This document shows positions 1 through 64,000 of a stretch of DNA of 64,000 nucleotides, piece by piece. The DNA comes from Mugil cephalus (taxonomy: Eukaryota > Chordata > Actinopteri > Mugiliformes > Mugilidae), in NCBI RefSeq assembly GCF_022458985.1, contig NC_061789.1, forward strand, positions 11,290,357-11,354,356, written 5' to 3'. The notes under the pieces were generated by a model that was not told the origin of the DNA, did not search any database, and saw only the letters and a list, made by a program, of their open reading frames with translations. Each line of letters starts with the position of its first letter. The stretch's first letter is position 1. A program made the translations under genes and the position numbers.

Positions 1-2
1 GG

Positions 3-2836
3 GCCAAGGGGGGGCGGGTGGAGAAGCAGACGGTGCCCCTGTCCCTCCTCCATCTCACCCTGCCCCCGCAGCCCCAGCCGCCCCCTCCTCCCCCCGCCGC
101 CGTCGCGCAGGATGCCCTTCCCCAGCCCGGTCAGCACGGCAACCAGGAGACCCAGCCGGTCTCTGTGTCCATCGCCCCGGCAACTGTAACCATGGCCGCG
201 CCTCCTCAGCCCATCCAGACAGCTGTTGTTGTTGTGGGGTCTATGGAGCAGGTGGGTTCACCGGGTAAAAAAAAAAAAAAAAACAGAAATCCTCCTCTTA
301 TCATTAATTATAAGTGGCCCACTGTGATTTTATGCACATTTTTTCGTTTTTTGTTGTGAAAAAAAGTCACAAACTTTAACAAAATTTAAACAGGGACACG
401 ATGCATTTAAGAAACGGCGTACACGGTAATGTCTCTCCTTCTGCCACACAGAATCCCAATCCCAATCCCATTCCCAACACCAACCAGGTGAGGAAGAACC
501 ACGCCTGCGAGGCTTGCGGAAAAGCCTTCAGGGACGTCTACCACCTCAACCGACACCGACTGTCCCACTCGGACGAGAAGCCGTACTCCTGTCCCATCTG
601 CCAGCAGCGCTTCAAGAGGAAAGACAGAATGAGTTACCACGTGCGTTCACACCAAGGCGGCGTGGAGAAACCCTACGTCTGTCCACACTGCGCCAAGGCC
701 TTTTCTCGGTATAAACGCTGTCTGCTTCTATTTCATGTCTTCTGGACGTCTTTGATCTGATCATCAGCTCACGTTGTTGGGTCATTAGCTGCGTTTCCGT
801 CAAAGCGACCTTTCTGAAATTTCCACGTCTCGTAACGTCCCATCTCGCGATGTCCCATAATTCTGTTAAAATCTCATCACGTGAGACATCACACCCCGTA
901 AAAAAAGTGTTTCCATCGCGCTTTTGCTGCACACTTTCATGTCCAGACGTCTGAAGAAGCACTTCATTTTTCCATAATGGAAACGGAGGAAGTGTCATTA
1001 CTGTCCCGTGCCTCCAAAAGCTACAGCATTCACGCTGCCTTCACTGACCACCGTACGCCAGAAAGACACGTTCTCAGGCTTTTTTGCCGACGTGTTCCTA
1101 AACGTTGTTTTGTTTCGTGCGCTTGTGTTTTCAGACCAGACCACCTCAACAGCCACGTCCGGCAGGTGCACTCCACAGAGAGACCGTTCAAGTGCACGGT
1201 AATCATCTGTTTGTTTACTCATGACTATCATGATGATGAACTAGATGCAGTTGATGCAGGCAGAAAGTCCGAGGCGCCGCATTAGCGTAAGCTTCACACT
1301 CTCCTGACCGTCATTCACGGACACAATAATGCACCGTGTGGTGTCATTTGGCCGCAAGTGAGGTTGTAACGCTCCTGAACGCCCGTCGCTTTGCTTTTCT
1401 TTCCCGCAGACGTGCACGTCGGCGTTCGCCACGCGGGATCGCCTCCGCGCTCATCTGATCCGCCACGAGGAGAAGGTGCCGTGCCACATCTGCGGGAAGC
1501 TTCTGTCGGCCGCCTACATCACCGACCACATGAGGGTCCACAACCAGTCGCAGCACCACGCCTGCCACCTCTGCAACCGCAGTAAGGGCGCAGCAGGATC
1601 GCAAAAGTTCACGCTCAAATAGACAGTTGTGCAACGCAAACGTGGTTTGTTTGCTTATGGGGAGGTCCGGAGTTATTCTCTGTTTTTATTGTTGTCACTC
1701 GAGGCCGTGCATTGTGTTGCCCCTGGCTCCATTGTTGTGTATAAAAAAAACACAACCACACCTGAAATAATCATCTGCTGAAAGTAGTTCACAGAGAGTA
1801 CATGCATTTCCTATTCAAGTCAAATTTGATGAAATACAACATAGGTCTTCAACAGCGACCCCTAGGGAGTCCATGGAGGTACTGAAGGGAGGGGTCGCAA
1901 AATCGCAAAATTGATTGATTAGACATTTTTTTAAATATTTTATTTTATTTTATTTATTTTCCCCCACAGATTTAAATTTCATTAAATACACATTAACACG
2001 AATCCAAAATGTTTCAGTAAAGCGATAAATGGAGGCAGAAGACGTTATCTTTCAGTCAGCACTTCACTCAGCGCTAGACCTGTCAATCTAAACCTCCCGT
2101 ACACAGTAGGCCCCGCCCCTATGGCTGCTGAGCCAATCATGAGGCCACATAGTACACACCTGACTCTGTCGGGTTGCCTGCTATTGGCCGAGATCCTGTT
2201 CAGTCCGCGGATGAAATCGCGTCACACGCTGCAATATTAGCTGAAGAGAAGCAGCTGTATATTTATATGTAAAGGAATATTTTTATCCGTATAGTATTTT
2301 TACAGCTTAATAATTAATGCAAAATGTTAACAATAATTATAGGCCGAGTTTAATGTAGAACACATGTAGTAGGTAGGGGGCCCCTTGATCTGAAAAACAC
2401 TGAGATCCCTAAACTACACAATCCAGATCAGGTTTGACTTTTTATTGGTGACACATGTTTTTCTGCTCTGATCACGTCCTTGTTCCTGAGTGTTTGTCTG
2501 TGTGTTCCAGGCTTCACCACCCTCACGTACCTGCGCGTCCACGCTCAGAAGCACCACGGTCAGGAGTGGAAGGAGAGCGGCGGGGCGCGGGGGGGCTTCG
2601 GCGGGACGGGCGCCGGCGGGGTGCTGCTCTGCCAGCTGTGCGGGGTGCAGTGCAAGACGGCCACGCAGCTCCAGGGTCACATGGGCACCCACACCAACCA
2701 GGGTGACCCGGGGCCCGACCCGACGAGCGCGGGGCCCGTCGGCACCACCAGCGTGGCCGTCACTGTGTCCAGCGCGAGCACGGTGGGACTGCTGGTTACT
2801 GACTGCTCCAGTATCGCCCCGCAGCCCCACAGCTAG
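3..2836 (+). CDS. maz: MAZ-like C2H2 zinc-finger transcription factor, 3' part (5' end outside window)
   Basis: Sequence-specific DNA-binding protein of the MAZ/VEZF1/PATZ1 group; MAZ is known to bind GC-rich GGGAGGG-type promoter sites in the nucleus. Exons (GT-AG, frame closes exactly): 3-251 (open at the window edge), 452-708, 1135-1198, 1410-1581, 2511-2836; 355 residues plus stop are visible. The first exon encodes a Pro/Gln-rich segment. Seven C2H2 fingers follow: HACEACGKAF, YSCPICQQRF, YVCPHCAKAF, FKCTTCTSAF, VPCHICGKLL, HACHLCNRSF and LLCQLCGVQC. The finger-3 sequence RPDHLNSHVRQVHSTERPFKC is split by an intron and fits MAZ better than VEZF1 or PATZ1. The last exon encodes two fingers and a Ser/Thr/Val-rich tail ending PQPHS. 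No BTB domain is seen, but the N-terminus is outside the window. Assignment to MAZ rather than a close paralogue is by recalled family sequence. Confidence 0.88.
788..993. mobile_element. Short MITE in maz intron
   Basis: The segment begins GCTGCGTTTCCGTC and ends near GGAAACGGAGG. The 7-mer GTCATTA flanks it on both sides (781-787 and 994-1000), which fits a target-site duplication. Its interior resembles the element at 10574-10906: both have TTTCTGAAATTTC, CTCGTAA, a CCCA(T/C)AATTCT block and CATC/CACATGAGAC. It has no coding capacity. Class (hAT-like) is inferred from the ends and is not certain. Confidence 0.6.
1837..2404 (-). mobile_element. Non-autonomous hAT (Charlie-like) element in maz intron 4
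   Basis: One end reads GGTCTTCAACAGCGACCCCTAGGG and the other, on the reverse strand, CAGTGTTTTTCAGATCAAGG. These are imperfect inverted ends of the CAGnG...TTTCA type common in hAT-Charlie elements. The same family recurs at about 21960-22890 (interrupted) and 39445-39672 (deleted). Shared blocks are TTCATGTTAATGTGTATTTAA, CAATCAACCAAAGATTTTGC (here more diverged) and the CCTACCTACTA...TGTGTTCTA block. No transposase is encoded. Target duplications were not found. Confidence 0.6.
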
Positions 2837-3100
2837 CACGCTGCGAGGGCGAGGGGAGGGAGCTGGGGGTGGGCGACGGGTGGGGTTCGGGGTTCGGGGG
2901 ATGGAGGCGCGGGGAGGTGGTGGGTGAGTCGAGGAAAAGGCGACGTGGAGGAGAGGACCGGACGACGGTCCAGGTGAGTGAGGATTTAAATCTGAATAAA
3001 CATGGATTCCTTGACTTTGTTTCGTTTCAGGCTGAAGTGGGAACAGTTGTGGTTGTTTGTTCCCAGTTATTAAAGAGTAACACTTATTATTACATCACCT
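2837..3100 (+). other. maz 3' UTR with poly(A) signals
   Basis: After the stop codon the DNA stays GC-rich to about 2970 and then becomes AT-rich. A canonical AATAAA lies at 2995-3000 and a further ATTAAA near 3070. I place the transcript end here, about 160-250 bases after the stop. No RNA evidence is available. Confidence 0.5.
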
Positions 3101-5319
3101 AAAAAATAGAGGCGTCCTGTGAGGTTAATAGTCTGTCAGTTTTCAAATCATATGATTGTTTTAAAACGTCATGACAGACGCCACGTTTCCTGAACGGACA
3201 TCTCTAATCCAGTTATCAAGATGTATAATTTCATATTTCTTTTCAGTCAACCGAACTTAGTAGTAGCAGTATTTTTATTCAGTCACAGCACAATAAATAC
3301 AGGTAGTCAGTATAAACTAATTACAGTGCGTAAACAGGCTCAGGCAGAAGCTAAGAATCCACACAATTTTAAGCTGCTTTTCAAAAAAGGCAAGTAATTC
3401 ACATTTGTAGCTTCACAAACCATTCGTTTATAAACAAAAAATGAGTCGCACAATTTTACAATTTAACTCCAATTACAGAAATGCATTTCCTTTTTAATGG
3501 GTACAATAAACTCACAATTACCTCTCGGTTCATAGTTGCTCTCCGTACTGAAAACAACTTTTGTATGAGGGGTTTTGATTTTACTCCAAACTTTATTTAC
3601 ATTATTTTATAATAGAAAAACATGGAATTAAATTTCACAACATGAGGATTTGAATTCAATGAATTTGTGTGAGCATAATAATCAGTTTTATTGTCGACAC
3701 GTGTGGCTCTTTCTATGTAGGACTAATGAATTTACAGGTGACATGTAAGGTTGTATTAGTGAACAATAAATTAAATGTGATGCCTTATAATTTAATACAT
3801 CTCTACTTTTATACAAGATTGCCACCGACTTCTATATTTTTCCTTTGATTTCCAAAAAAACATAAATTTAGTTTTCTTAATATTTAGAGACAATTTATTC
3901 ACATTTTTATCGATTGACTCTGATGCTCGTCTGCTTTTCCAGTAAAAATACTAAATTCATCAGTGTTTCTCCACACAAGGAGTAGATGAGGGGGAAGAAA
4001 AAAAAAACATGGAAGGTCTGAGCAAATTTGTTTTTCTGTTTTGTTTTCCAGATGATTTCTTCTCCGACTGCCTCACTGATCAGGAGAATCTGCCGTTTGA
4101 AGATTTCAGGAGGACAGAGACCTTTTTGTTTTGTTCTGTGAAGCCCGACTGATCCGACAGACACACAGCCGACTGTACAGAAGAGAGACAATTAGGGAAC
4201 TTCTGTTTGTTTATTAAAGAGGATAATTAGTGTGTATTTTTACTCACATGGCTTAGCAGTTAGACATGAACTCATCGTTTTACTTTCCACCTGACTTGCA
4301 CAGCCTCTCATGATTTTGTAAAGCCGCCGCTGTTTTTACACCATTTATATTCCATGAAATCAGTGTTTGTTTCTAATGAGACCTCAGTAACATGACTTAT
4401 CTCAATCCCTCCTAATTTATTGCAGAACAGTTTTGCCAGTTTGCCTTCATCAGATCCTTCAGAGCAGAGAAACTTACAGGAAACGTGTTTCAGATGGGCC
4501 ACCGTGTAGATAAAGTTTATACAGCTGATAAAGGCAAACCCATAGTTGTTTGTGAATATTCCCCATGAACACTGAATGTGCATAACTTCTCTGCTTCATG
4601 ATCTTTGTTCTTACTCTGGATGCTGATTTGTAACTCTTTGAACTTGCCATGTATTTGTAGCTACCTTGGTGACACATTTTCTGTGGCTGTGCAGATTGAT
4701 TGTACTTGATGCATAGTGCATAGTTACTATTACTGTATTAAAAGGCAGTGAAATGCATGTGTGGGCTCATGGCTGCTGCTGGTCGACCAGGCTCAAGCAC
4801 TTGAGCTAGTTAACGTTAGCATTGTTTACAGCAGAAAAGCATCAACCCTCCCCCACCCGGCTTTGCCAGCTCCGCCTCCACCTCCTCCTCCTCCACCACC
4901 AGCTAGTAGCCAGCTAGCCGTAGCTGTCGCACTGAGAGCGACCTCAAGTCCAGCTGGGCTAAAGTAACCCGGGTCGTAAGGAGTCTGCTGGATGCGCCGC
5001 CATTCAGAAAACACGAGAAACCACCAACATCTCTATGGGAGGCTTCCAACCTGGATGTTGCGACGCCATGGCCAGCTAGCGAGCAGTCAGGAGCTAGCTG
5101 TAGCTAGCAGTCCAGCTAGCTCTAGGAGCCGGGCGACGAGCGTCTAACTCGGCTTTTTCCCATTTTTCAAATCTGCTTCCGTGCCATGTCATCCACCATT
5201 TAACAGAGCCAGGTTTGTATTTTGGTCTTATCGAGCTGTTAAATGAGCGCTTCTCTCTGAAACTATGTAGGTCACAGCCGCCGAACAATAATACCTATGT
5301 GGGTCATAGACATGGCTGG
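3101..5319. other. Intergenic DNA between maz and nlk
   Basis: AT-rich, with no convincing exon on either strand. Short open frames here lack domains, splice context or family similarity that I recognise. From about 4750 the sequence turns richer in GC and in CTAGC/GCTAGC/GTTAGC words typical of fish repeat DNA. A run of CCTCCACC repeats (4875-4905) explains the Pro- or Gly-rich frames there. Confidence 0.6.
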
Positions 5320-5560
5320 TTAACCTGGAACAGCTGGTTAGCATGGCGGCTAGCTGGTTAGCACAGTAGTTGGCCTGTTCAGCACGGTAGTTAACCTAGT
5401 AAACACGGCATCTAGATAGTTAGCACGGCAGGCAATTAACTGATTAGCGCCACCGTTAGCCTGGCTAGCACGGCAGGCAGTTAGCTGGTTAGCACGACAG
5501 CTAGCAGGTCAGCATGGTAACTAGCTGGTTAGCGCTGTAGTTAGCTGGTTAGCGCGGTGG
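5320..5560. repeat. Minisatellite of about 20-22 bp units upstream of nlk
   Basis: Degenerate tandem copies of a unit close to AGCTGGTTAGCACGGYAGTT, about ten in a row, with variants such as GGTTAACCT and GATTAGCGCC. The array ends near 5560, about 450 bases before the nlk start codon. Confidence 0.75.
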
Positions 5561-5760
5561 TGGTTATTGTTTATTCAGCATTTTAAAAAAATAAAAAATA
5601 ACGCGAATGCTTTGTGATATTTTAAATGTGAATGAGTGATGTTAGCACAGAGGGGAGCCTTTTTATTTTGTAATATTTTGAAACCGACTTGTTAGCTCCG
5701 TTAGCTACAAAGGTTATACTGTTAGAGTCAGTGGTCAGTTAGTTAGCTGTTATGCTAACT

Positions 5761-6019
5761 CCAGGCTAGTGTTCATCTGCTTTAACCAGACTTTAGCTGC
5801 GCTTGTTTTTCTATTTATTGCCTGCACACTGGAGCCTCCCCCGGCTGCAGCTCTGCCTTCCTTCATGTTGGCATCGAGCTGCCTTGTTTACATCCCTGTA
5901 TGCTCACACAGGAAGGAAGCTAATGGGTCATGCCAAGTGAGGAGCCGTGTTTCCTCCGCACCTAGCCGGCTGCAGCTCGGTGCCGCTCAGATATAGAGGA
6001 GTGTTTTGGTGAGAGGAGG
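5761..6019 (+). promoter_or_regulatory. Probable nlk promoter / 5' UTR
   Basis: GC content rises over 5830-6019 just before the nlk start. There is no strong TATA box; AGATATAGAGG at about 5988-5998 lies too near the start codon to be sure. The region has GCTGCAG/CGGCTGCAGCTCGG words. The transcription start cannot be fixed from sequence alone. Confidence 0.35.
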
Positions 6020-11563
<5,544 letters not shown>

Positions 11564-13112
11564 ACGGTCCTCCTCCTCTTCGTCACGAGGAGCGACGACA
11601 GTTCGAGGAAGGATTTTATTGGCCGTGGCATCTTGAAAATAACAAAGAGTTTGGGTCCTCTTCTTTTTTTTTTTTTCTCTTCGTACGGAGTGAAACGACA
11701 CACCCAACTACCCCCAGCCCCCAGCCCGGAGGGGGGAAAAACAGCCGACCCACCTCGTGAAAATCCTCAAATAGTTTCCCCACAAACCCACAAAGTTTCC
11801 GCTTTTATCGACCCAAACGTCTGATGATCACGGCGTTTTTCGGTGCTGAATTTAAAAAAGAAAAAAGAAAAAGAGAGAGAGGGGGAGAAAAAAAAGAAAA
11901 ATGCTGCTGAAATGCTTGATGAGGAAAAAGCAAGAGCAAAGTAACTGAATTCGGTACTAGTTTGGATTTTCCATCTGTGTTTGTAGAGACTTTAAAGATT
12001 AATGATTTTAACTGTTTGGTAGAATTGATTCTTAGTTGATGTTTGAAGTCATTCCAGCCCTGTGCAATATGGTTTCATGTTCAAGCAGCGATAAACACTC
12101 GGAGCGTGCTCTCTTGCCAACAGGATTAACGGACGACATAACGGGTCAGGCATCACGACGTCACCACCCGCCAAACGACACCATTAACCGCCAAACGCCG
12201 CCAAGATTTCCTCTTTTTATTTTGGGAAGGAAGAAGAAAAAAAGAAAATCCATTCGAACACATCGCTCACTGTGTTTTTCGTCACACCGCGCGTTGGTGG
12301 CGATAATAATGCAATTAAACGGATGTAGCAGGTTTTAGCCGACAGTCCTCAGCTGTTTCTCCTCATATAGTTGTCGTTTATCTCCTCACAGTGACTTGTT
12401 TTATTCTGGATCAGATTAATCAGGAATTCATTCACCACGCATCGTTTTTTTTACAGTCTGAGATCTGCAGGCTGTGTGACTGCAACTGTTCGTTTTGGGG
12501 AAAGCAGGGCAGGAAATCGTGACTCAGTGTTTTAGTCGTCTAAACTCATTTTCTGCTAATCGGTAAATGCCACCCTTTTCTATTACTCTCTCTAATCTTG
12601 ACCCTTTTTCCCCCCGTCTCATCCGTGTTATGATCTAAACACCACCACCTGCGTGGACCCGCCTCAGATTTCCAAGTGTTTTTATGTCCCCGCCCCCCGA
12701 CTTTTTATCCCGCTATTAGAGAGAGGACGTGGAAGCAGTGGCGATGATGTTTTTTTTTTTTTTTTTTTTTTTAATCTCTTAATTTATTGAGTGTTTGTTA
12801 AAGATTGTGTCTCCACTCTTTGTGTTTAACGCGACCCATTTGAGCGTCTGTGGCGGTCTCGGTTACCTCAAACCCTTGATACATACAAAAAAAATAAAAA
12901 ATATGGAGGCTGAGGACAACATGGTGGACCTGGGAAATCACCTAAAACCCTCCCGTCACGACTTTAACGTCATTCCTCCACGTTCATGACTTCTTTTACC
13001 TCGTGCTTGCTCTTTGTCTCTCACCCCGCCGGTCTGAATCAGTGTGAGGTTTTGAGAGAAGGATGTTCAGTGAAATGCTGCTGTTGTTTGTTTCTTTGTT
13101 GTTGTTGTTTAT

Positions 13113-13145
<33 letters not shown>

Positions 13146-13204
13146 TTCCTGTTCAGTTTAAGGCTCAGGTGTCCTGTTGTAGACTATGAACTGTATAAAG
13201 CCAC

Positions 13205-13962
13205 ATAAAGATGTACCAGTATTGATCCTGGTTTGGATGATCAGGTTTGGATTATCGGCCTGGAGTCAGAAAATAACTTTGTACAAAAGGTGCTTTTCCA
13301 CCAAAGGTCCCAGGAAGATAAAATCCAGAGAACTTTTTGAATACCCCATAGATGTTTACATGAACCAAGTGTTCTTCCATGGGAACCAGGAGATCCCTTC
13401 ATAAAAACCATTAAGGCTTGGACTTAATTATTATAAATTATAAGTCCTCAATCTTGGTGGAAAGTTCCTATGGTGGAGGAAAAGTTCCTCTCTCATATTG
13501 GGATATGTTTCCCACACCAGATCTAAACCCATGATAAACATTGCATATTTGAACCATCTTTGGGGATTAACTGTCTCCATAAACCTTGGTTCAGACCCTG
13601 GTTCCTGCTTTGCTAGAGTTCCCCAGTACATTTTAGTTCCTGGTGGAAAGTTCCTGCAGTTGGTGATGAAGCTTGTTTTCCGGGAAGCTTCATAGTTTCT
13701 CCATCACATTGTGATTTGTTTTCCACCCAAGGCCCTGGGAACTAAAACTTTGCTCATAAATAAGTTCCTGCAGTGGAAACTTGGGAGCAGAGTTCCTCAA
13801 ATGGAAATTACCTGCTGGAGATTAAACCATCTCCCTCAAACTCTGGTTCCTGTGTTGGAAACGCACCTGGTGTAAGAAGTCAGAAGTTACATATAAGAAA
13901 GTGAATATATTTGTGTCGTGGGACATCGAGTCTGTGGACGAGATGTGATGAGTTTGATGAGT
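13205..13962 (+). repeat. Dispersed repeat, copy B (downstream of nlk)
   Basis: Direct-orientation partner of 9218-9938, with similarity along nearly its whole length. It carries a small local duplication of GGTTTGGAT at the left and scattered small indels. The core ends with GGAAACGCACCTGGTGTAA as in copy A. It lies in the probable nlk 3' UTR or just downstream. Confidence 0.7.
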
Positions 13963-14355
13963 TTTAGCAGATGGAATGAAATAAGGAGCGACCATACTGG
14001 TGGTTTTTACATGTTTAGTTCCTCTAATCTCTTTAGATTGATAATCCTCAGTGCACATAGATCGCAACTAACACAAGATACAAGTTTACAAGCTAATGAG
14101 AGTCCATCGTTTTTATTGTTTTACTAGGAGAATAATGTGAGATTTGATGAAAACCAAACCCCTATCATGGATCGATTAACTCTGATTGACAAGTTTTATG
14201 TTTATTTTAACAAAGTTCTGTTTGTAATTTGCCCCAAAGTGTTTTATTATAACATGAGTTTTATTTGATGGGTGATTTTTTTCCCCCATGTCGCCTGTGG
14301 ATGGATTTTAAGACGCTGATGTTTAAAAGCGGAACAAAGCGTTCACATTGTCCTG

Positions 14356-14445
14356 GACTGTGCATAAAGATGGACGCCCCCTCCAGCTGCACAGACACAA
14401 GATGGCGGCGCCGGTTTCCGAAGTATTCACGTCGTCCATCTTTAT
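14356..14445. repeat. Short inverted repeat, hairpin or tiny MITE
   Basis: GCATAAAGATGGACG (about 14361-14375) is matched in inverted orientation by CGTCCATCTTTATCCGC (about 14434-14450). The loop contains AAGATGGCGGCGCC. It could fold as a hairpin in RNA if within the nlk 3' UTR, or be the relic of a very short element. Confidence 0.5.
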
Positions 14446-14838
14446 CCGCAGTCTGCTCACAGAGTGTCGATGAATTATGTCAGAAAGAGTTGCTAGAAAT
14501 AAAACCAGTGACTGCATGAAGAAAACTAAAAAGAGAAAAAACAGTGGAATATTTAACTAGTGTGTTTGAAAACTATAGAGGATCTGTGTAAAGTGTACAG
14601 ATGTGAAGTTAATACAGTGAATTTAAAACATGTGAAACCATCAGTGTGGTCCTGGAGAACCCGGTTCCACGTCTGGCCCCCTTTTGACTGCAAGAACCTT
14701 CTTCTTTTTTTTTTTTTTCTTTAGGATCTCAGGAACTTTACATTGAGGGTCCGAACAGACGCTGAGTCTCTTAACAGGGCTGCTTTTATTTTAAGTCCAC
14801 GTTTGGTTTTATGTTTTGAGTGGGAGCTCGGACACGCC

Positions 14839-15031
14839 GGGGGAGGGGGGGTGTGGGGGGGGGTGGGGGGGGGGGGGGTGGAGGACCTTCAGGTTCAGCT
14901 CCCGTGGCTGCTCCGTTTCCTGGATCAATCACTGAAATGTTGGGGAATCTGCGGCCAAGGTGAAATGTTTTGTACTCGCCCTGAAGTTCCCAGCAGGCGG
15001 GGGCCGCCGGGGCCCCCCCCCCCCCCCCCCC
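14839..15031. repeat. Homopolymer G tract followed by C tract
   Basis: 14839-14882 is almost all G in runs broken by single A or T. 15013-15031 is an unbroken C run. The first fits the G-quadruplex pattern on the plus strand; the second fits it on the minus strand. Open frames across this region are low-complexity artefacts. Confidence 0.8.
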
Positions 15032-16873
15032 GACCGCCCTCGCTGGCCCCTCGGTCTCCTGCTTTCTTAAAACGTTTTTTGGAACCCCTGAAACCTCAGC
15101 TCGTCTCCGACAGGAACACGGCGAGTCTCTGTGGGGAAAAAACCCCCGGAGACGACTTGTAAATCTGCATGTGTATATTTATTACCCCGCGGAGAGCATT
15201 TGGGTTTGAATGCTGTGCAATGGTTGAGTTAGTCGACGATGACGTACACTTTGTGGTCTTTTTATTTAATTCATTTTAGAAGGTGATTTTTATTAGAAGC
15301 TTTGTTTCTTATTTTGCTTTGTTTGTTGTGATCTAATTAGATTTTTTTTTTTTTTTTTTCAGTTTTTTTTTTTTTTGTTTGTTGGTTTGTTTTTTTAAAT
15401 GGAGTCCGGAGTTGTAAGAACGTTTTGATGATTGTTCCCTAAAAAATACAACAAAAAAAACAAAAAAACTTAAAGAGAGCTTCTTTTTGGTCACGTGACA
15501 GAAACATGGCTTCTCATTGGTTTAATTTGTGTCCTCAAAGTTAGTGTCTCAGATTACTCTCTAAACCCATAAATTAATTCATTATCAGCCATATTGAAAT
15601 CACCTGCTCTAAAAAAAAATAAGATTTAACACGTCTTTAATGATGGACGGAGGCCGTCACATTTATGAATTCACAGCGTCCATTTGTCTGGAGCGCAGAC
15701 AGACATGATCAGTTTTACATTAGCTTAGCTTCCAGCTAATTAGCAAAAGATACTTAGCTGTAAATTACAGCTGTTTTTGCACAGTTAGATTAACTGAACT
15801 TTTTTTTTTTTTTTTTTTCAATTAGGCTTCTTCATGAAACTTGATAGATCCACTCTGTTAACTGATTACATTCAGTTAAATATATTCAACCTTAATCACG
15901 GTCATCATTTAATCAAGACTGTTAATCTCAAGCCTCAAGGAACGCGGCCTTTCTCCAGGGACTCCCACGTTCATTAGTTCACTGTTATTGTTGGTTTAAA
16001 GTTCAATTTAATTCTTTTAAATATCCATGAATTGGATAACGGCGTCCTTTGTCCTCGTCTTTTGATTGGGCGTGGCGTCAGTATCGCTTCTTATTTTCAG
16101 CTTTATCATGCTAGCTGCAATACGGTACAAGTGAAGTGTTGTCCGAGGACTGCAGCAGGTTTACTCCGACGCAAACGAGTGCATAAGCGCAACCTTAAAG
16201 GCAATAATTATCTGCATTTTTGTTTCCTCATGCGTAAACCACACAAGGTTTCTCTGAAATGTCTTAAATGTGTCTTTTAAAAGGCTAAATTTGTTAAAAT
16301 CTTAAAAAAAAAGGAAAATCTCCACGTCGTAGAAGTTTCGAATAAATGAGAGAAAACCCATCAGAGTGATTTGAGTCACTGATCATTTGAGGCACAAATT
16401 CTGTAATTTATGGGACATTTGATCCAAAGTATTCCCTCCGGATTCTCGTTTCTCTTCCTGTCGTTGTGTTTCGTAGAGATCTTCCAGGTTAGGATCAGTT
16501 TTTGAACTAGACGACCTGTGTTCCGGTCTTTCCCCTCCCTGCACTCTGTTCTGAGATCAGCCGTCGGGTGGTGGTGTTAGGTTAGGAGGTGGTGGTAGGT
16601 AGGGAGGGAAGGTGGGGGTGCGTTCAGGATCCCCGCAGAGCAAAGAGGACGGCTGCTCTTTATAGAGATTAGACTCGTTTTCTTCTACAAAAAGAAACTT
16701 GATGTGTTTATATTATAAATATGAAACTGATGTTTTTGTCTTCGTTTTAGCAAAACGTTTTTTGTTTTTTTTTTGTTTTTCGTTTTTTGACTTGTGTTCC
16801 CAAACAATACTTGAATTTCTTAAAAAAAAAATGTTTAGACTTAAAGTAGTGAATGATGAATAAATAAATAAAT

Positions 16874-19071
16874 GGACACTGGATAATATTCCTCCACCAC
16901 ATTCAGTCTAATCTTTTGTCTGCTACTTCACTGGAGTTAGACTCAGAGCTGATTTAGTTTTTATTAATTTACTTTTATATCTCCAGAATCAAATCAATCA
17001 TTTATTATTCTGTCTGCCTTCAGAGGAGAAACTTATTCTCTTCGTTAATGATTCTGTTTTCTTGCAGAGGATGTCGGGGTGGATGGAGGACAAACAAACC
17101 TTTGACTGAACCTCTTCTCTGCGTTAGAGCAGCAGGGAGGATCCGTCACTGTTGACGTTGGTGCAAATTTGGGTAACTTCTTATTTTAATGGCTCCTGTA
17201 TTTATTTTGTGGAAACTTTCCTCTTAATTTCCTCCAAATTGGCCGTTACATTTCCAAGAAAGGGGAAGTTATTCAGCACCTGACCACATTCTTAAAAACA
17301 AACCAGTGATGAATCTGATTCAAAGCTACTGACCGACAGATTTCCGCAGATCAGAGTTTAAAATACTTCTTTAATTCAATCATCTGATTATTTTTTTTCT
17401 TTCATGTCATTGAAACCAGTTTTCTCTTAAAATCTCAACAATAACAAACGTCTATTTGCATAACTGCAACTATTTTTCTGCGGCTCTGATTCAGTTGAAC
17501 TATTTTCCCTATTTTAGATAGATAAATAAATAGATATAGATAAAAGTCAATGATTCAATAAATTAAAAACACCACAGTGAAAACGTTACAGGTAAAAATC
17601 CTATTTTAATAAGTGAAATCAACAAGTCGTCCCAGTGGTACACAACTTACCTATAATTTACAGATGAACAACAGCTGATTGGGAGAGAAGATACAGGAAA
17701 TGAAACAGCTGCAAATTTGCGATTTGTTTACCCATCAGACATTAAAGACCTGAAATCAATTGCAGAGATTTCAAGCAACAAAAACATTACTTTATGTTTA
17801 ACACCAAACTATCAAAAAACAACTGTGATTTTTTAAAAATGTATTTTATTTTTTGCTGCATCATCCCAAAGTTTATTTTGTCCAAACAATTAAAAATCTC
17901 AAAGCGTACGCGAAGATTCACAGAAGCTTAATGCACCACTACATAATAATATAGTCATGTAAGGCCCATTAGACCCCTTCATGGCCGATGTCACAGTGAC
18001 ATCACTGCGTTGCTGGAGGCGAACACTTTCAATGTCAACCGGGAAAATGTTTTCTTGCTGTATTTTTGTTTGTTAAAACCGAAAAAGCAAAAAGACTAAC
18101 CAGCCGATGCCAGTCGTAGAAAACTTTGGTTGAACACCTTTAAAAGAAAGGACTGAAGTGAGACAATCGTCAACAACTCTCTGTTTATAGCCACATTTGA
18201 TATCAGGCAAGATTAATATCTAATATATCATCATTTTCAGCCTGGATAACATTATGGTTTCGAATAAAGTGTGACTGAAATAACTTTAAGTTAATCATTA
18301 TTTGGAGGATTCTTGATACATCCCAGTGCTAATGCTAACAGCTAGCTAACGCAGCGTTAGTTGTATGGTTCAGGGGTGTCCAAGCATTTACTATGTCACC
18401 CCCTACAGTGGTTACTCTCACTTCTTGTAATATCTTTGTTGTAGAGGCTTTACTTGGTAATAATAGACCAGACTTCGACCTCTCTGTGTCCTCCTTAGGT
18501 CAAATCGTCCATCCAGTGAGTGAGATTGTTTAGGGTTAGATGAATATAATCCCATCAGTCAGTCAACTTTTTAAAATAACACTCACAGTCTCGGGGAGTG
18601 AGTGTATTAGTATATTCTGTAAAATATACATTTTCCTCATCCATTCTTGCCAAAACAGTCCATTGAAATATGCTAGCCACCGTTTACAAGCTCCTTTGCC
18701 TCCAGCTAAGCCCCGCCCCTCAAAAACGTCACTGTTTACAAACTGCGAAGGGAAGGAAGATTTCAAGAAAAATACACCCAATCATTGACCTGTAAAATAA
18801 AGCATTTCTCTGATTTCTGACACATTTGCAAATAATCAAATGATGTAAATGACCCCGGGGGTGGAGGTGGAGGTGTATCTTCAGTGACCGAGCCTGGACC
18901 GTCCTCTCTGCCGTGGCTAATCCCTCCTCCTGTGACAGGTGGCAGCAGGAAGCTCTGCCCCTCTGATCCTCTCCTCTGAGCTCCTGCTAACCTGTCCTCT
19001 TTTAACACATGCACAGAGACAGTCAAACAAGCACACACACACCACCACCACCAGCAGCAGCAGCAGCAGCC
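16874..19071. other. Intergenic DNA between nlk and tlcd3b
   Basis: AT-rich, with no exon-like segment. CAGGGGTGTCCAAGCATTTACTATG at about 18371 looks like the end of a hAT-type repeat. 18640-18780 has CCCCGCCCC and ACTGTTTACAAACTGCG words seen in fish repeats. From about 18850 the DNA becomes CT- and CA-rich up to the tlcd3b start, ending in ACACACACACACC and (CAG)n just before the ATG. Confidence 0.5.
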
Positions 19072-22000
19072 ATGTTGACCCTTGTGGCTGCCGGCTCCGT
19101 CTTCTTCCCTGGACTCTTCCTCCTGTCCAAACAAACCCTGAAACGCCTGATGGGATGGAGCGACGGGGACGCCGCCGTCGTCTCAACGCGGTAAGAGACT
19201 TCAGAGAGGACGTGACACTGACACTGATTACACAGAGACCTCAACATGCTGTCATTCATCATGGGGACTCCTGTCTGTCCCCACGGTGGGACACCAACTC
19301 CAAACCTCAACCTGACAATTTAAAATTTGGTTTCTGTGAAGCTTTCTGTCTTTATGCAGCATCTCTGATTATTGATCACCTTGTCTCTGTGCTCTCAGTC
19401 TGGTGTCGTCAGTCCAAGCCGTCATGGCCTCATCAGCCGGATGTGTCATCATCTCGTCCTGCAGGGACGTCATGGAGGACAGGTGAGGATGAATGAATGA
19501 ATGAATGAATGAATGAATGAATGAATGAATGAATGAAAAGTGCTTTGAGATTTACGTTCTTGGCCGAAACCTGAATTAACTTTGGGATAATTCAATAAAA
19601 AAAAAGAGAAAAATCACTGTATTTATTTACAGTAACTTATTTTAAAGTTCAATATTTGTGTAAATTTGTGAGTTTGGTGCTAATTTCCCAAAGAAGGGAA
19701 GGCAGAATCTTTGAAGTAGAACAATAATCAGACCACTTAAAACTCAGATCAAACACAGAGCTGCTGTACTTTTTATATCAGCCTGTTAATGAGTAAATAT
19801 TTAACCAACATTTCTGCTGCATTTGGGTTAAATTACGAAACTAAAAGTACTGCGTTACACGCAAATAAAACTCACTCAGTGCCATAAAACCTAACTACTC
19901 TGCTGTTCTACTGAGTCTTTCTATCTGATCAGCTGTTTGGCATCTAACGAGAAAACTGGGATATTTTCTTCTTAAACACTTATTTTCTCAGTGTTTTTTA
20001 TCATAACCCATCTCTAAATTCCCTTTATAGTTCGTACCAAATAACTCACTTTACAGATAAATATCAGCTCAGCTTTTTGACAGATTATGACAAAGGTTTC
20101 CAGGTAATGAGCTGGAAAACAGGATTAAAGATTCAAATTTAATCTGCACTTTCCAATTAAAGTTCCTTCCGAAAAATTAATTAATATCAATTAAGTCATG
20201 TTGAATTGTAATATCACACTTCTTTGCTCTCTGATCCGCTACAAACAGAAAAGCTTGCACACGTTTAGCAGTGTACAATGTAGTTTTCAGGAAATCGAAG
20301 TCGTGTTTTCACTGGAGCGGACCTCAGAGTGAGTCTCTAATCTAATTATCACTCCGCTGCTGAGCCTATTTCATCTCCTGAGCAGCAGCCGCAGCACAAC
20401 TATATTAAACCTGTAAGACGGCCACTAATCCTCCCTGCAGAGCACGACGGGAAGTGAAATGAAGTGAGCGCTGGGTGGTTTCCTCATTTCACAGTCAAAG
20501 CGGAGGGAGAGTTTGAGCCTGAGCTGCAGCATTTGTTTATCAAATTACACAGGAAGAGGCAGCGAGCGGCGGAGAGCTTGTTGTTGTTTACTGTAGTTCA
20601 GCCGCAGCAGGAAAACTAAACTGTGAAGGTCCTGCAGGGAATTTAATCACATTAAGAGGAAGACGGATATTGGTCAGGGGTGTCCCGGTTTATTTTAGTT
20701 CAGGCGCCACATACGGCCCAATTTGATTTTGATTTGCTTGACTTAAAGCAGCAACACCTTTAATTATGCTTCATTGAGTCTTGACGTAAGCTGAGTGGTG
20801 AGTTATATATAATAGTGATGAGCAGATCGATACTGAAATATCGATACCTCCGATACCAGATATTTATGCTCTGAAATCGATTCTCAAATCAAAATGTCAA
20901 TACTTTTGATACTTCAGTCATTCAAGGCAGTGTATTTCATTAACAGGAACGTTCTATGTATGATTGTGGCCTCTGTTTGGTTTTTCTGTTGTCGTATTAG
21001 CTCGTCTATACAGTAAATGAGACCACTACCTCAACATACTTCAGAGTTTAAAATAAATAAATTACTCTGATGTATTTGATGCTTTTTTTTTTTTTTTCCC
21101 GACATATTGTCACAAAGTACTGGTATCAGATCGGTATTGCCGATACCAGCCTGAATCTCACTCAGTATCAGATCTTAAAGGAAATCTCTGGTATAAAATA
21201 TCACTAATACATAATTTCTCCCCAAACAAAAACTTTTTTTTTGTATCAGGCTCTAATCGTGTTTATTTCTGCTGTAAAGTTGGACATTTTTTTTGCACAC
21301 ATCTGCAGAGGTGAACTCACATTTGGAACCAGCCTCTAGTGGACATTAGAGAAACTGCAATTTCTGAATTGACTTTAGCCTCTGCCTGGAGGTCGGGGTG
21401 AATGGATGGGTAAATAAAACTCTGATATTTCCATCTGCTAGTTAACTGCTACTGACCATTTTTTAACTGTTTAACCAAAACTGCTCTAAAAACTAAAAAC
21501 TTGATAGATTCAACACCTAACGCTCTCCATCTGTGACTACTCCCGTTTCCAAGGTAACCGCCTTTTTTTTGTGTCCGAACCAAATGGAAGATTAAAAAAA
21601 AAAAATCTTCTCTCTCCTCACTTTTCCTGCTCCCCAGACACTGGCTGACCGACGCCTACATCCTGTTCGCCACGCCGTACTTCGCCTACGACATCTACGC
21701 CATGTTTCTGTGTTACCGGCACAAGCTGCAGGTCAAAGGTCACGAGGAGGCGGGGCTGAGCGCTTCTGTGGCCGGTTACCTGCGCAGGGAGGTCCTCATG
21801 GTGCTGCATCACATCTTCATGGTGGCCTTCTGCTTCCCTGCCTCACTGGTAACTACATGAACACCGAGTTTCTCTCTCTAGCGACAACGTCCTAGAGTAG
21901 AATAGTCTTCTCTAGAGTCCTAGAATAGAGTCCTTCATATGCTCTAAATTGGAGGTTTTAATAGAGAGATTAAGTAGGGACCCCCTACCTACTATATGTG

Positions 22001-24830
22001 TTCTATATTAAACTCAGCTTAGTGCTATTTATAAATGCACATTTTTATCATAATTTTGCATTCAATAGTAAGCTATATTATATTAAAATATGTTGAATTC
22101 ATGTTAATGTGTATTTAAAGAACTTTAACCCTCTGGAGTCCAGAGTATAATTGGCCATTTTTCGCTACTTTTCTTCATATTTCATCTTTAAAACGGTTTA
22201 CATCGCCTTGTTTGGTTTTTATTCTTTTCAGCACAACCTCACCTGTGTAATATTTTACACTTATTTTGACAAACTGTATTAACACATTGGACCTAAAACC
22301 AGACTAAAACCATACAGTAGGAAAAAGTTAGATTTTTCAGAGTGAAATACATGGACATGTTTAACGAACCATTTTCAGAACTTAGAATGCAAATCTACAG
22401 TGCGAATTTCAAAAGCTTATGTACAAATTTAGCAAACAACAAAGGTATTTATAATTATCCCAATTAAAATGCAGGAAATGCATCACACATTTTTATACAA
22501 CCAAGTTCTACAACCATTTACAAAACTATCAGGTGTAACGATAAGTAGTAATATCTAAAAATCTCAAATCTCTGGCTTCTCTCTCTTTGGCTGCAGTCAC
22601 TCCATAGACTGAATATAGCTCCCACAACTTTTCCCCTTTGGGGGGGGCAGGGGGCTATCAACACAATTTAAAAACTGGTATATAGTTTGAAGTTAGCACT
22701 TTCTTCAAAAGTTGAAACAGAGATTCAGACACTGCATCTTGCTGCTATGTCGTCTGAAATTGGTCATGTGATTTGGACAGTCCTGTGTGTCCAAAAATAA
22801 AAAAAACATATAAAAAATGTCCAATCAACCAAAGATTTTGCGCTCCTCCTGAAGTACCTCTGTGGACCCTCTAAGGGTCAAGAATGACTGCACCAGGAAT
22901 ACAACCAAGTCAAAAATCAATTCCAAGCCTTATTAAAGTCAACTCTAAGTTTAAAAAACAAAGATAAGTGTAGATTAATTAATATTTCTCCATCCTGTGT
23001 CAGATGTGGAGGCAGGGTAAAGGAGATTACTTCCAGGGCGTCTTGTTTCTGGCAGAGCTCAGCACTCCGTCCGTCAGTCTGGGGAAAGTCCTGATCCAGG
23101 TACCGCACCTCTGATATTACATTAAACATGTACGCATACCCAATAATTGATCAACACATATCGGCATCAGCTCGTTCCTAGACCTCCCTTTACGCCTAAA
23201 AATCAGATCTGATTTCTGGGCTGATCTGGATTTAAAAGAATCCAGATTTATTTGACGTATGTGAACATGTTTGTCCATGGAAATGCAAATAAATTTTCAA
23301 TATTACAATGATGTTCTATTTCTAATCATGTAAACTGTTTATTTTAAGTAAAGACCTTTTTTTAGTTAATTAACTAAGACACAGCCTGAAATGTTGTCAT
23401 TAAAACTAGTTGATGTAATTATTTACGTTTGTATTTCACCGTCTGTGTCCTCAGTATAATAAGCAGCACACTCTGCTGCACAAAGTGAACGGAGTCGTCA
23501 TGCTGCTCACTTTCTTCGGCTGTCGAGTGTTACTCTTTCCATACCTGTACTACGCCTACAGCAGGTACCCCCACCCGTCTGTCCTCAGATTCACTTTTAG
23601 AAAGATATTTACCTTTAACATTTCATTAATTATATTAAAAAAAAAACTCAAAGACATATCTACAACTTTAATAACGGAACAAACAAGTCAAAAATAACAG
23701 AAAGACAAATTTGCCAAGTAGAACAGTTGTCTTTATTTTTATATTTTCATGACAGAAGAAAAGGCAGATAAGTCGAACTTTAATCATTTAGCCAATGAAT
23801 AAATCTCCATTATTGATGGTGAGGCCATAGGAAGCAACACTCCTGATCATTTTGGCCTCCATATCATCATCATTATAGAACTTATGGGAAAAAAAAAAAT
23901 GTGTCTCCAAAGATTAATTAAATAACTACTATTACTAATAACTAAATTATTTTAAAGCAAAATTGTGTATTAAACCAAAGAGTTGATTAATAACTGATTT
24001 AGATGCTTTAACTATATTTAATTCATTTTTATTTAATTTACTATAATAATTAATGTTTGCAACAAATAAAAAATTTAGCAAAATCTCCACATAAAGAGGT
24101 TCAGACCCTTTAGCGTTACTTTCATTAAGTGACAAAATAAATAAATAAATTGATCCTTATTAGTTTTTAAATCTTGGTCTTTCATGTTTTACTGATGATG
24201 ATTTAACTGACTTACTGAAATCAAGTTCTACTGCGAGGATCAATCAAGGTACTGTATATCTCTTATTTTATCTTACTGCTACAAAAATAAGAAGAAGTGA
24301 CTCATGATTTAAAGATGTTAATTACAAAATTCAGGGAACTGTCAGATTGATGATTAATAGCCATGAAGTTTATCATGTTTAGCCCCTTAGTTCAGCATGT
24401 TAACAAATATAGCTGGAGATGATGGGAAAGCCACTATTTTTATGAGTAATAAAGTATTGGATTGTTGACCTGTTGATGGTGCCTGATGAACATCTGTGTA
24501 AATTTAATGCCTGAACTAGTGAACCAGTGAACTGATGACACATGACAGTCGTGCTGCTGGCTCAGCTTGTAGGGAATCATTCATTAAAGCTTTAAAACTG
24601 TGTTGCGTTGCAGGTATGCATCGATCCCGGTGTATGCGGTGCCCCTGGTGGCCCCGTGGCAGTGTAACCTGGGCACCGCTCTGCTCTGGCCCCTGCAGCT
24701 CTACTGGTTCACACTGATTTGCAGAGGGGCTCTCCGTCTAGTCACAAAACGCTCGTCACCAGCTTTAAAACATGGCGACTGCCTGCCTCCGACAAACGGC
24801 TGCTCAACCAATCAGATGGACAGACGCTGA
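19072..24830 (+). CDS. tlcd3b: TLC-domain protein TLCD3B (FAM57B), complete, 6 exons, 278 aa
   Basis: Multi-pass membrane protein with a TRAM-LAG1-CLN8 domain; the mammalian FAM57B/TLCD3B protein has been linked to ceramide metabolism, adipocytes and photoreceptors. Exons: 19072-19190, 19399-19482, 21638-21848, 23004-23099, 23455-23564, 24614-24830; total 837 nt, exact frame, GT-AG introns. The start MLTLVAAGSVFFPGLFLLSK closely matches the mammalian TLCD3B N-terminus. Other family blocks are LVSSVQAVMAS, PYFAYDIYAMFLC, VKGHEEAG, REVLMVLHH, WRQGKGDYF, AELSTPSVSLGKVLIQ, KQHTLLHKVNG, CRVLLFPYLYYAY and QLYWFTLICRGA. HH in the LMVLHH block and several hydrophobic segments are typical of TLC domains. 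The VKGHE and LLHKVNG spellings favour TLCD3B over TLCD3A. The last 30 residues are polar and poorly conserved. No defect is seen. Confidence 0.93.
19491..19537 (+). repeat. (GAAT)n microsatellite
   Basis: About 11 perfect GAAT units begin eight bases after the tlcd3b exon 2 donor site. Confidence 0.95.
20678..20745 (+). mobile_element. hAT-type repeat end in tlcd3b intron 2
   Basis: CAGGGGTGTCCCGGTTTATT, then TTAGTTCAGGCGCCACATACG and GCCCAATTTGATTTTG, follow the common fish hAT pattern (CAGGGGTGTC...TTAGTTCAGGGGCCACATAC). Only this end is clear, so it is a fragment or a diverged copy. Confidence 0.5.
20813..21208. mobile_element. MITE rich in GATACC/GGTATC words, tlcd3b intron 2
   Basis: The left end TAGTGATGAGCAGATCGATA and right end ATATCACTA form short inverted ends (TAGTGAT). 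The interior has ATCGATACC, CCGATACCAG, CTGGTATCAGATCGG and GCCGATACCAG, the motif set of a common fish MITE family. No coding capacity. Boundaries are approximate. Confidence 0.5.
21960..22890 (+). mobile_element. hAT-like element interrupted by a second repeat, tlcd3b intron 3
   Basis: 21980-22127 (CCTACCTACTATATGTGTTCTA ... TTCATGTTAATGTGTATTTAA) and about 22800-22880 (CAATCAACCAAAGATTTTGC ... GTGGACCCTCTA) are the two parts of the family seen at 1837-2404 and 39445-39672. Between them, at about 22128-22795, sits unrelated DNA beginning TTAACCCTCTGGAGTCC, absent from the other copies. That is the signature of a later insertion. Confidence 0.6.
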
Positions 24831-25161
24831 GAAAGAAGGATTAAACCTGATGTGGTGACTTTAACCGTTAAAACAAAAAGGACAAAACCAGGGAGCTGGA
24901 AAGTGTTGCTCCTCATTTGGTGTAAAGATCAAATCGAGAGACTGTGAGAAGAGTTTTGAGGAAGGTGCTGCTGAAACCTTGTGACCTCTCATCCAGCTTT
25001 AAGTGGAAAAGCTGAAAAGTTACAGAAAAGCAGAAGAAAGAAGCCGACTGTGTGTAAATGTTTGAGTTGTAGAACAAACAAATCAGGATGCAGGACTTTG
25101 TGAGGTTAAAAAATAAAACTGTAAAGCCGAACAATGCCATCTGATGTAATCAGGTATTAAA
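24831..25161 (+). other. tlcd3b 3' UTR with poly(A) signals
   Basis: AATAAA at 25112-25117 and ATTAAA at 25156-25161 follow the stop codon by about 280 and 330 bases. No further exon is seen. Confidence 0.6.
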
Positions 25162-25244
25162 GCCAGAAAAGTAACTTCTGGGATTAGTTCAATTTAGTTT
25201 GGCTCATAACAAGCTACTGAATCCCAGTTTGATGTCAGAAAAAA

Positions 25245-25300
25245 CAGGTGTTCCACAAGGATCGACCTTAGGCCCACTGTTGTTTGCTCTTCGCGTGCTG
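25245..25300 (+). mobile_element. LINE reverse-transcriptase fragment
   Basis: Translation gives TGVPQGSTLGPLLFAL, the conserved non-LTR reverse-transcriptase block that precedes the YADD box. Similarity is lost within a few tens of bases on both sides, so only a small fossil remains. Confidence 0.7.
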
Positions 25301-28300
25301 TTGCGTCATCTTTTACAGTCTTGTCTGCCATCAGCTCCACCTCAACCTGCTGTTGATGACTTATTTTATTAATGGATTGCCTTGAACACAAAACACTGAT
25401 TTTGTATTTTTTATAAAATAAAAAGTGATGGCTTAATATGAAGATCCATTCTCTGGTTGTTAACAACAACAAAGCTTCACACATTGAGGTTGTTTTTTTT
25501 ATCATGTTCTTGTTAGTTTTATTTCTACAACTGATATTGATCTTTAAATATATATTATATATATATATATATAAATATAATGTAATTTGTTAATAATATA
25601 AATATATTTAACAACTGGTACCACTCAGGTTTTATATTTTTCACTCAAACTGATCATTTTTATTTTAGATCTAAACAGTCACAGTCCTCTAGATTAAATT
25701 TCTTAATCTATTTTACACAGTTTCTCTTGTTACGATTTTAACTGATAATATTTTCCATTGGACGCTTCCTACAGAGAAGAAAACATATTTGCATGTCTTT
25801 CTTCACGTCTTTATGCTTTGCCTTTCCGTCTCTCTGCAGAGTTTCGTTGTTCTCAATAGATGCTCAAATTGGTCATTTAATTGATTTCTACTTTTTGAGT
25901 CCCGGACCTTAAGGCCACTCCACCACCCCACCCCCAAACTGACAGGGGGTGACGACTGCTTTTTTTTATTATTATTTTTTGTGCATAATTTATACATAGA
26001 TTTAAACTAACTTCTATAAAACAAAGTGACTGACTGAATGAATTATCTTTTGTATGGGTTTCATGTCGTCGGGAGTTTCTTTTTAAAGAGGTTGAACCAT
26101 AATCACCAAGAGGGGAGGATGTCACTAAAAATACAGGGTTGAGCTCTATGGAGGGTAGTTTAAAGCCCTAAAATAAAGATTTTATTATCGAATTTAATAT
26201 AAAGAAAAACTGTCCAGCGAGGTTAGTTTGGTTAAAAAGCTTGTTTTTTTGTTTTTGATGTTGCTTGTACACTCCATTTGGTCCAGTTCAGTCACGATTT
26301 CTGGTGTGTTGTGTTGCCTGGGCAAAGTTAAGATGGGATGCTGGGGGCAGAGATATATCCACTGGGCTGTAGGATACTTCTTCTTGAGTTGTATGACATT
26401 ACTTTTTTTTTTTTTTTTTGTAGTGTTGTAGTGTTGGTCGTCTTTCTCAGGGGCATTTCCATGGAGTTTTCTGGTAGGGTTGCCTGTTCCCAGGAGGTTA
26501 CTTTAGAGGCCCACTGGGTTTGTGCTTAATCTCCCCACTGCAGAACCAAATGAAGACTAGGGGTGATTCTTTAATAAGTTTGGCTTGTTAAGGTATTGTT
26601 TGACCTAAATGCATGTCTGGCGTTGGTATTTACGGAACCTTTGTCACAGTTCTTCAATGTGCCTAGAGTGGATTTGTGAATGACTATAAAAAGGATGAGC
26701 CTGTTCAAATGGCTAACCATTATTGCATTAAGGTTGCAGAGCAGAAGCATTGGGAGGACATTTTGTATCTCTACAGTTAATCTATCTGTCATAGTTCCAT
26801 GTCTCTAGTATCTACAGTGTATTTCTGTCTTTCTGGTAATATTTTCAACTTAATCAAAACTGAAGCCTTCATCATTTGAGAATTTGACCTTTTTTACATC
26901 AACCACCTCATTCATTCGGTGCGAATGTGTTATGAGGTACAGTTTTCTGTCACCAGTTGAGTTAATGTCCATGCCAGCAGGATGACGAATCATACCGTAC
27001 TCTTGTTCAACTCTGTTTTCTATGATGTTTAAGTTAGTAAGTCCCAGATTTTCAAAGAGAGGATCCTAATCATGGGTGCAAATACTTTGGCTGTCACAAA
27101 AATGTTTCTCCAATAATCTCATGAGTCTTTTAGCAAATTAACTTAGGTTAATAGGTATTGGAATCAAGGCCGACAGGTTGTATCATTGCAGTTCATAAAA
27201 CAACAGTTAACTCTATAATAACCAGATTTATAGCTCTAGCCTAGACTTTTCCATAGATGGAGAAGCAATGCTGCCAGGCTGTACTTCATTAATGTTGGGC
27301 AGGAACCTTTTATCTCCAAATTTCAACTTATGTTTTTTTTTATAAGTTATAAGTGCAATGAACATACACATGCCCAAAGTATGAACATTGATGAGTAACA
27401 TGTATGCTCAACTTGACTTTGTCAGACCAGACCGTCACTGAATGTAAACGTGGCTAAACATGCTGCTAATGTTACAAAAGCCACGGGGAACAGCAACATG
27501 TCTGATATTCTACGTTTTCTTACACATAACAATAACACACACAAGCTAATGAATGGCGTTAGTGCAACCAAGCTAACTTGAAGTTAGCAGCCCATTTGCG
27601 CCATGAGTTATGTGGAAAACTTTGCGCTTGCCATGAAATTTATCACATGCTGATTGTTGAATAACGTCAATGAATTAATAAACTCAAATGCGTGTCTGTG
27701 TGTGACTAGCCACCGGCTGCAGGCGTGTTGTGCGCTGCGTGGTGGTGAGCGTGACCAAACAAAGTTAGGACGCAGTAGCATAGCTGATCCCTTTTAGCAT
27801 CTGACAGACAGATTACACACACAATAGGAAGAAATGTCATGCATTTTGAACATCTGACGAACCACCCACTGACACTTATGTCCAGTCTCGTTTCGTCAAT
27901 GAAAACTCATGCACGTCTCGTCATGTATTAGTCATCAAAGAGCCATGCTTAGCTCGTCACTATCATGAAAAAAAAGAAAAAAGGGTGTCAACGGAATAAT
28001 TTCATCATTGTCATTGTTGACAAAAACGACTCTGCCTCTGATGGCTTCAGAGCAAACGAACTAATGATGATGACACGAGCCCACAATGGAGGATTCACAG
28101 ATATATCCAGGAGTATTTTCCTCAGTCTGGGTTTAGATTTGTGCAGAAGAACTGTGGATCTGTTTTAAGGCTGCCTGCCAATGCTCTTGTGTTATCTCCC
28201 TCAATCCTCCTGCTAAGAGGATTTTGAGTGTGATGATTATTTCTTATGCCGACTAGTGTGGAAACTTGAGGATGTGGACTATTTAGCTTCACAAAGTTCA

Positions 28301-28514
28301 GTATTTTAAAAATATAGGGAGGTGTGAAAAACTCCTGACAAAAGCCACAGAGGAGTACAGAGGAGTGACAAGGAAAAGGGAATAACTAAGAGTAAATCCA
28401 GTTTAAATAAATACCATTCTCCATGACACTGACTAGTGGGAGATAAACCTGATCAAAAGAAATTACTTGGAGCCAGTTTGAAACCTTAAGCTATCAGCTC
28501 TTATACAGCTCCTT
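25301..28514. other. Gene-poor stretch after tlcd3b
   Basis: No gene is recognised. The stretch holds a (TA)n tract at about 25546-25574 and a poly(T) run at 26402-26419. At 27700-28030 a diverged repeat has CGTTTCGTCAATGAAAACTC and GTTGACAAAAACGACTC words. None of the short open frames shows a domain or a splice context. Confidence 0.5.
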
Positions 28515-29760
28515 TGTTTTTTTGTTTTTTTTGTTAGCCTTTATTTAACCAGGTCAATCCCATTGAGATACAGTGACCTCTTTTCCAAACAACAGCCTAG
28601 AAAAGTTGCGACCATCAAGAACAAACAGCAACTCGCACAACAACACAAATACATGGAAGATAAAAACAAAAGGACCAACACTCAGAACAAGTGCGATATG
28701 TAGCTGCTCCAAGGTCTCTCACATGAGTTTTCAAAGATCCAGGGGTGATTAGCTCCTTTACCTATTTCTGCAGTGAGTTAAGCAGCAGGTGTAGATTGCA
28801 TAAAACAGTGTTTACCAAATTCAGAATGAGATGTGGGCATGTTTCTTAGGTAGAAAAGATAAAAGGTCACTGTAATCAAGGAGGAAGGTGGCAGCAAACA
28901 ACTTTTTTCTGGTAGCAAAAGGAAAAACAAGACGTGTGAGGGAAAAACAATCCAAGTTTCAGTCTTAATATGTTTACCAGGTTTTCTACATCTGGTTTAA
29001 AAGAAAGACGATCATCATCACAAAGGAACTTGTAACAGGTCAGACGTTCTATCTCACACCCTTGTAATGATAAAATGTTGCCTCAGCAAGAGTGTAGCCA
29101 CAGCGAAATATAACTGTGTCATCAGCATAGACATGAAATTTGGCATTTGGCACATCTCTGTGTGATGTCCAGAAGAAGTTTCCCGTTTCTGTGACTGAAA
29201 AAGAATCCAACTTTCAATCTCAATTTTTTATTTTTTTTTTACCAGGTTTTCCACATGTAGCTTAAAAGAAAGACTATCATCAATTAATAGGCCAAGGAAC
29301 TTGTAACAGATCAGTAGTTCTATCTCACACCATTGTAATGATAAACTGTTGGGAGGAGATAGAGATGAGACAGCTTTTAAAACTAGTCTTAGTTCAATGA
29401 GCTGACAGTCTACAAGGTTAAAAGGGATCGGGAAGCTTCTAAGGGTCTCAACAGGAGTGCAGCCACAGCAATATATGACTGTATCATGAGCATAGGAATG
29501 AAATTTGGCATTTGGGACATCTCTGACCAAGTCATTTACATAAGTAACAAACACAATAGGGCCCAAATCTGAGCCCTGGGGCACGCTGTAAAAGAAGGAG
29601 GAAGCTCACAGTGTTAAAATGATTCTAAAAAAAACATCAAACCTCTTCTTTCTAATCAGCTCAGAGTCTCAGTTCAAACTGTTAAGGATTTAGGGCGCCT
29701 TGGACATCGAATTGAAAAGGACCAGCCAATTTGAATACAGTCAGAGAATAGGTATTATTT
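28515..29760 (-). mobile_element. LINE family A fragments (3' tail and reverse transcriptase)
   Basis: On the minus strand, 29584-29228 encodes PQGSDLGPIVFVTYVNDL and a degraded YADD box (SYAHDTVIYCC), then YKFLGLLIDDSLSFKLHVENL. This is the central and thumb part of a non-LTR reverse transcriptase. 28955-29160 is a second partial copy of the same coding stretch. 28517-28570 (plus TTAGCCTTTATTTAACCAGG) is the reverse of the AATAAAGGCTAA-type 3' tail of fish LINEs. No intact frame remains. The clade (CR1/L2/Jockey group) is not settled. Confidence 0.8.
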
Positions 29761-29764
29761 TAGT

Positions 29765-30000
29765 ATTATTATTGTTTATTTAGCCTTTAGATAACGAGGT
29801 TTGTCCCATTGAGGTCAAATATATCATGGCCAAGAGTGACAGCAACACAGAGATGACATAAACACATAAGATCAGAGATGAATAACACAGAAACGCTTGG
29901 GGCAACATGCATACAGACAAACATGACTCAACAGTTTTCACCATCTTTTTAAACTCATTTAGCGATACCAAGTTTGTACGCTGGTCAGTATTAATATATT
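29765..30000 (-). mobile_element. LINE family A 3' tail, second copy
   Basis: TTTATTTAGCCTTTAGATAACG, then GAGGTTTGTCCCATTGAGGTC and GGCCAAGAGTGACAGCAACACA. The same tail recurs at about 31940 and 34297. It directly abuts the end of the previous copy. Confidence 0.65.
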
Positions 30001-30039
30001 ACAAATGATTAAAGATCGAGATAAGAGCCTTAGGAAACT

Positions 30040-30175
30040 TAGGAAACCTAAAGAAAACTACTTTCTTTATATAATAGTAAATAATAAATGACGTAGCCTA
30101 ATGGTTGTCCCCCTTTTTAAGGATGACCCTCAAAATTATAGACCAATGAGCATCCTTCCAAGGTCCCTCCAAGAG
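30040..30175 (+). mobile_element. LINE family B short 5' fragment
   Basis: ATAGTAAATAATAAATGACG followed by CCCCCTTTTTAAGGATGACCC and CAATGAGCATCCTTCC matches the start of the longer family B copy at 35640-36110 (coding PKNYRPMSILP). Only this part is present. Confidence 0.65.
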
Positions 30176-31097
30176 ATCCTCTTGGGCCCCAACCTGCTCT
30201 GTAAAACTCTCTTTTGATTTTTTGCAGGATTGCTTTCTGCAAATAAAACAACCAATGAATCTTTCTGAGGAAAAAGACATCTATTGGTGAGTCCAGTCCA
30301 TTACTCTCTCGTGCACAGGAATGTTGTTGTCTGTTAAGGTGTAGAATTGACATTAACTGTTGAGCTGACGAGCAATAGACAAGGCTGCATTTCAATGTTG
30401 TTGAGCCGACCCCACCCAGATTGGCTGGTCTCCCTGGTTTTCCAGGTCTGACCAGCTGGTACAAATGTGATAGGATTAAAGGAGGAGTAGGAGTAAAGCC
30501 AACATCTTGTTACATGGCGTCCAACGTTTGAGGCGTGAGGACAGTTGAAAGGTTACTGTTAAACTTTAAGTCTTCAGGGTGGTATATCCACCAAAGTAGC
30601 CATTTAACAAGTTGACGGACAGACTGATCATCTGTCACTTGGAAACAAAGACTAGACTCAGAGGAGTCTTTAAGAGGTACTACAGTATGGTCCACATAAA
30701 AGAAAAGTTAAAGAAATGGCCTCAGAAGGGGGACACCAAAATACTGAAACTGCCTGTGATTAGTGGAGGTGAGACTCATGAGTTAGACACAGACTGCATT
30801 CAGGAACATAGTGAGGGAGAAGACTCAACTCAGACAATGAGGGTTAGGAAAACAACTTAATTTATCGTGGTACTTGGGACCAAACATTGCCCACCACAGA
30901 GACAGCCCCCAAATTACCAAGCATTAGGTGAAGTGAGACAAATAGGAAGTCAGTTAGACTGACCCAATCAAGCATCCACACCAAATTCAGGAAAGGGTCA
31001 GGGACTAAGTGGGAGATCCAGTCATTCAGTGACACTCACACAGGACAGGTGAAGAACAGTTTTAGGGCATTACAGGAAGAGCAGACTGCGATTGAAA
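30176..31097. other. Unassigned DNA inside the LINE-rich block
   Basis: No motif is recognised. Short open frames on both strands lack domain signals. Its position between LINE pieces suggests repeat-derived DNA, but I cannot show it. Confidence 0.4.
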
Positions 31098-31930
31098 ATG
31101 TTCATTAATGTACATTGTCCCTCTACAACAAATTAAGGTGAATGAATGAATGAATGAATGAAAAGGTCAGACTGTAAATTGTTCAACACACCAGGAGCAG
31201 GAAACTCAAAAGCTGCCTGTCACAATTCTGTTCGTACCTCAGGAACCACAGATTGTAGTATATCCATATAGGAATATATAGGAAACATTTCAAGGCATTC
31301 GTGTACAACATATCACTGTAATGAACAGACGAAAATGTAGACTCCAAACCTCAGGTATTTAAGAGTGGAAACCAACTAAATTTGGTGTCCATTTGTGGTA
31401 AGAATTTACTTGTTTCAGTGACTGAAAAAGAATCCAACTTTCAATCTTTTTTTTTTTTCAACCAGGCTTTACACATGTAGCTTAATGTTGGGAAGAGATA
31501 CAGGTAATTCCCTGCCACTGGGGAAAAAAAAAACATCAGTTTAGTTTTGGCTGTATTTAAAACTAGCCTTAGTTCAATGAGCTGAAAATAAACAAGGTTA
31601 ATAGTGATTTGTTAGTTGCCAAAGGCCTCAGCAAGAGTGCAGCCACAGCAATATATGATGGGTCATCAGCATAGAAAGGAAATTTTGCGTTTGGCGACAT
31701 CTCTGACCAACGTATTTACATAAATAACAAACAGAATAGGGCCCAAATCTGAGCCCTGGGGCACGCTGTAAGAGAAGGAAGAAGCTAGCAGTGTTAAAAT
31801 TATTCTGAAAAAACATCAAACCTCTTCTTTGTAATCAGCTCAGAGACTGAGTTCAAACTGTTAAGGATTTAGGGCGCCTTGGACATCAATTTGAAAAAGA
31901 CCAGCAACTTGAATACAATCAGAGAATAGG
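31098..31930 (-). mobile_element. LINE family A fragment, third copy
   Basis: In plus order: a 3' UTR piece (GTTCATTAATGTACATTGTCC), (TGAA)n, and the reverse of a C-terminal block that reads KTAFGFSAPGVWNNLQSD-like on the minus strand where undamaged. Next comes an internally deleted reverse transcriptase, then PQGSDLGP at about 31745-31770, ending in AATCAGAGAATAGG. It has many frame breaks. Confidence 0.7.
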
Positions 31931-31936
31931 TATTAT

Positions 31937-32384
31937 TATTATTGTTATGTAGCCTTTAATTAAGGAGGTTCGTCCCATTGAGGTCAAAATGTTGAAAATG
32001 TTCATTAATGTACATTGTCCCTCTACAACAAATTAAGGTGAATGAATGAATGAATGAATGAATGAATGAATGAAAAGGTCAAACTGTAAATTGTTCAACA
32101 CACCAGGAGCAGAAAACTCAAAAGCTGCCTGTCACAATTCTGTTCGTACCTCAGGAACCACAGATTGTAGTATATCCTTAGGAGACTGTCTTTTCCACAT
32201 TTCAAGGCATTCGTGTACAACATATGACTGTAATGAACAGGTAAAAAGGTAGACTCCAAAGTGGAAACCAACTAAATTTCTAAATTTGGTGACCATTTAT
32301 GTTAAGAATTTTCCCGTTTCTGGGACTTTTTTTTTTTTAAACACAAATAGTTTAATGTTGGGAGGAGATACAGGTAATTCCCTG
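31937..32384 (-). mobile_element. LINE family A 3' part, fourth copy
   Basis: Starts with the tail (GTAGCCTTTAATTAAGGAGG), then the same GTTCATTAATGTACATTGTCC plus (TGAA)n and C-terminal block as the third copy. It breaks off at about 32384, where family B sequence begins on the other strand. Confidence 0.65.
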
Positions 32385-33310
32385 TCATTCACCAGCAATC
32401 ATTGAAACGTTATTGGCAGAACAACTAATTTGTCATCTCAATTCTAGTCAACTCCTACATCCCGTGCAATATGGCTTTAGGGTCCACCAATCAACAGAAA
32501 CGGCAACTCCTTTATTGAAAGGATTAAGTCTTTAATGGACAGAGGGGGTGCAGTTGGTGCAATTTTTTTTTAGATCTTCAAAAAGCCTTTGACACTGTTA
32601 ATCATAATATTGTCCAGTCTAAATTTGGTCAACTTATTTTTTCTCAATTTACTTCAAGCTGGTTCAAATCATATCTTGCTAACCATTCTCAGTGTGTTAA
32701 AATACAAAATCTTCTTTCAATGATCTCCTCACAGATGTTACCCAAGATTCAATCCTGGGTCCACTCCTTTTCAGCCTGTATATAAACAATTCACCATCTG
32801 TGTGACAAAGGCTGTGAGGTCATTAAGTATACAGATGATACCATGATTTTGGTAAAGGGTAAAGATCACTTTGAAGCTTCTGCACAGCTTACAGAAGTCA
32901 TGGTAAACATTTCATACTGGCTTAATAACTAGCATTTACTACTTAATTCTTCTAAAATTGTTGATATTTTTTTTATTTATTTATTTTTTGCCAAAATTAA
33001 CAAATCATTCACAGAAGCTGATGTTTTTATATCTGGACAGAGAACCCAAATTGTAAATTAATATAAATTTCTAGGAACCATGTTAGCCAGCAATCTCACT
33101 TTTAAACATGTTAAAAAGGTGAGCAAAATTCTCAAATCTACACTCATAAATTTCAGGCATCTTAGAAATCATATGTCTACAGAAGCAGTCATAGCCATGT
33201 ACAAACAAACTCTCAAAATCATGGATAAAAAAGGAAAAATCAAGATCCTTCTGTCATTGTATAATCCTCAATAAAAGTTTCTGAGTTGGAACGGTGTTGT
33301 TATTTTCAAG
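32385..33310 (+). mobile_element. LINE family B fragment (reverse transcriptase), copy 1
   Basis: Plus-strand reverse-transcriptase pieces: the ATGGCTTTAGGGTCCACC region (family sequence FRVHHSTETAT), SLMDRGGAVGAIF, AFDTVNHNIVQSK, a CEVIKYTDDTMILVK box (YADD-equivalent YTDD), SYWLNN, ADVFISGQR, and LGTMLASNLTFKHVKKVSKIL. Several frames must be read, so it is dead. It ends near AAGATCCTTCTGTCATTGTATAATCC. Confidence 0.8.
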
Positions 33311-33349
33311 TGCATGGTTTACATCTTTTTTGCTTGTGGATTAATGTGA

Positions 33350-34280
33350 ATAAAAAGGTCAGACTGTAAATTGTTCCACACACCAGTGGCAGAAAACCCA
33401 AAAGCTGTCTTTCACAATTCAGTTTGTACCTCAAGAACCACAGATTGTAGAATATCCTTAGGAGACTGTGTTTTCCACATTTCAACCTTCGAAAAGACGA
33501 TTACTAAGGCTAATAAGGTAAGAATGGTTTGTCAGAGCCCCATGATACACGCTATCCAGCATTTGACAGACAGTGAGCAGAGGCATTCATGTACAACACA
33601 TTACTGTAATGAACAGGTAAAAAGGTAAACTCCAAACCCCAGGTATTTAAGAGTGGAAACCAACCAAATTTGGTGTTCATTTATGTTAAGGATCTTCTCC
33701 TTTGTGACTGAAAAAGAATCCAACTTTCTCTTTTCTCTTTCTTTTTTACCAGGTTTTCCCTCATGTACTTTAAAACAAAGATGGTCATCAATTAAAATGC
33801 CAAGGAACTTGTAACAGGTCAGATGTTCTATCTCACACCACTGTAATGATAAAATACTGGGAGGATAGAGGTGCCATTGGAAAAAATCATCAGTTCAGTT
33901 TTGGCTGCATTTAAAACTATTCTTAGTTCAATGAGCTGACAATCTACAAGGTTAAAAGTGCTCTCTAAGTTGCCAAAGGCCTCAGCAAGAGTGCAGCCAC
34001 TGCAATATATAATGGGTCATCAGCATAGAAACGAAATTTTGCATTTGGCGACATCTCTGACCAATGTATTTTACATAAATAACAAACAGAATAGGGCCCA
34101 AATCTGAGCCCTGGGGCACGCTGTAAAAGAAGGAGGAAGCTAGCAGTGTTAAAATGATTCTAAAAAATATCAAACCTCTTCTTTCTAATAAGCTCAGAGG
34201 CTGAATTCAAACTGTTAAGGATTTAGGGCGCCTTGGACATCAATTTGAAAAGGACTAGCAACTTGAATACAATCAGAAAA
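33350..34280 (-). mobile_element. LINE family A fragment, fifth copy
   Basis: C-terminal block at 33360-33470 (reverse strand), a deleted middle, and SVPQGSDLGPILFVIYVK at 34096-34130 (reverse strand). It ends in ACTTGAATACAATCAGAAAA. Layout and spacing match the copy at 34665-35630. Confidence 0.75.
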
Positions 34281-34289
34281 TTGGTATTA

Positions 34290-34664
34290 TTATTAGTATT
34301 TATGTAGCCTTTAGTTAAGGAGGTTTGTCCCATTGAGGTCAAATATATCTTGGCCAAGAGTGACAGCAACACAATTTCAACAGGAAATGAGTTGACTAAT
34401 CACACTTTTAAACATATTAAGAAAGTGAGCAAAATTCTCAAATCTACATTCAAATTTCAGGCATCTCAGAAATCATATGTCTACAGAAGCAGTCATTGCC
34501 ATGTACAAACAAACTCTCAAAATCCTGGATTAAAATAATAATAATAATAATAATCAAGATCCTTCTATCATTGCATAATCCTCAATAAATATAAGTTTCT
34601 GAGTTGGAGCAGTGTTGTTATTTTCAAGTGCATGGTTTACATCTTTTTTTTTTCTCGCTTGTGA
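34290..34664 (+). mobile_element. LINE A tail joined to family B 3' fragment (copy 2)
   Basis: 34290-34375 is the family A tail on the minus strand (GGTTTGTCCCATTGAGGTC, GTGACAGCAACACAATTT). It joins directly to family B plus-strand coding sequence FKHIKKVSKILKSTFKFQASQKSYVYRS-like at about 34395-34500. The family B end follows (GATCCTTCTATCATTGCATAATCC) to about 34664. Confidence 0.65.
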
Positions 34665-35632
34665 ATTAATGTGAATGAAAAGGTCAGACTGTAGGCTGTT
34701 CCACACACCAGAGCAGAAAACCTAAAAGTTGTCTTTCATAATTCAGTTTGTAACTCAGGAACCATAGATTGTAGTATATCCTTAGGAGACATATCACATT
34801 TCAACCTTCAAAAAGACAATTACTAAAGCTATGGTAAGAATGGTTTGTCAGAGCCCCATGATACACGCTATCCAGCATTTGACAGACAGTGAGCAGAGGC
34901 ATTCATGTACAACACATCACTCTAATGAACAGGTAAAAAGGTAGACTCCAAATCCCAGGTATTTAAGAGTGGAAACCAACTAAATTTGGTGTTCATTTAT
35001 GTTAAGAATTTTCTCCTTTCTGTGACTGAAAAAGAATCCAACTTTCAATCTCTCTCTCTCTCTTTTTTTAAACCAGGTTTTATACATGTACTTTAAAAGA
35101 AAGACGATCTTCAATTAAAATGGCAAGGAACTTGTAACAGGTCAGATGTTCTATCTCACTCCCTTGTAATGATAAACTGCTGGGAGGATACACAGGTACT
35201 TTCCTGCCATTGAAAAAAAAAAACATCAGTTTACTTATGGCTCCGTTTAAAAATAGTTTTAGTTTGATGAGCTGACAATCAACAAGGTTAAAAGCAATCT
35301 GTTATTTGCCAAGGGCCTTGGCAAGAGTGCAGCCACAGCAATATATGACTGCATCATCAGTAAAGAAATGAAATTTGGCATTTGGCAACATCTCTGCCCA
35401 ATTCATTTACATAAATAACAAACAGAATAGGGCCCAAATCTGAGCCCTGGGGCACGCTGTAAAATAAAGAGGAAGCTAGCAGTGTTAAAATGATTCTAAA
35501 AAACATCAAACCTCTTCTTTCTAATCAGCTCAGAGACTGAGTTCAAACTGTTAAGGATTTAGGGCACCTTGGACATCAATTTGAAAAAGACCAGCAACTT
35601 GAATACAATCAGAGAATAGATGTTAGAATTTA
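34665..35632 (-). mobile_element. LINE family A fragment, sixth copy
   Basis: Same order as the fifth copy: C-terminal block near 34685-34790, GCCCCATGATACACGCTATCC at about 34853, a deleted reverse transcriptase, PQGSDLGP at about 35437-35455 (reverse strand), and AATCAGAGAATAG at the end. The fifth and sixth copies share the GCTATCCAGCATTTGACAGACAG block, so they come from one duplicated precursor. Confidence 0.75.
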
Positions 35633-35639
35633 ATAGTAA

Positions 35640-36895
35640 ATAATAAATGACATGGCAGAAAATATATTAACTGGACAAAAATAATCATGAAAGCAGATTG
35701 AACTGAGAATCAATGACACTCCAACAAACGAGAAGATTGACATAGCCGAAGCCTTAAATAATTATTTTGTGGAATCTGTATCTATTGTTACCAACAGTTT
35801 TCCCTTACATCAGCAGTATAGCGTCACAGTACCAAATCCTGCTGTACACATCTTCAATTAGAAAGAGCATCTGAAACTCAAGTAGCAAAGATGATTGACT
35901 CATTCAAACCTAAAAGGTCAAAGGATGTGTATGAAACAGGACTTTACCTGTTTACTGATTAAACCTATTGTTCACATTGTGAATATTTCATTTACTTAGG
36001 GCAGGGGGAGTTTCCCTGAATATTGGAAGCTGAGCTTTTGTCCCCCTTTTTAAAAGTGACCCTAAAAATTATAGGCCAATGAGCATCCTTCCTGTCTTTC
36101 ACCAGCAGTCATTCAAAAGTTATTGGCAGACCAACTAATTTGTCATCTCAATTCTAGTCAGCTCCTACATCCCATGCAATATGACTTTAGAGTCCACCAC
36201 TCAACAGAAACGGCAACTGTCTACTTTATTGAAAGGATTAAGTCTTTAATGGACAGAAGGGGTGTGGTTGGTGCAATTCTTTTTTCGATCTTCAAAAAGC
36301 CATTGACACTGTTAATCATAATAGTGTCCAGTGTAAATTTGGTCAACTTATCTTTTTTCCCAATTTACAGTGTATTAAAATACAAAATCTTCTTTCAATG
36401 ATCTCCTCACAGATGTTCCCCAAGGTTCAATCCTGGGTCCACTCCTTTATAGTCTGTATATGTACGATCCACCATCTGTATGGTAAAGGCTGTGAGGTCA
36501 TTATGTATACAGATGATACCATGATTTTGGTCAAGAGTAAAGATCAATTTGAAGCTTCTGGACAGCTTGCAGAAGCCATGGTAAACATTTCATACTGGCT
36601 TAATAATTAGCATTTACTACTTAATTCTTCTCAAATTATTGGTATGTTTTTTTTTTTTTACCAAAATGAACAAATCATACACAGAAGCTGATGTTTTTAT
36701 ATCTGGACAGAGAATCCAAATTGTAAATGAATATAAATATCTAGGAACCATGTTAGCCAGTAATCTCACTTTTAAACATGTTAAAAAAGTGAGCAAAATT
36801 CTCAAATCTACACTCATAAATTTCAGGCATCTCAGAAATCATATGTCTACAGAAGCAGTCATAGGCAGGGAGGTAAAGTTATTTGTAATGTTGCC
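35640..36895 (+). mobile_element. LINE family B, longest copy (copy 3)
   Basis: Begins ATAGTAAATAATAAATGACATGG. It encodes in pieces the linker before the reverse transcriptase (INDTPTNEKIDIAEALNNYF, VAKMIDSFKPKRSKDVY, PKNYRPMSILP) and then HPMQYDFRVHHSTETATVYF, IKSLMDRRGVVGAIL, a degraded PQGSILGPL, CEVIMYTDDTMILVK, SYWLNN, MNKSYTEADVFISGQR, YKYLGTMLASNLTFKHVKK, and NFRHLRNHMSTEAVI. The endonuclease part and 3' end are missing. Not functional. Confidence 0.85.
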
Positions 36896-36989
36896 GTTTC
36901 TAAATATTGAAGCTAAAACAAGTATATACAATTATTGCCTCTTTTACCAGGTTAAATGACCATGCTCTTTATGGCGGGGGGACTGCCAA

Positions 36990-37320
36990 TGGAAAGTAGC
37001 CTTAAAATCAAGGTGAATGAATTAATGAAGGAAAAGGTCAGACTGTAAATTGTTCCACACACCAGGAGGAGAAAACCCAAACGCTGTCTTTCATAATTCA
37101 GTTTGTACCTCAGGAACCGCAGATCGTAGTATATCCTTAGAATGGAGACTCTATTTTCCACATTTCAAGCTTAGAAAAGACAATTACTAAGGTAATGGTA
37201 AGAATGGTTTGTGATCAATGTCAGAGCCCCAGCATACGCTATCCAGCATATGACTAATAGTGAACAGAGGCATTCATGTACAACACATCACTGTAATGAA
37301 TAATAGGTAAAAAGGTAGAT
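36990..37320 (-). mobile_element. LINE family A C-terminal fragment, seventh copy
   Basis: GTCAGACTGTAAATTGTTCC and the following block are the reverse complement of the family A C-terminus. The GCATACGCTATCCAGCATATG block follows, as in copies five and six. It is truncated before the reverse transcriptase. Confidence 0.65.
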
Positions 37321-38860
37321 TCTATCAGTTTCACATAAAAATAATAAGATTTGTTTCAATAATAAAATCTTTAGTTTTTTTTTATGACATATGCTTTAAA
37401 AGATAGCTGGTCATCAATTAAAAACCCCAAGTATTTAAAAGTGGAAACCAACTAATTTTGGTGACATTTTCTGGTAAGAATTTTCTGAGACACTGCTGAT
37501 CTTGCTGAACTTGAAGTAGTTAAAAAACACAAGTACTGTTTTACCAGCATTAAGTTCAAGTAGCAGTTGACAAAGCTGTTCTTGTACTCTATCGAATGCA
37601 TACTAAATAAAGCAAAAGCCTTAGCAGGATGCAAAGCAATAAATAACAGCATCATCAGCATAGAAATGGACAGTTGAGTCTGAATTAATATATAATAAAA
37701 AACAGCAGGCCCCAAACCAATCTTGTGGGGCCCCCTTGTGGACTTGCAAAACCTCTCAGGTAGCACCCTCTGACTGAATATCCTGTCTGTGAGATAGTTA
37801 GTGAACCACCCGACTGCATTTTCAGAAAAGCCAGAAGCTATAAAATGCCCAATTATCTTGTTATGGTCAACCGTATCAAAGGCCTCAGAGAAGTCAAACA
37901 CAGAGCGACAGCACAGTTTATCGTCAACAGCTTCAACTATAAAATTTAGGACCATCCTATTGTTTATTCAGAAATCTGACACTAATGCTGAGAGTATGGA
38001 ATTGGTAGCCAGGAGTTATTAATGTTACACCTACTAGGATTCAAGTTTGCAAAGGTCTTGAATTATGGTTGAATAAGTCAAATAATATTTTTTCGCTTCC
38101 TTTTAAGAGAGAAATAACAAAAGCTTTACAAACCTTGAGGATTTTATTTATCGACAATGTAAGATTAAAACTGTGACACAAGGTTCAGTATTAATTTCTG
38201 ATGCCAATTTTAAAAAGACAGGCTGTAATTTGTCTGGAGCAGCTGGGTTTCTGGGACTGAACACTTTAAGAGACCTAGTGATGTGGTGGTAGTAGGAAAT
38301 ACCCTGGGGAGATTTAAAGAGGTAAGTAAAAAGCCAGAGGAAAAAACATGATTTAACATTTCAGATTTGTCAGTTACCCCGAGACCTTCAATAAAGACAA
38401 TAGATGGAAGATTCATCAAATTATAGCCAGCAGGAAACACATTTCCAGAATTTCTTAGGATCTTTAAGGCTTTCTTTGGTCATGGACAAATAAAACACTA
38501 TTTTTGTGAAGCTGTGACAGAAGCTTCACAAGAGTGGTCAATGAATTACTAGGAGCAGATGAGCTCTACAACATCTCTACAACAACTCTACAACATCCCA
38601 TCAACATAATATGATGAGGTAGGTAACTGTGCATCAAGAGCAACATCTCTAGATCTTCACTTATTGAATCAGTAGCTGTCAATGCAAATATTCTCATCAT
38701 GCCAGGTTTCAGATGAGACAACAATATCACCATGTGTTAAGTATATCCAGATCTTTATCATGTCCGGTTTAGAGATTAAACTCCTTACAATGATGTGGAT
38801 TATCCCAAGACCAGATCTAGATTTAAAACCTGCAGACATAAAACAATGTTAACTCCTTTC
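37321..38860 (-). mobile_element. LINE family C, partial element
   Basis: Minus-strand coding: 37955-37452 holds FDFSEAFDTVDHNKIIGHF and GFSENAVGWFTNYLTDR (palm of a non-LTR reverse transcriptase), with a degraded PQGS block. 38440-38210 holds EMLNHVFSSGFLL...NLPRVFPTTTTSLGLLKCS, the linker upstream of the palm. 38560-38850 reads DLDIL...SSETWHDENI-like, resembling the endonuclease start. Large internal deletions and frame breaks are present. It is more diverged in sequence from families A and B than those copies are among themselves. Confidence 0.7.
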
Positions 38861-40455
38861 AAAGAAACATCACCTCAACCTGATAAAAATCAAACCTTCT
38901 GTTTTGTATTGTAGATAAAGGAAACCAACCTCCTTGTTTATGCTACTGTAAGTCACCTGTACATTTCATTAATCCTTCCTGGCATTAGATCCCCCCAAGT
39001 TCACTGAGAGGACTCCAAAACAAAAGGGTGCTGGGTCTATTTTAGTCACATCAAAAAACATGTCCAACTGACATTTGAGCAACACAGGAAGTTTCAAGAA
39101 AACCAACCTCTGTGAATGAATGCGAGTCGATTGATAACTCCTGGTAAATGCTGAGGAAAATCCATAGTTGGTACAGGAGTTAGTTACACTCTCAGTAATA
39201 AGTATCTGTGGGTGGAATTAAAAGGGTCAAAGACCTCCAGCTATTGGCAGAAGGGCCCTTGTATTTGGCTAAAGGAAATGCAGCTTTCCTGATTGGATGG
39301 GCTGTCCTTTCAGTGGATCTCTACTTGGAGCTGTACTTGGGTCAGAAGCTCCCGCCTATAGTATTAGTTTCATTTCTAGAATAATAATCAGTATAGCTGA
39401 TAAGTTTTACAGTCCAAGTGTGGTACCCAACTATACTTTTGAGTACACCAGGGGTCTGCAACATTTTTTGTATTCAATATTAAGCTATCCCTTATCCCTT
39501 TACTAAAATATGTTAGATTCATGTTAATGTGTAATTAAAGGAAATTTGTGGCAGGAAATTAAAAAGGAAAAAATATATACTGTATATAAAATGTTCAATC
39601 AACCAAAGATTTTGCAACCCCTCTGCAGTACCTCAGTGGACCCCCTAGGGGACACCCTGTTGAAGCCCTTTGGTCTACACTACAATGTGTACACACAGAG
39701 CTAATTTACATTACATTTTCTGATTAAATTATGAAAAATGTTTTCTAAATTCCATAAAGTCCATAAAAGTGTTAATTCCCGTTAATTTCCGTGCCAGTTC
39801 TTAATCATTGTACTACCAAACCAAGTTGCAAAGGTATAATTTTCAGTTAGTAGTATTAGTTAGTACTGGATCATCTTCAAGGGTTAAAGCAGCATCAGAG
39901 CTCAGAATTATAAGGCTGAAGAACAGAAGAAAGGCAGCATCAAGAAGGAGTTTTGTGTAACCACCTGTCTGTCACCTTTATTCTAGATGAAATCTGGAAT
40001 AATTTAAGCTGTAAAATAAACCTTTTGTCATATACTACATTGAAACACATTGACATAAATAAAGACACTTTAGTGTGATGGTCATTTTGATAATACTAAT
40101 TCAACCAGAGTGTGGGACCATATCCGTAAATGTTTTAGGACGTTTGGTTAGAAATGTACAGGAATGAATTATCCCTCCACTGCTATAACTGTGCATTAAG
40201 AGACATTTGATTGTTAATGTGAACTTGTGGACAGATGGTTTTGTCGGACACTGAGTATTTTGTAAATATTACCATTTATATAACGTATATATCTTAACAT
40301 AAACTTGTTATTCTCGTGATTAAAAAAGCCAAATATTTTCTTTCTATATTTTAGCCTCTGATCATGAGAGGTTGAGCTCAGTTTTCGTCTCTTTAATTGT
40401 TCACAGTGGGATAAAATGTGGCCTCAGATGTAGGACAGCCCATGAATTATTTTCA
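38861..40455. other. Intergenic DNA with one deleted hAT-like copy
   Basis: 38861-39250 may be the 5' UTR side of the family C LINE, since it continues in the same orientation without a break I can place. 39445-39672 (CAGGGGTCTGCAACATTTTT ... GTACCTCAGTGGACCCCCTAG) is a deleted copy of the hAT-like family of the maz and tlcd3b introns. The rest is AT-rich without signals. Confidence 0.5.
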
Positions 40456-41130
40456 GAAAGAGGATGTATTCTGTGTTATTTTTCATCTTCACAGCTGTTC
40501 TCAGTCTCTTTGTGTTCATTCTCCATCTGTTTTACATTTTTTTTCTTCTTTCTAATGATCTCGAAACCCTTTGTAATTGTTTTTCATCTTTTTTTCAGAT
40601 TCTGTATCTTATCAGGGATTTTTTTTATCCTTGCTATTGTTTTAAGTTTTTGCATGTTTCCATTCATCCAGTTTGTGTTTCTCTTTATGCTACATGTCTG
40701 TCTTCTGTTGTTGCTGTTATCTCACGTCTCTGTGTTCGTTTCTCCACAGGACTGTCAGGTTTGTATTTCTTTGTAGTTGTCTCCTCTCTGTTCCTCTTTC
40801 ATCTCTTTTTTTTGGTCTTAGTTGCTGTTTGCATTTTGTCATCCTGTCATTTTGGGGACCCATGTAATTGATCATCTATTCGTGGTTCTTTTGTTCCTCT
40901 TTACATTTTGAATCTTTCCCATCGCTTTACTCCATGTTGTGTCTCCTTGTAGTTGTTTGCATCTTTTTTTCCTGGTTAATTTATTTCTCTTCAGTCATTT
41001 TGCCTCTTTGTCTCAATATCTGTATATTTTTCACTGGTTAATATCAGTTTGGGGCCATTTTTCATCATGCTGTGCCTCTTTTTAGTTAATTGCAAATCCT
41101 TCCATCTCTTTGTCTCTTCTCATGTGAACT
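40456..41130 (+). repeat. Decayed T-rich tandem repeat
   Basis: Degenerate units of roughly 30 bp around TTTGTGTCTCTTTGTAGTTGTTTTGCATC. The open frames of 134-135 codons here are low-complexity products of the repeat. The same repeat type lies 3' of hsp70 copies 1 and 2 (about 46480-46800 and 50800-51120). Confidence 0.65.
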
Positions 41131-43343
41131 GACATGATTCACTGTTAAATCAAAGCAGCTTCAGTGTTAAACTTCTACTCTGTTAAACTGAGGACTGATT
41201 TAAAATAAAATCCCCTTTTAAGTCACAATTTAGCCGAACAGTAAAGGCAACTAAATAGAATTCAATTAGTGAAGGTTATTTATATTCATTCAACAAAAGA
41301 AAAAATACATAATTATCCATCAGACACTTTCATGAGTCGCTAATCGTGAGGAACGGGACAATTCCTGGTTTTATCTATTTCTTTTGAGCCAGTCTTCATT
41401 CATGGTACTGAGTGGGTAATACTTGTTTGCTCTTACTGCTGTCCTTGGGCTGCATTTTTTCTTATTTATTTTTTTTTCAGACGCAGCCTGGCGACAGTGT
41501 TTGGCGTTTGTAGCCTGGCTCCGCCCCCAGAGGTGCATCCAATGACAGCAAAGTCATTTAGCAAAATGGAAAATAAAAACAGTACGGGTTTACCACATGA
41601 CTGGGAAACTTTGTCTTGCACCCCCCTCAGAATCAAGATGCAGCAGCACCAAACACCTGCCATGAGCAGGTCTAGAGTGGGCAGGTAGGAATATTATTAG
41701 AATTAATATAATGAAGACTGTTGTGTAGACCTTCTGAAAAATGCTCTTCACCACTATATTATTAAAACCGACTTTAATTGATCAGAAGTCTTCGTAAAGT
41801 AGTTCTACAACTACTTTTATGTCCAAATTATCATTAAAAATAAGAAAGTGAATAGTTTGAAAGTAATATGGAATAAATTGCATATGTTGCCATTGAAAAT
41901 ATTTTAATTGATTCACTCACAAATTGTGTTTTCCATGTCAAACATGCTAGAGCCTTGCAGATTATTGATTTTTATTGTGATACAGGCGCAGGCGAGTCTG
42001 GGGAAACCGGAGTGAGTGTGAAAGAGAGAGAGTTTGCTCAGGGTCTGACTACAGAGGCAGCAGAACCCTGACGTTAGTAAGTTAGGAAAGATGGAGGTAA
42101 GTCTGCTGTTAGTTTTGATTACTTTGCTCGCCCTCAGTCAAGTGATATATATACATTTTTTTTTTTCATATCATTTGATATACTATATTGATCCCCCTCA
42201 ACAAACATTATTTTCTAATTTAATTTATTATTTTCTGAATGTGTGGAAAGGGATGTGTTGTAAAGGGTTATGGTGCAGATATGCACTTAAGTTGAAATAA
42301 ATCCACAGTGAAGTAACTGTTATTTGCACTGAATTGGAATCATTTTAGAAGAAATACACGGAATTAAAAGGCTTCACATATAAACTAATAATTATTAATT
42401 TAATTAATAATTATTAATTTTATTATTTATAAGGGAACTGAGGCAGGAAAATGAGTCCCACTGCTATTTATCAGTAGTTGATTTTATTGATTTGTCCTTT
42501 CTTATTCTATAAAACTAAATGATTTTTCCCAGAATAACAGTTAAACCTCTAAATAAATGCCAATAACATTTCTAATTCAACAGCGGCTTTAATGTATTTT
42601 CACAGCTTTTACAGCCAAACAATGAATTTATTTCTAGATACTGAACAGTAGAAGAGTCTTCTTCAGTTTAAAACATTATTCTCTGATGATTTCAGGAGCA
42701 GTTAAAAAGTATTTGATCATCTCGAAGCAGCTGCTACATGTTTTTATACCTCAAAGCGACAGGTTTAAGACATTTCTCACTGCATATGTGTCCTGATTAT
42801 AAATTTGCTTGAAATGTATTAAGAACCACATCAACCATGGCGCTTCCTCCATTTGTGGCGTCGTCTCAGAGGACGACGAGTCAGAATCTAATGTTAGGAC
42901 CTTCATTTAAATCCAGCTGCATCAGATTTCCTTGTGTTTCAAACAGAAGAAGAAGAAGAAAAAAAAAAACTCAAGAGACAGGACAGAAAAACCTCAAGTC
43001 TGCAGACAGAGCTTGTGTTTCATCGTCAGTACATCCAGCAAAGTTAAACTTAACATTTTAAAGCGTGGAAAACTCTTTTTTCATGGTGGCAAAAAAAAAA
43101 AAAAATGATCAAAACCCAGAAGCTTCCAGCAGAAAATAGATTTTGATGAAACATTTAAAGTTGAAAGCATAATGAGTCTGCATATTTACTAAAGTGAATT
43201 TAATATGATGTAATAATAGAAGAACATCCCACAGAGATCAGACATTTACAGACAGAAATATTAATGACTGATTTGGGTCCGAGATCAGAATTGGTTAAGG
43301 CAAAAAATATATATATAAATATAAATACTGTATATACACAAAC
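41131..43343. other. Intergenic DNA with one exon-like segment
   Basis: Mostly AT-rich. 41480-41690 is a GC-richer block (GTAGCCTGGCTCCGCCCCC) that I cannot assign. 41986-42095 looks like a first exon: GC-rich, a Kozak-like AAAGATGGAG and an immediate consensus donor GTAAGT. No partner exon was found, so it is only a candidate. 42110-43340 shows nothing else. Confidence 0.35.
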
Positions 43344-43430
43344 CTGGACATGAGCCCCATTGAAAATCTGTGGTGGATTATCAAAAGGTCTTTTTCAAAA
43401 CGCAATCCAAAAAAAGCCAGCCAGGATTAG
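43344..43430 (+). mobile_element. Tc1/mariner transposase fragment
   Basis: Translates to LDMSPIENLWWIIKRSF and then a few residues to a stop. This matches the PDLNPIENLW block that holds the third catalytic acidic residue of Tc1-like transposases. About 29 residues remain and no inverted ends are seen nearby. Confidence 0.75.
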
Positions 43431-45480
43431 AGCTCTACTCTAACTAGTTTTGTTAGTTTTTCTTGTAAACGATAAACAAAATATAATTTGTATTTGTTTG
43501 TTTGTGTCTTTTTATACAAAATATTTCAAGATAAAATTTTATGGGTTTCTGAAAACTTTTCCCCCTCCACTGTGTATATACGCTTTCATCTTTCCAAACA
43601 CGTGTCCTCATTGATGCTTAAATACATATGAGACACTGAACCTCCTCAACGACCATGATACACATTTAATTTCATTATATTTTATGTCAAAATACTGATA
43701 CAGTGAACAGAAACCGACTCACTCGCTTATACGTTTTCATAGAAATATCAGGTCTGATCTGATCATCATGGACATGAAATAAAAACAGAGCAGATAGAGA
43801 ATTATAACCTTGAGCCTTATTCGAGTGGTTTGTGTTTTAGGGTGGAGTGAAGCTGAATGGGGTGGATCTGGGAACAACAGTTTTTTTTTTTTAATGTAAT
43901 TTTTTTATGAGTCAAGATCAAATATTTACTAAAGAAAATTTTGATTTAGTGAGAATTCAACTATTGTATTAATTTACCTGTGTGAGTTTAAACCATTAGT
44001 GCATGAGTAAATTAAACAAAAACAGTGAATAATAATATAAAATAATTATTATTATTAATAATAATAATAATATAAAGCCATGTCAGTTAATCCAAAACAA
44101 AAAAAAGTGAATGAAGTGTTCAACCTCTTTTAAAGTGAAGGACCTCATTCAACCAGCAGGTGGCAGTAGTGTCTCAGTTATTGAAACGGAGACAACGTGA
44201 GTGCAGACACATATCACTGTTGCTTCATCATCATTAATATTTCACACTCTTGTGTGTGTTCTGGGGCCACAGTTTACACATGAAGCTGAATGAATCTACT
44301 CTGGTGAAGCCTCTCATAAGATCTGGAGGTGTGAGTAATGTGAACGAACCTCTTTAAGAACATGACGACAACACGTTTGAATACATCAGGTCACTTTTGC
44401 TAATTAGGCAGTTTCAAAAACAAAAATGTATTTTACTTTTTTTGTATTTTTCTTTTTCCAAGTCACCAAAAGATGAGAATTCATTCCTATGGTCAGAAGC
44501 AGCAGTTAATGTTAAAACCAATAATATAATAATTATACATCTTTAACCCTTTAGTGTCCTAAGAAAAAAAAAAGCAACAAAAAAATAGCTTTGGGCAATA
44601 ATAATCAACAGCTGAAAATGAAAACAAACAAAAACAATAAATCAATAAAGGCTTCTACCGGTTCAGGAGTCTCATCATTATAATGTTTTGAATTATTCAG
44701 TGTTAAGTACATTTAGAAAAACAAACAAACAAAACATTTAGAAATGAAAAGCTTCAAAGAAAAGACTTGTTCATGTGTGCTGACGTGCAGCAGCATAAAG
44801 ACTTTCACCAGATTTCGTCATTGCATTGTTGATTATCACTAAACACACGGTCTGTGGGGTGAGACGCGTTGAGTCACCGCTCAGAGCTCTGGGTGGGGTC
44901 TTTACGCCATCAGGAGTTAAAATCTGGTCAAATTATATTATATATTATATTTATATATATTATATATACACTATATTTTTTCCCCATCTTTTATTTTTCA
45001 AACTGAAAAAAAAAATAATCTGCTAAAGTGGTAGTAAGATGTAGATACTTAAACATATATAAACAAATAATGTTTTTAGAAAATAATTTGGTCTTTATTA
45101 GACCTGGAATAAGTTACATAACTCTATTCAATGAGGTTTTTGAAACTGTATTATGCTGAATAAAGCAAGTATAACTATAAAAACCATCCTTACGTCTGCC
45201 TCTTCTGTCTGTGGCTTTTATTATTTATTATTCCACACTAACCTCGGCGTTAGAGTCAGGTTGGGTTAGATTCAACATATTTTTAATTTTAATTTTTCGT
45301 TCACATACAGGGAGTTGGTTGTGCCGGACATTAAAGGGTAAAGTCTACTTTTTATATTATATTTTAGTTTCGGCTGTGTTCAGTTTAGTTTGATGTGGTT
45401 TAGTTTTTATGTTTTGAGGGTTTTATGCTGTTTTTGTTTGTTTGTTTGTTTGTTTTTTGTTGTAAATGAAATTCCCCTGA
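43431..45480. other. AT-rich intergenic DNA
   Basis: No gene is recognised on either strand. It holds poly(A)/poly(T) runs and AT tracts (44040-44075, 44935-44975). It occupies the position where a fourth tandem hsp70 body would be expected, but I see no hsp70-like sequence in it. Confidence 0.5.
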
Positions 45481-45795
45481 AGAGTCACAAACACGTCTGA
45501 ATCAAGATGTATTTTTCTTTTCTTTAAATAATCTTTAACTGGTCCGTGTCTCTGAGTCCAACCTGCTTGTCATCATCACTTTAACTTCTCGGATCAACAA
45601 CTCTGCAATAAACAGAACAACAAATAAGAAACTCCTTAAACAGCGAGCAGCAGGCAGGTTTCATCAGGGAATAAAAGGTGTACTCACAGCTGTGTGATGA
45701 GGAGGAGGGCGGTGGTCATGTTGCAGTTGTTGTTGTTATTCTTCTTCTTCTCGTCCTGGTCATTCTTCTTCTTCTTCTTCCGTGGCTCTGCAACT
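45481..45795 (-). pseudogene. Orphan hsp70-type leader exon and short spliced transcript (no hsp70 body)
   Basis: Downstream (leftward) of the TATA box at 45819-45826 lies an AGAAGAAGA-rich leader like those of the hsp70 genes. It ends CACACAGCT at 45688 with donor GTGAGT; the real copies end CACACAACT with GTAAGT. An acceptor TTATTGCAG at about 45609-45603 would give an 85-nt intron. The spliced ATG frame from 45719 is MTTALLLITQLVVDPRS and then a stop. An earlier ATG gives a 15-codon frame. No chaperone coding sequence follows. It is either a relic fourth hsp70 unit or a small, possibly non-coding, heat-inducible RNA. Confidence 0.5.
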
Positions 45796-45818
45796 GAATC
45801 TCTCCTCCTCGTCGTCTT

Positions 45819-46107
45819 CTTTTATATCTCTCTGGTTTCTTCCAGACGTTTCTCGCAAACACTGCAGTAAAGTGAAAATAAATAATGAGGTGTAAATCCG
45901 GTAGCGCATTTCAAAATAAAACACGCCCTGACGCATATTAATTAAAACGCCCACAAGGAAACATGGTCGTGTATTATTTTGAAATCAAATCCGTTTCCGT
46001 TGTCGATTAATCGCCAGATAACCGTGACAACTTAATATATTTAGTTGAGCTGAACCGACCAATCAGAGCAGAGTTAACGATAGTTAGTTCACAGAAAGTT
46101 CTAGAAA
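45819..46107 (-). promoter_or_regulatory. Orphan heat-shock-type promoter (TATA and HSEs)
   Basis: Minus strand: TATAAAAG at 45819-45826, and an HSE at 45839-45853 reading GAAacGTCtgGAA (one substitution in the middle unit). The core GAAGAAACCAGAGAGATATAAA parallels the hsp70 block GAAGTAGCCAGAGAG...ATATAAA with a short deletion. AAAATAAAACACGC at 45913-45926 is identical to 49816-49829 at nearly the same distance from TATA (87 versus 97 bp). A perfect HSE GAAagTTCtaGAA lies at 46093-46107. Confidence 0.65.
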
Positions 46108-46358
46108 CAGCTGCAAGGAAATGACCCAGAAACAGATCAATATTCATGTTTATCATTAGGATTACGTGCTTTTATGATGAGAATACAAACTCAGAGACTT
46201 GTATTTTCATAACAGGAACTTGGAAATTAGTTTTACTGTAAAACACAGGCATAAACACTGATATATTTTATAGTTATAGTCCTATATACAACTCTTTATA
46301 TGAGACATGTATTTATATATATATATACATAGAATTTGCCCAATATGCCTCACACGCT

Positions 46359-46474
<116 letters not shown>

Positions 46475-46479
46475 TGTGA

Positions 46480-47384
46480 CACCTCCTTGTCAGTTTGTTT
46501 TGCATCTTGTATTGTTCATTTAACATGTTTGTGGTCCTTCATGTGTTTTTACCCCCTTTTGGAGCATTTTGCATCTCCTTTTCACCATTTTTCATGTCTT
46601 TGTGGTGATTAATTATTGATCTGCCTCCATTTGAAGTCATTTATTCTCACTTTAGCCATGTTGTGTTCTCTTTATACTGCTGTGTTGATGTTTCTCATGT
46701 ACTTGTCATTCTTGTGTATCTCTACAGTCATTTGGATTCTTTTCTTTTTCTGTCTCTTTGTGTGACTTATGAGCCTCTTTCTCATTGTGTGTCTGTGTTG
46801 TCATTTAGTTGACTTTCCAATGGGAAAAAGTTGCTCCATACACGGGACTAGTGCAGTCGATGTAAGTTTATTTATACAGTTTCATCAATATATATATATT
46901 TCTTAAGTCTATTTTAAATCTGTTGGTGTGATGGTGTTTTTACAGGCCTGTATGTTTGCTGTCCTCCAATAGTCGGAGACGCTACTACATCCCATTGATT
47001 TACTGTTTATATATCAATAAGTAAACACATCTCATGTTGCTGTTATAAGACAAGTGTTCATGTCATGTGATGGAAATATCAAAGATAAATATATTGATAA
47101 AGAAAAACAGGGGAAAAGGAATTAAGATAATTTTTTATTGCAATGTCCAGCAGTGCAAAGATGAACTATATATTTACAGTCTGATGATCTGTACAAGTTA
47201 TAAACAACACATGATCTTTATTAGAGGCAACATTATAAATAATAGAGCTAAGTCATTTTGTAAGTGTTTTAAACCACAAATGTCACCATGAGGCAGAGAT
47301 GAATCTTATCACATATAGAGTGAAAACCATCATAACTTAATGTTAAACAGTCCCAGTGATCACAAAGTCCACATTTAGACCACT
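46480..47384 (-). other. 3' flank and 3' UTR of hsp70 copy 1
   Basis: 46480-46800 is the T-rich degenerate repeat. 47134-47139 is a reverse-strand AATAAA within TGGACATTGCAATAAA, a block also present at the ends of copies 2 and 3. 47140-47384 is the conserved 3' UTR. Confidence 0.65.
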
Positions 47385-49302
47385 TCAGTCCACCTCCTCA
47401 ATAGTTGGACCCTGGGAGCCGGCTCGTGCCTGCTCTCCACAGCTGCCTGCAGGCATCTCTCCCTGGTACAACTTGCTGATGATGGGGTTGCACACTTTCT
47501 CCAGCTCTTTCTGCTTGTGTTGGTACTCCTCTTTATCAGCCAGCTGGTTGTTCTCCAGCCAGCTGATGGTCTCGTCGCACTTCTCAATCAGCTTCTTCTT
47601 GTCCTCCTCACTGATTTTGCCCTTCAGGTTCTCGTCCTGCACGCTGCTCTTCATGTTGAAGGCGTAGGACTCCAGGGAGTTCTTGGCAGCGATTTTGTCC
47701 CTCTGAAGCTCGTCCTCAGCTTTGTACTTCTCTGCGTCCTGCACCATCCTCTCGATGTCTTCTTTGCTCAGTCGGCCCTTGTCGTTGGTGATGGTGATCT
47801 TGTTCTCTTTGCCGGTGCTTTTGTCCACCGCAGACACGTTCAGGATGCCGTTGGCGTCGATGTCGAAGGTGACCTCGATCTGCGGGACCCCTCGTGGGGC
47901 TGGTGGGATCCTGTCAGCTCAAACTTGCCCAGCAGGTTGTTGTCCTTGGTCATGGCTCTCTCACCCTCGTAGACCTGGATCAGGACCCCAGGCTGGTTGT
48001 CAGAGTAGGTGGTGAAGGTCTGTGTTTGTTTAGTGGGGATGGTGGTGTTGCGTTTGATCAGGGACGTCATGACTCCTCCGGCCGTCTCAATACCCAGGGA
48101 CAGAGGCGCCACATCCAGCAGCAGCAGGTCCTGAACGTTGCCCAAGGTGTCACCTGTGAGGATGGCGGCCTGGACGGCAGCACCATAAGCCACCGCCTCG
48201 TCTGGGTTGATGCTCTTGTTCAGCTCCCGGCCATTGAAGAAGTCCTGCAGGAGTTTCTGGATTCTGGGGATTCGGGTGGAGCCTCCCACCAGGACCACGT
48301 CGTGGATCTGCCCCTTGTCCATTTTGGCGTCCCTCAGGGCTTTCTCCACCGGCTCCAGTGTTCCCCTGAACAGGTCGGCGCACAGCTCCTCAAAGCGAGC
48401 CCTGGTGATGGAGGTGTAGAAGTCCACGCCCTCAAACAGGGAGTCGATCTCGATGCTGGCCTGGGAGCTGGAGGACAGGGTCCTCTTGGCCCTCTCACAA
48501 GCTGTGCGCAGCCTCCTCAGGGCTCTCTTGTTCTGGCTGATGTCCTTCTTGTGTTTCCTCTTGAACTCCTCCACAAAGTGGTTGACCATGCGGTTGTCAA
48601 AGTCCTCTCCGCCCAGGTGAGTGTCTCCAGCTGTGGCCTTCACCTCAAAGATGCCATCTTCGATTGTCAGGATGGACACGTCGAAGGTGCCCCCTCCCAG
48701 GTCAAAGATCAGGACGTTTCTCTCTGCTGACTTGCCTTTGTCCAGACCGTACGCGATGGCGGCCGCCGTGGGCTCGTTGATGATCCTCAGGACGTTGAGT
48801 CCTGCAATGACACCTGCGTCTTTAGTGGCCTGTCTCTGGGAGTCGTTGAAGTACGCTGGGACTGTGATGACTGCGTTGGACACCTTGTGGCCAGGTAGGC
48901 CTCAGCGATCTCCTTCATCTTCACCAGGACCATGGAGGAGATCTCCTCAGGGTAGAAGGCTTTGTTCTCTCCTTTGTACTCCACCTGAATTTTGGGCTTC
49001 CCTCCATCTGAAACCACCTTGAAGGGCCAGTGCTTCATGTCAGCCTGCACCACTGAATCATCAAACTTTCTTCCGATCAGTCTCTTGGCATCAAACACGG
49101 TGTTGCTGGGGTTCAGAGCCACCTGGTTCTTGGCTGCATCTCCAATCAGCCTCTCGGTGTCAGTGAAGGCCACATAGCTGGGGGTGGTCCTGTTGCCCTG
49201 GTCGTTGGCGATGATTTCTACTTTTCCGTGCTGGAAAACCCCCACACAGGAGTAGGTGGTGCCCAGGTCGATGCCGATGGCTGTGCCTTTAGCTGCAGAC
49301 AT
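47385..49302 (-). pseudogene. hsp70: Inducible Hsp70, copy 1, with two single-base deletions
   Basis: Single-exon Hsp70 reading [18 protein letters not shown] through to GPTIEEVD at the stop. It is 1918 nt long where the intact copies have 1920. One G is missing after 48892 ([10 protein letters not shown] becomes [10 protein letters not shown]) and one G after 47908 (LTGLPPAP becomes LTGSHQPH). All three reading segments are otherwise full and nearly identical to copies 2 and 3. Amino-acid changes relative to copies 2 and 3 include A8T, GDTLGN for GDTSGN, IERM for IEKM, and GEMPAGS for GGMPASS. If real, the deletions would truncate the protein at about residue 170 in the ATPase domain. Both fall in G-containing short runs, so base-calling error is a serious alternative. 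Confidence 0.85.
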
Positions 49303-49321
49303 TTTCACTGTACACAGTTTC

Positions 49322-49568
49322 CTGAGAAACAGTTAAACAACACGTTACAAACTAAACATCAGCACATCATTCATTCATTATTAAGCACTTTATTCATATT
49401 ATTATTTAGTTCAGTGTTATTAAGTCAAACTGCTCCTCTAATATGATGAAAGCAATTTAAAAAAACTCATTCAAACTTTTTCCTCAACTTCTATTTAATT
49501 CTGTAAGTTAAAGTTTCAGTCTTTCAGAGTAAACTACTTGTTCCATCAGAGATAAAGGTTGTACTTAC
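49322..49568 (-). other. 5' UTR intron of hsp70 copy 1
   Basis: Reverse-strand donor CAACT|GTAAGT at 49568 and acceptor TTTCTCAG|GAAAC at 49322. The same intron, of 248-250 nt, is present in copies 2 and 3 and lies 19 bases upstream of the start codon. Confidence 0.75.
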
Positions 49569-49713
49569 AGTTGTGTGTTGACTGGTCTGTGCTGTGAAGA
49601 GAATTAATCTTCTTCTTCGTTTTCCTCTGAGAACTGATCTTCTTGCTCCTCTTCTTCTCTGGATCGTCTGCTGAGCTCTGATCTGTTTCTGTCTCTGCTC
49701 TCGGAGCAGCCGC

Positions 49714-49759
49714 TTTATATCTGAGGAAGAGGACTCTCTGGCTACTTCTGGAAATTTCA
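49714..49759 (-). promoter_or_regulatory. hsp70 copy 1 core promoter: TATA and HSE
   Basis: Reverse-strand TATAAA at 49714-49719 and a perfect HSE (GAA-AT-TTC-CA-GAA) at 49745-49759, about 26 bp further upstream. HSF1 trimers bind such inverted nGAAn arrays. Confidence 0.85.
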
Positions 49760-50066
49760 CCGGCATCACGGTCAAGTTAGAGTCAACATCAGGTACTACT
49801 TCCTGTTAGTTGTTAAAAATAAAACACGCATTTTTTCATGTTCTTTCTTATTTTGAAAAGGTAAAAGCAAAAGTATGTTCCATAGACTTTGTTTGATGTT
49901 GTTTTGAATCTGTCTTCTCTTTGTCTGGACTCTTTAACAGGTAAGACCTATAAATTATAGTTAAGTAAAAAGCATAATCGGAAACACTTTAGTTGAACGT
50001 GAATATAACTTGACACAAAGTGATCAGAGTCTCCAGCAGATGTCGCTTCATCACTTCTGTCGCAGC

Positions 50067-50096
50067 AGAACTTTCCTCTCAGATCGTGAACTTTCT
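50067..50096 (-). promoter_or_regulatory. Distal HSE-like pair of hsp70 copy 1
   Basis: Two GAActTTC dyads 20 bp apart (50068-50075 and 50088-50095). The counterpart in copy 3 has GAAagTTC twice at 54929-54936 and 54949-54956, also 20 bp apart. Confidence 0.55.
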
Positions 50097-50339
50097 CTCT
50101 GCAGCAACACTGAGTCTGTTTGTTCTGGTTTCTTGAAAACAGTAGAAAGAATGTATTTGTTTTGCTGTTTTATGTTCCTTTGAAACGTTTATGTTGACAC
50201 TCCTAGCCACATGTCAGTGCTGTCACTATGAGGATATGAGGATCAGCACATGGCAACATGATAAACATATGACCTAATTGTCTAAAGAGTCCAGAGTTGA
50301 CATGTCTTATAATTTAGTGCTAAATTAATGGACAGTTTA

Positions 50340-50607
50340 ATCTTTAATAATACAAGCAAGATTTTTGTTAAACATCTGTATTTGAATTTTATTGACTAAA
50401 TGGCAGCATTGCTCCAGAAAGTTCCATCAATAGGAGTCTCTGTAGCGTTGGTCTGGTGCAGATTGACATATTTGGGTCAAAGGAGAGTGACCAGTGTTGT
50501 ATTATGTGTTTCACATTTTGTAATGAATTCATTTATGTAAGTTTTTACTTTGTGGGTAATATTTTAAAATAATCACATGTATGTACTATATATCATGAAA
50601 CTAGTTT
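50340..50607. other. Spacer between the two tandem hsp70 units
   Basis: AT-rich DNA between the upstream region shared with copy 3 (ending about 50340) and the microsatellite that begins the next unit. GCTCCAGAAAGTTCCATC at about 50410 contains a GAAagTTC dyad. No gene. Confidence 0.45.
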
Positions 50608-50608
50608 C

Positions 50609-50703
<95 letters not shown>

Positions 50704-50726
50704 CGTCTGTCTATCTGTCTATCTAT
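50608..50726 (+). repeat. (TATC)n microsatellite
   Basis: About 25 TATC units, nearly perfect, ending in a few TGTC variants. It is the counterpart of 46359-46473 at the edge of the copy 2 unit. Confidence 0.95.
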
Positions 50727-51673
50727 TGAATTAATATTATATTCATTTTGTCATGGTTGTTACTGTGTTTTGAAATCTTGAGGCATGTCTTTTCTTGATG
50801 TTTTATTGCTAATTCTACACATGTGTGTGATCCTTTGTGTTTTTTCCTTTTTGCAGCATTTTGCGTCTCCTTTTCACCATTTTTCTTCTCTTTGCAGTGA
50901 TTTTTTTTGATGTGCCTCACTTTGAAGTCACTTATTTTCTCTTTAGCCGTGTTGTGTGTCTCTTTATGATGCATTGTTGATGTTTCTCATGTACTTGTCA
51001 TTCTTGTGTATCTCTACAGTCATTTGGATTTTCTTTTTCTGTCTCTTTGTGTCCTCTGAGTCTTCTAGGAGAATTATAAGTCTCTTTCTCAGTTTGTGTG
51101 TCTGTGTTGTCATTCATTTGACTTTCCAGTAGGAGAAGTTGCTCCATACACGAGATGGGTGCGGTCTATGTACAGTTTATTTATGCAATTTTGATATATA
51201 TTTTTTTAAAGCTGTTGGTGTGGTGGTGTTTTTACAGGCCTGTATGTTTGCTGCCCTCCAATAATCACAGAAACTAGATCCCATTAATTTACTGTTTATA
51301 TATCAATAAGTAAACACATCTCATGTTGCTGTTATAAGACAAATGTTCATGTCCTATGATGGAAATATCAAAGATAAATATATTGATAAAGAAAAACAGG
51401 GAAAAGGGAATAAAGACAATTTTTTATTGCAATGTCCAGCAGTGCAAAGATGAACTATATATTTACAGTCTGATGATCTGTACAAGTTATAAACAACACA
51501 TGATCTTTAGTAGAGGCAACAATATTAATAATAGAGCTAGGTCATTTCATTAGTGTTTCAAACCAAAGATGTCAGCATGAGGCAGAGATGAATCTTATCA
51601 CATATAGAGTGAAAATCATCATAACTTAATGTTAAACAGTCCCAGTGATCACAAAGTCCACATTTAGACCACT
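50727..51673 (-). other. 3' flank and 3' UTR of hsp70 copy 2
   Basis: Similar to 46480-47384 almost throughout, including the T-rich repeat (about 50800-51120) and the reverse AATAAA at 51423-51428. Together with the coding region and promoter it forms a tandem unit with a repeat distance of about 4.29 kb. Confidence 0.65.
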
Positions 51674-53593
51674 TTAGTCCACCTCCTCAATAGTTGGACC
51701 CTGGGAGCCGGCTCGTGCCTGCTCTCCACAGCTACTTGCAGGCATCCCTCCCTGGTACAACTTGCTGATGATGGGGTTGCACACTTTCTCCAGCTCTTTC
51801 TGCTTGTGTTGGTACTCCTCTTTATCAGCCAGCTGGTTGTTCTCCAGCCAGCTGATGGTCTCGTCGCACTTCTCAATCAGCTTCTTCTTGTCCTCCTCAC
51901 TGATTTTGCCCTTCAAGTTCTCGTCCTGCACGCTGCTCTTCATGTTGAAGGCGTAGGACTCCAGGGAGTTCTTGGCAGCAATTTTGTCCCTCTGAAGCTC
52001 GTCCTCAGCTTTGTATTTCTCTGCGTCCTGCACCATCTTCTCAATGTCTTCTTTGCTCAGTCGGCCCTTGTCGTTGGTGATGGTGATCTTGTTCTCTTTG
52101 CCGGTGCTTTTGTCCACCGCAGACACGTTCAGGATGCCGTTGGCATCGATGTCGAAGGTGACTTCAATCTGAGGGACTCCTCGTGGGGCTGGTGGGAGTC
52201 CTGTCAGGTCAAACTTGCCCAGCAGGTTGTTGTCCTTGGTCATGGCTCTCTCCCCCTCGTAGACCTGGATCAGGACCCCAGGCTGGTTGTCAGAGTAGGT
52301 GGTGAAGGTCTGTGTTTGTTTAGTGGGGATGGTGGTGTTGCGTTTGATCAGGGACGTCATGACTCCTCCAGCTGTCTCGATACCCAGGGACAGAGGCGCC
52401 ACATCCAGTAGCAGCAGGTCCTGAACGTTGCCCGAGGTGTCACCTGTGAGGATGGCGGCCTGGACGGCAGCACCATAAGCCACCGCCTCGTCTGGGTTGA
52501 TGCTCTTGTTCAGCTCCCGGCCATTGAAGAAGTCCTGCAGGAGTTTCTGGATTCTGGGGATTCGGGTGGAGCCTCCCACCAGGACCACGTCGTGGATCTG
52601 CCCCTTGTCCATTTTGGCGTCCCTCAGGGCTTTCTCCACCGGCTCCAGTGTTCCCCTGAACAGGTCGGCGCACAGCTCCTCAAAGCGAGCCCTGGTGATG
52701 GAGGTGTAGAAGTCCACGCCCTCAAACAGGGAGTCGATCTCGATGCTGGCCTGGGAGCTGGAGGACAGGGTCCTCTTGGCCCTCTCACAAGCTGTGCGCA
52801 GCCTCCTCAGGGCTCTCTTGTTCTGGCTGATGTCCTTCTTGTGTTTCCTCTTGAACTCCTCCACAAAGTGGTTGACCATGCGGTTGTCAAAGTCCTCTCC
52901 GCCCAGGTGAGTGTCTCCAGCTGTGGCCTTCACCTCAAAGATGCCGTCTTCGATTGTCAGGATGGACACGTCGAAGGTGCCCCCTCCCAGGTCAAAGATC
53001 AGGACATTTCTTTCTGCTGACTTGCCTTTGTCCAGACCGTATGCGATGGCGGCCGCCGTGGGCTCGTTGATGATCCTCAGGACGTTGAGTCCTGCAATGA
53101 CACCTGCGTCTTTAGTGGCCTGTCGCTGGGAGTCGTTAAAGTACGCTGGGACCGTGATGACTGCGTTGGACACCTTGTGGCCGAGGTAGGCCTCAGCGAT
53201 CTCCTTCATCTTCACCAGGACCATGGAGGAGATCTCCTCAGGGTAGAAGGCTTTGTTCTCTCCTTTGTACTCCACCTGAATTTTGGGCTTCCCTCCATCT
53301 GAAACCACCTTGAAGGGCCAGTGCTTCATGTCAGCCTGCACCACTGAATCATCAAACTTTCTTCCAATCAGTCTCTTGGCATCAAACACAGTGTTGCTGG
53401 GGTTCAGAGCCACCTGGTTCTTGGCTGCATCTCCGATCAGCCTCTCGGTGTCAGTGAAGGCCACATAGCTGGGGGTGGTCCTGTTGCCCTGGTCATTGGC
53501 GATGATTTCTACTTTTCCGTGCTGGAAAACCCCCACACAGGAGTAGGTGGTGCCCAGGTCGATGCCGATCGCTGCGCCTTTAGCTGCAGACAT
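51674..53593 (-). CDS. hsp70: Inducible Hsp70 (HSPA1-type), copy 2, intact, 639 aa
   Basis: Cytosolic/nuclear ATP-dependent chaperone. Intronless coding region. I start at the ATG giving [18 protein letters not shown]; a GTG two codons upstream is in frame but is not a start. Domains: ATPase domain to about 385 with IDLGTTYS (8-15), [14 protein letters not shown] (about 197-210) and [13 protein letters not shown] (about 335-347); linker DLLLLDV; substrate-binding domain and lid; C-terminal EEVD, the TPR co-chaperone tag of cytosolic Hsp70s. Length is as usual for fish Hsp70. It differs from copy 3 at only three residues that I can see (A/S in ELCADLF, D/E in GKFDLTG, S/T in DETISWL). The single-exon body, TATA box and HSE indicate heat-inducible rather than cognate Hsc70. 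Confidence 0.97.
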
Positions 53594-53612
53594 TTTCACT
53601 GTACGCGGTTTC

Positions 53613-53860
53613 CTGAGAAACAGTTAAACAACACGTTACAAACTAGACATCAGCACATTATTTATTCGTTATAAAGCACTTCATCATATGATCATTCAGT
53701 TCAGTATTATTAACTCAAATTGATCTTCTTATATGATGAAAACAATTTAAAAAAATACTCATTCTAACAGTTTCCTCAACTTCTTTTTAATTCTGTAGGT
53801 TAAAGTTTGAGTCTTTCAGAGTAAACTACTTGTTCCATCAGAGATGAAGGTTTTACTTAC
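53613..53860 (-). other. 5' UTR intron of hsp70 copy 2
   Basis: Reverse-strand donor CAACT|GTAAGT at 53860 and acceptor CTCAG|GAAACC at 53613. The leader exon runs from about 53985 to 53861. Confidence 0.75.
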
Positions 53861-54008
53861 AGTTGTGTGTTGACTGGTCTGTGCTGTGAAGAGAATTAAT
53901 CTTCTTCTTCTATGTCTTCCTCTGAGAACTGATCTTCGTCCTCCTCTTCTTCTCTGGATCTTCTACTGAGCTCTGATCTGTTTCTGTCTCTGCTCTCGGA
54001 GCAGCCGC

Positions 54009-54054
54009 TTTATATCTGAGGAAGAGGACTCTCTGGCTACTTCTGGAAATTTCA
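54009..54054 (-). promoter_or_regulatory. hsp70 copy 2 core promoter: TATA and HSE
   Basis: Reverse-strand TATAAA at 54009-54014 and a perfect three-unit HSE at 54040-54054, with the same spacing as in copies 1 and 3. Confidence 0.85.
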
Positions 54055-54124
54055 CCGGCATCACAGTCAAGCTACAGCCAACACGAGGTACTACTTCCTG
54101 TTAGTTGTTAAAAATAAAACATTG

Positions 54125-54480
54125 CCTCATTCAAGTGGGCGAGCCGTGCTGAGGAGGGACTGAGTCTTATTTTTAACGGAAACTATTACTATTTCCGGTT
54201 TCCTTCCGCGTTGATGCTTGACTCACGTGTCTTGAATCTGTCCAATGAAAGCCACGAGCGCAGTTTTTGTTTCCGGTGGTTTCCAGAATAAAATAAACGT
54301 TCTGGTGGATACAGAATTTTCTAGAGAAGACGAGAAAAAGACGAGAAAAAGAGAAAACGTCCGATCTTTGACTTAACGAGTAAACAAGAGAACTGATTCC
54401 AATATTTAACATTTAATATTTCAAAGACAAAAGAAACAGAAAAATAAAATCTTATTTGGGACAGACAGATAGACAGACAG
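54125..54480 (-). promoter_or_regulatory. Copy-2-specific upstream region with an extra HSE
   Basis: Beyond about 54125 the sequence is unlike the upstream regions of copies 1 and 3. It contains GAAttTTCtaGAG at 54314-54326 (HSE with one changed base), a GAGAAAAAGACGAGAAAAAG tract and CACGTG-like CTCACGTGTC at about 54222-54231. It could act on copy 2, or be the edge of the duplicated block. Confidence 0.45.
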
Positions 54481-54927
54481 ATTATTTAAGATGAAACTGT
54501 TCATTAATACAGCACGAAATCATAAGACATGTCACCTCAGGACTATTAAGACAATAAGATCTATGTGCTTATCATGCTACCAGGTGCTGATTCTCATATC
54601 TGTCAGTTTACAACAGTAACAGTTGAGACAATTATTTTTTTTTTTACTGTTATTCTGTAATAACTGTATATATATATAAAACAAATCTGCATGGAGAATC
54701 GGTTACATGTGGCTTTTCATGAATGACATTTGATATTATCTGATCACATTCATCTGTGATGCTGTTCCATTATGAACAATAAAGCTGCAATGCGTTTTCA
54801 AATATTAGCACTGACATGTAGCTAGGGGTGTCAACAAGTTTCAAAGGAACATAAAACAGCAAAACAAATATATCCTTTCTGCTGTTTTCAAGAAACCAGA
54901 ACAAACAGACTCAGTGATGCTGCAAAG
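54481..54927. other. Spacer in the divergent hsp70 pair
   Basis: AT-rich. It is similar in inverted orientation to 50160-50340 upstream of copy 1 (for example GACATGTC, CATGTGCTGAT-like and ATCATGTTGCCA-like words, degraded). No gene. Confidence 0.45.
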
Positions 54928-54957
54928 AGAAAGTTCATGATCTGAGAGGAAAGTTCT
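54928..54957 (+). promoter_or_regulatory. Distal HSE-like pair of hsp70 copy 3
   Basis: GAAagTTC at 54929-54936 and 54949-54956, 20 bp apart, about 350 bp upstream of the TATA box. Conserved with copy 1 in sequence context (AGACTCAGTG...CTGCAAAGAGAAAG). Confidence 0.55.
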
Positions 54958-55265
54958 GCTGCGGCTGAAGTGATACAGTGACATCTGCTGGAGACTCTGA
55001 TCACTTTGTGTCAAGTTATATTCACATTCAACTAAAGTGTTTCCGATTATGGTGTTTACTTAACTTTAATTTATAGGTCTTACCTGTTATAGAGTCCAGA
55101 TAAAGAGAGGACAGATTCAAAACAACATTAAACAAACCTTATGGTACATAGTTTTGCTGTTGTCTTCGCAAAATAAGAAAGAAAAGGACGAATTACGTGT
55201 TGTATTTTTAAACAACTAACAGGAAGTAGTACTTGGTGTTGACTCTAACTTGACTGTGATGCCGG

Positions 55266-55311
55266 TGAAATTTCCAGAAGTAGCCAGAGAGTCCTCTTCC
55301 TCAGATATAAA
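55266..55311 (+). promoter_or_regulatory. hsp70 copy 3 core promoter: HSE and TATA
   Basis: Perfect HSE GAAatTTCcaGAA at 55266-55280 and TATAAA at 55306-55311. Transcription should start near 55335. Confidence 0.85.
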
Positions 55312-55459
55312 GCAGCTGCTCTGAGAGCAGAGACAGAAACAGATCAGAGCTCAGTAGAAGATCGAGAGAAGAAGAAGAGGAAGAAGATCAGTTCTCAGAG
55401 GAAGACATAGAAGAAGAAGATTAATTCTCTTCACAGCACAGACCAGACAACACACAACT

Positions 55460-55709
55460 GTAAGTAAAACCTTCATCTGTGATGGAACAAGTAGTTTACT
55501 TTGAAAGACTCAAAATTTAACTTACAGAATTAAAAAGAAGTTGAGGAAAATGCTAGAATTAGTATTGTTTTAAAATTGCTTTCATCATATAAGAAGATCA
55601 ATTTGACTTAATAATACTGAACTGAATAATAACATGAATAAAGTGCTTTATAATGAATGAACAATGTGCTGATGTCTAGTTTGTAACGTGTTGTTTAACT
55701 GTTTCTCAG
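55460..55709 (+). other. 5' UTR intron of hsp70 copy 3
   Basis: Donor CAACT|GTAAGT at 55460 and acceptor TTTCTCAG|GAAACC ending at 55709; 250 nt, the same position as in the other copies. Confidence 0.75.
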
Positions 55710-55728
55710 GAAACCGTGTACAGTGAAA

Positions 55729-57156
55729 ATGTCTGCAGCTAAAGGCGCAGCCATCGGCATCGACCTGGGCACCACCTACTCCTGTGTGGGGGTTTTCCAG
55801 CACGGAAAAGTAGAAATCATCGCCAACGACCAGGGCAACAGGACCACCCCCAGCTATGTGGCCTTCACTGACACCGAGAGGCTGATCGGAGATGCAGCCA
55901 AGAACCAGGTGGCTCTGAACCCCAGCAACACTGTGTTTGATGCCAAGAGACTGATCGGAAGAAAGTTTGATGATTCAGTGGTGCAAGCTGACATGAAGCA
56001 CTGGCCCTTCAAGGTGGTTTCAGATGGAGGGAAGCCCAAAATTCAGGTGGAGTACAAAGGAGAGAACAAAGCCTTCTACCCTGAGGAGATCTCCTCCATG
56101 GTCCTGGTGAAGATGAAGGAGATCGCTGAGGCCTACCTCGGCCACAAGGTGTCCAACGCAGTCATCACAGTCCCAGCGTACTTCAACGACTCCCAGAGAC
56201 AGGCCACTAAAGACGCAGGTGTCATTGCAGGACTCAACGTCCTGAGGATCATCAACGAGCCCACGGCGGCCGCCATCGCGTACGGTCTGGACAAAGGCAA
56301 GTCAGCAGAAAGAAATGTCCTGATCTTTGACCTGGGAGGGGGCACCTTCGACGTGTCCATCCTGACAATCGAAGACGGCATCTTTGAGGTGAAGGCCACA
56401 GCCGGAGACACTCACCTGGGCGGAGAGGACTTTGACAACCGCATGGTCAACCACTTTGTGGAGGAGTTCAAGAGGAAACACAAGAAGGACATCAGCCAGA
56501 ACAAGAGAGCCCTGAGGAGGCTGCGCACAGCTTGTGAGAGGGCCAAGAGGACCCTGTCCTCCAGCTCCCAGGCCAGCATCGAGATCGACTCCCTGTTTGA
56601 GGGTGTGGACTTCTACACCTCCATCACCAGGGCTCGCTTTGAGGAGCTGTGCTCCGACCTGTTCAGGGGAACACTGGAGCCGGTGGAGAAAGCCCTGAGG
56701 GACGCCAAAATGGACAAGGGGCAGATCCACGACGTGGTCCTGGTGGGAGGCTCCACCCGAATCCCCAGAATCCAGAAACTCCTGCAGGACTTCTTCAATG
56801 GCCGGGAGCTGAACAAGAGCATCAACCCAGATGAGGCGGTGGCTTATGGTGCTGCCGTCCAGGCTGCCATCCTCACAGGTGACACCTCGGGCAACGTTCA
56901 GGACCTGCTGCTACTGGACGTGGCGCCTCTGTCCCTGGGTATCGAGACAGCTGGAGGAGTCATGACGTCCCTGATCAAACGCAACACCACCATCCCCACT
57001 AAACAAACCCAGACCTTCACCACCTACTCTGACAACCAGCCTGGGGTCCTGATCCAGGTCTACGAGGGGGAGAGAGCCATGACCAAGGACAACAACCTGC
57101 TGGGCAAGTTTGAGCTGACAGGACTCCCACCAGCCCCACGAGGAGTCCCTCAGATT

Positions 57157-57189
<33 letters not shown>

Positions 57190-57648
57190 CTGAACGTGTC
57201 TGCGGTGGACAAAAGCACCGGCAAAGAGAACAAGATCACCATCACCAACGACAAGGGCCGACTGAGCAAAGAAGACATTGAGAAGATGGTGCAGGACGCA
57301 GAGAAGTACAAAGCTGAGGACGAGCTTCAGAGGGACAAAATCGCTGCCAAGAACTCCCTGGAGTCCTACGCCTTCAACATGAAGAGCAGCGTGCAGGACG
57401 AGAACTTGAAGGGCAAAATCAGTGAGGAGGACAAGAAGAAGCTGATTGAGAAGTGTGACGAGACCATCACCTGGCTAGAGAACAACCAGCTGGCTGATAA
57501 AGAGGAGTACCAACACAAGCAGAAAGAGCTGGAGAAAGTGTGCAACCCCATCATCAGCAAGTTGTACCAGGGAGGGATGCCTGCAAGTAGCTGTGGAGAG
57601 CAGGCACGAGCCGGCTCCCAGGGTCCAACTATTGAGGAGGTGGACTGA
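55729..57648 (+). CDS. hsp70: Inducible Hsp70 (HSPA1-type), copy 3, intact, 639 aa
   Basis: Divergently oriented partner of copy 2, with transcription starts about 1.3 kb apart. The protein is identical to copy 2 except for three conservative residues. All Hsp70 signatures ([30 protein letters not shown]) and the terminal EEVD are present. The coding start is the ATG of MSAAKG 19 bases after the leader-intron acceptor. Near identity with copies 1 and 2, extending into leader intron and 3' UTR, points to recent duplication or gene conversion. The 3' flank similarity fades at about 57770. Its poly(A) signal is AATAAA at 57973-57978, within the conserved CTGGACAGTGCAATAAA block. Confidence 0.97.
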
Positions 57649-57978
57649 AGTGGTCTAAATGTGGACCTTGTGATCACTGGGACTGTTTAACATTAAGTTA
57701 TGATGATTTTCACTCTATATGTGATAAGATTCATCTCTGCCTCATGCTGACATTTGTGGTTTTAAATACAAAATAATGAGAGTTCTATTTTTTTATATTG
57801 TATATTGTGATCATGAGGATTGATCAGCATTTAACTGTGTTTTTCTTTAATTTAAATATAAATGCTTTAAGTTTATAAAAGTTGTCACATGTATATATAT
57901 TTATCACATATAATATTGTTGTGAAGATTTAAGTGCAATTTTATATTTCACCTGTGCCATACTGGACAGTGCAATAAA

Positions 57979-58717
57979 GACAAAACACAAATTGTAAAAA
58001 TCTGGTTTGTTTTCCTCTGTTTTCTTTTTTCTATCTTTAGTTTTTACTTATCCGACAGTTACAGATGTAATGTACAGTTTACATATGGACCTTTAAATAA
58101 TACAATTACATTAACAAGAACAAATAAATAAACAAAACAAAAACACCAACCTTAAAAAACAGATAAAGCTTATGTGTAACTGGACATCTTTGTGATCATT
58201 TTCTACAGTACACTCACTGATTTGAGGAAATAAAACCCGGTCTGTGTGGTGTCGTTGTCAATGTGACAAAATTAAGGTTATATCACTTTCAAATTTTTAT
58301 TTAATTGTCTTCAAAGATAACATTTTTTTTTTTACATTTTGAAGAGGAATATACCGAAGTTAGAGTTCATCTACGATATTAGTTTTTAGTAAATTATTTT
58401 CCTGGGGAAAAAAATACCCCAAATTCTCCCGTGTGCAGTTACAAGCTTTCAATTTAATTATATCCCCAACTTGTTTTGTTGTCTGTTTCTTTTTTTTTAC
58501 AATCCAACCAACAGACTAATTAAATGAGGAAATGATAAGCAGATTATTCCTTATGAAGTCAACTGATCCCCTCTTTTGCAAATATAATTATTCCATGCTC
58601 CTTACACATTAATGCACCAATAATAATTTCACATTTGATGCTCCATAGATGGTTTAATTAATTATTAATAATTTTGTTAATGTACATTTGTGTGTATTTT
58701 GCCTGTTTTTTCCCGAC

Positions 58718-58770
<53 letters not shown>

Positions 58771-59030
58771 GATCAGATGCACTGGGTTCAGCTCAACATC
58801 AGATCCTTGGACATGTGGAGCTCTGTACTACATCTGTTGTCGTGGTCTCATCATCAACAACCCAGTCTTCATTCACTCCTACCTGAATCAACAATTCTCC
58901 AACCTGTCTACCTCTTATATTCCCAAATTGTCATGCAACATCATATATCTGCACAATTTAGTTATGTTCTCAGAATGACAATAAAGACTCTTTATTCTTG
59001 ATATAAATAAAATGTAATTGAACTGAACAT
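57979..59030. other. Intergenic DNA between hsp70 copy 3 and sh2b1
   Basis: AT-rich. (TTA)n spans 58719-58770. 58771-59010, ending AGAATGACAATAAAGACTC, resembles the 3' tail of a fish retroposon; the family was not identified. No gene. Confidence 0.5.
58719..58770 (+). repeat. (TTA)n microsatellite
   Basis: About 17 perfect TTA units. They explain the poly-Tyr and poly-Ile reading frames here. Confidence 0.95.
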
Positions 59031-59494
59031 GTGTGCTGCCGGACCGGAGCGTGTACTGAGCTGGGACCCCTTCCGGACGGAGCGGAGACCCGTCCTGACT
59101 CCTGAGGTCCCAGCTCTGGGTTAGTTTGTTTGTTTTGCGTGGAGGGGGTGGGGTGGAAGTCCGAGCGGAAGCCGTCGCTCCACTTTTTTCTCCTGCACCA
59201 TTTGTTTTTCGTCTGTCTCTTGTCGCTGCCCGTCGGCTCCAGCTGTTTTTTTCTTCACGGCCGCTGTCAGGAACGAGACGCTGCACTCGCCGACCTCCCA
59301 AATATCGCGAGAGAGGGTGCAGAGCGAGAAGAAGAAGGGGTCCAGGCGAGACATTAGCAAAATATTCATATTTAGCAACAACAACAACAACCTTTACGAA
59401 AAGGACTGTTCCGTTATGTAGACCGCAAGAATGACGAAATGTGCGGCAGCTTCACCCAAAGACGCGGATGAACACGCTGGACTGTGATACACAG
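59031..59494 (+). promoter_or_regulatory. Probable sh2b1 promoter and first non-coding exon
   Basis: GC- and CpG-rich block (GGACCGGAGCGTG, TTCCGGACGGAGCGG, GTCGCTGCCCGTCGGC) in otherwise AT-rich DNA. A good donor ACAG|GTGAAG lies at 59494/59495. The coding exon of sh2b1 begins right after a splice acceptor, so an upstream non-coding exon is required, and this is the best candidate. Confidence 0.5.
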
Positions 59495-60117
59495 GTGAAG
59501 CTGGAGCAATATTGAAAGCTAGGTAGCAGGTTTATTAATAGCTAGCAGGCTAACGGTTAGCATGGCTAGCTGATAATCTTTAGGTGATTCAGTGTGTGGT
59601 CACATCCCAGCCTCAGGTCACAGTGGCCGTCTCAGAAATCAGCCAAATGCAACCAGCGGGGCCAAATGAAGGTGCTAATGAACGACAGGTCTGTAGTCGA
59701 GTCGAGGCTGTGTAGCTATTGTTAGCTGGCTAACGTTACACGTCTTTAAAGGAAGCTGAACGAGCAAGCAAGACTCACACACCGCTTTCTGCTCCATGGT
59801 AGTGAGGCGACATGATCCAATATTTATGTCACTTAAAGCTGTTTCACGATGCATCGCCCGCATTTGGCGGCGATCGAGAAGGGGGTTCACATCCTTTTAT
59901 TTAAGTAGATGTGCGATCATCACACTGTAGAAATACGAATATCAGCTAAACGCACCACAGTGAGTATTAGAAATAGAAATCCCGAACAAAATCGGTTGAT
60001 ATGGTTAAATTCCTTCTTATTTATCTTCTCCTTTAACGTGGAAACAAGAAGGTTACAATCTCCGCTCAATGGATATTTTTTTTCTTGGTTTTTCTAATAA
60101 TAAGAACTGGATTGGGA

Positions 60118-60360
60118 GGGAAAGCTCTTGAGGTTTTCGGCTCCAGATGCTTGGAAAAAGGTTCAGTCCGAACTGCGTCTACGAAACCTGAAAACAGTGG
60201 AGTCAGTCTTTCTGCATGCAAGTGTCTTAATTATGTTCCTATGTAACTCATTTATTTGTTGTTCGTTTTTATCTTTTAATTCTGTACCTGCGTTGCTGTT
60301 ATATATAGTTAATTACATTGTTAATTAATATTAATGCATTAATAAGAAAAATGTTACCAG
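60118..60360 (+). mobile_element. LINE C-terminal fragment
   Basis: One frame reads RFSAPDAWKKVQSELRLRNL and then KTVESVF, matching the conserved C-terminal (F.Y.AP..WN.LQ..L...) block of fish LINEs. AT-rich 3' sequence follows. It is a short relic. Confidence 0.65.
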
Positions 60361-61229
60361 TAACGAAATGTAAAAGACACCCATGACAGGGACACATTTA
60401 TATCTGCCTATCTGTAAAATTATTATTTATTTTAACTGATGCATTAAAGGCAGCAGTTGTAGTTGGTTGGGCTGAGTTAAACCTCTATAGGCTGGCGACT
60501 AATTATTATTTATAGTGTAGTTTTTCTTTGATTTATTGTTTGGCTCTAAAAAAAACAAACTGATGACACTTTGACATTTCTTTGACTAATAAGTGATTTG
60601 TAGATTCATTCACCTTGAAAATAACCGTTAGATGCATAATATGATATGAAAAATGATTAATATTCGAGTTCTTAAAAGGAAAAGTCCACGCTTGAGAAGT
60701 TGAAACCATGAAATTTATGGCATCTCAGCATAAAAAATAACTTAATTCTTTCTGCGGTGCTGTAAAGTCACCTAATTTAAAGCTTTGCCTCATGTTTTAG
60801 AGGCTCTCTGTATGTTTCGTATGCTCTTAGCTTAGTTTGTAAATTAAATTAGAGGTAAGGAATGTTATAGAAGTCGGGACCCGCCTAAAGGACAAAAATC
60901 TTGAGTTTGTATTTAGGCTCAGTTGGAAGTGATGCATGTATGGCAAGGAAAACATTAGGCATAAGAAGTGTCCTGATCATTGTCTTAGGTAAAAGTAGGG
61001 ATATAGAAATGAGATAAGATCTTTAAAAAAAAAAAAACCCATTCAATTTAACTTATACTTCTATTTATAGCTATAACTTACATCTTCTGTTATTCCTTTT
61101 GTTGAATCCAGTTTGTTATCTCAGTTCTGTGTTTTGCCTTCTTACAGCTCTCATAGTTTTAAGTTATAAAGTGTTCTCAGGTTATTTAGGAGCGTGTAAA
61201 GTTAAAGTTTGTGTCTGTTTTTTTTACAG

Positions 61230-61264
61230 GATGTGGCCAAACTTCTCTGGATTTATGTCGGATG
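61230..61264 (+). other. Candidate 35-nt 5' UTR exon of sh2b1 with upstream ORF
   Basis: A strong acceptor TTTTTTTTACAG and donor GATG|GTGAGA bound a 35-nt segment. If it is spliced to the coding exon at 61635, its ATG opens MWPNFSGFMSDGG and then stops, before the main ATG at 61639. Confidence 0.35.
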
Positions 61265-61638
61265 GTGAGACGAGGCTGACGCTGCGAATCCCACTCATTT
61301 CCCCTCTTCAGTCCTGTCACTCACTGGCCGTCTGAGCCCCTTATTCTCGTGCGGAAAAGATAAAGGTCATGGTTACACAAAATAATGTAGCAAAAAGCTC
61401 ATCCTTTGTGACATTTGACCTCTTTTAAACCCGCCGCGTCGTCCTCTTAACTCTTTCTTTTAGATGGGGCTGAAAACAGCACTTAAGTTCGCACTCATTT
61501 GTAAATTAGGAGACCAATGTGCCGTGTTTGCGCCCACTCATTCACCCCAGCTGTGCAATCACTTCAAGTTTGTGTTGTATGTCTGAAGTGATTTGACAAG
61601 ATCATCAACTCGGCCAGAGCTCCTGATCTTTCAGGAGG

Positions 61639-63670
61639 ATGAACGGCTCTCTTTTAACGCCGCCCAGCCCGCGGGCTGCCAACTCCTCTCCTTTACCTCC
61701 CTCACCCTCCCCGTCCCCATCCCCGCCGTCCCCGTCTTTGCTGCCCTTGTCCCCCCGGCCTCCCCCTCTCCCGCCGCTGGTGAGCCCCCCGCCCCAGGCT
61801 CACCCGTCCTCGCTGTCCGACACCCCGACGCCATCCCCCTCGCCTTGCCTGAGTTGGACCGAGTTCTGTGAGCTCCACGCTCGCGTCGCCGCTGGGGACT
61901 TCGCACGCCACTTTCGGGCTTTTCTCCTGGAAAACCCTCACTACTCCACCGACTCGGCGGCAGCCTTCTGCCGGCGCTTCACCGACCGCTTCGTCCGACA
62001 CTTCCAGAGCGAGCTGGAGGGGGTGCTCCCGCCGAGCTGCGCGTCTGGGAGGGATGAAATGGTGAGCTGGGCTCCCCAGTCCGATGCGACTTCCCTGGAA
62101 GAGGAAGCGGTCTCTCCTCTGTCGGCAACCGGGGGGGCGGTCCTGCCGTGCCCTCCGACTAACGCGGCGCGCGCGGCGTCCAAGCCCGCGCCGACGCGGC
62201 TGGTGTTGGAGAGCCGCAGCGGGGACAGGTTTCAAGATTCCTACGCCCACGGGCAAGTCCTGCCCCCGTCTTCGTCGTCGTCGTGCTGCTCCTCGGTCGG
62301 AGGCAACAACGGGAGGCGCGAGGAGAGGGGGCCCATGATGGCCCCCGGAAACGGGGAGGCTCCCGTCGAGGAGGAGGAGGACTGCTGGCTCGGGGTGGCG
62401 TCCGTCGGCGAAGACGTCGAGCCGGAAGAGCGGGAGGCGGAGTCCTCGGAGGTGGACAACGCGGACCCCTCGCACACTCCCCAGATCCCGCCTTCCTCTC
62501 TCACTCCTCCACCCGGCTCCAAAGGCAGCAGCACGCCCAACTCCTCCAAAAACAAACTGAAGAAGCGCTTCTCGCTGCGGAGCGTCGGCCGCAGCGTCCG
62601 GGGGAGCGTCCGCGGCATCCTGCACTGGCGGAGCTCCTCCAGCGACTCCGCCCAGAGCCAGCTGCCCTCCAGCTACAGCTACACCATGGGCGTCCAGGAT
62701 GCCAGCCTGATTTCGGCCTCCAAGAGGAACTCTGGCACCCAGCCCCCCACGCCCACCTCCTCCATGCCCGTCTCCCTGTCCATGCCCCTGTCCCTGCCTC
62801 ACTCCTCCTCCTCCTCCCTGCCGCCGTCGTCTTCAAGCAGCGCCACCTCGCTGTCTCTGTCGGAGGCCGCCCGGGATCGGCGGCGAAGCAACGGCGAGGG
62901 AGGCGAGAAGGAGAAGTGGAGCCACCGCTTGGAGAAACTCAGACTGTCCCGGTCCCCTCCCCCCGTCCTCACCCCGAACGCCTCCGGCTCCCAGTCCGCC
63001 TCCTCCATGCTGCCGCCGAGCAGCGCCGCCGCCATGGGCCCCCCGCGGAAGGTGGGCCGGCTGGTGCGGGAGGGCGGGGTGAGCGTCAGCTCGTCCAACG
63101 ACGAGTTGAGCGGGAGCCACAGCTTCTCCGGCTTCTCGTTCGGTCTGCTGCATCACGGCACGGACAACAACAACGCTGCCTCAGCTTCGTCCGCCGCAGC
63201 TCAGGCCGGTTCGGTGCAGCCTCTGGCCAGCGGAGGGAACGTGCCCTGGAGGGGAGGACGCTGGCATAAATGTCGCCTGGTCCTTAAGGAGAGGGACAGA
63301 GAAGGAGGAGAGCGGGGAGAGGAGTACTACTTGGAATTCTTCATTCCACCCAAAGTGAGTAACCCCAAAGATCCCATTCATGGAAGTCATAGTACTGCAT
63401 ATTATATAAACCTGAATAATAGTAATCATTACATTATTAATTCATGTCAGGTGGGAATATACTTAAGATCATCTCTTTCTAGTGACCTTATTTCTTAAAT
63501 GTTCTTCTTAACGCCTCATAACAGCCACTTCTTAAAGCTAAAGGGAAAACTGCTGTTTGTCTCCTCAGTCGTCAAAGCCTCGGCTGACTGTCCCCTGCTG
63601 CTCGATCGTGGATGTGAGAAGCACCACAGCGCTGGAGGTCCCCGACAAGGAAAACACCTTTCTGCTGCAG
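61639..63670 (+). CDS. sh2b1: SH2B adapter protein 1 (SH2B1), 5' part, continues beyond window
   Basis: Adapter for JAK2, insulin and leptin receptor signalling. Exons: 61639-63354 (572 codons) and 63569-63670 (34 codons, [18 protein letters not shown]...NTFLLQ), phase 0, GT-AG. The start [11 protein letters not shown] matches the MNG start of mammalian SH2B1 and lies 4 bases after the acceptor TCTTTCAG. Domains: Pro-rich start; dimerisation (phenylalanine zipper) region about 72-130 ([31 protein letters not shown]); acidic and Ser-rich middle; basic segment [17 protein letters not shown] at about 305-325, a nuclear/membrane-localising block conserved in SH2B1; PH domain beginning at about 540 ([20 protein letters not shown]). 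The rest of the PH domain and the SH2 domain lie outside. The exon is long and Ser/Pro-rich compared with mammals. SH2B2/3 are less likely because of the N-terminus and basic block. Confidence 0.93.
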
Positions 63671-64000
63671 GTAACCGCCCGAGGCCCCCGTCTCGTCTTT
63701 CCGTCCCTTTTAATGCGCGGCCACTTTCACACAGACCCGAGCGCCATAGGCATCCTCAAAAATGTAACTAGGCATCACGGCAACACAGATCACAAGAGCT
63801 GTGATTGGTCCGCTTGGTAGTAGCGTGTTTTTAGCTGCTTCTCCATCTCCGCAATTTCTGAATTGATTGTTTTGGATCAGTAAAGATGGAACACATTGGA
63901 GTAGATTAAGCAAATATAAATGTAGACATAAGCTGCACTTTGGTTTGTGAGGGGTCATAGCAGTGAAGCATCCACACAGACTCTGATTGACTTTTTTATT
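63671..64000 (+). other. sh2b1 intron, start
   Basis: Begins GTAACC after the LLQ codons. No exon is seen up to the window end. Confidence 0.7.

Follow-up and report, generated by a model that had tools for sequence, protein, structure and literature searches.

Beside the hsp70 array of Mugil cephalus lies a minus-strand segment, here called the orphan, with an hsp70-like promoter and leader and without a gene body. Is it a true relative of the hsp70 5′ end, how did it come to stand without a body, and could it still be transcribed on heating? The window (the whole 64-kb stretch of DNA analysed) contained three hsp70 genes:

47385–49320, minus strand: exon 2 with the coding region of hsp70 copy 1; two deletions of 1 nt, at 48892 and 47908
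51674–53599, minus strand: hsp70 copy 2, coding region intact, frame unbroken
55723–57648, plus strand: hsp70 copy 3, coding region intact, frame unbroken, divergent from copy 2

The coding region of copy 1 itself occupied 47385–49308 (minus strand), and the copy-1 fragment matched Pfam HSP70 (E = 3.5e-157). With copy 2 as the reference, its frame was broken by the two deletions on the minus strand, which could be the mark of a recent pseudogene or sequence errors. Each of the three copies had a non-coding exon 1 and an intron of 247–249 nt; pairwise identities were 91.9–95.6% in upstream plus leader sequence and 98.3–98.9% in coding sequence (pairs tested).

Copies 2 and 3 were divergently oriented around 53600–55720. 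About 540 bases of far upstream DNA were alike in copies 1 and 3 (91.9%), whereas the match of copy 2 to copy-1 upstream DNA started only near −110, indicating that the array was rearranged upstream of copy 2. GATA/ATCT tetranucleotide arrays at 46360–46472 and 50609–50726 formed the 3′ edges of the copy-1 and copy-2 units, and the homology between the 3′ flanks of these two copies ended there. Farther away, Pfam searches found C2H2 zinc fingers (380–760, plus strand), a TLC-domain exon (21558–21860, plus strand) and a Phe_ZIP protein (61639–63498, plus strand), which we take to be of SH2B type.

The initial annotation had placed an orphan hsp70-like promoter and leader on the minus strand, and its coordinates held. 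In an nhmmer search with a profile of the three hsp70 5′ regions, the orphan was matched on the minus strand from 45939 to 45658 at E = 4.9e-12, and the next match outside the copies had E = 3.8. The matched block and the promoter elements were:

45658–45939, minus strand: block homologous to the 5′ regions of copies 1–3 (proximal promoter, TATA box, leader exon, donor and first 30 nt of the intron)
46093–46107, minus strand: perfect three-unit HSE, TTTCTAGAACTTTCT, lying about 270 bp before the TATA box of the orphan
45913–45926, minus strand: 14-mer in common with copy 1, GCGTGTTTTATTTT, occurring twice in the window (45926–45913 and 49829–49816)
45839–45853, minus strand: proximal HSE, AGAAACGTCTGGAAG, with 8/9 core bases, aligned with the perfect HSE of copies 1–3
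45819–45826, minus strand: TATA box, TATAAAAG, preceded by CCAGAGAGA as in the copies, less a 13-bp stretch

Smith-Waterman scores of the orphan against copies 1, 2 and 3 were 120, 96 and 99, and in the shuffle comparison that had been proposed as a check, none of 500 dinucleotide shuffles per copy reached them (maxima 52, 51 and 62, respectively). The alignments were collinear, running from the proximal promoter through the TATA box, leader and donor into 30 nt of intron. The copy-1 5′ sequence was also compared with 700-base tiles of both strands taken from outside the hsp70 loci and the orphan; these 428 other tiles scored at most 55, vs 120 for the orphan, and the reverse tile search gave a maximum of 51 over 428 tiles.

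The segment was also scored in parts. For the leader (45680–45830), 0, 0 and 1 of 500 shuffles reached the scores against copies 1, 2 and 3; for the promoter (45830–46150) the counts were 0, 28 and 10, so that by itself this part exceeded all 500 shuffles only against copy 1; for the intron plus exon 2 (45481–45690) they were 20, 55 and 169. Profiles of single parts gave the orphan E values of 0.12 (promoter to TATA box), 0.021 (proximal promoter), 0.56 (leader) and 0.00068 (intron start), and with each of the four it was the top match after the three copies. The leader-only and promoter-only matches were each without significance alone; the strongest single part was the intron start, where simple purine repeats cannot explain the match. 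From 46099 to 45940 the similarity to hsp70 depended on the pairwise alignment with copy 1 alone, and the strong block was 45939–45658. Upstream of 46100 no homology to the upstream DNA of the copies was found: of 500 shuffles, 214 reached the score for copy 1, 254 that for copy 3 and 168 that for copy 2.

A chance or convergent resemblance, in which a purine-rich stretch with an HSE and a TATA box came to look like hsp70, could draw on the low complexity of the leader and its poor leader-only profile match. It is hardly credible against the E values of the whole block and of the intron start, the 0/500 shuffles and the conserved order and spacing, and was refuted at the level of the profile, shuffle and spacing tests. 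Homology of the orphan to the hsp70 5′ end (promoter, leader and intron start) is, on these comparisons, nearly certain.

The promoter elements were as the initial annotation had described them. It had reported an HSE with one changed unit, and the proximal HSE read GAA..GTC..GAA, with one base changed; the block ahead of the TATA box, described as in the hsp70 promoters, was present apart from the 13-bp stretch. The 14-mer lay 100 bp before the TATA box in the orphan and 110 bp in copy 1, nearly the same distance. Relative to the copies, the orphan was without the 13-bp stretch between HSE and TATA box and without about 16 bp after the TATA box, and its TATA-to-donor distance was 139 nt, vs 151, 154 and 154 nt in copies 1–3. 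In a feature check, a TATA box and a three-unit HSE were both present in the orphan, the TATA box being kept, the proximal HSE imperfect and a perfect HSE lying upstream. In copies 1 and 3 the position aligned with this upstream HSE carried no such element. Two exact promoter patterns had no match in the viral_contigs collection, which is not fish DNA, so this result says little.

Spacings of 4.30 and 3.9 kb between successive TATA boxes had been taken as those of a fourth tandem hsp70 unit. The TATA boxes were at 54014, 49719 and 45826, hence 4295 and 3893 bp apart; the second distance carries little weight, since it shows no more than that the start of the orphan coincides with the end of the copy-1 unit. 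The claim that no Hsp70 coding sequence follows was borne out. A tblastn search for Hsp70 coding sequence over 25000–46399 gave no coding trace (best E = 1.9), blastn with the CDS gave a best E of 0.34, located in the purine-rich leader, and a CDS profile matched only copies 1–3 in the window. With no Hsp70 coding sequence, intact or broken, downstream, the orphan is therefore not a complete hsp70 gene or a full-length pseudogene. A fragment at 37452–37967 (minus strand) weakly matched a reverse transcriptase (Pfam RVT_1, E = 0.0017, short of the curated cut-off) and is likely a retroelement remnant.

A T-rich repeat 3′ of copies 1 and 2 had been reported to occur again at 40.5–41.1 kb, on the far side of the missing body. 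Its likeness to the hsp70 3′ flanks was real: the minus-strand tile 40401–41400 scored 105 and 121 against the 3′ flanks of copies 1 and 2, scores reached by 0/100 shuffles, and the maximum over 44 control tiles was 57. Blastn gave E = 1.8e-10 and 3.6e-9 without the low-complexity filter and nothing at E up to 1 with it. The supposed collinearity failed. Copies 1 and 2 aligned to the far-side repeat in registers about 230–245 bp apart, although the aligned parts of their 3′ flanks are mutually homologous without such a shift, and a composition-aware 3′-flank profile gave E = 7.9. Two separate arrays of one degenerate purine-rich repeat would explain this similarity. The repeat was accordingly rejected as a landmark of a lost collinear unit, and past the absent body no collinear hsp70 3′ flank was found at 40.4–41.1 kb. 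The degenerate purine-rich repeat itself spanned 40400–41130 (minus strand) and recurred 3′ of copies 1 and 2.

The proposal that a fourth tandem unit had lost its body thus stood in part: the homology and the absence of coding sequence were upheld, and a complete former unit was not, the far-side repeat being out of register. With the repeat out of register and the 3′-flank profile weak, loss of the body is not distinguished from duplication of the 5′ end only. The latter, in which unequal exchange copied only the hsp70 5′ end and a coding body was never present, has a nearly even chance of being right. In 38–45.6 kb neither a coding nor a 3′-flank trace was found besides the out-of-register degenerate repeat, and the homology reaches only to 45658, within the intron, or at the farthest to the acceptor. 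Set against this, the orphan lies directly after the GATA repeat of the copy-1 unit, as copy 1 lies after that of copy 2, which fits a former full tandem unit too; and at this divergence a body deleted in one step would also leave little.

In aligned positions the orphan was 70.7–71.9% identical to copies 1–3. Being about 72% identical when the copies are 91.9–95.6% alike among themselves, it has escaped the homogenisation that keeps the copies alike. The homology being shown, the alignments are best read as those of a paralogue of the hsp70 5′ end, old and diverged, that stands beside the array and has no coding body. An assembly artefact, with a tandem unit collapsed or mis-joined, is highly improbable: tandem arrays are prone to such errors and the two 1-nt deletions of copy 1 could be sequence errors, but the window contained no N, and the orphan differs by about 28% from every copy, unlike a mis-join of existing copies. 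A one-sided decay of the array is suggested by the body absent at the orphan, the two frameshifts in copy 1 and the intact copies 2 and 3.

The RNA that the orphan would give was predicted from the following features:

45688–45798, minus strand: predicted leader exon 1, purine-rich, with two ATGs; its start is predicted from the TATA box
45603–45687, minus strand: predicted intron of 85 nt, GTGAGT...TTGCAG, its 5′ 30 nt homologous to the hsp70 intron and its 3′ end possibly so
45500–45602, minus strand: predicted exon 2, without detectable hsp70 homology
45513 and 45229, minus strand: candidate poly(A) signals, AATACA (weak) and AATAAA (stronger), respectively

A leader ending at GTGAGT, where the copies have GTAAGT, with a usable acceptor 85 nt on, was recovered as first described: the orphan donor was CACACAGCT followed by GTGAGT, with the first intron base at 45687 and the intron end at 45603, vs CACACAACT followed by GTAAGT in copies 1 and 2. 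The candidate intron of 85 nt compares with 247–249 nt in the copies, and its homology to hsp70 faded at 45658, 30 nt inside. At its other end, scores anchored on the acceptor were 30, 26 and 26 against copies 1, 2 and 3, with 0, 2 and 1 shuffles out of 150 scoring as high; no natural pyrimidine-rich CAG site reached 30 against copy 1 (0/250, with 250 tried of 256 qualifying). Unanchored, the score was reached by 3/500 shuffles for 45601–45658 and by 113/500 for 45481–45658, and an intron-end profile gave no match at the orphan at E up to 10. On these scores the acceptor, or the 3′ end of the intron, may be inherited from hsp70. No homology of the predicted exon 2 to the hsp70 coding start, coding end or 3′ flank was found (326 and 178 of 500 shuffles; anchored score 0).

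The longest ATG frame in the predicted spliced RNA was 17 codons, the length first reported. The fold of this RNA was ordinary (−39.0, vs −36.8 ± 3.9 for shuffles). Exon 1 of the orphan held two upstream ATGs and exon 1 of copies 1–3 none, a gain expected without selection for translation. The donor and a plausible acceptor, behind an upstream promoter that looks usable, would also suit a chimeric gene, in which the hsp70 5′ end serves as exon 1 of another heat-inducible gene with its other exons between 45.6 and 38 kb. This is very unlikely: there was no notable minus-strand frame, and no Pfam family was matched in the 10 scanned of 22 minus-strand frames of at least 45 aa in 39.5–46.2 kb. 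Rfam searches at the gathering score and tRNA searches, both over the whole window, gave no match.

Whether the orphan is active was approached through the conservation of its core sites. In the TATAAA, HSE core and donor, 20/22 bases were kept, vs 279/394 at the other aligned positions of the block (binomial P = 0.025; Fisher P = 0.028), a weak test, the sites having been chosen after looking and the alignment favouring conserved patches. Perfect three-unit HSEs numbered five in the 64 kb, namely those of the three hsp70 promoters, 46093–46107 and 39087–39101; the last lay in unrelated sequence, away from recognised genes. Window shuffles held 1.27 on average, with a maximum of 6 in 100 shuffles, and about 1/100 shuffles held as many as five. 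The chance of a perfect HSE in a given 300 bp was about 0.006, for a region picked after looking.

A dead relic, i.e. a homologous 5′ fragment that is transcriptionally silent and decaying neutrally, is quite possible, though somewhat short of an even chance. Its 72% identity to copy 1, vs 92–96% among the copies, means that it left the homogenising array long ago, and the new leader ATGs, the base change in the proximal HSE and the lack of a coding product point the same way. Against such a relic are the kept TATA box, donor and 8/9 HSE bases (P about 0.025) and the extra perfect HSE upstream. Because of this mild core-site conservation and the extra upstream HSE, we put heat-inducible transcription from the orphan at about an even chance. 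Arguments against activity are that one of the five perfect HSEs (39087) lies in unrelated sequence and shuffles reach 6; that the proximal HSE has one base changed and stands 13 bp closer to the TATA box; and that the leader has gained two ATGs and the spliced RNA folds no better than shuffles.

If the orphan is active, trimers of heat-shock factor (HSF) would bind both HSEs, the proximal one and the perfect one farther upstream, and RNA polymerase II would load at the orphan TATA box. The product would be a short RNA coding for no chaperone, either spliced at 45687/45603 or read through. Possible end points of read-through RNA are poly(A) signals, among them the AATACA at 45513 and the AATAAA at 45229. 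Further putative effects are an opening of the array chromatin, a titration of HSF or a role of the RNA. Taken as a whole, the explanation that we favour, as probable rather than firm, is an hsp70 5′-end paralogue without a body that is still HSF-responsive and transcribed.

A selected function of the RNA or the site is improbable on the sequence evidence, and the RNA would more likely be a by-product than a functional product. Less probable again is the fuller proposal of a vertebrate single-copy analogue of Drosophila alpha-beta and hsr-omega. Here an hsp70 unit would have lost its body, or never had one, selection would have kept its promoter and spliced leader, and heating would induce a spliced transcript of about 220 nt, with a frame of 17 codons, on the margin of the hsp70 cluster.

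In Drosophila, the alpha-beta heat-shock transcripts at 87C are driven by the hsp70-derived gamma element and come from a repeated array. They resemble the orphan in having an hsp70-type promoter without Hsp70 coding sequence, and alpha-beta RNA is heat-induced; the orphan differs in being a single diverged copy, described here from its DNA. Drosophila hsr-omega is, to our knowledge, not derived from hsp70. It is a single-copy heat-inducible locus giving an RNA rather than a chaperone, and its nuclear function has been shown (PMC9032817); the orphan resembles it in being single-copy and may likewise give an RNA on heating. By way of working, hsr-omega and the 87C alpha-beta transcripts would be the nearest systems, and we claim membership in neither.

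Degenerate hsp70 copies have been described in Diptera and in human. A study of dipteran unprocessed (duplicated) pseudogenes places them in tandem arrays, where, like the orphan, they are degenerate members beside a homogenised array shaped by unequal exchange and gene conversion (PMC3071340). Two such pseudogenes in O. pardalina keep the coding region and are without an HSE and 5′-flank homology, and a D. lummei copy is without the first 300 coding nucleotides, according to the same study (PMC3071340); the orphan, in contrast to those of O. pardalina, keeps the 5′ end, and its body is absent. Among human hsp70 pseudogenes, 27/30 arose from HSPA8 by retroposition and are mostly intronless, and HSPA7 is transcribed under certain conditions, according to a survey of them (PMC2266713). 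HSPA7 and the HSPA8 pseudogenes are, like the orphan, non-functional hsp70 relatives, but they keep hsp70 coding sequence, and the retroposed HSPA8 ones are without the promoter-plus-intron structure of the orphan (PMC2266713). Judged by title and abstract, no body-less hsp70 promoter in fish was recognised in the literature searched; most subscription papers lay outside this coverage, so we do not claim that none exists.

Described degenerate hsp70 copies mostly keep the body and lose the promoter. The orphan is the reverse, with promoter, leader and donor kept and no body. If it is silent, it would be a dated relic recording growth or shrinkage of the array at the cluster edge. If it is transcribed on heating, it would separate heat-shock promoter behaviour from the chaperone product in the native setting of the genes. 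Vertebrates would then offer a natural example, in single copy, of non-coding transcription induced by heat.
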